A stretch of DNA of 46,548 nucleotides. It comes from Candidatus Saccharibacteria bacterium UBA3225. GTDB lineage: Bacteria > Patescibacteriota > Saccharimonadia > Saccharimonadales > Saccharimonadaceae. Position numbers and translations under genes: made by a program. Positions 1 to 46,548 of the stretch are shown one piece after another; positions within the stretch are counted from its first letter, which is position 1, and every line of letters starts with the position of its first letter. The DNA lies in contig DEVX01000078.1 of NCBI GenBank assembly GCA_002363515.1, positions 861 through 47,408 on the forward strand, read 5' to 3'. The notes beneath the pieces are model-generated. The model did not search any database and was not told the origin of the DNA. It worked only from the letters and a program-made list of their open reading frames with translations.

Positions 1-830
1 GCGAGCCGATTCACGACCTCGCCGCGAATATTGTCGTCAATGTAGCCATATTCTAGTGCCTCAATGAGCCGACCGATTGTTTTGATTTCCATTCGCGCCA
101 GGGCGTCTTGTGTTGTTCTGGTTAAACACAGCGCATCAACGACGGAATCCTCAAAGACAAACAGCGGCACTATAGCATAAATTTCTTCCGACTCAAGCTT
201 TGCGAGCAAGCCAGAATCCCGAATAGCTTCCAAGGCTCCTTTAGTTTTGTTTGATGCGCTACCGATTGACATAAACAGTTTTGCCGATATTTCCTTGTAA
301 GTATGTGGTCTTATCCCCGGCTCAAGGCCAAAACGCAGATTGAGCACATCGTAGCAATCAGACATGTCCCGTCTTTTGGATGGCTGGTCGCAAAGTGATT
401 TCTTAATAAAATCGGCTATGCGCTTGCGTTGCTCGTCGGTCGGCGACTCGTAGTTTTCATAGCGCCGATTTGCCCTTGCGTAGAGATTGATGCCGAAATC
501 ATACACGCATAATAAATCCTGAACGCAAATTGGAATGCCGAGATTGGTGCCGTAACTTGCCGCCTTATACAGACGATTGATAGCAAAAGCATCAGCAGTA
601 AGGTCTTCTCTGATATATCCTGCGGTTGTAAAATATTGAGCCAGATCATTAACTAATCCGTTGGGTATTTTTCGGCCACTGACTTTTTCGTCAAAAACCG
701 CACAACGCACCCTCCAAATCATCTCAGAGACAGTCTTGAACTTTCTTGCAATCTTCGGCATAAGCTCGGTAGGGATACTGTAAGGGTTATCAGTTATAAA
801 CCCGTGAAAATTGGCCGCCTTATTAACCAT
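1..830 (-). CDS. Partial DNA-binding protein with sigma region 4-like and RNAP alpha-CTD-like segments (C-terminus outside window)
   Basis: An open frame runs from an ATG at 830 to the window edge, 276 codons with no stop. The start is supported by a purine-rich AAAGGAGAG ribosome site about 8 nt upstream. Residues about 156-211 resemble sigma-70 region 4: an LNLRFGLE stretch (compare LRFGLEDG in sigma factors), then TYKEISAKLFMS and a recognition-helix-like segment. Residues about 232-263 (LCLTRTTQDALARMEIKTIG) resemble the helix-hairpin-helix part of the RNA polymerase alpha C-terminal domain. Residues 1-150 were not recognised. The gene lies just downstream of the pilus operon on the same strand and has its own promoter. 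Its role is inferred to be transcriptional regulation or promoter recruitment. The family calls rest on motif resemblance by eye; the open frame itself is certain. Confidence 0.7.
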   Translation of the reverse strand, partial: MVNKAANFHGFITDNPYSIPTELMPKIARKFKTVSEMIWRVRCAVFDEKVSGRKIPNGLVNDLAQYFTTAGYIREDLTADAFAINRLYKAASYGTNLGIPICVQDLLCVYDFGINLYARANRRYENYESPTDEQRKRIADFIKKSLCDQPSKRRDMSDCYDVLNLRFGLEPGIRPHTYKEISAKLFMSIGSASNKTKGALEAIRDSGLLAKLESEEIYAIVPLFVFEDSVVDALCLTRTTQDALARMEIKTIGRLIEALEYGYIDDNIRGEVVNRL

Positions 831-888
831 TATTTTCGTCTCTCCTTTCTTTTAAAGTACAACATCTGTTTCTAGCGAACGTTGGCCC

Positions 889-897
889 ATTATAACA
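889..897 (-). promoter_or_regulatory. Extended -10 promoter for the partial regulator
   Basis: Read on the minus strand this is TGT followed by TATAAT, a perfect extended -10. Transcription would begin near 882, giving a leader of about 50 nt before the ATG at 830. No good -35 is visible at the usual spacing. A TTGACA-like element further upstream (about 1004-1009, minus strand) could serve a second start site. Confidence 0.6.
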
Positions 898-949
898 CTT
901 TTAAGATAGCGCAAAAAGACTCCCGAACAAAAATGTACTGTTTTGAAAA

Positions 950-976
950 TTACAAAAACAGCGGTTTCAACCGTTC
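950..976 (-). terminator. Weak intrinsic terminator of the sortase pilus operon
   Basis: About 50 nt after the sortase stop, the minus strand forms a short hairpin (CGGT, TGAA loop, ACCG; 962-973 on the plus strand) followed by CTGTTTTTG. The stem is only 4-6 bp, so it is a modest candidate. The 192-base gap 831-1022 otherwise holds only promoter elements and a GACAC/GTGTC dyad at 994-1005. Confidence 0.35.
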
Positions 977-1022
977 ATTATTGTGACGCACTAGACACTT
1001 GTGTCAACGTATCGATATGATG

Positions 1023-1769
1023 TTACTTTTTTACCATTTTCGCGAGTAACACATTACGATAATGTTTCGAATCTTTATCGCAAGTAGACAGGACTATAAT
1101 TTTATCATCTGCAGCATAATTCAAGTCTCGAGACTGCTTGGCGAAGGATCGGATTTCTTTAATAATGTCCGCATTATGGCCATTGCGGTTGCCCTCATGA
1201 TTATAGATGCCGGAGCGGTCGATATCTACGACAGAAAAGTCTGATATCTCTAAATCATATACGCCATCCTCAGTGTAGAGTTTGCCAGTTTTATGCTGAT
1301 CGAAATAATCTTTTTGCTCAAAAAGCGAGATGCCGCCAAACATACGTTGCCCATCCATACGGTGACCGTAAATAATCGAGAAATCATCCTTGAAACCATT
1401 ATTGCGATAGTCTAAAAAGATACCGCCGGCTGTAGCGTATTCGCCACGGTAATTGCGAGTTAAGTATTTAGTATTGTTTTTAGACTGTACGACCGGGTAG
1501 TCGATATTAGTGTCGTTTATCTTAACCCAAGCGACTATTTCTGGATTAATCTTTTTAAGCTCAGCCAAATCAACGTCCGTCTCGGCATCTGGCGCCATGC
1601 TGGCAATTTCATCATCCATCTTGGCGCTTATATTTACGGCATGAATATCTAGCAAAGCGTAAAAACCAATCAGAAAAATGAGTAGAAATACCGTTGTAGA
1701 TAAAAGATCTACGGTGCGCTCAATACTGCGACGTATTTTTTCAGACATTTTGTTTTTGCTGTTTGCCAT
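1023..1769 (-). CDS. Class B-type sortase (pilus-associated transpeptidase)
   Basis: A 248-residue membrane-anchored cysteine transpeptidase that would join pilin subunits or anchor them to the cell wall. One N-terminal membrane helix (about residues 21-42) is followed by an extracytoplasmic catalytic domain. The triad is visible: His136 in IIYGHRMDG, Cys230 in VLSTC, and probably Arg238 in DSKHYRNV. The segments INPEIVAWVKINDTNIDYPV and GGIFLDYRN are typical of class B sortases. It is the last gene of the pilus operon, starting 2 nt after the signal-peptidase-like gene. Class B sortases polymerise pili in some Gram-positive islands (for example Streptococcus pyogenes FCT-3). With no other sortase in view and two sorting-signal proteins next door, a pilus role is likely. 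Polymerase versus wall-anchoring activity cannot be decided. Confidence 0.93.
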   Translation of the reverse strand: MANSKNKMSEKIRRSIERTVDLLSTTVFLLIFLIGFYALLDIHAVNISAKMDDEIASMAPDAETDVDLAELKKINPEIVAWVKINDTNIDYPVVQSKNNTKYLTRNYRGEYATAGGIFLDYRNNGFKDDFSIIYGHRMDGQRMFGGISLFEQKDYFDQHKTGKLYTEDGVYDLEISDFSVVDIDRSGIYNHEGNRNGHNADIIKEIRSFAKQSRDLNYAADDKIIVLSTCDKDSKHYRNVLLAKMVKK

Positions 1770-1771
1770 AG

Positions 1772-2287
1772 CTAAATCGACCTCGTGCGAAAGATACTCA
1801 CGATCTTTCCTTTAATTTTTTGTTCGAAGATTGCGCCAAAACTGCGCGAATCATCCATCGCTTCGAGGTTCTCATTCAACAGAAAGTAACTTCCGGTAGG
1901 GACACGGAATGGAAAAGTGATAGAAGGAGCTTCGCCATCGTCGAGGTTGTATACCACCGAATCAGATATGCGCACGCCATTAACATAAAGGCGCCCAGCT
2001 TCATCGATAGTAAGCAAGTCCCCCGAGGAGGCTAATACCGACGATACGTGCATTTCATTATCGCGCTCAAATAACACGACATCGTCTGGGTAAAATGTCT
2101 TGTCCGTACGGGAGAATAATACGAGATCGCCGTCCTCTACGCGATTCGACATCGATACTCCTTCTACTCGCCTAAAGCCAATCAGAACTCCGAATAGTAG
2201 CCACAGCACAAGTGCCAAAACGATTATCTTGACTGCTAAACGAGTCCAGTTTTTGTTCTTTTTTAGAAAAGCTTTCGCCCTGTCCAT
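1772..2287 (-). CDS. Signal peptidase I-like protein of the pilus operon, catalytic Lys apparently missing
   Basis: A 171-residue protein with an N-terminal membrane helix (about 18-38) and the S26 signal peptidase fold. Box B is present with candidate Ser45 (EGVSMSNRVEDGDLV), as is the C-terminal MDDSRSFG box (about 144-151). The box where family I enzymes carry the general-base Lys (usually VKRVIG..GD) reads HVSSVLASSGD here, putting Ser82 at the Lys position; His80 lies two residues earlier. It sits between the major pilin and the sortase, a layout like the SipA signal-peptidase homologue of streptococcal pilus islands, which is reported to have lost catalytic residues and to act as an assembly factor. 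It may therefore be a pilus assembly factor rather than a protease. Start ATG follows a weak GGGG-type ribosome site 15 nt after the pilin stop. Confidence 0.85.
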   Translation of the reverse strand: MDRAKAFLKKNKNWTRLAVKIIVLALVLWLLFGVLIGFRRVEGVSMSNRVEDGDLVLFSRTDKTFYPDDVVLFERDNEMHVSSVLASSGDLLTIDEAGRLYVNGVRISDSVVYNLDDGEAPSITFPFRVPTGSYFLLNENLEAMDDSRSFGAIFEQKIKGKIVSIFRTRSI

Positions 2288-2302
2288 GTCCCCAATTTCC
2301 GA

Positions 2303-3418
2303 CTAAGCCTGCTGCTCTTCGTTGTCTTGTTTCTTGCGAAGGAAGATAAAGAGACCAAAGGCACCGATAATTAAGAGCATGAGATAGAACCAGAAATTAG
2401 TAATAACGCCAGTAAGCGGGCTAGCTTGCTTATTGTTTTCGATATTTGTAACATTGTTTTTACTAAAACAACCTTCACCGTCTTCGTTATTTTCATCGCA
2501 AGAAGTATTGCTGACGGCTACTGCGGTTTTCGTTGTGGTGCTCCCATTAGTACTGTCAAATTTTTCAATATATTCATCGCCCGAGTTGGTCTTAGTTATA
2601 GTGTATTTTGCACCGGCTGGGAGCTGATATGCGCCGCCATTATAACCAACATGGACAGTATCGCCATGCTTGAGCTTAATTGTTGCCGGAGTGCCAGCAG
2701 TGACGCTTGAAGCGCTGCCAGTACAGGCAGAAGTGCCAGTCGCTGGGACAATATCGATTGCAAATGAACCCGCTACGCCATTTTCGGCTGAGATATCAAT
2801 CGTATATTCAAAGCATTCTTCCTTTTCAGCCATGTTGCCAGTGGTGGTAGCAGTAGCTTCAATGTAGGTATAAGTAGTACCACTCGTCCAGACAGCTTCA
2901 GTAACCTTTGAGCTATTGGTGTTGTTTTTAATTGACACGGTAGCTAAATAGACATTATTGTTCGGAACATTATTCGCATCAACCTGATAGCGCACCGAGA
3001 TTTGAATGTCGTAACTATTCGTGCTATCGACAGGATAGTTTGTGCTATTGCTGGACGCAGTCTCGGTGACAGTGTAAATATAATCACCAACCTTGCTAAA
3101 ATCGACGCTAGCTAAATCAATTACTGCGGTTTGCGTGGCAGTACCGCTCGTTGGCGTAACGCCATTGAAGGCTATTGTGACACTTGATGGTACTGTTGTA
3201 GCTGTGCCCGGTTGAGTGTAGTTACTCTTTGGTGAGATAGTGTAAGTATAGGTGTTTGTGACTGGGTTCGTCACGCCCGTCACGTTTCTCCTGAGCGTGA
3301 CCTGGTTATTGGTTCCGTCATATGTTGCTGTATTGGCGAAAACGCCAGCCACAGGAAAAATTGTCGAAACAGCTAGAGCGATAGCTGCTACGCCTGCGGC
3401 AAATGAAAGTTTTTTCAT
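2303..3418 (-). CDS. Major pilin-like surface protein (Spy0128/FctA type) with SPLTG sorting signal
   Basis: A 371-residue secreted protein. It has a signal peptide (about 1-28), a first beta domain (about 30-170) with a DYIYTVTET strand and YDIQISVRY motif typical of Spy0128/FctA isopeptide pilins, and a second domain (about 190-325) opening with TGNMAEKEE and continuing with KHGDTVHV and LPAGAKYTITK, as in wall-anchored pilin domains. The C-terminus is a sorting signal: SPLTG (333-337), a membrane helix (about 341-360) and an RKKQ tail. The motif departs from LPXTG. Four cysteines in the second domain (ECF, SAC, TSC, GCF) could form disulfides. A good AGGGAG ribosome site precedes the ATG. 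It lies between the tip protein and the SipA-like gene. Family assignment is by pattern; the intramolecular isopeptide bonds are inferred. Confidence 0.85.
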   Translation of the reverse strand: MKKLSFAAGVAAIALAVSTIFPVAGVFANTATYDGTNNQVTLRRNVTGVTNPVTNTYTYTISPKSNYTQPGTATTVPSSVTIAFNGVTPTSGTATQTAVIDLASVDFSKVGDYIYTVTETASSNSTNYPVDSTNSYDIQISVRYQVDANNVPNNNVYLATVSIKNNTNSSKVTEAVWTSGTTYTYIEATATTTGNMAEKEECFEYTIDISAENGVAGSFAIDIVPATGTSACTGSASSVTAGTPATIKLKHGDTVHVGYNGGAYQLPAGAKYTITKTNSGDEYIEKFDSTNGSTTTKTAVAVSNTSCDENNEDGEGCFSKNNVTNIENNKQASPLTGVITNFWFYLMLLIIGAFGLFIFLRKKQDNEEQQA

Positions 3419-3433
3419 TTCTCCCTTTCCTTA

Positions 3434-5164
3434 TTATTGTTTTGATAAACTATAACACCCCCCCAATACCCCAACAGCGCCTATCGCCGAGAGTATATAA
3501 TAAAGTGTTATACTATTGGTATTAACCCCGGTTAAGACCGGGACATCTTGCCAGCTTTGGACATTAAAGCTAGTGCTGGCGATATAATCTTGAGTAGTGT
3601 CGAGAAAATAATAATTGTCGGCGCTGGCGCTAGTAAGCCTTGCCGTATTGGTGAGTATTTCAGTATTGTTCGTGATAATGTCGTATTCAACGTATAGCGT
3701 AATTGCGCCGCCGGCTGGAATTGTAGAAATAGTTGCTTTTGTTTCATTGGTAGCATTCACTACATAGTCATTATGAGCAATAAACTTTGCACCAATTAAC
3801 TGTTCCTCAATTTCAACGTTACTGATTGGATAAGCTTCTGGGTTAGAAACGGTAATCAAAAAGTCAACCGTGTCACCAAAGCGATAGGCGTTTTGCGGAT
3901 TCGCAATTGTTTTGTTAATTATCGGCGCAAAAGTGCCATTGTAACGCTCCCAACTGCCGGCGATGGTAACGTTCTGAGACGGCATCGTAAAGGTTCCGCT
4001 TATACTTTGTCCGTTCATTTGCCAGCCCAAGAAGCGATAACCGGTTGCGGTTGGTTCTGGGGCGACCGTTACAGTGTCGCCATCATCATAAGTGGCAGTC
4101 GCCGGCAGCAACGAGCTTGCATTTGGCGGCTGAACACTGCCAGTAAATTGGTAAGTAACATTATGGAATTTTGGATGATAAACATAGGTCACCTCGGTGT
4201 CTTGATTAATAATACCGGTCGCCTGGCCAATCTTAAGCTCAGACGTATAGTTCGGATCAGATATTGGCGAAGCTGTATAAGTATCGCCTTCATTATGAGT
4301 CGTAACCACATCAGCACTGAACGGAGTAGATTCGTCTTCCTGGAGGTGGTGAACGGTAAGGTTATAGGTTGGAATAGTTTTTACGTTCTCGAACGAGACG
4401 CCATCGGTCGTGCCTGGGACCAGGTTGCCATAATAAACATCAGAGATACTGCCGCCAAAGATACCACCCGTGTGCCGGATGGACACATTTCCTTCGCTAC
4501 CAGATATATCAGTCAGAACGCCGCCCAAAAACCAATAATTCATCGAGATATTGGCCGGAAGACCATTTTCATAAGAACCAATCGTTGCGTTATTATTTCC
4601 AATCATACTTCTAACGGCGCTAGTTAGTTCTGTTCGTTTAACACCAGTTGGATACGAGTCAAGTGTCCAGACGTAATAGTTATCACCGCTTCTAAATACA
4701 ATAAAATTAACATCTCCAAGATTATGCGTAGTATTAGTGTTAGTATATGTCGATGTATTCCTGGTCGATTCTAGAATTGTAACCGCCGAAATGCTTGGCG
4801 AAAGATTATTTGATGTGATTGAGTAATCTGAAACCGAATCCTCTACGATTGTGTAATTCGCATTGTATGGGACGTTGTCAAAAACCCCAACCCACTTATT
4901 GCTATCTGACGGATCGAGATTAGCCGAAGTGAGGGTTAATGTTGACACGGTAGTGTTCCCATTCATCAAGCGTAGCGTAACACTACTTGGACGAGTAGTA
5001 TCACTCCGATCGGACCAAGATACAGTCACTGGAATATCCATTCCAGTCTGCGCGAAAACCGCATTAACAATAAAACTGGTAGCCAATAAGCTGAGTATGG
5101 CTGACGTAATTAATATTGTGAGTATCCTCTTAATGCCAGTTTTCACCTCCATTGTGAAAACCAT
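3434..5164 (-). CDS. Large cell-wall-anchored pilus tip/adhesin-like protein (Cna-B, MucBP-like, InlB-like and DUF11-like domains)
   Basis: About 576 residues from the ATG at 5164, chosen because GGGAG lies just upstream; an in-frame ATG at 5152 and a TTG at 5179 are alternatives, and all keep the signal peptide. In order: a Cna-B-like domain near the N-terminus (IPVTVSWSDRSDTTRPSSVT), an unrecognised middle, a MucBP-like segment (LTVHHLQEDESTPFS, about 270-330), an InlB-type repeat (GYRFLGWQMNGQ, about 385-415), a DUF11-like domain (NKTIANPQNAYRFGDTVDF, about 415-520), then PVLTG, a membrane helix and a very short SLSKQ tail. It is the first gene of the pilus operon, 15 nt before the pilin. 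The single copy, larger size and adhesive domains suggest a tip or minor pilin; this is inference. The tail has only one Lys, weak for a sorting signal. Confidence 0.85.
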   Translation of the reverse strand: MVFTMEVKTGIKRILTILITSAILSLLATSFIVNAVFAQTGMDIPVTVSWSDRSDTTRPSSVTLRLMNGNTTVSTLTLTSANLDPSDSNKWVGVFDNVPYNANYTIVEDSVSDYSITSNNLSPSISAVTILESTRNTSTYTNTNTTHNLGDVNFIVFRSGDNYYVWTLDSYPTGVKRTELTSAVRSMIGNNNATIGSYENGLPANISMNYWFLGGVLTDISGSEGNVSIRHTGGIFGGSISDVYYGNLVPGTTDGVSFENVKTIPTYNLTVHHLQEDESTPFSADVVTTHNEGDTYTASPISDPNYTSELKIGQATGIINQDTEVTYVYHPKFHNVTYQFTGSVQPPNASSLLPATATYDDGDTVTVAPEPTATGYRFLGWQMNGQSISGTFTMPSQNVTIAGSWERYNGTFAPIINKTIANPQNAYRFGDTVDFLITVSNPEAYPISNVEIEEQLIGAKFIAHNDYVVNATNETKATISTIPAGGAITLYVEYDIITNNTEILTNTARLTSASADNYYFLDTTQDYIASTSFNVQSWQDVPVLTGVNTNSITLYYILSAIGAVGVLGGCYSLSKQ

Positions 5165-5199
5165 ATAACTCCCAAACAATCCATTCCACTTGTGTTTTT

Positions 5200-5208
5200 A
5201 TTGTAGCA
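5200..5208 (-). promoter_or_regulatory. Extended -10 promoter of the pilus operon
   Basis: On the minus strand: TGC followed by TACAAT. The predicted start near 5193 gives a leader of about 30 nt before the tip-protein ATG at 5164. It is divergent from the promoter at 5255-5263. Confidence 0.6.
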
Positions 5209-5254
5209 GAAATAAAGCTAAAATGACACATTGTTTTTATATAAAGATGGAAAA

Positions 5255-5263
5255 TGCTATCAT
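5255..5263 (+). promoter_or_regulatory. Extended -10 promoter of the small membrane export protein
   Basis: TGC followed by TATCAT; transcription would begin near 5270. A GAGGTGA ribosome site sits just before the ATG at 5284. Confidence 0.55.
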
Positions 5264-5283
5264 ATATTAAGTTGAGGTGAGCT

Positions 5284-5757
5284 ATGTTGCTGAAATTATT
5301 CTTAGTTACATTAGTGGCGATGTTTCCACTTGTTGAATTACGTGGCGCAATACCAATTGCGGCAGGTATGAACTTGCCAGTTTTTCTTTCCCTGCTCGCG
5401 GCAATGCTCGGAAATATGATTCCCATGCCATTTATCTTTACTTTTGGGCGTGAGTTATTAGAGAAAGGGGCGAAAGTTAAATATGAGCCTATTCGCAATT
5501 TCTGCAAATGGTGCATCAAAAAGGGTAACAATGGTAGCAAAAAACTTTTAGCAAAAACTAAAGATAGCATTTATATTGCCCTACTTCTATTTGTAGGCAT
5601 CCCACTTCCTGGAACAGGAGCTTGGACTGGCACTCTGGCGGCAACTTTCTTAAACTTAGACTTCAAGAAATCCATGATAGCGGTAGGTTGCGGCACTCTT
5701 CTAGCCGGGCTTATTATGCTAGCAATATCATTTGGCGTGTTAGACTTGCTGTTCTGA
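5284..5757 (+). CDS. Small multidrug export family (COG2426-like) membrane protein
   Basis: A 157-residue hydrophobic protein with about four membrane segments. The opening LVAMFPLVELRGAIPIAAGM and the internal VGIPLPGTGAWTGTLAA with the repeated G-A-hydrophobic pattern match the COG2426/Sm_multidrug_ex family (PF06695). Transport substrate is unknown and the family name should not be read as proof of drug export. A clear GAGGTGA ribosome site lies 5-6 nt before the ATG. It is divergent from the pilus operon and 73 nt ahead of a GT2 gene that has its own promoter, so co-transcription is optional. Confidence 0.85.
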   Translation: MLLKLFLVTLVAMFPLVELRGAIPIAAGMNLPVFLSLLAAMLGNMIPMPFIFTFGRELLEKGAKVKYEPIRNFCKWCIKKGNNGSKKLLAKTKDSIYIALLLFVGIPLPGTGAWTGTLAATFLNLDFKKSMIAVGCGTLLAGLIMLAISFGVLDLLF

Positions 5758-5796
5758 CGATGGCCGGTTATTCCTTTTCAGTATCTATAACAATTG

Positions 5797-5805
5797 TGAT
5801 ATCAT
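5797..5805 (+). promoter_or_regulatory. Extended -10 promoter of the GT2 gene
   Basis: TGA followed by TATCAT, about 25 nt before the GTG start at 5831, leaving room for the GAGG ribosome site at about 5820-5823. Confidence 0.5.
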
Positions 5806-5830
5806 TTAAGATAAATAGTGAGGTAAGAAG

Positions 5831-6874
5831 GTGAAAGTGACCAATAAGACTCCAAAATTACTGTCTATAGCTGTGCCCTGCTATAACTCGCAGGAATATA
5901 TGAAAAAGTGTATCCACTCCTTACTCCCCGCCGGCGACGAAATTGAGATTTTAATTATTGATGACGGTTCAAGTGATGATACGCCAAAAATCGCCGATGA
6001 TTTTATGCATAAATACCCCGGAATAGTTCGGGCAATTCACCAAAAAAATGGCGGACACGGCGCTGCGGTTAATACCGGCATCCGAAAAGCCACTGGGGTC
6101 TATTTTAAAGTGGTCGATAGCGACGACTGGGTTAATCCAGATGCTTTAGTGAAGCTGCTTAAGAGTATTAAAGAACTTGAAGAAAATAATACGCCAGTTG
6201 ATATGATAATTGCGAATTTTATCTACGATAAAGTCGGCGAAAAGCATAAAAAGACTATGCGCTTCAATCGCGTCTTCCCCAAAAACACCATTTTTGGTTG
6301 GGACGAGATGGGTCATATGACTCAGACTCAATATATGCTAATGCATAATATCTACTATCGGACACAGCTATTGCGCGACTGTGGGCTCAAGTTGCCTCGA
6401 CATACTTTTTATGTAGACAATATTTTTGCCTTTCAGCCTTTGTTGTCGGTAGAAAAAATGTATTATGTAGATGTTGACTTATATCACTATTTTATTGGCC
6501 GCTCGGACCAGTCCGTAAATGAAGAGATAATGCTCGGAAGAATCGATCAGCAGATTAAGGTAAATAAGATTATGGTCGATATAATAGCAAATCAGGATTT
6601 TAGCAACAAGAATTCGCGTCTTCGGAAATATATGATTATATATCTCGATAAGGTAACGACTGCCACGTCGGCACTCCTCTCATTAGATGGCTCAAAAGAG
6701 GCCGTCCGAAAGAAGAAGGCTTTTTGGCGTTATGTTAAAAGTCATGATGCGAAATTATTTTACAGGCTGCGCAAGACTCCACTAGGCATGGCCACGAACT
6801 TACCAGGAAAAAGCGGGCGCATGATTACTAAAGTAGGATACAAGACAGCCCGCAAAATTGTTGGTTTTAACTAA
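5831..6874 (+). CDS. Family 2 glycosyltransferase
   Basis: A 347-residue GT-A fold enzyme expected to move a sugar from a nucleotide donor to a surface glycan or lipid acceptor. The N-terminus has the GT2 hallmarks: LSIAVPCYNSQEYMKKCI (first strand and helix), LIIDDGSSDDTP (nucleotide-binding Asp residues), GGHGAAVNTGI, and the metal-binding VVDSDDWVNPD near residue 98. The C-terminal third lacks clear membrane helices. It begins with GTG after a GAGG ribosome site; the next in-frame candidates lack one. Its stop abuts the nrdG stop on the opposite strand with no bases between, so the two transcripts converge without an obvious terminator. The acceptor is unknown. Confidence 0.92.
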   Translation: MKVTNKTPKLLSIAVPCYNSQEYMKKCIHSLLPAGDEIEILIIDDGSSDDTPKIADDFMHKYPGIVRAIHQKNGGHGAAVNTGIRKATGVYFKVVDSDDWVNPDALVKLLKSIKELEENNTPVDMIIANFIYDKVGEKHKKTMRFNRVFPKNTIFGWDEMGHMTQTQYMLMHNIYYRTQLLRDCGLKLPRHTFYVDNIFAFQPLLSVEKMYYVDVDLYHYFIGRSDQSVNEEIMLGRIDQQIKVNKIMVDIIANQDFSNKNSRLRKYMIIYLDKVTTATSALLSLDGSKEAVRKKKAFWRYVKSHDAKLFYRLRKTPLGMATNLPGKSGRMITKVGYKTARKIVGFN

Positions 6875-7417
6875 TTATTCTTGACTAATGATTTTACCAC
6901 GGTCGAGATGCAGAATGCGTTGATTTTTGCTACCGCGAAACTTTAGCGTAAGATCACGTTGCGATTGAATAAAAGGCCCATCAATGAGCGCGTCGAGTTC
7001 TTCGACGAACTTCCAGGCGACAGAATCGCGCGGTATTTGTTCGTAGACGAGACCAGTAAAAGACCAGACATTCCAGCCAAGTTCTTCTTTGCAGAACTTA
7101 GCAATTTCTAGACACGCTTTGGCTTGCAAAAGCGGTTCACCACCGCAAAAAGTAATACCGCTCTGCCCCTTTAGTTTGCGAAGTTCGTCCTTAACTTTTT
7201 CGATTTTCACAACTGCACCAACATCTTTTTCGGCCCATGTTTCTGGATTTTGACAGCCGGGGCAATGTTGGCGACATCCTTGTGTCCACAAAACGGCGCG
7301 GAGGCCCGGACCGTTCACAATTGAGTCGTGCTCGAGGTCGCCAGAAAGAACGATGCAACCATCTGGCACGTCCATTTGCGGTTCGCAAAGAATATTAGTC
7401 TTCTTTTTTGTTACCAT
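6875..7417 (-). CDS. nrdG: Anaerobic ribonucleoside-triphosphate reductase activating protein
   Basis: A 180-residue radical-SAM activase that installs the glycyl radical on NrdD using S-adenosylmethionine and a [4Fe-4S] cluster. The cluster motif CxxxCxxC is at Cys48, Cys52 and Cys55 (GCRQHCPGCQNPETW), preceded by DSIVNGPGLRAVLWTQG, which is typical of NrdG. GITFCGGEPLLQ matches the SAM-binding GGE motif. Length is usual for the family. GAGGAA precedes the ATG. It lies 63 nt after nrdD on the same strand; the spacer holds a GC-rich hairpin that could tune the NrdG to NrdD ratio. Confidence 0.97.
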   Translation of the reverse strand: MVTKKKTNILCEPQMDVPDGCIVLSGDLEHDSIVNGPGLRAVLWTQGCRQHCPGCQNPETWAEKDVGAVVKIEKVKDELRKLKGQSGITFCGGEPLLQAKACLEIAKFCKEELGWNVWSFTGLVYEQIPRDSVAWKFVEELDALIDGPFIQSQRDLTLKFRGSKNQRILHLDRGKIISQE

Positions 7418-7440
7418 AATACTTCCTCATTTAAGCCCAA

Positions 7441-7466
7441 AATGCCGCGTTTTTGGGCGCGGCAAT
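7441..7466 (-). promoter_or_regulatory. GC-rich hairpin between nrdD and nrdG (partial terminator or mRNA stabiliser)
   Basis: Plus-strand arms TGCCGCG (7443-7449) and CGCGGCA (7458-7464) pair perfectly around an 8-nt loop. On the transcribed minus strand the hairpin is followed only by TTTT then GGG, so a full terminator is doubtful. A leaky terminator or processing/stability element between nrdD and nrdG is the reasonable reading. Confidence 0.55.
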
Positions 7467-7480
7467 TGGGGGATTTGCTT

Positions 7481-9829
7481 TTATTCTTTACCGAGAGCAG
7501 CTTTTAATTCAGCTTTTTCGGCTTCGCGTTTTACCTTAGTGGCCTGATCGTATTGCCCCACCGACACGTTATGTTTCACGCGGGCGGCTTCTTCGGCCTT
7601 TTTGCCATCATTCCAACGCTCGAGTGAGCCCACTAGGTAACCAGTAATGCGGCGAAGGCGCTCAAAGCCAAACTCGCCATCAGTTTCGCGACGGCCACAA
7701 CTTGGACATACATCGCCTTCAATGATTCCGGAGAAGCCACATACTGGATCGCGGTCGACTGGGTGGTTTACGGAACCATAGCCAATGCCAGCTTCTTTCA
7801 TATGGCGAATAACTGCTTCGAAAGCTTCAATATTGTCTGAAGGATCGCCATCCATCTCGATATAGGTAATATGACCAGCATTGCAAAGATTATGATATGG
7901 AGCTTCAATATCAATCTTATCGAAAGCTGAGATTGGATAATAGACTGGCACATGGAAGGAATTAGTATAGAATTCACGATCAGTCACGCCTTTAATTTTG
8001 CCAAACTCTTTGCGATCCATGCGGGTAAAACGCCCAGCAAGACCTTCGGCCGGGGTAGCAAGAAGCGAGTAATTCAAATGGCGCTTTTTGGTCATTTCGT
8101 CACAGAACTCACGCATATGACCCACGATGTCTAGGCCTATTTCCTGAGCTTCGGCGCTTTCGCCGTGATGCTTACCAATCATTGCAACCAATGTTTCGGC
8201 TAGCCCTATGAAGCCGATGGATAAAGTACCGTGCTTAATAACGTCGCGAAGCCTATCGTTTGGCTTGAGTTTGTCGCTACCAACCCAGTTACCCTGCCCC
8301 ATTAGGAATGGGAAATTTTTAACCTTTTGATTGCCCTGGAATTCGAAGCGTTGGTAAAGCTGATCGGCGCAGAGTTGAAGTTTTTCGTCTAGCTCTTTGT
8401 AGAAACCGTCCCAATCTGCCTCTTTGCGCTCGCCTAGGCAAATGCCATGCTTGATGCCAATACGCACGAGATTTATCGATGTAAAGGAAAGGTTGCCGCG
8501 ACCAGAAACGTGGCCATCAGTTTCAGGGAAGCAAGAGCCAATTACACGCGTGCGGCAGCCCATAGTAGCAATCTCGGTATCCGGATCACCTGGCTTGTAA
8601 TACTGGAGATTAAATGGCGCGTCAATGAAGGTAAAGTTCGGGAAGAGACGCTTGGCGGAGACTTCCATCGCACGCTTGAAGAGATCGTAATTTGGGTCCT
8701 CTGGGTTATAGTTAACGCCTTCCTTTACTTTGAAGATAGAAATTGGGAAAATTGGCGTTTCATGATGGCCGAGACCATTCATAGTGGCTTCTAGTAGCAT
8801 CTTGGAAACTAGGCGACCTTCTGGGCTAGTGTCGGTGCCGAAATTAATTGAAGTAAATGGAACCTGCGCACCGGCGCGACTATGCATAGTGTTAAGATTG
8901 TGAACGAAGCCCTCCATGGCTTGCAGAGTTTGGTGCTCGGTATCTTTGTGGGCATCTTCGATGACTTTTTCTGGGACTTTAAGCTTTTTGAGTTTCTTGT
9001 CGTCGCCAAGGGTGATGGTATCTTTAATCTCAATGTTTAAGTTCTTGCCGGTGAAATCGTTGTATTTTTCAAGGTTAGCTTTGAGACTTTTGCGAAACGT
9101 CTTATTGACACTTGGCGCCAAAGCGTAGTCGAAGTTCGGAATTGACTGTCCGCCGTGCTGCTCGTTCTGGTTCGCTTGAAGAATGATTGCGGCTAATGCA
9201 GCGGCTGTACCGATCGATTGTGGCGTACGAAGGTAACCATGGCCGGTATTAAAACCGCGTTCAAAGAACTTTAGAGGGTCAGTCTGGCAGCAAGTCAATG
9301 TTCCGGTTGCCATAAAATCCAGATCATGAATATGGATATCGCCATTGTCATGAGCGGCAGCAAATTCTGGTTTCAGAAGTAGCAACTTTGCATATTCCTT
9401 TGAGCCTTCAGAACCAAAGCGAAGCATTTTGCCCATTGCGCAGTCGCCATCAATATTACCATTCTCGCGCTTTACGGATGAGTCCTCGGAGGAATCGACA
9501 ACTGAAATAACACCATAAGTCTGCATAAGCTTGCTTTTTGCGGCGCGAATTCTTGTTCGCTCAGCACGATATTCGATATAGGCTTTTGCGGTGCGTTTAA
9601 AGGCCGACTCCATCAATACTCTTTCAACTATATCTTGAATTTGTTCAACTGTCGGAATGCGGCTTTTGATTTCTTCTTGCGCTACGCGAAGAACTTTTTC
9701 GGCAATATTCTGAGCACGATCATGGCCAAATTCGCCAGTGGCACTGCCCGCTTTTGCGATTGCTTCTGTAATTTTTTCTGGTTTGAAAGCGGTTACCTTT
9801 CCGTCGCGCTTTCGGATTGATTTGAACAT
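7481..9829 (-). CDS. nrdD: Anaerobic (class III) ribonucleoside-triphosphate reductase
   Basis: A 782-residue enzyme that reduces ribonucleoside triphosphates to deoxy forms without oxygen, using a glycyl radical made by NrdG. In order: an N-terminal ATP-cone (about 1-95, beginning MFKSIRKRDGKVTAFKPEKI), the large catalytic barrel (for example MGCRTRVIGSCFPETDG and FIGLAETLVAMIG), a C-terminal zinc site (DPVCGFSG and DVCPSCGRRE) and the radical loop RITGYLVGSLERWNDGKKAE with the radical Gly near residue 730. All main parts are present and the length is normal. GGAGG stands about 6 nt before the ATG. Upstream lie NrdR-type operator pairs. It is the only ribonucleotide reductase seen here. Confidence 0.98.
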   Translation of the reverse strand: MFKSIRKRDGKVTAFKPEKITEAIAKAGSATGEFGHDRAQNIAEKVLRVAQEEIKSRIPTVEQIQDIVERVLMESAFKRTAKAYIEYRAERTRIRAAKSKLMQTYGVISVVDSSEDSSVKRENGNIDGDCAMGKMLRFGSEGSKEYAKLLLLKPEFAAAHDNGDIHIHDLDFMATGTLTCCQTDPLKFFERGFNTGHGYLRTPQSIGTAAALAAIILQANQNEQHGGQSIPNFDYALAPSVNKTFRKSLKANLEKYNDFTGKNLNIEIKDTITLGDDKKLKKLKVPEKVIEDAHKDTEHQTLQAMEGFVHNLNTMHSRAGAQVPFTSINFGTDTSPEGRLVSKMLLEATMNGLGHHETPIFPISIFKVKEGVNYNPEDPNYDLFKRAMEVSAKRLFPNFTFIDAPFNLQYYKPGDPDTEIATMGCRTRVIGSCFPETDGHVSGRGNLSFTSINLVRIGIKHGICLGERKEADWDGFYKELDEKLQLCADQLYQRFEFQGNQKVKNFPFLMGQGNWVGSDKLKPNDRLRDVIKHGTLSIGFIGLAETLVAMIGKHHGESAEAQEIGLDIVGHMREFCDEMTKKRHLNYSLLATPAEGLAGRFTRMDRKEFGKIKGVTDREFYTNSFHVPVYYPISAFDKIDIEAPYHNLCNAGHITYIEMDGDPSDNIEAFEAVIRHMKEAGIGYGSVNHPVDRDPVCGFSGIIEGDVCPSCGRRETDGEFGFERLRRITGYLVGSLERWNDGKKAEEAARVKHNVSVGQYDQATKVKREAEKAELKAALGKE

Positions 9830-9877
9830 TTTTACCTCCGTAGTTCTGAATCAATTGTGAATTTTGTCTGTCCCGAA

Positions 9878-9926
9878 ACACCATATTTAGCGTTTGTTGA
9901 GATAATGGTAACGCTATATGTAGCGT
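9878..9926. promoter_or_regulatory. NrdR-box pair proximal to nrdD
   Basis: Two sites match the 16-bp NrdR consensus acaCwAtATaTwGtgt: ACACCATATTTAGCGT at 9878-9893 and ACGCTATATGTAGCGT at 9911-9926. Their starts are 33 bp apart, about three helical turns, the usual phasing of paired NrdR boxes. They lie 49-97 bp upstream of the nrdD ATG. No nrdR gene is in the window. Repression of nrdDG when dNTP pools are full is the expected role. Confidence 0.8.
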
Positions 9927-9985
9927 TTTTGCAATAGAAAATGTAAATAATACAACGCTAACAGATTCAGTTTTTTGCCGCCTAC

Positions 9986-10034
9986 ACGCTATATGTAGTG
10001 TTTCACGAGCAGAATGGGACGCTATTTTTGGTTA
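9986..10034. promoter_or_regulatory. Second NrdR-box pair, proximal to the murA-like gene
   Basis: ACGCTATATGTAGTGT at 9986-10001 is a strong NrdR-type site. A degraded partner, ACGCTATTTTTGGTTA at 10019-10034, lies exactly 33 bp further on, repeating the phasing of the first pair; the two pairs are offset by 108 bp. The first half is well supported, the weak partner less so. The rest of the intergenic stretch 9830-10103 holds the promoter at 10089 and nothing else recognised. Confidence 0.65.
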
Positions 10035-10088
10035 TTTTTACAACATTCTGCTAATAAGAACGGGAATATACCGCTATTATGCGTCCCG

Positions 10089-10097
10089 TGATATACT
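10089..10097 (+). promoter_or_regulatory. Extended -10 promoter giving a leaderless mRNA for the XRE-MurA gene
   Basis: TGA then TATACT, followed by exactly 6 nt and the ATG at 10104. The usual start site distance would place the first transcribed base on the A of the ATG. No ribosome site is present, consistent with a leaderless message. Confidence 0.6.
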
Positions 10098-10103
10098 ATC
10101 TGT

Positions 10104-11645
10104 ATGAAAAGGCAAGCTGACTACATGGTTGAGATAGGAGCAATTATCGCAACTGCTCGTACCCGCCAAAATATGACTCAGGCTGAATTGGCCGAGAAAA
10201 TCGGAACAAGCCAGTCTGCAATTAATAGAATTGAGCATGGAAAACAGAACGCCTCGCTTGAAATAATTAGTAAAATTAGCCATGCTCTGCGCACGCAAAT
10301 CGTTACCGTCAACGACACTGCTTCGAAGAGCTATCAAATAAAAGGCGGCAAGGAGTTGCATGGTTCAATCGAGATAAACACATCCAAGAATGCCGCCGTG
10401 GGGTTGCTCTGTGCAGCGCTTTTGAATGAGCAGAAGACAACCCTAGTTCATTTAGCTCACATCGAGGAGGTTTATCGTATCATAGAGGTGCTCGAGTCGA
10501 TCGGGGTGCGAACGGAATGGATTAACAATGGGCGCGACTTGGAGATAATTCCGCCCAAAAAGCTTGACCTAGGAAACCTTGACATAGAAGCCGCACGACG
10601 CACTCGTACTGTGATTATGTTTATGGGGCCGCTATTGCACCGTTTTAAGGAATTTCGCTTGCCATACGCTGGGGGTTGTTCTCTTGGTTCTAGAACCGTT
10701 GAGCCACATTTGCATGCTTTAAAGAATTTTGGGCTAGACGTTGACGCTAAAGTTAATCCAGGATTTTACGAAGCTACTGTTCGCAACATAAAAATTGAAG
10801 ACAAGAAAATCGTACTCACAGAGCGCGGCGATACGGTTACCGAAAACGCCGTCATGGCGGCGGCATTATATCCAGGCAAAACCACTATTGTAGGAGCTAG
10901 CCCAAACTATATGGTCCAGGACGTATGTTTCTTCCTGCAAAAGTTGGGCATACAAATTGACGGTGTCGGCACAACGAACCTTACAATACACGGCGTAAAG
11001 AAAATTAGTAAACAAATAGAATATGCGCCTGGCGAAGATCCAATCGAAGCGATGAGTTTCATTGCGGCGGGAATCGCAACTAAGTCTGAAATAGAGATTA
11101 AGCGAGTGCCAATTGAGTTCCTAGAGATTGAATTGGAAGTATTGCGTAGCATGGGCCAGAAAATGCGTATTAGTGATGAATACTTGGCCGAAAATGGAAG
11201 GACGCGCCTAGTCGACATAAAGCTAAAGAAGTCCAACCTTAAAGCGCCAATAGACAAAATTCACCCAATGCCCTTCCCGGGCTTGAATATTGATAGCTTG
11301 CCATTTTTCTCTTTAATTGCCGCAACGGCAGAAGGCAGAACATTAATACATGACTGGGTGTTCGAAAATCGCGCGATTTATTCGACAGAATTATCTAACC
11401 TAAATGCAAAAGTTGAGCTTTTAGACGCACATCGTATCTTTGTGAATGGTCCAACCAATTGGCGCCCTGCAGAAATGATGGCTCCGCCAGCACTTCGCCC
11501 TGCAGTAGTAATTATGTTAGCAATGCTTGCTGCACCTGGCACTTCAATTTTGCGCAATGTGTATTCAATTGCGCGTGGCTATGAGGATTTCGCAAATCGT
11601 TTGCGCAAGTTGGGCGCAAATATAGAGCCGCTGTCTGACATCTAG
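10104..11645 (+). CDS. XRE helix-turn-helix domain fused to UDP-N-acetylglucosamine 1-carboxyvinyltransferase (MurA family)
   Basis: 513 residues against about 420 for ordinary MurA. Residues 1-65 form an XRE/Cro-type helix-turn-helix (MTQAELAEKIGTSQSAINRIEHGKQ). From about residue 77 the rest is a MurA-type enolpyruvyl transferase, which adds enolpyruvate from PEP to UDP-GlcNAc, the first committed peptidoglycan step. Expected active-site residues are visible: Lys95-Asn96 (TSKNAA), Cys192 in the AGGCSLGSR loop (equivalent of E. coli Cys115), Arg197, an Asp in PGLNIDSLPFF, and Arg in PALRPAVV. The two parts are in one uninterrupted frame, so this is a real fusion. The gene stands alone between nrdDG and gatC. 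The DNA-binding half may sense enzyme state or regulate wall genes; that is inference. Confidence 0.93.
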   Translation: MKRQADYMVEIGAIIATARTRQNMTQAELAEKIGTSQSAINRIEHGKQNASLEIISKISHALRTQIVTVNDTASKSYQIKGGKELHGSIEINTSKNAAVGLLCAALLNEQKTTLVHLAHIEEVYRIIEVLESIGVRTEWINNGRDLEIIPPKKLDLGNLDIEAARRTRTVIMFMGPLLHRFKEFRLPYAGGCSLGSRTVEPHLHALKNFGLDVDAKVNPGFYEATVRNIKIEDKKIVLTERGDTVTENAVMAAALYPGKTTIVGASPNYMVQDVCFFLQKLGIQIDGVGTTNLTIHGVKKISKQIEYAPGEDPIEAMSFIAAGIATKSEIEIKRVPIEFLEIELEVLRSMGQKMRISDEYLAENGRTRLVDIKLKKSNLKAPIDKIHPMPFPGLNIDSLPFFSLIAATAEGRTLIHDWVFENRAIYSTELSNLNAKVELLDAHRIFVNGPTNWRPAEMMAPPALRPAVVIMLAMLAAPGTSILRNVYSIARGYEDFANRLRKLGANIEPLSDI

Positions 11646-11665
11646 TTTGTTAGTTCTCTGTTATC

Positions 11666-11674
11666 TGTTATAAT
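11666..11674 (+). promoter_or_regulatory. Extended -10 promoter, leaderless start of the gatCAB operon
   Basis: TGT followed by consensus TATAAT, then 6 nt and the gatC ATG at 11681. A TTGTTA at 11647-11652 could serve as -35 with 16-nt spacing. The predicted first base is the A of ATG. Confidence 0.7.
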
Positions 11675-11680
11675 TACCGT

Positions 11681-11968
11681 ATGGCTATTACTAGAAAAGA
11701 TGTCTTGCATTTGGCAGAATTGTCAAATCTGCGTCTAAGCGAAGATCAGATTGAGCCACTAATAAAAGATCTCGACAATATCGTCGGTTATATTTCCCAG
11801 CTCGACGAGTTGGATACCGATGGCGTCGAGCCTACTTATCAGTGTTTCGACATGCAGAATGTTTGGCGCGAAGACGTAATTGAAGAATTTGAGGCAAGTC
11901 GCGAAGACTTGCTAAACCTTACGGTCGAAAGTGAAGATCATCAGATAAAGGTGCCGAAAGTATTATGA
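11681..11968 (+). CDS. gatC: Asp-tRNA(Asn)/Glu-tRNA(Gln) amidotransferase subunit C
   Basis: A 95-residue small subunit that stabilises the GatA-GatB complex converting misacylated Glu-tRNA(Gln) or Asp-tRNA(Asn) to the amide form. The family signature is clear: HLAELSNLRLSEDQIEPL, ILDNIVGYISQLDELDTDGVEPTY-type segment and the C-terminal REDLL. Length is typical. It leads a tight operon (gatC, gatA, a membrane protein, gatB, galU and two small genes) and overlaps gatA by ATGA. No Shine-Dalgarno site precedes its ATG, which lies 6 nt after a perfect -10, so it should be translated leaderless. Confidence 0.96.
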   Translation: MAITRKDVLHLAELSNLRLSEDQIEPLIKDLDNIVGYISQLDELDTDGVEPTYQCFDMQNVWREDVIEEFEASREDLLNLTVESEDHQIKVPKVL

Positions 11969-13353
11969 TTATTGCAGACAAAAATACTAAAGCCGTAGAC
12001 TTAGTCCGCGCGGCGCTTGATAAAGCAAAAGAATACGAGGACTATCATTGCTTCATTTCAATGAACGAAGCGCGTGCACTAGACCGCGCACGCGAAATCG
12101 ACGAAAGAATCGCAAAAGGCGAGAAAGTCGGTCGTTTAGCGGGAGTCCCGTACGCAATTAAGGACAACTACTTAAGTCCAGAAGGCGTCACAACGGCCGC
12201 TTCGCGTATGCTCGATAATTTCCCTTCACCAATCACCGCGACTGCGGTTGCAAAGCTTGAGGCAGAAGGCGCAATCATGATTGGTCGCGCCAACCTTGAT
12301 TCCTACGCACATGGCTCTAGCACAGAGAACTCATATTTTGGACCAACACTTAATGCTCACGACAAGGAGCGCGTCGCTGGAGGGTCTAGTGGCGGATCAG
12401 CGGCGGCGGTCGCTTTAGGCATCGTCCCCTTCGCACTAGGGTCAGATACTGGCGGATCAATTCGCCAGCCAGCTAGCTATAACGGTGTTTGGGGCATGAA
12501 ACCAACCTATGGAACCGTAAGCCGCTACGGCGTGGTCGCAATGGCCTCGTCGCTCGACACAATGGGATGTATCGCAAATAATGCCGAAGATGTTGATCTC
12601 ATTATGGGTATTATTGCTGGCAAAGATCCAAAAGATTCCACTACTCTAGACGATTTTTGGAATCGCGACCTCGATGACGCAAAACCAAAGAAGAAAAAGA
12701 TTGGTATTATTAAGGATTTCTTAAAAGATGGCGTTGATCCAGAAGTTAGCGAAACTGTCTTGAACTATGCCAATAAAATGAAAAAAGCCGGTTACGAAGT
12801 CGAAGAAATCAGTATGCCTATTATGAAATATGGCCTAGCGATTTATTACATTATTCAACCGGCCGAGGTAGCGTCAAACCTAAGTCGCTATGACGGTATT
12901 CGCTACGGACATCGCGCCGCTGAAATAACTGATTTGGATAGTATTTATGGCAAAACGCGTGACGAAGGTTTTATGCCAGAAAATAAACGTCGCATTATGA
13001 TCGGGAACTTCGTACTCAGCTCTGGCTTCTTTGATGCTTATTATTTGAAGGCACAAAAAGCGCGTACATTGTTAATTAATGCATATAATGAAGCATTCGA
13101 AAAATATGATGCCCTTCTCTGTGCGGTAGCACCAGCTCCAGCATTCAAGCTTGGCGAAAAAACCGATGACCCACTACAGATGTATATGGAAGATATGATG
13201 AGCGTCTTGGCAAACCTCGCAGGATTACCAGCTATAGCAATACCGGCAGGCGAGTCGAAGTCCGGCTTACCTATTGGCGTGCAATTAATCGGCCCGCGCA
13301 AAAGCGACCAAGTTCTACTTAATATCGCTAAAAGCGTAGAGGAGAATGCTTAA
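11965..13353 (+). CDS. gatA: Asp-tRNA(Asn)/Glu-tRNA(Gln) amidotransferase subunit A
   Basis: A 462-residue amidase-signature enzyme that releases ammonia from glutamine and passes it to GatB. The Ser-cisSer-Lys machinery is visible: Lys in [10 protein letters not shown] (near 68), the glycine/serine-rich block [14 protein letters not shown] and [12 protein letters not shown] with the nucleophilic Ser. Family landmarks [22 protein letters not shown] and [11 protein letters not shown] are present. Length is slightly short but complete. Start ATG overlaps the gatC stop; its TAA overlaps the next ATG (TAATG), indicating translational coupling through the operon. Confidence 0.98.
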
Positions 13354-13778
13354 TGAACGATGGCTCGCCGATAGTATTTTTAGTAGCCGTATTGGTTGTT
13401 GGTTTTCTGCTTTTTCTTGCGATATCGATGACCAAAAAAAGGGCACATGCTTTTGATAAGGAAAATTATCAGATTGATTTGATGCGAATAGAAAACTCTC
13501 TGCAGCAAGGCAATGATGCAACTTATGCAATGGCAATTATCGAAGGCGACAAGTTGCTCGACAAGGCGCTCTGCGAGATGGGTGTACAGGGGCGCACGAT
13601 GGGAGATCGTCTGAAAAAAATAGGAAAAGAGAGATTGACTCAGTTAAACGCAGTTTGGCATGCGCATAAGTTGCGTAACCAAATTGCGCACGAAAGTGAT
13701 TTTCATCCTGAGTATCGCCAAGCGCAGCACGCCCTAGCGACCTACCGACAGGCTTTAAAAGATTTGGGAGCAATATAA
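13353..13778 (+). CDS. Membrane-anchored HEPN-like protein encoded between gatA and gatB
   Basis: A 141-residue protein of uncertain function. One N-terminal membrane helix (about 7-25) is followed by a helical cytoplasmic domain. Residues 108-113 read RNQIAH, which fits the R-N-x3-H (RX4-6H) signature of HEPN domains, many of which are RNases. The preceding IIEGDKLLDKAL and GDRLKKIG helices fit a HEPN-like or DUF4145-like fold. It is translationally coupled to gatA (TAATG) and its stop touches the gatB ATG, so expression is tied to the amidotransferase. A role in tRNA metabolism is suggested only by context. The motif is short, so the HEPN call is tentative; the gene itself is certain. Confidence 0.8.
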   Translation: MNDGSPIVFLVAVLVVGFLLFLAISMTKKRAHAFDKENYQIDLMRIENSLQQGNDATYAMAIIEGDKLLDKALCEMGVQGRTMGDRLKKIGKERLTQLNAVWHAHKLRNQIAHESDFHPEYRQAQHALATYRQALKDLGAI

Positions 13779-15206
13779 ATGAGCAAGAGTGATTACAAAA
13801 TGACAATTGGTATTGAGTGCCACGTACAGCTCAATACCAAAACAAAATTATTCAGCGCCGTAGACAACGATGCCGTAGACAAAGAGCCGAACGCTTGCGT
13901 AAGTCCAATCGATTATGCTTTACCAGGCATGCTGCCAGTATTAAATAAGGCAGCCGTCGAGAAGGCCGTACGCGCTGGCCTGGCGATGAATTGCAAGATT
14001 AACCTTGTCAGCCGTTTTGATCGGAAACATTATTACTACCCCGACCTACCAAAAGGCTATCAGATTTCACAGATGTACCAACCTATAATCGGCGCTGGTG
14101 AAATCCATTTGCCGGACGGGTCAACCGTGAAAATTGAGCATGCGCATATGGAAGAAGACGCTGGAAAGCTAACGCACTTTGATAGCTATTCGCTCGTTGA
14201 CTTAAACCGCGCCGGTACGCCACTAATCGAAATTGTATCCATGCCAGATATCCACTCCGCAGCACAGGCCCGTGCTTATTGTGAAGAACTACACCGCTTA
14301 ATGATGTATGCCGAGGTGACGAACGGCGATTTATATCAGGGCAATATGCGTTTTGATGTAAATATTTCCTGCTCCAAAACAGATAAGCTAGGTACGCGCG
14401 CAGAGATTAAAAACCTCAACTCTTTCCGTAGTGTCGAACATGCGATTGAGTATGAATTCGAACGTCAAACTAAGATATTAGATAAGGGCGAAAAAGTAAT
14501 TCAAGAGACGCGCGGCTGGAGCGATGCAACTGGGAAAACTACTTCGCAGCGCAGCAAAGAGGAGGCTCAAGATTATCGTTATATGCCTGAACCAGACGTC
14601 CCGCCAATTGTCCTAGAACAGAGTTACGTCGATAAAGTTGAGGCAAACATGCCGATGATGCCAGACGAGTACCGCTCGAAGTTTGGCGTGCTTAATCTTG
14701 ATAATAGCGAACGAGAAGCGATTTTGAATTATCCAATTCTAGCGAAGCGTTTGAATGAAGTGCTAGACAAAGGTGGCGTACAGCTTGCCCCGCGTGTAGC
14801 GCACTGGTTCTCTGGCGTATTGCTTGCGGAAGAAAACCTCGATAAGGATTTCGCGCTTGCAACCGCTAACGAATTGACCGAGTTGTCCGAGATGGTCGAG
14901 AAAAAAGAGCTTTCGTCAACTGGCGCAAAATCCATATTGATGGAGATGTACGATAGAAAGAATACTCAGAAAACCCCACATCAACTTGCGAAAGAAATGA
15001 ATCTATTGCAGGAAAACGACGAAGATGCGCTGGGGGCAATCATTGATGAAGTATTGACTGCGCCAGAATGCGCCAAGGCAGCCGAGGATGTTCGCAATGG
15101 CGAAATGAAAGCAATCGGATTCCTAGTTGGGCAAGTAATGAAGAAATCGAAAGGAAAAGCCAACCCAGCTACCGTTAACGAATTAATTAAAAAGAAATTG
15201 TCATAG
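13779..15206 (+). CDS. gatB: Asp-tRNA(Asn)/Glu-tRNA(Gln) amidotransferase subunit B
   Basis: A 475-residue subunit that activates the misacylated tRNA and amidates it with ammonia from GatA. Family features: the opening MTIGIECHVQLNTKTKLFS, the block KHYYYPDLPKGYQISQ, the metal-site region IKIEHAHMEEDAGKL-like, EIVSMPDI, and YRYMPEPDVPP. The C-terminal YqeY-like tail (about 330-475), which binds tRNA, is present. Length is normal. Its ATG directly follows the stop of the membrane protein, with GGAGC as ribosome site. galU follows after 21 nt with its own AAAGGA. Confidence 0.98.
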   Translation: MSKSDYKMTIGIECHVQLNTKTKLFSAVDNDAVDKEPNACVSPIDYALPGMLPVLNKAAVEKAVRAGLAMNCKINLVSRFDRKHYYYPDLPKGYQISQMYQPIIGAGEIHLPDGSTVKIEHAHMEEDAGKLTHFDSYSLVDLNRAGTPLIEIVSMPDIHSAAQARAYCEELHRLMMYAEVTNGDLYQGNMRFDVNISCSKTDKLGTRAEIKNLNSFRSVEHAIEYEFERQTKILDKGEKVIQETRGWSDATGKTTSQRSKEEAQDYRYMPEPDVPPIVLEQSYVDKVEANMPMMPDEYRSKFGVLNLDNSEREAILNYPILAKRLNEVLDKGGVQLAPRVAHWFSGVLLAEENLDKDFALATANELTELSEMVEKKELSSTGAKSILMEMYDRKNTQKTPHQLAKEMNLLQENDEDALGAIIDEVLTAPECAKAAEDVRNGEMKAIGFLVGQVMKKSKGKANPATVNELIKKKLS

Positions 15207-15227
15207 AACCAGAAAGGAATAACTAAA

Positions 15228-16070
15228 ATGGCATATAAAACACCAACCAAAGCAGTAATTACCGATGCGGGTTTTGCGAGCCGCTTTTTACCAATTACTA
15301 AGACTATTCCAAAAGCAATGATTCCACTTGGCCCAAAGCCTATCATGCAATATGTCGTTGAAGAGTGTGTTGCGGGCGGAATTAAAGATATTATCATTGT
15401 GGCAACACATGAGGGTAAACCGATTTACGAAGATTACTTCACAAACCCTTGCGAAAAAATTTATAAGCAACTTGAATCGCAGAACAAGCTTGACCGTTTC
15501 GAGTCTGTGCGCGAAGTGCTTTCTATTGCGAATATCACAGTTATCGAACAGGATCCAAGTTTCCCTTACGGTAACGGATCGCCAATTGCCTCCGCAAAAC
15601 CATACCTGAACGACGATGAAGCCTTCTTGGCGCTATATAGTGACGATCTTATTTTCGGCAAGGGCGATGTAGAGACATTGGTTGAAGCATATAAAAAGAA
15701 TCCGGAAGCAAAAGCAATTATCGCGGCTCAGGAAATGCCAGAGGAAGTTTGGTGCAAATACGGTATGATTGCCATGAAAAACAAGAAGAAGCAGACTCTT
15801 AGCCACATTGTCGAAAAGCCAGCTACGCCAGACCTCTCACCTTCAAACCTAACTTCATATGGTCGCTACCTGTTGACTCCTGAAGTTTTCGCACATTTAG
15901 TGCCGAAGAATACTGGGCTAGACGATGAGCTTTGGACCGTCGACGCCATTACTAAGCTTGCCAAATCTGGCGATGTACTAGTCGTAAAGAGCAAGGGTAA
16001 ATGGCTCACAACCGGCGACCCAAAGAACTACTACAAAGCTTACGAAGAATTTAATAAAATGGAGATATAA
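15228..16070 (+). CDS. galU: UTP-glucose-1-phosphate uridylyltransferase (variant P-loop-like motif)
   Basis: A 280-residue nucleotidyltransferase expected to make UDP-glucose from UTP and glucose-1-phosphate for surface glycans. Family landmarks: LPITKTIPKAMIPLGPKPIMQYVVEE, the QDPSFPYGNGSPIASAKP block (usually QxxPxGLGHAV), LALYSDDLIF (usually LPDD) and VEKPATPDLSPSNLTSYGRYLLTPEVF. The nucleotide-binding loop, commonly AGLGTR, reads AGFASR (14-19), and the QxxPxGLGHAV block is also altered, so substrate or kinetics may differ from standard GalU. It follows gatB by 21 nt and precedes the next gene by 3 nt. Function within the sugar-1-phosphate nucleotidyltransferases is likely but the exact sugar is less certain. 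Confidence 0.87.
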   Translation: MAYKTPTKAVITDAGFASRFLPITKTIPKAMIPLGPKPIMQYVVEECVAGGIKDIIIVATHEGKPIYEDYFTNPCEKIYKQLESQNKLDRFESVREVLSIANITVIEQDPSFPYGNGSPIASAKPYLNDDEAFLALYSDDLIFGKGDVETLVEAYKKNPEAKAIIAAQEMPEEVWCKYGMIAMKNKKKQTLSHIVEKPATPDLSPSNLTSYGRYLLTPEVFAHLVPKNTGLDDELWTVDAITKLAKSGDVLVVKSKGKWLTTGDPKNYYKAYEEFNKMEI

Positions 16071-16073
16071 ACT

Positions 16074-16385
16074 ATGGAAACTCCCGCTTGGATACTAGTA
16101 TTTATTCTTTCAGGGATGCTCTTTCTATTCTTATTATTATTCATTATCTTATTAATAAAACTAATAGGCGTCACGAAAGAGGCGAAAAAGATAATGATAC
16201 AAGGACAAGGTATTGCCGAAAAGGCCGATGATATTGCCGGCAACGTACGCGATATGACGACCGTTGGTGGTTTAGTTAGATACTTCGTTGACAACTATAC
16301 TGGCGAGGGCGCCAGGAAGAAGAAGGCGAAGAAGGCGAAAAACGTAAATAATGAGGAGGAAAAAGAAGATGAGCAACGAAAATAA
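16074..16385 (+). CDS. Small membrane protein of unknown function
   Basis: A 103-residue protein not recognised as a named family. One long N-terminal membrane helix (about 8-32, rich in Leu, Ile, Phe) is followed by a short amphipathic helix (VTKEAKKIMIQGQGIAEKAD) and a Lys/Glu-rich tail. This layout resembles DUF948-like or general stress envelope proteins found next to YtxH genes, which supports the pairing with the following gene. It starts 3 nt after galU and overlaps the next CDS by 17 nt. Confidence 0.75.
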   Translation: METPAWILVFILSGMLFLFLLLFIILLIKLIGVTKEAKKIMIQGQGIAEKADDIAGNVRDMTTVGGLVRYFVDNYTGEGARKKKAKKAKNVNNEEEKEDEQRK

Positions 16386-16737
16386 GAAGTGCGGGAGTGG
16401 CAAGTTCTTTATCGGAGCCGCGCTCGGAGCAATTGCGGGAGCAGTGGCTGGTATCGTAATGGCGCCAAAAAGCGGCGAAGAAACCCGTAAAGACATTAAA
16501 GAACTTGGCGACAAGGCTGTAAAAGAAGGCAAAGAGGCCGGAAGTAAACTTATTGAAAAGTTTAAGAAGCCAAGCGATCCCGACGAGGATGAAATCGAGG
16601 AAGAAGTCGATGACGAAGACGAGGAGTTGGACGAAGAAGAAGCTATAGTAGAGTCCGATGAGGACGGAGTTGAAGAAGAAACTCCAAAGGCTAAAAAGAA
16701 AATAATTAAAAAGAGTCCTACAAAGAAGTCTGAATAA
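16369..16737 (+). CDS. YtxH-like small membrane protein with acidic tail
   Basis: 122 residues from the ATG at 16369, chosen over an upstream ATG at 16351 because GAGGAGGA sits 8 nt before it (the upstream ATG is part of that site). The N-terminus has a Gly/Ala-rich membrane segment (FFIGAALGAIAGAVAGIVMAP, split across residues about 11-30) followed by KSGEETRKDIKELGDKAV, the pattern of the YtxH/Gvp-P family. The second half is strongly acidic, then Lys-rich. Last gene of the gat operon, followed by a clear terminator. Function is unknown; envelope or stress roles are reported for the family. Confidence 0.8.
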   Translation: MSNENKKCGSGKFFIGAALGAIAGAVAGIVMAPKSGEETRKDIKELGDKAVKEGKEAGSKLIEKFKKPSDPDEDEIEEEVDDEDEELDEEEAIVESDEDGVEEETPKAKKKIIKKSPTKKSE

Positions 16738-16741
16738 TTAA

Positions 16742-16772
16742 AAATACCCCACACTCGTGGGGTATTTTTTTA
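16742..16772. terminator. Bidirectional intrinsic terminator (gat operon / murJ)
   Basis: Arms AAATACCCCAC (16742-16752) and GTGGGGTATTT (16757-16767) pair perfectly around ACTC, with T-tracts on both strands. It lies between two convergent operons and serves both. Confidence 0.93.
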
Positions 16773-18410
16773 TTGGCGCTTAATATTTTTGAAGAGTGCG
16801 TCGTTGATTTTTTGTACAACTGGCTTTACTTCTTCAATACGTAAGGCTGAACAAATTACTAAATAGAAAATTCCAGTAACAGCAGTAATGGCAAGAAACT
16901 TCGGGAAGGTTGCGAGGAAGGAATTATCTACGGCGCGAAGTGGCAATAATTTAGTCATAAGATAAGCGATTAGGCCAGTAAGGGTGGAGGCTAATATGAT
17001 CTTACCAACTACAACCCAAAAATCTACATCAAATAACTTGCGCTCCATATCGCGATTTTGGCAAATTGCCAGTACGCCAACTTCGAATATCGCACTAACA
17101 GAAGCTGCATATGCAAGACCCTCTGGACCAAAATTCAACACACTTAAACCAATCGCAAAAATAACCTGCACAACAAAAGCTAAGATTGAGATTACCAACG
17201 GCGTGCGTGTATTTTGGCGAGCATAATAACCGCGCGCTACGATATGGTATAACGATTGACAAAAGATTGAGATGACAAAAGCTGCAAGAACGCTAGCGAT
17301 TTTTGGATCACCGCCATTCTTTATGAAGTTCACGACATAGCCACGTATAAAGAAAGCTACGATAGCTACTGGTAACGATATCCAAATGATTGTTCGATAC
17401 GCAGAACGGAGCGTGTCTCGATATTGTTCTTCTTGTTTTAGGCCAGCCTCTTCGCTAAGTTTCGGGAAGAACGCCGTAGAAATTGCAACACCAATTAAAT
17501 TAATCGGCATAGAGTGCAACGACGAGGCCTGCTGAAATGCACGAATAGACTGCTCGCCCATGCGCGATGCGAGATTAGTATTCATAATACTAGTGACGTA
17601 GTCTATTCCCTGGTCAACCGAACGAAGTGGCAAAACTTTAAGAATAGAGCGAAAACCTTGGTTTTTCCAATGAATTTTGAATTCATATTCAAATCCAAGA
17701 CCAACTAAACCAATGACACTTGTGACTAGCTGTAAGATAGCGCCCAATACTACACCGAGAGCTACCCCCATGATGCCACCTTCGAATAGTTGAATGCCAA
17801 AAATATTAATCCCATTCGTGAATACGAGAATGCCGATTATAATTCCGACATTATAAAGCGCTGGCGCAATAGCATAGAATACAAAACGCCCAACGGCCTG
17901 TTGCATACTCGATAATACTGTAGCAATCGCGAAGAGAAACGGATTAATCGCAATAACTCGCATCATGTTAATGGCCAACGCCATTGCGGACTCATTTAGG
18001 CCTGGCGCAACTACGTAGCGTACTAATGGATCCGCAAAGATCATAATAAAGATCGATGCCACTAAGCAAAGAATTGCCAAAAAATTTAAAATACTGCCAC
18101 TAAGCTCCCATGCGGATTTTTTATTCCCTGCTACCAAGCGCTGGTTGAAGACGGGGATAAAAGTTACTGCAAGTGCGCCGGACGTAATAATGAAGAATAG
18201 AAAATCAGGAACCGTAAAAGCTGCAGTGTAGGCATCGAGACCTGCCGGATAAGTGTCGTAATACATAGAATTTAGCCAGCGATCACGAAATATGCCGAGC
18301 AATGCCGAGATAAGCGTAGAACTAGCTATAACAATAGCGGCGGTTTTTACCGATAGCTTAGTATTTACTAAAGACACAACCGATCGAAAATGGTTTTTGC
18401 GCTCTTTCAT
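16770..18410 (-). CDS. murJ: Lipid II flippase, MurJ/MviN family
   Basis: About 546 residues with 13-14 membrane segments, expected to move lipid II across the cytoplasmic membrane for peptidoglycan synthesis. Family features include the N-terminal ALLGIFRDRWLNSMYYD (usually GxxRD), PDFLFFIITSGALAVTFIPVF (usually LPNxLRxLFxEGAxxxAFVPVF) and the Arg/Asp-containing segment LPLRSVDQGIDYVTSIMNTNLASRM. The MOP-superfamily fold is clear. The ATG at 18410 lies 9 nt after the ftsH stop, so the two are translationally coupled; a TTG at 18422 in the same frame is a weaker start. No Shine-Dalgarno is visible. Confidence 0.93.
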   Translation of the reverse strand: MKERKNHFRSVVSLVNTKLSVKTAAIVIASSTLISALLGIFRDRWLNSMYYDTYPAGLDAYTAAFTVPDFLFFIITSGALAVTFIPVFNQRLVAGNKKSAWELSGSILNFLAILCLVASIFIMIFADPLVRYVVAPGLNESAMALAINMMRVIAINPFLFAIATVLSSMQQAVGRFVFYAIAPALYNVGIIIGILVFTNGINIFGIQLFEGGIMGVALGVVLGAILQLVTSVIGLVGLGFEYEFKIHWKNQGFRSILKVLPLRSVDQGIDYVTSIMNTNLASRMGEQSIRAFQQASSLHSMPINLIGVAISTAFFPKLSEEAGLKQEEQYRDTLRSAYRTIIWISLPVAIVAFFIRGYVVNFIKNGGDPKIASVLAAFVISIFCQSLYHIVARGYYARQNTRTPLVISILAFVVQVIFAIGLSVLNFGPEGLAYAASVSAIFEVGVLAICQNRDMERKLFDVDFWVVVGKIILASTLTGLIAYLMTKLLPLRAVDNSFLATFPKFLAITAVTGIFYLVICSALRIEEVKPVVQKINDALFKNIKRQ

Positions 18411-18418
18411 ACTTTTTT

Positions 18419-20317
18419 TCAATCGTGCAATTTTGCACTTTCTGGCATCGTTGTGCCTTTCAGAATTTCAGAAACTTCACCCTCTTCAAGTGTTTCTTTT
18501 TCAAGAAGTGCAGTTGCAAGTTCATCGAGATACTTCTTATTCGCTTTCAAGACGGCCTCTGCACGTTGGCCAGCTTCTTTATTGAGGGCTTCTATTTCAG
18601 CATCAATTATTTCAGACGTTTTTTCAGAGTAGTTCTTTGCACGATCACCAAAGAAGTTGACTTCCTCAGTATTAAATACTTGGTCACGTAATCTAGAGCC
18701 CATACCCTCTTGTGAGACCATCTCGCGAGACAGCTCGGCGACATGTTGCAAGTCTGAACTCGCACCAGTGGTGATGCCGTCTTTGCCAAGAATCATGCGT
18801 TCCGCTACACGTCCGCCCATAGCACGCGCAAGTACGTCCTTGAGCTCGTAAATGTTCTTGTAACTACGGTCTTCAGGAGGAAGGAACCAGGTTACGCCAC
18901 CAGTACGTCCGCGCGGAATAATCGTAACTTTATGGACAGGATCAGAATCTGGCAATACGTGGCCAACAATAGCATGACCAGCCTCATGATAAGCCGTGAT
19001 GCGACGCTCTTGGTCATTCATGACTTTCGACTTTCGCTCTGGTCCGATAGCTACACGCTCAAAGGCTTCGGTTATGTCGGCATTGGTGATTTCTTTATGA
19101 TTTAAGCGGGCAGCCGTGATTGCAGCCTCATTAGCAATGTTTGCTAGGTCTGCGCCAGAACTCCCAGCCGTCTTAGCGGCTAGAGCGTCAATATTCACGT
19201 CTTCCGCAACTGGCTTATTTTTGAAATGAACTTTAAGAATCTCAACGCGGTCTTTACGCTCTGGTAAAGTAACATTCACGTGCCGGTCAAAGCGACCTGG
19301 ACGTAGGAGTGCTTTGTCTAACATATCGACTCGGTTAGTGGCGGCAATTACAATTACGCCCGTGTCATTATCGAAACCATCCATTTCGACTAGGATTTGA
19401 TTGAGCGTCTGCTCATCTTCGCGCCCTGCACCACCGCGAGCATCGCGCTTGTGGGCTACCGCGTCAATCTCATCGATGAAAATGATACTAGGGGAATTCT
19501 TTTTAGCTTTGCCAAATAAGTCTCGTACACGAGAAGCGCCAACGCCGACAAACATTTCCGCAAATTCAGAACCTGAAATCGAGAAGAAGGGTACGCCCGC
19601 TTCACCTGCAACAGCGCGCGCCATGAGGGTTTTGCCCGTACCAGGCTCCCCAGCAAGAAGTACGCCGCGCGGAATTTTAGCGCCAAGGCGCTCATACTTT
19701 TTAGGATTTTTAAGAAAATCGACAATCTCAGATAAATCTTGCTTAGCCGCCTCATTGCCCGCTACGTCGTCGAAAGTCACTTTCTTTTTTTCATTGCCAT
19801 ACAGGCGCGCTTTAGCTTTACCGAAGCCCATAGATTGATTATTCATGTTTTGCGCCTGGCGCATCATGTAAATGAGAAAACCAACGATAATAATTATTGG
19901 CAGCACAATAAGCGCAATATCGAGTACCATACCAAAAGCGTCAACGTTTTCTTTAATGTCGACCGCAACTTTGCCCTCTTCTATAACCTCTGCAAAACCT
20001 TGCTCTTGGAGAGTGCCGGAGCCGTCTTTGCGAGACGTGAGATTCTTAGGGAGGTCAGAGCCGTCCTTAGTCGTGACATTGAGCTCATTCCCCTTCACTT
20101 CAATCTTTTCAAGCTTACCATCTTTGGCGTAACTGAGAATTTCCGTCAGAGTGCGCTCTTCGGTTTTGAGAGCCGCGTTCGGATTTAAACTATTGACTAC
20201 GGCCATGCCGATGACGATTATGATCATCCAAAACATGATTAGGCGAATAGTATTGAGAAATTTGTTTGGTTTTTTCTGAGGGCGTTTCCCTTGTACGCTC
20301 TTTTTGTATTCCGACAT
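18419..20317 (-). CDS. ftsH: ATP-dependent zinc metalloprotease FtsH
   Basis: 632 residues from the ATG at 20317, preferred because AGGAG stands about 7 nt before it; a longer start at 20353 lacks one. A membrane-anchored AAA+ protease that degrades damaged or regulatory membrane proteins. In order: membrane helix (about 26-44), periplasmic-type domain (about 50-125), second helix (about 130-152), AAA module with Walker A GEPGTGKT (about 222-230), Walker [13 protein letters not shown], second region of homology [19 protein letters not shown], and the zinc site HEAGH. All catalytic parts are present. It heads an operon with murJ. Confidence 0.98.
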
Positions 20318-20419
20318 TAAAACTCCTAAATTAACGTGCGACCACACTCGCACTTATCATCTATTAATTATAGCAAAGAATACGCCCTTTCAACATACTT
20401 GGGAAGTAAAACACGAATC

Positions 20420-20438
20420 AAAAAAAGCCTTGCGGCTT
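20420..20438 (-). terminator. Terminator of tRNA-Pro(UGG)
   Basis: On the minus strand, AAGCC, GCAA loop and GGCTT form a short stem followed by a run of T. It lies about 10 nt after the tRNA CCA end and 80 nt ahead of ftsH. Confidence 0.7.
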
Positions 20439-20446
20439 CCTGTTTG

Positions 20447-20522
20447 TGGTCGGGGTTAGCAGGCTCGAACTGCTGACCTCGCGCTCCCAAAGCGCGCGCG
20501 CTACCAACTGCGCCAAACCCCG
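20447..20522 (-). tRNA. tRNA-Pro(UGG)
   Basis: A 76-nt cloverleaf on the minus strand: acceptor CGGGGTT/AACCCCG, D-arm GCGCAGTTGGTAGCGC, anticodon loop TTTGGGA (anticodon TGG), T-arm AGCAGTTCGAGCCTGCT, encoded 3' CCA. Confidence 0.97.
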
Positions 20523-20532
20523 GTTAAGAGCA

Positions 20533-20541
20533 ATTATATCA
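20533..20541 (-). promoter_or_regulatory. Extended -10 promoter of tRNA-Pro(UGG)
   Basis: Minus strand TGA followed by TATAAT; predicted start about 4 nt before the tRNA 5' end. It is back-to-back with the GT39 promoter at 20548-20556. Confidence 0.65.
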
Positions 20542-20547
20542 TAATTG

Positions 20548-20556
20548 TGGTAAAAT
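20548..20556 (+). promoter_or_regulatory. Extended -10 promoter, leaderless start of the GT39-type gene
   Basis: TGG followed by TAAAAT, then 6 nt and the ATG at 20563. No ribosome site is present. Confidence 0.6.
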
Positions 20557-20562
20557 TGAAAC

Positions 20563-22131
20563 ATGAAAGAATTTCTTATAAAACGCAAACGCGTCTTTCT
20601 GATTTTGACGCCGGCCTTTTTGGGCGTATTGTATATGGCATTATGCATATTTAACCTGCGCCAGTCTATTTGGTTCGATGAATCATTCAGCTCATATTTA
20701 ACACGTTTTGATTTTGGGAAGATTTGGAGCCTTACGGCAGCAGATGTTCATCCGCCGCTATATTATTTTCTGCTAAAGATTTGGGCGCATGTGTTTGGCC
20801 ATGTTGATTTTGCTATGCGCATGATGTCGACAGTCTTTGGTGCAGTAGCAATTCTATTCGCTTTCTTGTGGCTAAAATATAAATATGGTCTCAAAGCGGC
20901 GATGGTTGCTAGCTTCTTATTAAGCATCTCACCAGTCTTCGTCAGATATGGACAAGAAATGCGGATGTATACTATGGTTCTAGCAATAGTGTTCGCAGCA
21001 ACATACTTTTTACAACTTGCCATCGATAACGGAAAGAAGATTTGGTGGATTATTTATGCAGTTTTGGTTGCGGCAGGCATGTGGACGCACTATTTTGCGG
21101 CATTTGCTTGGTGCGCACATCTAGTCTATTTACTCATTACATATGGAGTAAAAGGCTTCTTTAGACATAAAATATGGGCGCCATACTTACTAGCGGTCGT
21201 GCTATTTCTACCGTGGACGCCTAGTCTAGTTGCGCAGGTCGGAAACGTCGAATCGAACGGATTTTGGATTGGACCCGTGAGTGTGTCAGTGATGGCAAAT
21301 TATTTTGCGGAAGGTCTATTCTACATGAAGGCCGAAGAAATTCAAAACTGGCTACTCGTGCTCGCTACAGTCGCCGTGATTATTGTTCTATTTTTAGCAG
21401 TACGCTATCGTAAAACGTTTAATATGCTGTTATCTTTAGCGCTCGTGCCATTGGCATTGCTGGTGCTGCTATCTCTACCTCCGCTCAACCCGGTTTTCAT
21501 TCCACGATACATAATGTACGCAATGCTGGCGATTCCGCTGATTGCTGGAGTTGGATTGGTCATGTTGATAAATGAGTTATCGATGAAAAAGAGAAAGAAG
21601 TCGCATTTATTACAAAATTCAGCATTAATCGGTTTTTCATTTATGGCAATTTTAGTCTCTAGCTCAATCGTTGGAATTGCAACCGTATATGCAAAAGGAA
21701 ACTATAATATATATACGAATACAAAGTCCGCCAGCAAAGATCTTTACAATGCAATAATCGACCTAGATAACGGCGAAGGATTACCTACAATAGTAAACTC
21801 TGCTTGGCTATACTATGATTTGTCCGCCTATACTTCCGAAGAAAACCCAATTCTTTTCATTAATGAGCAGACGGATTATCGCTACGGTTCAATGGAGCCG
21901 CTGAAGCAAAGTTATTTTGGGCGAATTGACAATTTAGATAAATGGCTAGAAGAACATGATTCTTTTTGGTATGTAGGCACCGCTCCTGAAGAAGGCTCCA
22001 AGGAGCCATACTTGGTCTTTCCGCGTGACGGTTGGCGAGTGGCGGAGGTTTCGTCGATGAAGTTTAATAATTATAGCGACGAATACCAAATCTTGAAAAT
22101 TACCAGAGATGAGGTTTATAATAACGACTAG
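20563..22131 (+). CDS. GT39/ArnT-type membrane glycosyltransferase
   Basis: A 522-residue integral membrane protein with about 10-12 helices. It carries the GT-C signatures of the dolichyl/undecaprenyl-phosphate-mannose and ArnT group: Asp39-Glu40 in IWFDESFSSYL in the first loop, HPPLYYFLLKIW (63-74), and RYGQEMRMYTM (about 128-138). Such enzymes transfer sugars from a polyprenyl-phosphate carrier to proteins, lipids or wall polymers on the outer face of the membrane. The C-terminal 150 residues form a soluble outer domain. The start is fixed by the leaderless promoter. It sits between two tRNA-Pro genes and is probably co-transcribed with the downstream one, 3 nt after its stop. Confidence 0.9.
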   Translation: MKEFLIKRKRVFLILTPAFLGVLYMALCIFNLRQSIWFDESFSSYLTRFDFGKIWSLTAADVHPPLYYFLLKIWAHVFGHVDFAMRMMSTVFGAVAILFAFLWLKYKYGLKAAMVASFLLSISPVFVRYGQEMRMYTMVLAIVFAATYFLQLAIDNGKKIWWIIYAVLVAAGMWTHYFAAFAWCAHLVYLLITYGVKGFFRHKIWAPYLLAVVLFLPWTPSLVAQVGNVESNGFWIGPVSVSVMANYFAEGLFYMKAEEIQNWLLVLATVAVIIVLFLAVRYRKTFNMLLSLALVPLALLVLLSLPPLNPVFIPRYIMYAMLAIPLIAGVGLVMLINELSMKKRKKSHLLQNSALIGFSFMAILVSSSIVGIATVYAKGNYNIYTNTKSASKDLYNAIIDLDNGEGLPTIVNSAWLYYDLSAYTSEENPILFINEQTDYRYGSMEPLKQSYFGRIDNLDKWLEEHDSFWYVGTAPEEGSKEPYLVFPRDGWRVAEVSSMKFNNYSDEYQILKITRDEVYNND

Positions 22132-22134
22132 AGT

Positions 22135-22210
22135 CGGGGCGTGGCGCAGTTGGTAGCGCGCGCGGTTCGGGACTGCGAGGTCGCCTGTTCGAGTCAGGTC
22201 GCCCCGACCA
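22135..22210 (+). tRNA. tRNA-Pro(CGG)
   Basis: A 76-nt cloverleaf: acceptor CGGGGCG/CGCCCCG, D-arm GCGCAGTTGGTAGCGC, anticodon loop TTCGGGA (anticodon CGG), T-arm CCTGTTCGAGTCAGG, encoded CCA. It begins 3 nt after the GT39 stop. Confidence 0.97.
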
Positions 22211-22227
22211 GGAAATGTATTTATATC

Positions 22228-22259
22228 AAAAAAGAGACTACGCGCGTAGTCTCTTTTTT
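22228..22259. terminator. Bidirectional intrinsic terminator
   Basis: A perfect inverted repeat, AAAAAAGAGACTACG against CGTAGTCTCTTTTTT, centred on CG. It ends the GT39/tRNA-Pro transcript and the convergent gene at 22275. Confidence 0.93.
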
Positions 22260-22274
22260 GAAGTGGCGAGCTTG

Positions 22275-24380
22275 CTACATGCCTGGAATTCTAAAGGCAC
22301 TTGGGTCGGCAGGATAGACCTGGTCTGGCATTACGCCAATACTACGGGCGGCAACATTGTTTTGTGCAGCACCACTAGGATTACCAGCAGCCTGCTCGTC
22401 TACGGCCGGCATAGAAGTAATCGGGGCAGCTAGATTCGCCGATTCGTCAGCAATACTGCCACCTAATTCATTTTGAATTTGATTGGCATATTCTTGCGCG
22501 CTTGGCATCGGCGCATCGGCGGCATCTAGCGGAGCGGCATTTAGATCAAATGGGGCTGGTGGTGGCGGTAATATAGAATCCGCATTTGGCATCGGAAGAG
22601 GATCAACATATTCATTATTCACCGTTTCCTCCGAAACTGATGGCTCTTTAATCGCCGATCCTTCGTCGTTTGCAGGTTCATCTTGTTTAGTAGGCTCGTC
22701 TGACGATATTACGCCATTTGGTACTGGGGCAACTAATGGTTCACCCTCATCAAGAGTGGCAGAAATTGGCGCAGGTGGCAATGATTCCTTCGACAGTTCC
22801 GTCTCCATCAACGAGGCGTAGTCTTTAGGTGTCTCCGGTGGTTCAAATGCTTCACCTGGTGGTGTTATATTTTTCTTAGTATGAGCAGATTGAAGTTCTG
22901 CCATCACAGATTCATCAACAGCTCCAGACATCTTTGGTTCCGAGACTAGCTGTTCGAGCTCGGCGGTAGCCTTAGCTTGCTCTTCTGGGCTTACTATTGG
23001 CGCGTCTGCGGCGAGTGTAATTTGTGGCTCTGGCTCTGCTGGCGCTATTGGAGTAATTGGAGGTTCTACGGATTGTTCGACTGGTTCCGGTTCAGGTTCT
23101 GGTTGTGGGGCTGGGGCTGGAATTGGCATTTCTACTGGTTCTGGAATTGGCGCTGGCGATGGTTTAGCCGGCGAGGTCACGGGCTCTAAATCGGGAATCT
23201 GAGAATCTATTGGCGCCGGTTCTATGCCGACGGATTTATTATCTTCTGGTTCTGGCTCAGAGCCGACCCTCACTGGCTCTTCAGCGACTTCTTCTGCTGC
23301 AGGAGCTGGTTCTTCAATAGATTCCTGTTCTTTTTCAACCTCTTCTTTTGATTCCGCCTTAGTTCCTAATTCGGCTTTAACCTTTGGCGCGGCTTCATTT
23401 TTCGGTGTAGCTTCAACTTTCGACGCAGGTTGCTCGATTTCTGCCGACTTATCTACTGGTTCTTCGTGTTTTATGCTTAAGTTAGTTGGATCAGCAGGCT
23501 CGGCCGGCTCTTCTTTAGTAGCTTCCTCGCTTGTTTGAGCAGACGAATCTGCCTCTTCCTTCGCATCCTCCGACGCATCCACGACATCCGTAGTTAGAAT
23601 ATCGACAGGAATACTTGACGAAATCAGCTGCTGGTCGGCACCGGCCATCATTAGTTTGCTGGCAGTAGTCATTGTATCTGGCGAAGTGCGCTCGTTTGAG
23701 AAACGATTTGTAGCAGCAACAATACCGGCCAATAATGCAGTGGCAGTGGATTTATCTATGATATCTTTGTCTTTTTCTTTAATTTCTTGCGAAAGATTAA
23801 ATATCATTTCAGATACGGACGATGCAGCCGGATCGCCCCATTCTATATCGCCAAATTTTCCAGGCACATTTGCAGAGATATTAATAGAACTGGCATCGTG
23901 CATAATTCGACCATACTCAGTCAAAGCCGAATCTAAATCATCAGAGCTTGCCACATTTAAAGCTATAACAAGGTCAACATTATAGTCACCATGGCTAAAC
24001 TCCATGTCTTTTTCGTCAATCGTGGTCTTATATGGAGTAATAAATACCTTTACATAATCGCCATCAATCTTATATCGTAAATGGTCAGCCTTCTCTTTAT
24101 CTAGGGCGATAATAAAATCTTGTAAGCTATTAGTATTTGTCTCAAAAGTTTTTTCTGGCTCAAGGAACTCTATCGCATTTGGCACGGAACCTGAAAAGAT
24201 TGCAGTCGCATGCTTTCCGATTTTATCTAATATGAACGTAAGTCCAAGGGCGGCGGACAATTCGTCGACACTCGGGTCCTTGGAGAGAGCAACTAGCACA
24301 TTGTCACTCGTACGGATGCGTTCCGCCACTTGAGATATGATGCTACCGCTCGCTTTTGGCTGAGTATTAGTATTTGGCAT
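22275..24380 (-). CDS. DHH/NrnA-like domain protein with degenerate active site and long Pro/Glu-rich tail
   Basis: 701 residues. About 1-265 resembles the DHH-family nanoRNase/PAP-phosphatase fold: VLVALSKDPSVDELSAALGLTFILDKIGK parallels the usual hNPDGDAxGSALAL segment, VDLVIALNVASSDDLD parallels the second Asp motif, and FGDIEWGDPAASSVSEMIF parallels the FGxINWVDPxASST block. Key residues are missing: PSVDEL replaces PDGDA and the DHH triplet is not found before NIS. Catalysis is therefore doubtful. From about 270 to the end the chain is low-complexity, rich in Glu, Pro, Ala and Ser (for example PEPEPEPVEQ), with no membrane segment seen. It may be a nucleotide-binding or scaffold protein. 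No good ribosome site precedes the ATG. Bounded by terminators; a single-gene unit. Confidence 0.75.
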   Translation of the reverse strand: MPNTNTQPKASGSIISQVAERIRTSDNVLVALSKDPSVDELSAALGLTFILDKIGKHATAIFSGSVPNAIEFLEPEKTFETNTNSLQDFIIALDKEKADHLRYKIDGDYVKVFITPYKTTIDEKDMEFSHGDYNVDLVIALNVASSDDLDSALTEYGRIMHDASSINISANVPGKFGDIEWGDPAASSVSEMIFNLSQEIKEKDKDIIDKSTATALLAGIVAATNRFSNERTSPDTMTTASKLMMAGADQQLISSSIPVDILTTDVVDASEDAKEEADSSAQTSEEATKEEPAEPADPTNLSIKHEEPVDKSAEIEQPASKVEATPKNEAAPKVKAELGTKAESKEEVEKEQESIEEPAPAAEEVAEEPVRVGSEPEPEDNKSVGIEPAPIDSQIPDLEPVTSPAKPSPAPIPEPVEMPIPAPAPQPEPEPEPVEQSVEPPITPIAPAEPEPQITLAADAPIVSPEEQAKATAELEQLVSEPKMSGAVDESVMAELQSAHTKKNITPPGEAFEPPETPKDYASLMETELSKESLPPAPISATLDEGEPLVAPVPNGVISSDEPTKQDEPANDEGSAIKEPSVSEETVNNEYVDPLPMPNADSILPPPPAPFDLNAAPLDAADAPMPSAQEYANQIQNELGGSIADESANLAAPITSMPAVDEQAAGNPSGAAQNNVAARSIGVMPDQVYPADPSAFRIPGM

Positions 24381-24469
24381 TTTTATTTTTTCTGTTTATT
24401 TTTTGACCTTTATCAGATTCAGTTTAGCATAAACTTTTTCTAATTGCAAGTATTAAATCATATCTACAC

Positions 24470-24498
24470 TTTACAATTTGCAAATTTTAGAATATAAT
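24470..24498 (+). promoter_or_regulatory. Promoter of rpsT
   Basis: TTTACA at 24470-24475 and TATAAT at 24493-24498 with 17-nt spacing, one of the few full -35/-10 promoters here. The transcript would begin near 24505, ahead of the AAGGA ribosome site at 24523-24528. Confidence 0.8.
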
Positions 24499-24539
24499 AT
24501 ACATTAATCGAAATAATAATTTTAAGGAAAAAGAATTAA

Positions 24540-24950
24540 ATGCCGATTATCAAATCCGCGAAGAAGGCTGCGCGCCAAGCTGTTAAGCGCCGCAACAACA
24601 ATCAAGCGACCAAAAAGGTTATCCGTAATGCACTGAAGGATTTCCGCAATAAACCAACCGCCGAGAAAATGGCAATCGTCCAATCAGAATACGACAAAGC
24701 CGTTAAAAAAGGCTTAATGAAGAAGAATACTGCTAGCCGCCGCAAGGCAAACCTTGCAAAATGGGCAAAAGAGCACAACGTAAAGATAGCTACAGCTACC
24801 AGCAAAAAGGTCGCTGCGCCAAAAGCAGAGACAAAAGTAGCCGAAAAACCAGCCGCTAAGACTACTACCAAGAAAACTGTCGCAAAAAAGGCTCCAGCCA
24901 AAAAAGCAACCGCAAAGAAAACTACTACAAAGAAAGCGGCCGAAAAATAA
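24540..24950 (+). CDS. rpsT: 30S ribosomal protein S20 with Lys/Ala-rich C-terminal extension
   Basis: 136 residues against about 85-90 for ordinary S20. Residues 1-82 are a standard S20 (MPIIKSAKKAARQAVKRR opening, then the GLMKKNTASRRKANLAKW-type helix), which binds 16S rRNA early in 30S assembly. Residues about 83-136 are an added low-complexity tail of Lys, Ala and Thr with repeats such as KKTVAKKAPAKKATAKK, like the tails of histone H1 and some mycobacterial DNA- or RNA-binding proteins. The tail is in frame and followed by a proper terminator, so it is not a sequencing artefact. Extra rRNA or DNA contact is a likely but unproven role. Confidence 0.96.
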   Translation: MPIIKSAKKAARQAVKRRNNNQATKKVIRNALKDFRNKPTAEKMAIVQSEYDKAVKKGLMKKNTASRRKANLAKWAKEHNVKIATATSKKVAAPKAETKVAEKPAAKTTTKKTVAKKAPAKKATAKKTTTKKAAEK

Positions 24951-24965
24951 AAATACTTAAGCCTT

Positions 24966-24998
24966 AAAAATCTCCGTCTTATTGACGGAGATTTTTTA
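24966..24998. terminator. Bidirectional intrinsic terminator (rpsT / CYTH gene)
   Basis: TCTCCGTC (24971-24978) pairs with GACGGAGA (24984-24991) around TTATT, flanked by A-run and T-run. It overlaps the end of the minus-strand CYTH gene. Confidence 0.92.
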
Positions 24999-25559
24999 TC
25001 CTGCAATTGTATCGTGTTCCGACGACTCGAGTAATTCGCCGTAGCTTTGCTCGATTGGCTTACCCTTCACTTTTAGAACCCGGAAAGTTTCAACTAGGTC
25101 ATCAAATGCTTCTTCTGGATCATCGCTGTCACTGAGGTTCGATTCTATGCGACCATAATAACCTGGCAACCCGTCAATTTTGTCGATATAAATACTAATA
25201 GTGTCGCCCATATTTAACTCTTCCCTACGGCGGCTAACTTCGTACTTGAGCTCATACCCTAGCTGATAAACGATATGGGCAGCTTCCGTATAATCTTTTA
25301 CTACCGTAGAATTAACGATATCTAGGTGCTTATCTTCGAAATGACGGCGTAATACGAGCGCATAAATAGTTTTGTCTGGCGCTTTTACGATAGTTCTCAG
25401 CGATAGGCGTGGCATAGATTTGTCACGAGCGTAGTTTTTCGGAACAAAAACACGATCATGCTGCCAATACGCTTCCGAAAACTTAAAATTGATTTCTTCA
25501 AGCGTCTGTATAAAGTCGGCGCGGCTCTGCAGCTTCATTTTTACGATAGATTTTTTCAT
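24996..25559 (-). CDS. CYTH-domain-like protein (CyaB/ThTPase superfamily), function unknown
   Basis: 187 residues from the ATG at 25559, which overlaps the rnhA stop as ATGA and has GAAGGAG upstream; a longer frame start inside rnhA is less likely. The pattern follows the CYTH fold: an N-terminal VKMKLQSRADFIQTLEEI strand-helix, QHDRVFVP, RLSLRTIVKAPDKTIYALVLRR, the LGYELKYEVSRRREEL segment (compare LGF.....K.R), and IYIDKIDGLPGYYGRIESN (compare LDxVxGLGxFxEIE). The N-terminal ExExK motif is not intact (IVKMKL), so metal-triphosphate chemistry may be altered. Coupling to rnhA suggests a nucleotide or RNA-related role, but this is context only. Confidence 0.72.
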   Translation of the reverse strand: MKKSIVKMKLQSRADFIQTLEEINFKFSEAYWQHDRVFVPKNYARDKSMPRLSLRTIVKAPDKTIYALVLRRHFEDKHLDIVNSTVVKDYTEAAHIVYQLGYELKYEVSRRREELNMGDTISIYIDKIDGLPGYYGRIESNLSDSDDPEEAFDDLVETFRVLKVKGKPIEQSYGELLESSEHDTIAG

Positions 25560-25972
25560 AGAGTTGCTCCTTCGCGGGCTTTGTTTGCCCATTCGTCTGC
25601 GCTTTCATTTCCTTTTGTCCCGACATGACCACGCGTCCATTCTAGGACTACGTCTGGATTGTCAAGATATAAAGCATATAGTTCTTGAACGAGCTCAAGA
25701 TTTTTAATCTCGCCTGTTTTCTTTTTCCACCCGTTTTTCTGCCAGTTGGGCGCCCATTTTGTAACTACATTAACCCAAAATTCGCTATCGGTTGATATAG
25801 TGTCGCCTGGTTTGGCAATTTTATAGGCAGCAATGAGAGCTTGAGCTTCCATACGAATATTAGTAGAATCCCCTTCCCGGCCAAGAGCGACAGGTTGACC
25901 ATCAAGAATAACAGCATAGCCACCGGGGCCTGGATTCGGACTTGCGCTACCATCTGTATAATAGTGTGCCAT
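25556..25972 (-). CDS. rnhA: Ribonuclease HI
   Basis: A 138-residue enzyme that cuts the RNA strand of RNA-DNA hybrids, for example at R-loops and primers. The DEDD catalytic set is visible: Asp7 (YYTDGSASPNPGPGG), Glu42 (NIRMEAQAL), Asp62 (TDSEFW) and Asp126 (NESADEWAN), with His116 in the RGHVG loop. A short insertion-like WKKKTGEIKN handle is present. Length is usual for a compact RNase HI. Its stop overlaps the start of the CYTH gene (ATGA), so the two are translated together. Confidence 0.97.
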   Translation of the reverse strand: MAHYYTDGSASPNPGPGGYAVILDGQPVALGREGDSTNIRMEAQALIAAYKIAKPGDTISTDSEFWVNVVTKWAPNWQKNGWKKKTGEIKNLELVQELYALYLDNPDVVLEWTRGHVGTKGNESADEWANKAREGATL

Positions 25973-26025
25973 ATGCCTTTATTTTACCACAGTTCATCTC
26001 GGTGAAAACATTTTATAAAAGATAC

Positions 26026-26054
26026 TTGACTCCTGCAAAAATCGATGTTAATAT
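26026..26054 (+). promoter_or_regulatory. Strong promoter of the orphan membrane gene
   Basis: TTGACT (26026-26031), 17-nt spacer, TAATAT (26049-26054) with an upstream TG. The predicted transcript starts near 26061 and has a leader of about 62 nt. Confidence 0.75.
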
Positions 26055-26071
26055 ATGTTCGTTGGATTAGT

Positions 26072-26115
26072 CTGAGCATAGTGCGAAAGATAGCCAATGC
26101 AAACGCTCAGGGAGG
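26072..26115 (+). promoter_or_regulatory. Possible structured leader abutting the ribosome site
   Basis: CTGAGC (26072-26077) can pair with GCTCAG (26105-26110), with a further TGC/GCA pairing inside (26082-26084 with 26099-26101). The stem ends at the GGAGG ribosome site (26111-26115), so folding could affect translation. It matches no riboswitch class I know. Confidence 0.35.
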
Positions 26116-26122
26116 AAAATAC

Positions 26123-26536
26123 ATGAGCGCTATTTCTATAATTTTCGTATGGGTTGCACCGATTGCTTTATGCTTAGTGGCTTGCGCCGCATTTGCCTAC
26201 AGCTTCAAGCTGAAAGAGGTGCCGAAGCAGGCTAACATCTTCAGATGCGTGGCCTTCGGTCTGGTGCTTCTCGCGGCGATCGATTTAATGATCGCGCCGC
26301 AGGTTCTGCCTAATACTACGAACGATTATGAAGTCGTCTTCTCCAAAGATAACACGATTGTCGTAATCGACGTAGAAAACGGTACGACGAAGAAGTACGA
26401 CCTGGGAAGAATCCCGCACACAGGAGACGCATCTGCGTACTCCAAAGATGCTACCATCAGTGTAGTAAGCAGCTGCGTAGGCAGAGCCGTTCTCATTTGC
26501 CCGTCAGGCCAGATGGGGGCTGAACCGACCGAGTAA
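26123..26536 (+). CDS. Orphan two-helix membrane protein, unknown function
   Basis: 137 residues from the ATG at 26123, chosen because GGAGG stands 7 nt before it; the frame extends upstream to 26045 but that part lies over the promoter. Two membrane helices (about 3-24 and 37-58) are followed by an outer or cytoplasmic domain of about 75 residues (NDYEVVFSKDNTIVVIDVENGTTKKYDLG). No family was recognised. Codon choice looks different from its neighbours: more G/C-ending codons (CTG, GTC, ATC, GCG). With its own full promoter, structured leader and terminator, next to a tRNA gene, it looks like an independent and possibly acquired unit. Confidence 0.75.
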   Translation: MSAISIIFVWVAPIALCLVACAAFAYSFKLKEVPKQANIFRCVAFGLVLLAAIDLMIAPQVLPNTTNDYEVVFSKDNTIVVIDVENGTTKKYDLGRIPHTGDASAYSKDATISVVSSCVGRAVLICPSGQMGAEPTE

Positions 26537-26583
26537 TCAAATAACGCAACAAAGTGCGCTGAACCCATACAAAAAAATACACT

Positions 26584-26609
26584 GCCGCAGCACATGTTGC
26601 GGCTTTTTT
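26584..26609 (+). terminator. Intrinsic terminator of the orphan gene
   Basis: GCCGCA (26584-26589) and TGCGGC (26598-26603) form a stem followed by six T. Confidence 0.85.
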
Positions 26610-26623
26610 CATACAATACAATT

Positions 26624-26651
26624 TTGACGCGCCCCTGATTAGTGATAAAAT
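26624..26651 (+). promoter_or_regulatory. Promoter of tRNA-Leu
   Basis: TTGACG (26624-26629), 16-nt spacer, TAAAAT (26646-26651) preceded by TGA. The predicted start is about 2-3 nt before the tRNA. Confidence 0.75.
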
Positions 26652-26659
26652 ATAGCCAT

Positions 26660-26746
26660 GCCCGCGTGGCGGAATTGGCAGACGCGCTAGCTTCAGGTGC
26701 TAGTGCCCTCACGGGCGTGCTGGTTCAACTCCAGTCGCGGGCACCA
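26660..26746 (+). tRNA. tRNA-Leu(CAG)
   Basis: 87 nt, class II with a long variable arm (GCCCTCACGGGC). Acceptor GCCCGCG/CGCGGGC, anticodon loop TTCAGGT (anticodon CAG), T-arm CTGGTTCAACTCCAG, encoded CCA. Confidence 0.97.
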
Positions 26747-26761
26747 TGTTATTCGGCTTCA

Positions 26762-26793
26762 AAAAACTCACCTCTTTTGGAGGTGAGTTTTTG
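26762..26793. terminator. Bidirectional terminator (tRNA-Leu / prepilin operon)
   Basis: ACTCACCTC (26766-26774) pairs with GAGGTGAGT (26780-26788), flanked by A5 and T5. It ends the tRNA and the minus-strand prepilin operon. Confidence 0.92.
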
Positions 26794-26794
26794 G

Positions 26795-28309
26795 TTATGA
26801 GCGATCAGCGGCGTTTTTGCAAGACGCCCCATTCGTATAGGTAACAGCTTGCGTAGCACTATCCCAGGCAGTCTCACTGTGGAGGCAGTTGCGCGTCACA
26901 TAGAAATCTTTCTTCACGTAGTCTTCGTTAGAATCGGGGTCATTCACTGCTAAGGCATAGTTAGCAATTGGGAAGTAGGTGTCGACTAACTCAATGCGAG
27001 CTTCTATGCGGCGGAATAGGTCGTTTGCACGACCAGTAGCATCCACAGTTGGCTGTACGTAAGCAAACTCTACTGCTTTGCAGCCAGAATCGTCGGTGTT
27101 CTTCCTGTCTACATATATCGTATCAGAGTCGTTTATGCAGTTACGTAGCTCGACATTAACTTCAGTTTCTGGCTCACCATACGGCAGATTTAAAACTAAG
27201 AAGAAAGTTGTGTAGTTACGCGCGTCACCCTCACCAGCAACGACCGATTTGCGAGGACGCGGGATTGGGATATCCGCATTGCAGGCATATCCACTTGCGA
27301 CATCTACATTATCTCGAAGAATACAATGTACATCAAGCGGCGTATTCTGTGACTTTAGGGCCGATGTCGCAAAGACGGAGGCTGAAGTTGTACCAATATG
27401 GTTGGAGTATTGCTCTTTTGTAATACCATAAAGGTTTTGAGTGGTCGGGCGAAGTGTAATTGAGCCCCTATTAGAACGATAGATACTGCCATCTTTCTCG
27501 GCAGAATAGAACTGACTCAGTTTAAAGCTCGTTGCCGTTTGGATTAAGGTGGCCTGAATCGTTGATGGTACCGATGGCTTATTTGTGAAAGTATTTTGAT
27601 AATTTGAAATATTACTCAGGAATTTATTGTTTGACTTTAGGGTACCTTTCATCTCTGGATCACTATTAAATGCATGAAATTCGGGCTTAATGTTGCCAGA
27701 GTTATTGCTCGCAGTAGTAAGATCCTTGCGACTAAACCAGCTCAACACAATGCGATTTACACTGTTAGTAGCCTCCACCGATTCGGTACGAATCGGTACC
27801 ATCTTGGTTGGATAATTCTTCGTTAGAGTAGTGATATAATTCCTGCTTTTCTGAGATATTTTAACGCAGGTATATGCCTGGTCAAATTCTCTTGCGGAAC
27901 CAGTAACGTTATTACTATCACTCTTTGTCTGAATTAGTGTTTCGTGGTTTTCCGTATTGTAGCCAAGAACCTTACTGATAATGTCACAGTCTTGAGAGGT
28001 TGCTTCGGCATTATTAGTAAAAGCATCAACATACTTCCTACAGTCGATAGATACGCCATTCACTACAAGCGAATTGCCGCCGTTATTGACGCAGTTTTGA
28101 TAACGAAGCAGAACAATCTTCGCATCCTCGATGCCGGCTAGTGCGGAGTTGTAGGCTGACTGAGAAAGACTATAGTTGGTCGTACGCCCACTCTCGGATA
28201 ACATCAGTCGAATAAAGCTAAGCGCAATGATGCTCAAAAGAGTGGCCGTAAAGATGACGACATAGATTGCGGCGGCGCCTTTTTTAGTTTTGTTTTGAAT
28301 ATTCGACAT
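26795..28309 (-). CDS. PilX/GspK-like minor pilin-type protein
   Basis: 504 residues from the ATG at 28309, which follows GAGAGG and lies 1 nt after the upstream stop (TAACATG); a longer frame start has no such support. The N-terminus KTKKGAAAIYVVIFTATLLSI is a short basic leader and a prepilin-like helix (about 12-33), then SQSAYNSALAGIEDAKIVLL, similar to PilX/GspK proteins. The usual Glu at mature position 5 is absent. The remaining 450 residues are a large outer domain with scattered Cys pairs (for example DVHCILRD and YACNADI) and no recognised fold. It is the last gene of a four-gene prepilin operon and is probably a minor or tip subunit of a type IV-like pilus; the ligand is unknown. 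Confidence 0.8.
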   Translation of the reverse strand: MSNIQNKTKKGAAAIYVVIFTATLLSIIALSFIRLMLSESGRTTNYSLSQSAYNSALAGIEDAKIVLLRYQNCVNNGGNSLVVNGVSIDCRKYVDAFTNNAEATSQDCDIISKVLGYNTENHETLIQTKSDSNNVTGSAREFDQAYTCVKISQKSRNYITTLTKNYPTKMVPIRTESVEATNSVNRIVLSWFSRKDLTTASNNSGNIKPEFHAFNSDPEMKGTLKSNNKFLSNISNYQNTFTNKPSVPSTIQATLIQTATSFKLSQFYSAEKDGSIYRSNRGSITLRPTTQNLYGITKEQYSNHIGTTSASVFATSALKSQNTPLDVHCILRDNVDVASGYACNADIPIPRPRKSVVAGEGDARNYTTFFLVLNLPYGEPETEVNVELRNCINDSDTIYVDRKNTDDSGCKAVEFAYVQPTVDATGRANDLFRRIEARIELVDTYFPIANYALAVNDPDSNEDYVKKDFYVTRNCLHSETAWDSATQAVTYTNGASCKNAADRS

Positions 28310-28310
28310 G

Positions 28311-29177
28311 TTACCTCTCTCCATATTGATCCACGCTACTCGTCTCCCCTGTGGCGCGTACCGCAAAATTAAATTTATTAACTGCGCAATAGTTAAAGTC
28401 TTGGTCGACCGCTTCCACCTCGGAGTTATACATTTGTTCCGTACCGGTGCAATAATCTCCATTCGTCAAAACATTCACACCGCCACGCATGGTCGCCAGA
28501 ATAAACGATCCAGAGTAGAATATTTGACCAGTTTTCGCGTTTTGTGTAGCAGGCAACACTACAAAGTCGTAAAGCGCCAGGTCGGATTCGTCGTCGGAAA
28601 TCAGGCTTACTATATCTCTACTATCGATATCATTTGTAATGTGTGTAGTTTTAAGAACATCACTATTCGCATTGACGCGCTCACAAGCTACACGATCAGT
28701 ATCTGGGAAACGCGCAAGTTTGTACACTTTACCCTCAATAGTAAACAGGTTGTTTTTATTGTTCGGGTTTTTGCGGTATTGTTCGATAGCTGGGGCGGTA
28801 TTCCAAACATATGAATACGACCCCGTACAGAAGACGCCACCGATTTGGACTTTCTTATTGTTGGTTACGCTGGAAGACGATATCTTTTCATTGTAGTAAT
28901 TGCGATAAACTTTCTTGATATCATTCCAACGGATATCGTTACTGCCAGATGATGGAACTGGGTTAATATTATCGACGATTGGAGATCCGCCGACAGAACG
29001 CGAAAGGTCATTTAAGATGTCTCGCCCAGTAGCATTAATGGCGCGAAGAGCAAGACCTTTACGATAGATTTCCAAGATTCGCATCGTTAACGTGACAATA
29101 CCCATCAACATTACCGACAATACTGTCATTGCAAGCAAGAATTCGATAATAGTGAAGGCTTTCTTATGCTTTTTCAT
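28311..29177 (-). CDS. Type IV prepilin-like protein (PilW/GspJ-like)
   Basis: 288 residues. Basic leader MKKHKKA, then the prepilin motif FTIIEFLLAMTVLSVMLMG: Ala at -1 in place of the common Gly, Phe at +1 and Glu at +5. The helix is followed by a large C-terminal domain. It would be cut and methylated by a PilD-type peptidase and built into a type IV-like pilus. TAATG overlap with the preceding gene and 1 nt to the next stress operon coupling. The Ala at -1 is tolerated in some prepilins. Order and size suggest a PilW/GspJ-type minor subunit. Confidence 0.83.
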   Translation of the reverse strand: MKKHKKAFTIIEFLLAMTVLSVMLMGIVTLTMRILEIYRKGLALRAINATGRDILNDLSRSVGGSPIVDNINPVPSSGSNDIRWNDIKKVYRNYYNEKISSSSVTNNKKVQIGGVFCTGSYSYVWNTAPAIEQYRKNPNNKNNLFTIEGKVYKLARFPDTDRVACERVNANSDVLKTTHITNDIDSRDIVSLISDDESDLALYDFVVLPATQNAKTGQIFYSGSFILATMRGGVNVLTNGDYCTGTEQMYNSEVEAVDQDFNYCAVNKFNFAVRATGETSSVDQYGER

Positions 29178-30010
29178 TATTCCAATACCTCCGGGTTGTA
29201 TAGACGTACAATTGTAGTAATAGTACTAGGCGCAATCGAGCCAACGCTATGCCAACAGGTACGAATGTAAAAATCGAAGTAGTTTGAGCGCATTGGGTCT
29301 TTGTCATTGTCTCCTACAGCTATCACAAAGACGCCTTCAGCGCGAGCGACGCGGTTATATATTTTCTTCTCAGTGAGAGCGCCTTCACCATTATTTTCGC
29401 TAGCACCCGCATCTACACTACGCGCGCCCGAGACAGTATCTTTGGCCTTTTTGTACACAATACGCGGATACACGACTGGGGCAGTGAGAACCCTTCTATG
29501 GTCGACATCAAGAGAATCTATACCAACGATAATTTCAGGAATAAGATCGGAGTAAGAGTCGCCGCCATAAGTAGCATTGTTGCCAGAGTCTGGTAGAATC
29601 ATGCGCGTATTAAGTGCAAAAGCATTATAAAACTCAACCATGCCGTTCGTTCGGTACGCTTCGCCACAAGTTTCGATATTGTTGATATCGAATTTCACCT
29701 CAGTGCTATTATTGACGTGATCTTCAAGATTCCTTGATTTAATTGCAACCCTGCGCAACGCATCCCACAATCTTCTAAATTGACTGCTGTCTCTATCTAA
29801 CTGGCGTTCCGCAACATAACTCTGATGAATGTAGCGAAGCGCTTCAGCCTGCGAGTCAATCTCATTGCGCGCCATAGTGTACTCTAGGGTACGTTGAGCA
29901 TTATTAATGCCACTATTCATGAGGTTTACCGTAATAATTGCCAAAACAGCAAATACTGCCAAGGCCATCATAACTTCAATAATAGTATCGCCATGCTTTT
30001 TTATTGACAT
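29177..30010 (-). CDS. Type IV prepilin-like protein (PilV/GspI-like)
   Basis: 277 residues. Leader MSIKKHG, then DTIIEVMMALAVFAVLAIITVNLM with Gly at -1, Asp at +1 and Glu at +5. Asp at +1 is unusual, since Phe or Met is common. The membrane helix is followed by QRTLEYTMARNEIDSQAEALRY, as in PilV/GspI. It overlaps the upstream gene by 10 nt and the downstream one by 1 nt, so the operon is tightly coupled. A minor pilin that could prime pilus assembly or DNA uptake. Confidence 0.82.
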   Translation of the reverse strand: MSIKKHGDTIIEVMMALAVFAVLAIITVNLMNSGINNAQRTLEYTMARNEIDSQAEALRYIHQSYVAERQLDRDSSQFRRLWDALRRVAIKSRNLEDHVNNSTEVKFDINNIETCGEAYRTNGMVEFYNAFALNTRMILPDSGNNATYGGDSYSDLIPEIIVGIDSLDVDHRRVLTAPVVYPRIVYKKAKDTVSGARSVDAGASENNGEGALTEKKIYNRVARAEGVFVIAVGDNDKDPMRSNYFDFYIRTCWHSVGSIAPSTITTIVRLYNPEVLE

Positions 30011-31044
30011 TCGGCTACCCCCAATGTAGCATCGCTACTATAATCGACGCCACCCTCGCTTATTTCCCTTTCGGCATCTAGATTCATCAATTCTACAGCA
30101 CTTTGCCCCATACCGGCTTTTTTGATTTTAATAAGCCGGCGTGCATTACTATAAGTTTGCGAGTCGCCAGAATCGACACAGATATCAAGTGCCTGGATTT
30201 TGAAATTAGCGTCCGTAAGGTAGCGATTGACGCCGTAGTCATTCAGTGGCTGGCCTTCGTTAAACTTTTTGCCTTTGCCGTCATTTAGCGCATTAAGATC
30301 AGCATAGCGTACATATTCGTCAGGACCACCTCCTATAACTTTTATAGCATTATCCCAAACATAGGTACGAATTGAGCCATCACGAGGCGAGCGAATAATC
30401 ATTAAAGTCTTGTGAATCGGTTTACCTTCTGGATCAAGTAGTCTCGTACCCCATTTCGTGTTTTGCGTACGGGAATTATCCGCAGAGCGCACATAGCAGT
30501 CTTCTGAATCGTCGAGATTACAATGAAGTGCTACATTGTTTGCGCTAACGACATCTTTCAAAATCTCTATATCCGACAAATCGCTTCTTACTGGATCATC
30601 CGTACCTTCGCGTTGTTTAACTATGGTTTTATAATCACGGCCAATTAGCTCCGTTGTTTCTATATATTTTTCCGTAATAGACACGACAGCTCCATAGATT
30701 ACACAGTTGGTGCGACCGCGATATGCGATTTTATTATCTGTGCTAGAACTGTTAAGTGACCTAAAGTACGACTTAGCGTCGTTACTACCAACATCACTTT
30801 GAACTAAACCATAACAATATGAATCTTCCTTGTTGCGTTGCGCAATCTGCGTATCGGATACAAACGAGTACTGATCACGCATCATGTTGGCTATATCCTG
30901 GACAGCGTCATTATAACGTTGTCTTGCTATGTTCCCTCCAAGGCCACCCAATATGCCCGCTAACAAAACGCCGCTCAGCGCCAGAAAAAGCATAACTTCA
31001 ATAATAGTGAAGCCCCTAAGAAATGCTCCCTTATTTTTATCCAT
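30001..31044 (-). CDS. Type IV prepilin-like protein, first gene of the operon (GspH/FimT-like)
   Basis: 347 residues from the ATG at 31044. That start is chosen because a perfect TATAAT ends 6 nt before it; the frame also extends to 31071, but that part contains the promoter. Leader MDKNKGAFLRG is followed by FTIIEVMLFLALSGVLLAGIL, a textbook prepilin motif (Gly at -1, Phe +1, Glu +5). The domain after the helix (YNDAVQDIANMMRDQYSFV) resembles GspH/FimT-type proteins. The large C-terminal domain has several Cys (SYCYG, NCVIYG, LHCNLDDSEDCYV) and is not recognised. No assembly ATPase, PilC or PilD gene lies in this window. Confidence 0.85.
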   Translation of the reverse strand: MDKNKGAFLRGFTIIEVMLFLALSGVLLAGILGGLGGNIARQRYNDAVQDIANMMRDQYSFVSDTQIAQRNKEDSYCYGLVQSDVGSNDAKSYFRSLNSSSTDNKIAYRGRTNCVIYGAVVSITEKYIETTELIGRDYKTIVKQREGTDDPVRSDLSDIEILKDVVSANNVALHCNLDDSEDCYVRSADNSRTQNTKWGTRLLDPEGKPIHKTLMIIRSPRDGSIRTYVWDNAIKVIGGGPDEYVRYADLNALNDGKGKKFNEGQPLNDYGVNRYLTDANFKIQALDICVDSGDSQTYSNARRLIKIKKAGMGQSAVELMNLDAEREISEGGVDYSSDATLGVAECQ

Positions 31045-31050
31045 AAGCAT

Positions 31051-31056
31051 ATTATA
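31051..31056 (-). promoter_or_regulatory. -10 element giving a leaderless prepilin operon mRNA
   Basis: Minus-strand TATAAT, 6 nt before the ATG at 31044. No -35 and no extended TG is apparent, so activation by a regulator is possible. A perfect 8-bp dyad lies about 70 bp upstream. Confidence 0.55.
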
Positions 31057-31121
31057 CATTATCATTGGCAAAAATGGGATTTTTTGTTTTTAGAAAACGT
31101 TTTACGACAATCAAAAAGTAT

Positions 31122-31138
31122 TAAGAACAATGTTCTTA
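31122..31138. repeat. Perfect inverted repeat between rny and the prepilin operon
   Basis: TAAGAACA and TGTTCTTA flank a single A. It lies 18 nt after the rny stop and upstream of the prepilin promoter. It could be an operator or part of a weak rny terminator (followed on the minus strand by CTTTTTG). Confidence 0.5.
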
Positions 31139-31155
31139 TAATACCCTATTGAATA

Positions 31156-32673
31156 TTATTTAGCGTATTCGATTGCGCGCGTTTCGCGAATCACGTTCAC
31201 TTTAATAACGCCAGGATATTGCATCGTAGCCTCAATCTTGTCAGCAATATCGCGCGCCAATTTCAGCGCCGACAAATCGTCGATTTGCTTTGGCTCGACA
31301 ATAACACGAATTTCGCGGCCAGCAGAAATCGCATAAGCCTTGTCGATGCCGGGGAAACCAGTAGCAACATTCTCTAGAGCCTTCATGCGCTCGGCAAAGT
31401 TTTCCGCTGAGATATTGCGCGCGCCTGGACGAGCGGCCGAGATAGAGTCAACAATCTTGACAATGATAGCTTCTGGGGTAGATGGTTCAATGTCCTCGTG
31501 ATGGGCGGCAATAGCATGAACTATTTCATCCTTCATGCCGAATTTCTTTGCTAGCTCTGCGCCAATATCTGCATGCTTACCCTCGATTTTATGAGTAACG
31601 GCCTTGCCGATATCGTGCAGAAGCGTAGCAGTCTTAGCAACATTAACATCAGCGCCAATTTCCTCAGCTATCATGCCGGCAATATGCGCCATTTCGATAG
31701 AGTGTAGGAGGACATTTTGGCCGTAGCTAGTACGGAACTTGAGTTCGCCAAGCAGATGAAGAATCTCGGATGGAATACCGATAATGCCAACTTCGCGTGC
31801 GGCATCTTCGCCGGCACGAACAACTTCTTTCTCAATCTCGCGTTCCGCTTTAGCGACTGCATCCTCGATGCTCGATGGATTAATGCGGCCATCTTTCATC
31901 AAACGCTCTAGTGCATAACGAGCAACCTGGCGACGAATAGGGTCAAAGCTGCTTAAGACAACCATGCCTGGAGTGTCGTCGACTAAAACATCTACGCCAG
32001 TGGCGTGCTGAAGCGCTTGTATATTGCGGCCTTCCTTGCCAATGATGCGCCCTTTCATATCATCATCCGGCAACTTCAAACTAGTGACCGTACGATCAGC
32101 CGTTACCTCTGACGACATCCGCTCCATCGCAGACAGAAGCATAGCCTCAGCCGTCTCATCAATGTGATCATTGTAAGCTTTTTGCTCTTTTACGATTAGC
32201 TCTGCGAGATCCCCCTTAATATCACGCTCGGTCATAGACATCAACTTCTCTTTGGCGTCCGCTTTGCTAAGGCCGGCGATTTTTTCGAGTTTCTCTTGAG
32301 CTTTTGTGCGAATGGCGCGTACCTCTTCCTTCAATTCTTCGATTTCGCCTTCTTGCTTGCGCAAATTTTCGGAACGTTTATCTAGTTGGTCTAGCTTCTT
32401 ATCGAGCAAGGTCTCGCGCTCAACAAGTCGGTTCTCGGTTTTTTTCCATTCTTTACGATGCTCATTTTCTTCACGTTGCGTCTTGTCGTTGATATTTGAT
32501 GCTTCTTTTTTTGCATTCAAAACAATCTCCGAGGCTTCATGTTTCGCCTTGCGGATTAGCTCGTCCGCCTTATTCTTGGCGCCTTTTTCTTTATTTTTAC
32601 TTACGGCATAAAAACCGCCCACGCCAACCCCAGCTCCTAGGACTAACCCGGCGATAAGCAAACCTATCTCCAT
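31156..32673 (-). CDS. rny: Ribonuclease Y
   Basis: A 505-residue membrane-bound endoribonuclease that starts mRNA decay. In order: N-terminal membrane helix (about 2-24), long charged coiled coil (about 30-195), KH domain (MKGRIIGKEGRNIQAL near 206-221) for RNA binding, and an HD hydrolase domain (HSIEMAHIAGMIAEEIG and TATLLHDIGKAV) with the catalytic His-Asp. The C-terminal region is complete and the length is usual. GAGGAAA precedes the ATG. Its nearest promoter lies at the end of tsaB, giving a leader of over 100 nt. Confidence 0.98.
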   Translation of the reverse strand: MEIGLLIAGLVLGAGVGVGGFYAVSKNKEKGAKNKADELIRKAKHEASEIVLNAKKEASNINDKTQREENEHRKEWKKTENRLVERETLLDKKLDQLDKRSENLRKQEGEIEELKEEVRAIRTKAQEKLEKIAGLSKADAKEKLMSMTERDIKGDLAELIVKEQKAYNDHIDETAEAMLLSAMERMSSEVTADRTVTSLKLPDDDMKGRIIGKEGRNIQALQHATGVDVLVDDTPGMVVLSSFDPIRRQVARYALERLMKDGRINPSSIEDAVAKAEREIEKEVVRAGEDAAREVGIIGIPSEILHLLGELKFRTSYGQNVLLHSIEMAHIAGMIAEEIGADVNVAKTATLLHDIGKAVTHKIEGKHADIGAELAKKFGMKDEIVHAIAAHHEDIEPSTPEAIIVKIVDSISAARPGARNISAENFAERMKALENVATGFPGIDKAYAISAGREIRVIVEPKQIDDLSALKLARDIADKIEATMQYPGVIKVNVIRETRAIEYAK

Positions 32674-32788
32674 ATTTTCCTCTTTCTTATATACACACTA
32701 AACTAGCAAAAAACTAAAAGAAGGTGCGTATATCAATAAATTAAATAAATATCATTAAAATTGAAATGGTAACTTCTTACCTGTTGTT

Positions 32789-32797
32789 ATTGTAACA
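32789..32797 (-). promoter_or_regulatory. Extended -10 promoter of rny
   Basis: Minus-strand TGT followed by TACAAT, just after the tsaB stop. The predicted start near 32782 implies a leader of about 110 nt. Confidence 0.55.
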
Positions 32798-32802
32798 CGG
32801 GA

Positions 32803-33135
32803 TTACTTCTTTGGGGGAGTTATATTTGCAGGTCGACCATATTCTGGCATAATGAGTTTTACTTTTTCTCCACGATGATTATATAGAGGAATTTCAAGCT
32901 GGCTGGCAAGAGTGTTTACAACCGTAGCGCCAATTCGTAGGCCAGTAAAACTGCCTGGGCCAGACATAAAATTGATTTCGGTTATATCTTGCCAATCCTT
33001 CCCGTTCTCCGTAAGCTTGTCGTGAATAAATTTAAGAAGATTTTTGGCAAGACTGCGACCAGAATCCCATTCGTATGTTTTATTATCGAGCTTCATAATA
33101 GTGAGCGGCTGCGACGTGTCTAGATATAGTTTCAT
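32803..33135 (-). CDS. tsaB: Short TsaB-like protein (N-terminal domain only)
   Basis: 110 residues against about 220-230 for typical TsaB. The N-terminal ASKHA lobe is clear: MKLYLDTSQP, the SLAKNLLKFIHDKL helix and GPGSFTGLRIGATVVNTLA (59-77), the TsaB signature. The second lobe is missing; the chain ends with PEYGRPANITPPKK and a normal stop. TsaB is the partner of TsaD in making t6A37 in tRNAs that read ANN codons, and its dimer face lies in the N-terminal lobe, so a short form could still work. It overlaps tsaE by 4 nt. This may be a lineage-specific reduced form rather than a broken gene. Confidence 0.88.
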   Translation of the reverse strand: MKLYLDTSQPLTIMKLDNKTYEWDSGRSLAKNLLKFIHDKLTENGKDWQDITEINFMSGPGSFTGLRIGATVVNTLASQLEIPLYNHRGEKVKLIMPEYGRPANITPPKK

Positions 33136-33536
33136 TTTGTTTTTATCTCCCTCGTTTTTTCGTCAATATACCGAATTTCAATGATTTTTCTGTTTTTCGG
33201 AAGCACATCTTGAATGCTTTGTCCCCACTCTACAACTACGATAGCCTTCGGATTACTAATCGCCTCAGCAAGATCCTCAGCCATAATGCCCGGATCAGAG
33301 AGCCGATAGAAATCATAATGGATTAAACAATAGTCTGAACCGTAATACTCTTTCGAAAGCGTAAATGAGGGAGAAGTGACACTATCGACAACGCCAAGCC
33401 CCTCCGCAATACCACGCGTTAAAGTGGTTTTGCCGGCACCAACATCGCCTAGCAACTCAAGCACTTGTGGAGCGCGTAAGGTTTTACCAAGACTCTTGCC
33501 GTATTCAAGCATTTCCTTTTCGGAATGAATTAACAT
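33132..33536 (-). CDS. tsaE: tRNA threonylcarbamoyladenosine biosynthesis ATPase
   Basis: 134 residues. A small P-loop ATPase that works with TsaB-TsaD in t6A37 formation. Walker A GDVGAGKTTLTRG (31-43), VTSPSFTLSKEY, HYDFYRL and the VVEWGQ motif are all typical. Length is slightly below average but complete. It overlaps comEC by 7 nt and tsaB by 4 nt. Confidence 0.96.
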   Translation of the reverse strand: MLIHSEKEMLEYGKSLGKTLRAPQVLELLGDVGAGKTTLTRGIAEGLGVVDSVTSPSFTLSKEYYGSDYCLIHYDFYRLSDPGIMAEDLAEAISNPKAIVVVEWGQSIQDVLPKNRKIIEIRYIDEKTREIKTK

Positions 33537-34996
33537 GTATATATTTTACCATATTCTGGAATTTTATCCAGTACGTACCTGGGGCGGAAACTATACTTCG
33601 TGCGAGATTTTAGAAATAGCATAAGCAAGACGATGGGAATATACATCATAAGAATTAGCGGACTTCCGCTCCCGATTGATACCGTAGCCCATTTTACCTT
33701 ACTCAATACATCAATTACCGCAATCTGAAACGCCAACAATATTTTGCAAATAAAGACTATTGGCGCAAAGCCTGGCATAATTCCAATAAGAAAGGTTAAT
33801 GCCATTATAGCTGGGATTATTGGAGTAACGATAATATTCGCTAATATTCCGATGATCGAGAAAGCTCCAAAAGAATAAATAGTTATAGGCAAACAAAATA
33901 GCTGCGCCGAAAATGCGACAATAACCATTTCGCCGATGTAACTAGTAGCATTACCATAAAAATATTCCTTCAACATGGGTACCAATAACACAATTCCGCC
34001 ATATGACGCAAGCGACAGCTGCCATGCCAAACTTTTAATTATGAGTGGGTTTATTAAAATTGAAATCGCAACAACATATATTAATATACGGCCAGGGTGA
34101 AATTTTCTGCCAAAGTACCCTGCCATTAATGTTGAGCCTGTTACTAGCCCGGCGCGCAAAAGACTTGGGCTAAGTCCCGCCACCATAATAAAAGACAGAA
34201 TCAAAATGCCAGCAAAGGCATAGCTCGCAAATCGAGAAACTTTCCTCATGCTTTTCTGTGCAAAAATCGAAAGTATAGCTAAGCAAAAGCCAGACGCTAC
34301 TACGATATGTGATAAGCCTACGGCTCTAAGTTTAGCTTTAAAATCTTCAGATAGCGCTTTCTCGCCAATTAAAAAGCCCAACGCTAAATTCGCCTCTTCT
34401 GAGTCGCCTATGGCTTGGCGAATACGTTTCGTAAAAATGTTGCGAATTGTTACGAAGTAGTCTGGCGGATCTGGCTTGCTTATCGAGATTAGAGTGGGAC
34501 GATAAACCGAGACGGCATAATCACCGAAGCCCTCACTGATCATTGCGCGAAGGGTAATTTGATCCGAACGCGCTATGTCATCATATACCCCTGACATAGT
34601 TGCATATATTTGACAATTTAATGCGCTTGTGCTATAATTAAAGCGTGGGCTTCCCAAATGAAGCCTGGTTTGGTTGTTTTTGACCTCCGGCCAATCTTGA
34701 ACAGTAGCAGTAATAATTACTTCGCGACCAATGTACATGGTGGCGATTTTTTGATCGCTAATACTTAACCCCGAATAATATAGCCCTAGTAGGCAACCGG
34801 CTACTAGGGCTAATATAATCCGAAGTTGACCGGAAATTACTAGCGAAGCAAAAATAAGCAGACCTACAAAAGAAATCAAATTAAAAACTATAGTTCAATT
34901 AAATAGCACCGAAAGAATACCGCTAATAACAATGCCGACAGAAAAAGATAATGGCACCACGGATATATGAACAGTATTCTTCTTAAGCAAACCCAT
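33530..34996 (-). pseudogene. comEC: ComEC/Rec2-like DNA-uptake channel interrupted by an in-frame UGA
   Basis: An ATG at 34996 opens a frame whose first 33 codons read like a ComEC N-terminus (basic MGLLKKNTVHIS, then a hydrophobic helix). Codon 34 is TGA (34895-34897). The same frame then continues without break for 449 codons to 33530; the free open part starts at a TTG at 34879. That part has an OB-fold-like region (GREVIITATVQDWPE) and the Competence domain with many membrane helices (GEKALSEDFKAKLRAVGLSHIVVASGFCLAIL). ComEC passes single-stranded DNA across the membrane. The C-terminal metallo-lactamase part of longer ComECs is absent, as in many short forms. Either the gene has a nonsense mutation (TGG to TGA would fit), or translation restarts at the TTG, or the base is an error. 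TsaE follows by a 7-nt overlap. Confidence 0.72.
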
Positions 34997-35008
34997 GTCT
35001 TAGTTTAA

Positions 35009-35017
35009 ATATTAACA
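35009..35017 (-). promoter_or_regulatory. Extended -10 promoter of the comEC frame
   Basis: Minus-strand TGT followed by TAATAT, 12 nt before the ATG at 34996. It supports that ATG as the ancestral start, and is divergent from the promoter at 35048-35056. Confidence 0.5.
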
Positions 35018-35047
35018 ATTCAGCATTCAAACATGAGCTCAATTATC

Positions 35048-35056
35048 TGTTATACT
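35048..35056 (+). promoter_or_regulatory. Extended -10 promoter, leaderless start of the LTA synthase-like gene
   Basis: TGT then TATACT, followed by 6 nt and a GTG at 35063. It argues that the GTG, not the ATG at 35033, is the true start. Confidence 0.6.
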
Positions 35057-35062
35057 ATTTAC

Positions 35063-36958
35063 GTGAGGAAAAAACTTGAAAAAATACAGAAGAAAATGAC
35101 CAAGAAGCAACGATATGTTGCTTCGTCGTTAATTTTTTTGTTCATAGCCGCACTTTTGTTGACTTGGTTCTTAGAATATCGTTATTTCCTGAATGACATG
35201 TTTCGAGTTTGGAGTTTCGTAATCGGAAGCCCACTGGTTTACCTATTTAATGCATTTCTAATGTGGCTGATGCTTGTTTTTATTTGGGGCCTTCTGGGGT
35301 CGCCGGTTATAACCGTTGGCGTTAGTTGGATTTCGATAATCATTTTGACTTATGTACATATATATAAATACTATTCGCGCCAAACTCCTTTGCTGCCGGA
35401 GGATTTTCAGCTCGCTAGCGAGGCCAGTTCTCTTACTAAATTCGTAGACTTCGGAAGTATTACACGAACAGTCATTGCCGTGTTGCTAGTCATTTGGTTA
35501 ACCGCCCTATTTTCAAAATATATGGCGAGAAGATTTAATCTAGTTAGAAATTGGAAAACACACAGTCCAACACAAAGACACGCAGTTGGAATGCGCTTGC
35601 TAATAGTTATGTTAGCGGGAGGTGCATTCTTCTTTTCCACGGATTTTATTAGACACCATGACGGAACACGCTATGAGGATATTCCCATTTTAGGCACACA
35701 TTTTACAGCCTGGAATCAAAACCGCAACTACGATGATAACGGTTTCATTCTGGGGTTCTTATATAACTTCCAGAAGCTTAAGCTAGACGAACCGGATATT
35801 TATTCGCGCGACAAAATCGCTGGCATAAAAAGCAAGTACGATGCAATCGCTGAAGAAAAAAACATGAATCGCAAAAGTCCAAAAGAAGAGAAAGCGAGCG
35901 TGATAGTTATATTAAATGAATCATTTTATGACCCAAGTGTCGAATTTAATGGTGAAAAATTTGAAGATTATTACGAACACACAGGTGGAGAAATTCTGCC
36001 GAATATTCATAGAATCCAAAGTAAATACCCAAGCGGACTAATGTATTCATTGGACTATGGTGGCGGCACGGCGAATATTGAATTTGAGACATTAACTAGT
36101 CTGACGAATTATTGGACGAATACCGTTCCGTACACCTCCCTGGTTCCGAAAGCTGGAGAAATTCCTTCCATCGCGCGAATGCTGAAGAAAAGCGGATACA
36201 CGACTACGGCGATTCACCCATTTAATGGTGGCATGTATAAACGTAATATCTCGCTCGCAAACGAGGATTTCGACACCTTTATTACCGAGAACGAACTAGA
36301 TTTTAAAGAGCATGAAGGCAACTCGGAATACATCAATGATCGCTCAGCTTATCTACAGACGCTAAAGGTTCTAAAAGAAAACGAAGGGCCGCAAATGATT
36401 GGTTTAATAACAATGCAAAATCATACGCCATATAATGCAGATATTTACGAGAAAACGGATTTCGAAATAGTGGGCGACGAAATTGACGAGCAGAAAAAGT
36501 CAGACATAGCAATTTATTATCAGACATTACATAATTCGGATAAATATCTTGGCGAATTCATCAACGAGTTGGACAAACTAGATAAAAAAGTTGTCGTATT
36601 ATTCTTCGGCGATCACTCAGCGGGTCTGTTTGACAATGTTAATTCGCATGAGAAAAAGGCCGTACGTGACTTATCGCGCGTGACCCCATACTTTATTTAT
36701 TCAAACTACGCATCGGGTTTTCAAGGCGAAAAAAAGCTACCAACCACGACTCCAAACTGCATGGTCAACACTATGCTAAATGGTCTGAACTGGGAAAAAG
36801 ATTCATTATACTACCTCGTAGATGACGTTTGTACAAATGAACCAATTCTAACATCGAGTTACCTAGAGGGCCGCCAAATTAATATGGCATCCGTCATGGA
36901 TGACTACGAGCTAATAACTTACGACATTCTAGGCGGCAAGAAGTATTGGATGAAATAG
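35063..36958 (+). CDS. Lipoteichoic acid synthase-like sulfatase-family membrane enzyme
   Basis: 631 residues from the GTG at 35063; an ATG at 35033 in frame lies upstream of the promoter and is rejected. Five N-terminal membrane helices (about 20-210) are followed by an outer sulfatase/LtaS-type domain. The metal and catalytic sites are visible: Glu in VIVILNESFYDPS (about 286), candidate nucleophile Thr336 in DYGGGTANIEFET, HPFNGGMYKRN and FFGDHSAG with Asp-His. Family enzymes transfer glycerol-phosphate from phosphatidylglycerol to a glycolipid, or phosphoethanolamine in relatives. Substrate here is inferred only. A terminator follows at once. It is divergent from comEC. Confidence 0.9.
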   Translation: MRKKLEKIQKKMTKKQRYVASSLIFLFIAALLLTWFLEYRYFLNDMFRVWSFVIGSPLVYLFNAFLMWLMLVFIWGLLGSPVITVGVSWISIIILTYVHIYKYYSRQTPLLPEDFQLASEASSLTKFVDFGSITRTVIAVLLVIWLTALFSKYMARRFNLVRNWKTHSPTQRHAVGMRLLIVMLAGGAFFFSTDFIRHHDGTRYEDIPILGTHFTAWNQNRNYDDNGFILGFLYNFQKLKLDEPDIYSRDKIAGIKSKYDAIAEEKNMNRKSPKEEKASVIVILNESFYDPSVEFNGEKFEDYYEHTGGEILPNIHRIQSKYPSGLMYSLDYGGGTANIEFETLTSLTNYWTNTVPYTSLVPKAGEIPSIARMLKKSGYTTTAIHPFNGGMYKRNISLANEDFDTFITENELDFKEHEGNSEYINDRSAYLQTLKVLKENEGPQMIGLITMQNHTPYNADIYEKTDFEIVGDEIDEQKKSDIAIYYQTLHNSDKYLGEFINELDKLDKKVVVLFFGDHSAGLFDNVNSHEKKAVRDLSRVTPYFIYSNYASGFQGEKKLPTTTPNCMVNTMLNGLNWEKDSLYYLVDDVCTNEPILTSSYLEGRQINMASVMDDYELITYDILGGKKYWMK

Positions 36959-36963
36959 CCCAC

Positions 36964-36994
36964 AAAAAAGACTCCCCGTGGGGAGCCTTTTTTT
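36964..36994. terminator. Bidirectional terminator (LTA synthase-like / metG)
   Basis: CTCCCC (36972-36977) and GGGGAG (36980-36985) with A6 upstream and T7 downstream, between two convergent genes. Confidence 0.92.
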
Positions 36995-38402
36995 AATTCT
37001 TTGGAAACAGTGGAGTTGCCGGTGGTTGAATTTGTTTAGCCGTAAAGATTTCTTTAATTTGCCCTGCTGTATCTGGAAGGAAAATTGCGAGACGATCATT
37101 TATGGCCAACAGGTCGACCACGAGTTTTCGAAGAACCTCTTTAGCCTTGTCTGGATTAGTTTTAACGAGAGCCCACGGCTTTTCTGCATCGATACGTTTG
37201 TTTAGTTCTGAGATACCATCCCAAAGAATATCAAACGCAAAATTGAATTCGTATTTTTGCATACGGGAATCGAAGTCGGGATTTTCGCGTTTTTTAACTT
37301 TTTGCCCTGATATCTCATTCTTTTTACAAAGCGTAGCAAGTCGTTGGACAAGGTTGCCTAAATCGTTAGCTAGCTCGTTATAGGATGCTTCATATTTTTC
37401 CCAGGTAAAGTCCACATCGTCCGTCGTAGACGCATGGCGCAAGAAGTAATAGCGAAACGGAGTTAGACCGTGTTTCGCAAGAATATCTTGCGGATCGACA
37501 ACGTTGCCGATGGATTTAGACATTTTTTCACCATTAGCCGTAATAAAACCGTGCGCTAACAAGTTGTGCGCCAGTGGAAGTCCTAAACCTAGCAACATTG
37601 CCGGCCAAATACCAGCATGGAAGCGCAAAATATCCTTACCGACGATTTGCGTATGGGCTGGCCAATAGTCCGAAATGTCTTTGTCTGGGTAGCCAAGAAC
37701 GGTGATATAGTTCGAAAGTGCATCAATCCAAACATACATCACTTGACTATCGTCACCAGGTACTGGAATTCCCCATTCAACCTGTTCCTTTGGGCGCGAA
37801 ATAGATACGTCTGGCATGCTTTTAAGTAAATTCAGGAACTCTTTCTTGCGGAAAGCTGGGGTAATTTTTAATCTGTCAGACTCGATGGCATTACGGATTT
37901 TTTCTTTAAAATCAGAAATGCGTAAATAATAATTCTCTTCACTAAGTTTGGCGTACGGCTTTTTGTGGTCGGGACACTCGCCGTGATTGTCGTCGCGCTC
38001 CTTATCTGTCACAAAAGCCTCACATCCTTCGCAGTACCAACCAGTATATTTATCTTTGTAAATATGATCCGAAAGTTTAGTCCATATTTCTTGACAGCGA
38101 CGTTCATGGTCTGGATCGGTCGTGCGAATGAAGTCCGTGTACTCTACCCCAAGCGAATGAATAAAATCTTGGAATTTTTGAGAATTTTGATCGACAAATT
38201 CCTGCACAGTAACACCTTGATCGGCAGCTTTCTTAAAGTTCTTATTGCCGTGTTCATCAGTACCAGCCTGCAAGCGAACCTTTTGGCCGTTATACATCAT
38301 ATACCGACGGAGCGTATCCGCAAGAAGATAGTCCATAGCATGGCCAAGGTGCGGATTACCGTTGACGTATGGAATAGCTGTAGTGATATATGATTCTTTC
38401 AT
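36993..38402 (-). CDS. metG: Methionyl-tRNA synthetase (short form)
   Basis: A 469-residue class I synthetase that charges tRNA(Met). HIGH-type motif PHLGH (17-21), zinc knuckle with Cys124, Cys127 and Cys143 plus His146, WIDALSNY, and KMSKS at 293-297 (GEKMSKSIGN). The anticodon-binding helical domain (about 340-460) is present; the C-terminal tRNA-binding EMAP-like domain of many bacterial MetG is absent. The ATG lies 7 nt after a TGT TAAAAT promoter, so its mRNA is leaderless or nearly so. Confidence 0.97.
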   Translation of the reverse strand: MKESYITTAIPYVNGNPHLGHAMDYLLADTLRRYMMYNGQKVRLQAGTDEHGNKNFKKAADQGVTVQEFVDQNSQKFQDFIHSLGVEYTDFIRTTDPDHERRCQEIWTKLSDHIYKDKYTGWYCEGCEAFVTDKERDDNHGECPDHKKPYAKLSEENYYLRISDFKEKIRNAIESDRLKITPAFRKKEFLNLLKSMPDVSISRPKEQVEWGIPVPGDDSQVMYVWIDALSNYITVLGYPDKDISDYWPAHTQIVGKDILRFHAGIWPAMLLGLGLPLAHNLLAHGFITANGEKMSKSIGNVVDPQDILAKHGLTPFRYYFLRHASTTDDVDFTWEKYEASYNELANDLGNLVQRLATLCKKNEISGQKVKKRENPDFDSRMQKYEFNFAFDILWDGISELNKRIDAEKPWALVKTNPDKAKEVLRKLVVDLLAINDRLAIFLPDTAGQIKEIFTAKQIQPPATPLFPKN

Positions 38403-38409
38403 GAATCAT

Positions 38410-38418
38410 ATTTTAACA
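38410..38418 (-). promoter_or_regulatory. Extended -10 promoter of metG
   Basis: Minus-strand TGT followed by TAAAAT with 7 nt to the ATG at 38402. Confidence 0.6.
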
Positions 38419-38444
38419 TCTTTTATAGAGAAAGGCGAATGTGT

Positions 38445-39320
38445 CTATTTAATAACTACAAGTAGAACTACAATTGCGATAATAATTACCGCAACGCCTA
38501 CACCGATGCCGATAAATAGTGGGGCTTTACTCTTTTTTCGTTCTGGGGAAGTAATAGTATTGGCAACATGTGCCGGTTCGCCAGCTGGGGTAGCTGCATT
38601 ATCAGTACCATCTGCTTTTGCCGTAGTTTCTGTCGGGGAGCTGGGAGCTCCTAGTTGGTCAGTCGCCTTTGCGTCGGATTTTTCATTCCCTTCGGCAGCA
38701 ATTGGATCAACGTTCATTTGGCCAAATGAAGCCTCCATATGGTCTAGTTCTTCTTTAGCCTTAGCGTCTGATTCGGATGTTTTATCCGATGAATTATCAG
38801 GTTCATCAATAATATCGCCAGCCACGAAAGAAGCTGATGGCTCCGCCTTTGGAGCGGCTGGTTCGGACGGCGCAACTGTGGGATCGCTAATACCATTATC
38901 GAGGGCAATAGTTTCCGAGTTTGCCGATTGTATAGATAGAGAAACGGTGGAAGAATCGTCAGTAATATTAGCGCTACCCGCGTTGCCACTAGAAATAGAG
39001 CCGTCAAGGCTTACAGACTCTGCGGAATCGCTACCGCCAGCCAAGTTAAGATTTGGGTCGTCCGCCATACGTTGATCGAGTTCATGTTGTGACGTTGGAA
39101 CGTCGTCTAGGCTAATATCGTTAACATCAAAAGTATTCTGAATTTTTGGAGTGTCACCAGCGGCCATTACGGCTTGATTAATAACGTCCATATCGAAGTC
39201 TGGCTGGGCGTTAAGTTTTTCTTCGCTAATTGGTCCGCCAAAATCAGGTGCGACTGAATCCGTGTTTGTGTTAGTTGTTGCAGAGTTCTGGTTGTCTAAA
39301 TCCACCGGATTAGCCTCCAT
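38445..39320 (-). CDS. Acidic, low-complexity tail-anchored membrane protein
   Basis: 291 residues not recognised as a family. Residues 1-250 are acidic and rich in Asp, Ser, Ala, Asn and Glu, with few hydrophobic stretches, and look disordered. Near the C-terminus ERKKSKAPLFIGIG begins a basic stretch and a single membrane helix (about 265-290) that ends the protein. This is the layout of a C-tail-anchored protein with a cytoplasmic disordered arm. No ribosome site is obvious. It lies between rsmA and metG on the same strand, 34 nt after rsmA. Confidence 0.7.
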   Translation of the reverse strand: MEANPVDLDNQNSATTNTNTDSVAPDFGGPISEEKLNAQPDFDMDVINQAVMAAGDTPKIQNTFDVNDISLDDVPTSQHELDQRMADDPNLNLAGGSDSAESVSLDGSISSGNAGSANITDDSSTVSLSIQSANSETIALDNGISDPTVAPSEPAAPKAEPSASFVAGDIIDEPDNSSDKTSESDAKAKEELDHMEASFGQMNVDPIAAEGNEKSDAKATDQLGAPSSPTETTAKADGTDNAATPAGEPAHVANTITSPERKKSKAPLFIGIGVGVAVIIIAIVVLLVVIK

Positions 39321-39354
39321 TAAAATTAGCCGTTATTTTAATAATATCATAATG

Positions 39355-40119
39355 CTAATGAATATTTTTTTCAAGTCGAACCCAGTCCGATATCGATAAA
39401 TCAGCAGGACGTGCGTCGAGACTCAGCTCGTTCTTAGTGAATATTTCAGCAAGTTTCTCTTTTGGCAGGTGGGTGCCGACCGCTAAATTAGTTAGCAACT
39501 TTTTGCGTGGCGCTATAAACCCTAACTTTATAAGCGCGATGGTAGATTCCGTTGCCAGTGGCCGGTCGAGCGGTTCAAGAACTACGATTTGGCTGTCTAC
39601 CTTTGGTGGCGGCGTAAAAAATTCACGCCCAACAACTGCCTCTAAAGAAACTTTGGCATATATTTGCGCCGATAGGCCAAGTATGGAATAGTCGCCTGGC
39701 TCAGCAGCGAGACGCTCGGCCACTTCTTTTTGTATAAGTAGTACTATCTTTTTTGGCCGATGATTGGCGTGCAAGAATTTTTGAATAATCGGAGAGGTAA
39801 TGTAATATGGAATATTTCCAGCTACGACATATTCTTCTGGGAGATTTAAGCTTTTTAATTCAAGTGACAGAATATCCTGATTGTGAACTTCTAAGTTTTT
39901 CCCTGGAAACGACTTTGGTAAGTTTTCGGCAAGACGATTATCTAGCTCGATGGCGACAACTTTTTCGAAGTTTTTAAAAAGTGCCGAAGTAAGTGTGCCG
40001 AGGCCTGGGCCGATTTCGACCACTACGCCGCAGCCATCCGTAGCCGCCATATCCGATATGTCTAACAAAATATCTCGATCTTTAAGCCAATGCTGGCCAA
40101 GAGATTTCCGGTTCTTCAT
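39355..40119 (-). CDS. rsmA: 16S rRNA (adenine1518-N6/adenine1519-N6)-dimethyltransferase
   Basis: A 254-residue KsgA-type methyltransferase that dimethylates two adjacent adenines in helix 45 of 16S rRNA. The N-terminus KSLGQHWLKD, the SAM loop EIGPGLGTLTSAL, VVAIELDNRLAENL and the catalytic NIPYYITSPI motif are all present. GREFFTPPPKVDSQIV matches the family. Length is normal. Its ATG begins one base after the stop of the Rpf-like gene (TAAA TG arrangement), so the two are coupled. Confidence 0.97.
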   Translation of the reverse strand: MKNRKSLGQHWLKDRDILLDISDMAATDGCGVVVEIGPGLGTLTSALFKNFEKVVAIELDNRLAENLPKSFPGKNLEVHNQDILSLELKSLNLPEEYVVAGNIPYYITSPIIQKFLHANHRPKKIVLLIQKEVAERLAAEPGDYSILGLSAQIYAKVSLEAVVGREFFTPPPKVDSQIVVLEPLDRPLATESTIALIKLGFIAPRKKLLTNLAVGTHLPKEKLAEIFTKNELSLDARPADLSISDWVRLEKNIH

Positions 40120-40120
40120 T

Positions 40121-41332
40121 TTACCACCAATGATTTACGGTCCAGAATTGATACGCTTTTGCCCAGCTACCATATCTTCCGACAGCGTAACCGTTACACC
40201 AGCGTAGCTGAGTGATTGGATTAGTCGCCCAGTCGCTACCTGCGCTAGCCATCTTGCTACCCGGAAGGGCCTGACACAGACCCGTTGCGCCACTATACGC
40301 GTTCTTTGCCAGTGGATTCCAGTGCGACTCGCGCTGTATAATATAGTTCACATAACCATAGTCACTTGGAGAAATCCCCGCTTGCGCCATCCAGTCATTG
40401 TGTGTGCCGGCCGGTAAGTCTACTTTCATGCCAACCTTTACCTGCTCGTCAATTGGCTTTTGTGTCACGATAGAAGAGAGGACTTTGCGTGAGATTTCTT
40501 TGCCGTTACGCATATTTATCTCATAAGTCACAATCTTCTTACCTTTCTGTCCGGCCGTTGTTACTTTTCTGACGCCATAATTAAGCGAATAGTCGTAGGT
40601 AGTTTTCGTGTTGTAGTTTACGACCTCTTCTACCGTTTTTGTCTGTTTTCCTTGGCGGAAGACAGCAAGACTAATCCCGTCTTTCAACTTAACATCATCT
40701 CGCAACGATGACCAGGTTTCCTTAGCATCTACGGTAATCCCCTGCTCGGCCAAGAATTCGCCAACCGTATCGGCTTGGGTTCGAATCACCATGTCTTTGC
40801 CATAAAATTCGAAATTTACAGTCTTTGCGCGCGTGATTTGATATGCGGTAGTCATACCACTCTCGAGCAACCCATTATATGCAACTACCTCGATAATATC
40901 TTGGTCAAGAAGCTTCAAGCCAGCATCTTCGGCGACTTGCTCAGGCTCAGTGGCGGAAGTGCGAACATATTTTTTAACATTATCGTCAATTACAACCGTC
41001 TGACGCGATCGGTAGATATTAATATTAAATGTTTCCGAGTTGATTTTATCGTCTAATCCTGGCTCAACCGTATCATACTCGTCGTAAACTATACCGGCGC
41101 GCTCCAGAAGTTCACGCACCGTAATCGCCGCTGAGCGAAGAGTGGTCTTTTCGCCACCGTCATAAATAGTCACAAAACTTTGATCGTCTTTCTCTGCCGA
41201 CTCCGATGAAGTCGCACTCGCGAAAAAGCCGCCAGTCTTTGCAATAATAGTGAACAAAAGCAGAGAGGCGAGGAATCCGAGGGTCATTAAAGACGGGATC
41301 GAGAATGTCCCGATAACCTTGCGTAATTTCAT
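40121..41332 (-). CDS. Rpf/YabE-like secreted protein: DUF348 repeats, G5 domain, lysozyme-like domain
   Basis: 403 residues from the ATG at 41332; the frame opens at 41350, but that stretch overlaps the promoter TGT TAAAAT. In order: membrane anchor or signal helix (about 10-32), three DUF348-type repeats (about 50-100, 100-150, 165-230; for example ITVRELLERAGIVYDEYD), a G5 domain (about 230-300), then a lysozyme/transglycosylase-like domain (NYIIQRESHWNPLAKNAYSGATGLCQALPG, split about 335-370) with candidate catalytic Glu in QRESHW. This layout is that of resuscitation-promoting factor RpfB and of YabE. It would act outside the cell on peptidoglycan, its own or that of a host bacterium. 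Coupled to rsmA, a pairing also seen in actinobacteria (rpfB-ksgA). Confidence 0.9.
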   Translation of the reverse strand: MKLRKVIGTFSIPSLMTLGFLASLLLFTIIAKTGGFFASATSSESAEKDDQSFVTIYDGGEKTTLRSAAITVRELLERAGIVYDEYDTVEPGLDDKINSETFNINIYRSRQTVVIDDNVKKYVRTSATEPEQVAEDAGLKLLDQDIIEVVAYNGLLESGMTTAYQITRAKTVNFEFYGKDMVIRTQADTVGEFLAEQGITVDAKETWSSLRDDVKLKDGISLAVFRQGKQTKTVEEVVNYNTKTTYDYSLNYGVRKVTTAGQKGKKIVTYEINMRNGKEISRKVLSSIVTQKPIDEQVKVGMKVDLPAGTHNDWMAQAGISPSDYGYVNYIIQRESHWNPLAKNAYSGATGLCQALPGSKMASAGSDWATNPITQLRWCNGYAVGRYGSWAKAYQFWTVNHWW

Positions 41333-41340
41333 GCTCTTAA

Positions 41341-41349
41341 ATTTTAACA
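41341..41349 (-). promoter_or_regulatory. Extended -10 promoter of the Rpf-like/rsmA operon
   Basis: Minus-strand TGT followed by TAAAAT, 8 nt before the ATG at 41332; the message is nearly leaderless. Confidence 0.55.
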
Positions 41350-41386
41350 TTTCTTTGTAATTCTGGCAAATTTTAACAGATATCTC

Positions 41387-42223
41387 TTAATTACTTTTGA
41401 TAGAAAAATGATATTTAGATACTCTGATATATTTGTTTTTATTTAGCGGAAATTGCTTTCCGGGAAGATAACTCTTAATCGCCGAAAGCGCGCGGTGTAG
41501 TTGCGGGCGCGTCTGCGAAATGCCATTTATTGACAATAATTCGCGCAACAGCTCAACGCCAGATTGCTCATCAATATCTATAAAAATATCGCGCGAAATG
41601 GATTGCCCCTGCTCCGAGACAAAACGATCCAAAATTTTTTGTACCTCAGACGATATTTGGCATTGATGCTCATATAGTTGACGGAGCTGTTCTTTTTGGG
41701 CGTCACTCGCACGCAATAAAGCCACGCGGACTCGATTTCGCAAATAAATATCTTCATTATTAGTTTGATCCTGGCGAAAACTAAGTTGATGATCGGTTGC
41801 ATAACGATAAATATCGCTTTTCCGCCATCCTAACAGGGGTCGCTCCACATTAGGATTACGTAATGGTGCGAGTCCACGCCATCCTGTCCCCCTTAAGACA
41901 TTGATTGCGATCGATTCATAAACGTCATCGAGATGATGCGCAACATAAAGACGACCTCCGTGCTTTTTGCAGATTGCTTCAAAAAACTGGTATCGAGCCT
42001 CCCGAGCAGCCGCCTCTGAAGTATTCGGCCCCAAATTTCCATCCGTAGTTTCAAATGGGAGCTTGTATTTTTGAGCGAGTCGCTTGACGAAAGCCTGATC
42101 GTCTGCCGAATTGGGACGAATGCCGTGATTGTAATGCGCTACGACTACTTCTGAATCATTGCGAAAAATATGCAGCATCACGACCGAGTCAATACCGCCA
42201 GAGACCGCTAAAACCTTTTTCAT
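41387..42223 (-). CDS. tilS: tRNA(Ile)-lysidine synthase
   Basis: A 278-residue N-type ATP pyrophosphatase that puts lysine on C34 of tRNA(Ile) with anticodon CAU, so that it reads AUA. PP-loop SGGIDSVV (8-15), HYNHGIRPNSADDQAFV, AREARYQFFEAIC and AHHLDDVYES are typical. It is shorter than E. coli TilS (about 430) and lacks the C-terminal domain, as in other compact TilS proteins. The start at 42223 faces the PRC gene start, with overlapping divergent promoters. Confidence 0.96.
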   Translation of the reverse strand: MKKVLAVSGGIDSVVMLHIFRNDSEVVVAHYNHGIRPNSADDQAFVKRLAQKYKLPFETTDGNLGPNTSEAAAREARYQFFEAICKKHGGRLYVAHHLDDVYESIAINVLRGTGWRGLAPLRNPNVERPLLGWRKSDIYRYATDHQLSFRQDQTNNEDIYLRNRVRVALLRASDAQKEQLRQLYEHQCQISSEVQKILDRFVSEQGQSISRDIFIDIDEQSGVELLRELLSINGISQTRPQLHRALSAIKSYLPGKQFPLNKNKYIRVSKYHFSIKSN

Positions 42224-42224
42224 G

Positions 42225-42233
42225 TGCTACAAT
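42225..42233 (+). promoter_or_regulatory. Extended -10 promoter of the PRC-barrel gene
   Basis: TGC followed by TACAAT directly upstream of tilS on the other strand. The predicted start near 42240 leaves room for the GGAGA ribosome site at 42246-42250. Confidence 0.55.
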
Positions 42234-42260
42234 TATTCCATAAGCGGAGAGAAAAAGAAA

Positions 42261-42881
42261 ATGTTAATGGTTGGTTCAAACTTGATTGACTTTCCCGTTT
42301 TAAGCCTCCATATCGGTGGCGAAATTGCCCGTACTACTAGAGCAATCATTGACCCGGATAATCTGAAAATCATCGCCTACGTAGTTGATGGCGCAATAAT
42401 TCACAACGATAAAGAGATTGGAAATATTCTCGACATGAACGATGTGCGCGAAATCAGCGACCAAGGCCTAATCGTCAACTCTGCCGACGTTTTTACAAAG
42501 CGTGAGGATGTAATAAAATTTGACAAAATCATGTCGCTGGAATTCAATCTAGTCGGCTTGAAAGTAGTAGACCAGAAAGGCAAGAAACTCGGGAAAGTTG
42601 TCGATTATACCGTTGATTCTGGTAGTTTTATCATATATCAACTAATCGTACAGCGACCAATTACGTCTTCGTTTTTTGATCCTCAATTGACCATAAACCG
42701 TTCACAGATTGTCGAAATTGACGATTTTAAGATTACAATTAAACACGGTGATTCCAAAGTTAAAGTTAAAAAGAAAAAGGAAATCGCCCAAGAGGAGTTT
42801 GTCCCTAATTTTGTTAACCCTTTTAGAAAACCTGGCTACGTACCTTCGGATGAAGATAGCTCGTCCAAAATGTCGGAATAA
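42261..42881 (+). CDS. PRC-barrel domain protein
   Basis: 206 residues from the ATG at 42261, chosen because GGAGA lies about 10 nt upstream; the frame is open further upstream across tilS. Two PRC-barrel-like units: about 20-80 (GGEIARTTRAIIDPDNLKIIAYVVD) and about 95-165 (GLKVVDQKGKKLGKVVDYTVD). PRC barrels bind RNA or proteins, for example RimM and photosynthetic H subunits. The last 40 residues are Lys-rich then acidic. Its 3' end overlaps the end of recX on the other strand by 46 bp. Function is unknown. Confidence 0.82.
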   Translation: MLMVGSNLIDFPVLSLHIGGEIARTTRAIIDPDNLKIIAYVVDGAIIHNDKEIGNILDMNDVREISDQGLIVNSADVFTKREDVIKFDKIMSLEFNLVGLKVVDQKGKKLGKVVDYTVDSGSFIIYQLIVQRPITSSFFDPQLTINRSQIVEIDDFKITIKHGDSKVKVKKKKEIAQEEFVPNFVNPFRKPGYVPSDEDSSSKMSE

Positions 42882-43561
42882 GTAAAGCCTTGGCGTATTA
42901 AATATTGAATTAGTTTTTGTCGATCAGCGTAGCGGTTGGACTTGCGCGCAATAACTTTACGCAATTCTTCGCGCTCATTGCGCATATCGCTGCGCAATAC
43001 GTCATCTATAATTTTTTGACTAATACCCTTCTTCGTTAGCTCATCTCGGAGCTTTTTAAAGCTAGTCCCTTTTTTGATGTCGCGGTTCTCAACCCATAAC
43101 TCCGCAAAACGACGATCGTCCAAATGTCCGTGCTGGTCTAGTCGCTCTAGAACAAGCGGAATTAGGCTCGGATCATAGCCGCTCCGAACCGTATCCTTAT
43201 ATTCGCCTGTCTTTGGATTTTTTGTGCGTACTTTTTTGCTGAGGGTTTTACGCCTTAAATAATCGTTAATTTCTTTAGTCGAATGCGGTCGCATTAGGAC
43301 ATATTCGAGTGCGCGGGCGTAAAATTTGCCAAACTCTGAAGCACGTTTTATGTCTTCTAGCTGCTCGAAATTTAGCTTGCGGCCAATTTTGATGCCTAGA
43401 TCAACGACCTGAGATATATCTAACGAACAATAATATTTGTCGTCTATATATACATTAACCCGATTATGGGCGCGAACCGCTTCTTTAATGTCTGTTACGC
43501 GATGGGATTGAGTTTTATCTGCAACCTCATCATCGTCGAAGATGGTAATTGTTTCAAGCAT
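42836..43561 (-). CDS. recX: Regulatory protein RecX
   Basis: A 241-residue modulator of RecA filaments. Three-helix repeats typical of RecX are visible: YALEYVLMRPHSTKEINDYLRRK (split about 90-112), VLERLDQHGHLDDRRFAELWVENR and ELTKKGISQKIIDDVL. The N-terminal 60 residues are extra. Its ATG overlaps the recA stop (TAATG), a classic recA-recX coupling. It is convergent with the PRC-barrel gene and overlaps its end by 46 bp. Confidence 0.93.
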   Translation of the reverse strand: MLETITIFDDDEVADKTQSHRVTDIKEAVRAHNRVNVYIDDKYYCSLDISQVVDLGIKIGRKLNFEQLEDIKRASEFGKFYARALEYVLMRPHSTKEINDYLRRKTLSKKVRTKNPKTGEYKDTVRSGYDPSLIPLVLERLDQHGHLDDRRFAELWVENRDIKKGTSFKKLRDELTKKGISQKIIDDVLRSDMRNEREELRKVIARKSNRYADRQKLIQYLIRQGFTYSDILDELSSSEGT

Positions 43562-44637
43562 TAATCTTCATCAGTCTTTGCAGCCTCACGAACTTTAGCT
43601 TCGATTTCGGCCATAAGTTCTGGTTTCTCTTTAAAGAGTCGCTTTACGGCCTCACGCCCTTGACCGAGCGTATCGCCATTATATTTGAAGAAAGCGCCAG
43701 CCTTGTCTATGATGCCGTATTGGACACCCAAGTCCAAAACGTCGCCAGTTTTACTAATGCCCTCGTTGTACATAATGTCAAACTCTGCTGTTCGAAATGG
43801 GGCGGCAATTTTATTTTTGACGACTTTAATTTTTGTACGGTTGCCAGCCACATTGTCGCCATCCTTAATCTGACCAATGCGACGAATATCTACACGCACT
43901 GATGCATAAAACTTTAACGCATTACCGCCAGTGGTGGTCTCTGGATTCCCAAATAGAACACCGATTTTCATACGAATCTGATTAATAAAGATGACCGTAG
44001 CCTTAGTCTTACTGATAATGCCCGTAAGCTTGCGCATGGCTTGAGACATGAGGCGCGCCTGAAGCCCCATTTGCGCATCACCCATATCGCCATCGATTTC
44101 TGCCTGCGGAACAAGTGCAGCCACGGAATCAACAATTATCAAATCCACAGCACCAGAGCGTACTAATGTTTCGCAAATTTCTAGCGCCTGTTCGCCATTG
44201 TCTGGCTGTGAGATTAATAAATCATCCGTTTTGACGCCAATTTTGCGCGCATAGGCTGGGTCGAGAGCGTGTTCTGCGTCAATAAAAGCAGCCTGTCCAC
44301 CCTGTTTTTGGATTTCGGCGATTGCATGGAGTGCAAGAGTTGTTTTACCAGAAGACTCTGGTCCATAGATTTCAATAATACGCCCCTTTGGAAAGCCACC
44401 ACCAAGCGCAAGGTCAAAAGCGAGCGATCCAGTCGAGAATAGCTCAACGTCAATTTTCGATTGCTCACCTAATTTCATAATTGATCCATCGCCGAATTGC
44501 TTTGTGATTTGCGATAAGGCTAGGTTTAGAGCCTGTTTTTTACCCTCGTCCATTGCCGGGGTTACATCTTTTGTTTTCTTCGTATCCTTTTTGTCTTTAT
44601 CTGACATATCCACCGCGTCCTGACTCTTCTTAGCCAC
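43561..44637 (-). CDS. recA: Recombinase RecA
   Basis: A 358-residue strand-exchange protein and SOS co-protease. Start is a GTG with a strong AGGAGG site. An N-terminal Lys/Asp-rich extension of about 30 residues precedes the usual start ([22 protein letters not shown]). Walker [46 protein letters not shown], and the L2 loop [21 protein letters not shown] are all intact. No LexA box was seen in the 53-nt upstream gap. Confidence 0.98.
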
Positions 44638-44690
44638 TTGAAACCTCCTGTTTTTTATAGTTTTATTTTAACTGATTATCTCGGTAAAAT

Positions 44691-45089
44691 CTAGCACGAT
44701 GGCGCCTGTAGATTGCGCGTCTTGTGGGTTCGATTTTTTGACATACGAAACGGATCGAATCTTTCGAAATAATACCCTACCATGGTTTCGATGCGATCCC
44801 TTATTTGGCTCGGTACACCCTTATTGTCGCGATAAATGCTATTGAGGCGATTAACAACGAGAGGATAACTAATATCGCCAGTACGCAAATCTAAACCGAT
44901 GCCAAAAATATTCTTTGGGCGGCTATGGTATTTATAAATAAGGTCGTCACGCATTTCGACGAGGTATTCATCTCCGAGAACAATAGAGTTATTATGCACA
45001 TCTAGAACTGCCCAAATATAGCCGTCGGAACGACGCCTTATTTGGGCAACCTCGCTCGCACTCAGATCCTTTTTCTTCATATACTTCAT
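44691..45089 (-). CDS. DUF5674-like protein upstream of recA
   Basis: 132 residues. The core WAVLDVHNNSIVLGDEYLVEMRDDL and the later NIFGIGLDLRTGDISYPLVVNRLN parallel the DUF5674 pattern (VVDVexxIxAxGxELHxD..LLe.GS...WGiNly.....I.f.S.iNIRP) common in CPR genomes; SQIRDRIETMV matches its C-terminal helix. Length is close to the family. The function is unknown. A strong AAAGGAGG site precedes the ATG. It shares strand with recA, 53 nt upstream, and may be in the same transcript. Assignment is by pattern memory only. Confidence 0.6.
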   Translation of the reverse strand: MKYMKKKDLSASEVAQIRRRSDGYIWAVLDVHNNSIVLGDEYLVEMRDDLIYKYHSRPKNIFGIGLDLRTGDISYPLVVNRLNSIYRDNKGVPSQIRDRIETMVGYYFERFDPFRMSKNRTHKTRNLQAPSC

Positions 45090-45214
45090 GCTCCTCCTTT
45101 CCGGTAGAGTTTATATTATTAAAAACATGCTTAAAAAATACCATTACAGAGCTAGCGCAAAAAAGCATCAGCTTAATATTTTTGACAAGGCACAGTTTTA
45201 AATAGTTCAAAATA

Positions 45215-45223
45215 TGTTAAAAT
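45215..45223 (+). promoter_or_regulatory. Extended -10 promoter of yebC
   Basis: TGT followed by TAAAAT; predicted start near 45230. The AAGGA ribosome site at 45245-45249 precedes the ATG at 45256. Confidence 0.55.
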
Positions 45224-45255
45224 ATAGAAAAATACAGTAATAGTAAGGAATAGTC

Positions 45256-45957
45256 ATGAGTGGACATAGTAAATGGGCAACCACCAAACGCCAAAAGGCC
45301 GTCGTAGACGCTAAGCGTGGTGCGTTGTTTACGAAAATCGGTAATCAAATTGCAATCGCAGCGCGTAGTGGCACCGATCCAGCTATGAACCCATCACTTG
45401 CAATGGTGCTTGAGAAGGCGCGCTTGGCTAACATGCCAAAAGCAAACATCGAGCGCGCAATTGCACGTGTAGCCGACAAAAGCGCCGCTGCATTAATCGA
45501 GGAGACCTATGAAGCTTATGGCCCAGGCGGTGTTGGGATTATCATCGAAGTCGCTACCGACAATAAGAACCGTACGATGCCAGAAGTGCGCCACACGCTC
45601 GAAAAAAATGGCGGTCGCATGGCGGATCCTGGTTCGGTCATGTTTCAATTTACGCGCAAGGGAGTTATTTTCGTAAAAGCTAAGGGCGACGAAATCATGA
45701 TGGCCGCACTAGATGCTGGCGCAGAAGACATAGCCGACGAAGAAGATGGGACGACCATCTATACTGCCGCAGGCGACCTTGCCAAGGTACGTAGTGGTCT
45801 AATTGGTGCTGGTTACGAAATTGACTCGGCAGAGTTGCAATATGTGCCAAACAATACCGTTCCGGTCGACGAAGAAACTTCAGCAAAAGTGGAGAAAATT
45901 CTCGACGCGATTGACGACCTCGATGACGTAGTAGCCGTACATACTAACGCCGAGTAA
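45256..45957 (+). CDS. yebC: YebC/PmpR family protein
   Basis: A 233-residue protein of the family named as transcriptional regulators, now linked to translation of proline-rich stretches. MSGHSKWATTKRQKAVVDAKRG (split 1-22), ALFTKIGNQIAIAARSG, NMPKANIERAIAR and YEAYGPGGVGIIIEVATDN are hallmark segments. All three domains and the usual length are present. A clear leader and ribosome site are present, unlike many genes here. It ends in a hairpin shared with the convergent dut. Confidence 0.97.
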   Translation: MSGHSKWATTKRQKAVVDAKRGALFTKIGNQIAIAARSGTDPAMNPSLAMVLEKARLANMPKANIERAIARVADKSAAALIEETYEAYGPGGVGIIIEVATDNKNRTMPEVRHTLEKNGGRMADPGSVMFQFTRKGVIFVKAKGDEIMMAALDAGAEDIADEEDGTTIYTAAGDLAKVRSGLIGAGYEIDSAELQYVPNNTVPVDEETSAKVEKILDAIDDLDDVVAVHTNAE

Positions 45958-45959
45958 CC

Positions 45960-45988
45960 TTGACTTATATAGGGTTGTATGATATAAT
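45960..45988 (+). promoter_or_regulatory. Near-consensus promoter with no gene behind it
   Basis: TTGACT (45960-45965), 17-nt spacer, TATAAT (45983-45988) with TGA upstream. It is the best -35/-10 in the window, yet it points into the hairpin at 45998 and then into dut in antisense. See findings. Confidence 0.65.
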
Positions 45989-45997
45989 TAAAGGATA

Positions 45998-46020
45998 GTC
46001 CCCCTTTCGAGGGGATTTTC
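45998..46020 (+). terminator. Hairpin after yebC
   Basis: TCCCC and GGGGA arms around CTTTCGA (about 45999-46015) followed by TTTTC. A fair terminator for yebC, and for any transcript from the promoter at 45960. Confidence 0.65.
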
Positions 46021-46023
46021 TTG

Positions 46024-46458
46024 TTACTTCAGGCCCGTCGAGCCGAAACCGCCCAAACGGCCAGTTTTAGAAAGATTTGAGACTTCTTCAAACTCTATAC
46101 GCTCGTATTTCGTCACGACACCCTGTGCAATGCGCATGCCTGGCTCGACAATAAAATCTTTATCGCCAAAATTCATGAGTAAAATGCGCATTTCGTCGCG
46201 AAAATCCGAATCAATAACGCCAATACCATTCATGAGTGAAACGTGATTCTTAAACGATAGTCCACTGCGCGAGGAAAGACGAAGTTCATAGCCACTAGGA
46301 ATCTCGACACCAATGCCAGTACCAAAATCTTTAATCTCTCCCGGCTTCAAAACATAGGGTTTGTCGAGATAGACATAAAAATCAAAACCAGCCGCACCTT
46401 CAGTTTGATAACTTGGGACAATAGCGTCGTCGTGGAACTTAAAAAATTTCATCTTCAT
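46024..46458 (-). CDS. dut: Deoxyuridine 5'-triphosphate nucleotidohydrolase
   Basis: A 144-residue trimeric dUTPase that hydrolyses dUTP to dUMP, keeping uracil out of DNA. All five motifs are visible: AAGFDFYVY, LSSRSGLSF, GVIDSDFRDE with the catalytic Asp, GMRIAQ, and the C-terminal GRLGGFGSTG. Length is typical. A TATAAT lies 9 nt before the ATG, so the mRNA is almost leaderless. It is convergent with yebC. Confidence 0.97.
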   Translation of the reverse strand: MKMKFFKFHDDAIVPSYQTEGAAGFDFYVYLDKPYVLKPGEIKDFGTGIGVEIPSGYELRLSSRSGLSFKNHVSLMNGIGVIDSDFRDEMRILLMNFGDKDFIVEPGMRIAQGVVTKYERIEFEEVSNLSKTGRLGGFGSTGLK

Positions 46459-46480
46459 ACTAAGAATATTATATAAGATG

Positions 46481-46489
46481 TGATATAAT
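46481..46489 (+). promoter_or_regulatory. Extended -10 promoter of tRNA-Ser
   Basis: TGA followed by TATAAT, about 10 nt before the tRNA 5' end and divergent from dut. Confidence 0.65.
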
Positions 46490-46499
46490 TTCTTCTAGT

Positions 46500-46548
46500 G
46501 GAAGGGTGGCCGAGTGGTTTAAGGCACCGGTCTTGAAAACCGGCGTGG
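46500..46548 (+). tRNA. tRNA-Ser(UGA), 3' part outside window
   Basis: The 5' acceptor strand GGAAGGG, D-arm GCCGAGTGGTTTAAGGC and anticodon arm CCGGT-CTTGAAA-ACCGG (anticodon TGA) are visible. The variable and T-arms lie beyond the edge. Confidence 0.93.

Follow-up and report, generated by a model that had tools for sequence, protein, structure and literature searches.

A probable SipA-dependent class B sortase pilus island in a Saccharibacterial genus, and in-frame UGA codons in one class of its paralogues

Four near-contiguous genes at 1023-5164 on the minus strand of the window (the whole 46,548-nucleotide stretch analyzed) probably form a single unit for building a covalent pilus on the cell surface; we put the probability of this reading at roughly 85%. 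All four frames are intact in the ORF reading of the window. The class B sortase, SipA-like protein, two-domain FctA-type backbone and tip protein expected of a sortase-pilus island were all found, which supports the identification made in an earlier note on this DNA, and the likeness to FCT islands drawn there holds for the same four parts. No basal or anchor pilin was found within the four-gene island; this counts against the reading, as do the absent isopeptide residues of the pilin, the aligned pilins whose acceptor column has no Lys, the lack of a VKOR match and the loss of the island in a close relative, all described below. The features discussed are as follows.

5200-5229, minus strand: weak promoter-like site (extended -10) ahead of the tip gene, by consensus match only
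3434-5164, minus strand: tip/ancillary protein with Cna_B, MucBP, InlB-B-like and DUF11 domains and a sorting signal
3527-3544, minus strand: tip sorting motif VPVLTG (conservation in alignment A3)
2303-3418, minus strand: backbone pilin, 371 aa, two Ig-like domains of Spy0128/FctA type
2906-2908, minus strand: codon of Lys171, aligned with the acceptor Lys161 of Spy0128
2813-2815, minus strand: codon of Cys202, proposed disulphide partner of Cys232 (conservation in alignment A1)
2723-2725, minus strand: codon of Cys232 (conservation in A1)
2408-2422, minus strand: pilin sorting motif SPLTG; after it come a hydrophobic segment and a charged tail (to 2306)
1772-2287, minus strand: SipA-like signal-peptidase homologue, 171 aa, predicted inactive assembly factor (PDB 4n31/4k8w)
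1023-1769, minus strand: class B sortase, 248 aa, predicted pilin polymerase (TIGR03064)
1080-1082, minus strand: codon of Cys230 (LSTCD), the predicted catalytic residue of the sortase

The sortase scores 181.9 bits against TIGR03064 (cut-off 153.75), which places it in class B. Its His136, Cys230 and Arg238 sit in GHRM, LSTCD and YRNV, respectively, the usual sortase motifs. Peptidase_S26 (65.9 bits; cut-off 22.9) and DUF7601 (41.3 bits; cut-off 27) also match island genes above cut-off. The signal-peptidase homologue is closest in the PDB to SipA/LepA (4n31/4k8w; E = 3.5e-20 and 6.2e-20); it retains Ser45 and has Ser82 at the Lys position, and so is without a Ser-Lys dyad. Among 60 aligned SipA-like proteins, that position is Ser in 53 and Lys in 7, with the full Ser-Lys pair in 6. 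SipA of S. pyogenes, termed essential for pilus polymerisation in the passages of PMC4049620 covered, is described there with Asp (Asp48) and Gly at the two dyad sites, and thus differs from the protein here, which keeps Ser45. The tip protein has domain matches above cut-off to Cna_B, MucBP, Flg_new, Flg_new_2 and DUF11, and a structure model with a pLDDT of 84.2 and a pTM of 0.43; P-V-[L/V]-T-G is present in 36 of the 40 rows of A3, the other four having gaps there.

In its structure model, the backbone pilin is a two-domain Spy0128 fold. The acceptor column holds Lys in 49/60 rows of A1 (in the other 11 no Lys stands exactly there), and T336 and G337 of the sorting motif are invariant in all 60 aligned pilins; the LPXTG_anchor profile matches at 16.2 bits (cut-off 15.9). 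The earlier note had looked to pilin folds and isopeptide triads as the structural signs of a pilus: the fold is present and the intramolecular triads are missing. In D1, Lys36 and Asn168 of Spy0128 correspond to Arg44 and Ser179 (triad positions R44-E119-S179), and in D2, Lys179 and Glu258 correspond to Ala190 and Lys276 (A190-K276-N328). Because the pilin retains its fold, its acceptor Lys and its sorting signals, we do not count the pilus reading as refuted; such triads are usual in SipA-dependent class B pili but in our view not defining. Cys202 and Cys232 are both present in 45/60 rows of A1. VKOR, which re-oxidises MdbA in Actinomyces according to the literature passages covered, had no match in the window's own genome (G000; 915,271 bases in 88 contigs, 86% complete, 0.5% contaminated). 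The same genome encodes a 2294 aa protein (L083 2427-9311, on C86) with 11 FctA (Spy0128-like) stretches and a DUF7601 domain.

Both tip and backbone sequences have N-terminal signal-like stretches, and Sec would export the two proteins. In vivo, the membrane-bound class B sortase would cleave each LTG sorting signal at its Thr-Gly bond and attach the Thr to Lys171 of the following backbone subunit, first joining the tip to the backbone and then one backbone subunit to another, with the dyad-less SipA-like protein acting as a non-proteolytic assembly factor. The shaft may be held by a C202-C232 disulphide in place of the streptococcal Lys-Asn isopeptide bond, and the reading also presumes an anchoring step, for which the island has no basal pilin. 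Contact would probably be made through the sandwich domains of the tip, and its likeliest partner would be a bacterial neighbour or host. Saccharibacteria are very small and are presumed to live on other bacterial cells.

It is improbable that the sortase merely anchors both surface proteins to peptidoglycan, like other class B sortases, and forms no polymer. The best solved relatives of the enzyme do include anchoring SrtB enzymes (e.g., the NPQTN-specific sortase B), the island is without a basal pilin, and polymerisation does not follow from a class B sortase by itself; against this, a SipA-like protein, T-antigen-fold backbone and tip protein co-occur, as in the polymerising set of FCT-2/3/4, and a Lys lies at or adjoining the acceptor position (somewhere in residues 168-173) in all 56 locus pilins. 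A decaying or silent island in this genome seems slightly less likely still. It is suggested by the relative L034 (isolate RUI495), which is 94.1% and 92.1% identical to the window in two matched blocks and has lost 3.5 kb of the island between positions matching window 1311 and 4809, a deletion that leaves truncated tip and sortase ends (L034 7640-8300); the four frames in the window are nevertheless intact, and gene order and key residues recur across genomes.

Similar gene sets are present throughout the genus. Kinship bore out the CPR host suggested for this DNA, since G020 and G021, both Candidatus Saccharibacteria, belong to the same genus; yak rumen, sheep rumen (JAFYAV010000001) or horse faeces are named as habitats in 3 of 8 record titles of Saccharibacterial loci. 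At E ≤ 0.001, the window pilin matched 34/61 genomes, namely its own and 33 of 36 genus-mates, and none of the 24 genomes of other families. The pilin of the C75 island matched 42/45 genus genomes at E ≤ 1e-10, and TIGR03064 matched 43/45 genomes in the genus versus 16/250 in the rest of the family sample (E ≤ 0.001), so that the sortase and pilin relatives which the earlier note proposed to seek in related genomes are present across the genus. Given pilin relatives in 42/45 genus genomes, it is very unlikely that the four genes come from a Gram-positive contaminant in the bin, the refuting case named in the earlier note. Such an origin is suggested by the likeness of the parts to Firmicute islands, by a draft in 88 contigs, by a pilin relative at 40% identity (P0045) that bears the name Bacilli bacterium and by Slackia exigua at 35% among the SipA search matches. 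Against it, the remaining named relatives (5 pilin, 1 SipA, 3 tip) are all Ca. Saccharibacteria, the 4809-12000 flank is colinear with the Saccharibacterial record L034, and GC is 38-50% across the whole window. The genome itself carries three islands (that of the window, C75, and C69, the last truncated where its contig ends), and PF04203 matches it six times, five of these above cut-off. The genes that flank type A islands differ between G020, G021 and G027, so these islands move or are shuffled.

Elsewhere in the window, the gene at 3-830 has a sub-threshold sigma-70 region 4 match and is a possible regulator; in L034, L043 and L046, relatives of this gene occur close to the island or to what is left of it. 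An N_methyl pseudopilin-like protein is encoded at 28311-29177, its neighbours (26795-31071) are without a Pfam match, and a ComEC-like protein is encoded at 33530-34879.

One class of paralogous islands, type C, carries in-frame UGA codons; in C75 (L041 2700-4778) they occur in both pilin and sortase. Type C loci with in-frame UGA, at Trp positions of sortases or at a codon fixed in the pilin of one clade, are L041, L055, L056, L064-L069, L076-L078, L153, L155, L157, L158, L160, L164 and L171. In an alignment of 48 of the 51 sortase frames (L040, L169 and L172 dropped; types assigned by us), 18/33 type C frames hold 21 UGA codons, as against 0/15 frames of other types (Fisher p = 2e-4 by gene, 0.025 by Trp codon). 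Seventeen of these 21 fall in columns with Trp in another sequence (random mean 2.8, maximum 9, 2000 draws), the clearest case being an otherwise invariant Trp column with 43 UGG and 5 UGA; five are among the first ten codons, and there the true start may be further downstream. Among 818 frames scanned in the fetched loci, 168 had a UGA and a cross-genome match, and homology-spanned UGA was almost confined to type C sortases and pilins, together with a short gene at the SipA position in L153 that has UGA opposite Trp in 3/3 matches. The exceptions are three type A sortases (sites before the start), one site each in L049 and L066, and related frames of 442-444 aa outside the pilus genes (L055 10082-11416, L075 204-1532) with two in-frame UGAs each. 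A Trp-rich protein matched 37/45 genomes; three rows show UGA and seven show TAG, all in matches that run to query residue 520/522, and we take these codons to be terminal stops. G028 shows two TAG.

In type C pilins, UGA occupies the same codon, right after the signal peptide, in eight genomes (G000, G001, G005, G007, G020, G021, G027, G067), and the following base is always A. The residues opposite vary (Ser, Thr, Gln, Phe and others, with Trp in 1/39 alignments, in L069 only), so a Trp reading of the pilin UGA is drawn only from the sortases. G000, G005 and G027 are ~95% alike; the other tested pairs (G027 excluded) show 47-68% identity and pS of 0.67-0.80, indicating that the pilin UGA outlasted synonymous saturation. 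In G008, G023 and G068, a type C pilin adjoins tRNA-Ala and the fetched stretch gave no match to a sortase, so that part of the class may be eroding.

Two broader explanations of these codons were rejected. A genome-wide UGA=Trp code conflicts with the retention of RF2 and the continued use of UGA as a stop: prfB is above cut-off in 56/61 genomes, including the window's own (below it in G006, G016, G020 and G044; none in G059), and 4/41 window ORFs of at least 120 aa end in UGA. The UGA-bearing G020, G016 and G006 are among the genomes with RF2 below cut-off. A selenoprotein reading was rejected with SelB above cut-off in 0/45 genomes; sub-cut-off matches occur in 45/45 and likewise in most controls. 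No UCA-anticodon tRNA was present among the matches listed, an incomplete list. The window's own genome has two tRNA-Cys(GCA) genes (L121 199-290, on C86; L109 1413-1486, on C4), one unusually long at 92 nt.

We tentatively consider it possible, at somewhat under even odds, that the type C island is gated by UGA: full pilin and/or sortase would be made only when UGA is read as Trp, perhaps via the ordinary tRNA-Trp(CCA), and bypass would set pilus amount or timing, with UGA remaining a stop elsewhere. UGA would have been gained at several sortase Trp codons and held at one fixed pilin codon. CS3 pili of E. coli reportedly depend on amber-codon bypass, as Jalajakumari is said to have described in 1989; the proposed dependence of pilus production on stop-codon bypass is alike, and the differences are an amber codon and another pilus kind there, and UGA at Trp in sortase pili here. 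Conserved in-frame stops have been argued to be widespread in bacteria (Belinky et al., PMC7918605, in the passages covered). Genome-wide UGA=Trp is reported in the covered part of PMC13092985 for the family JAKLIH01 (Minisyncoccia, Patescibacteriota); UGA would be read as Trp in a CPR lineage in both cases, but that inference is genome-wide and concerns another class, whereas ours concerns one island class with RF2 kept in most genomes. No report of gene-class-specific, recurrent UGA-for-Trp in a pilus system was found in the literature searched. The type C paralogues offer a direct test case for gene-specific decoding of UGA in bacteria.

In the literature passages covered, the pili discussed for CPR cells are type IV pili. 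Sortases are already known as common in CPR (Meheust 2019, PMC6744442; also PMC4736985, PMC6851277, PMC7143001); the covered parts of these papers describe no sortase-polymerised pilus or SipA, their pili being T4P. No report of a sortase-assembled pilus in Saccharibacteria or CPR was found in the passages searched, which included PMC8672522, PMC12369343, PMC5220378 and PMC12857230, with subscription papers and preprints outside their scope. A covalent, sortase-built fibre across a Saccharibacterial genus would join type IV pili as a candidate organ of attachment and give genetic access to episymbiosis, and its backbone pilin a natural experiment in which isopeptide stabilisation is replaced by a proposed disulphide.

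Among known systems, the S. pyogenes FCT-2/3/4 set (Cpa, SipA/LepA, FctA, class B SrtC, FctB) shares with the island a class B sortase, a SipA-type inactive signal peptidase, a two-domain FctA-fold backbone with the K161 position, a tip protein and LPXTG-like signals. Unlike that set, the island is without basal FctB, its tip is of Cna_B/MucBP/DUF11 type, its backbone has lost the intramolecular isopeptide triads and gained a Cys pair, and it belongs to a different phylum. Pilus islet 2 of Streptococcus pneumoniae/oralis consists of PitA, SipA, PitB and SrtG; PitA is a VWA protein, unlike anything in the window island. VWA proteins adjoin paralogous islands in L048, L049 and L056, the last with a VWA and GBS104-like Ig tip protein (L056 5878-7683) adjoining a type C island. 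Disulphide stabilisation, proposed here, is described in the covered passages of PMC3485203 for the actinobacterial pilins FimP and SpaA (with MdbA); unlike the window pilin, FimP has three domains, of which M and C retain isopeptide bonds. We class the island as a probable variant of the SipA-dependent class B sortase pilus of the FCT-2/3/4 and PI-2 kind.
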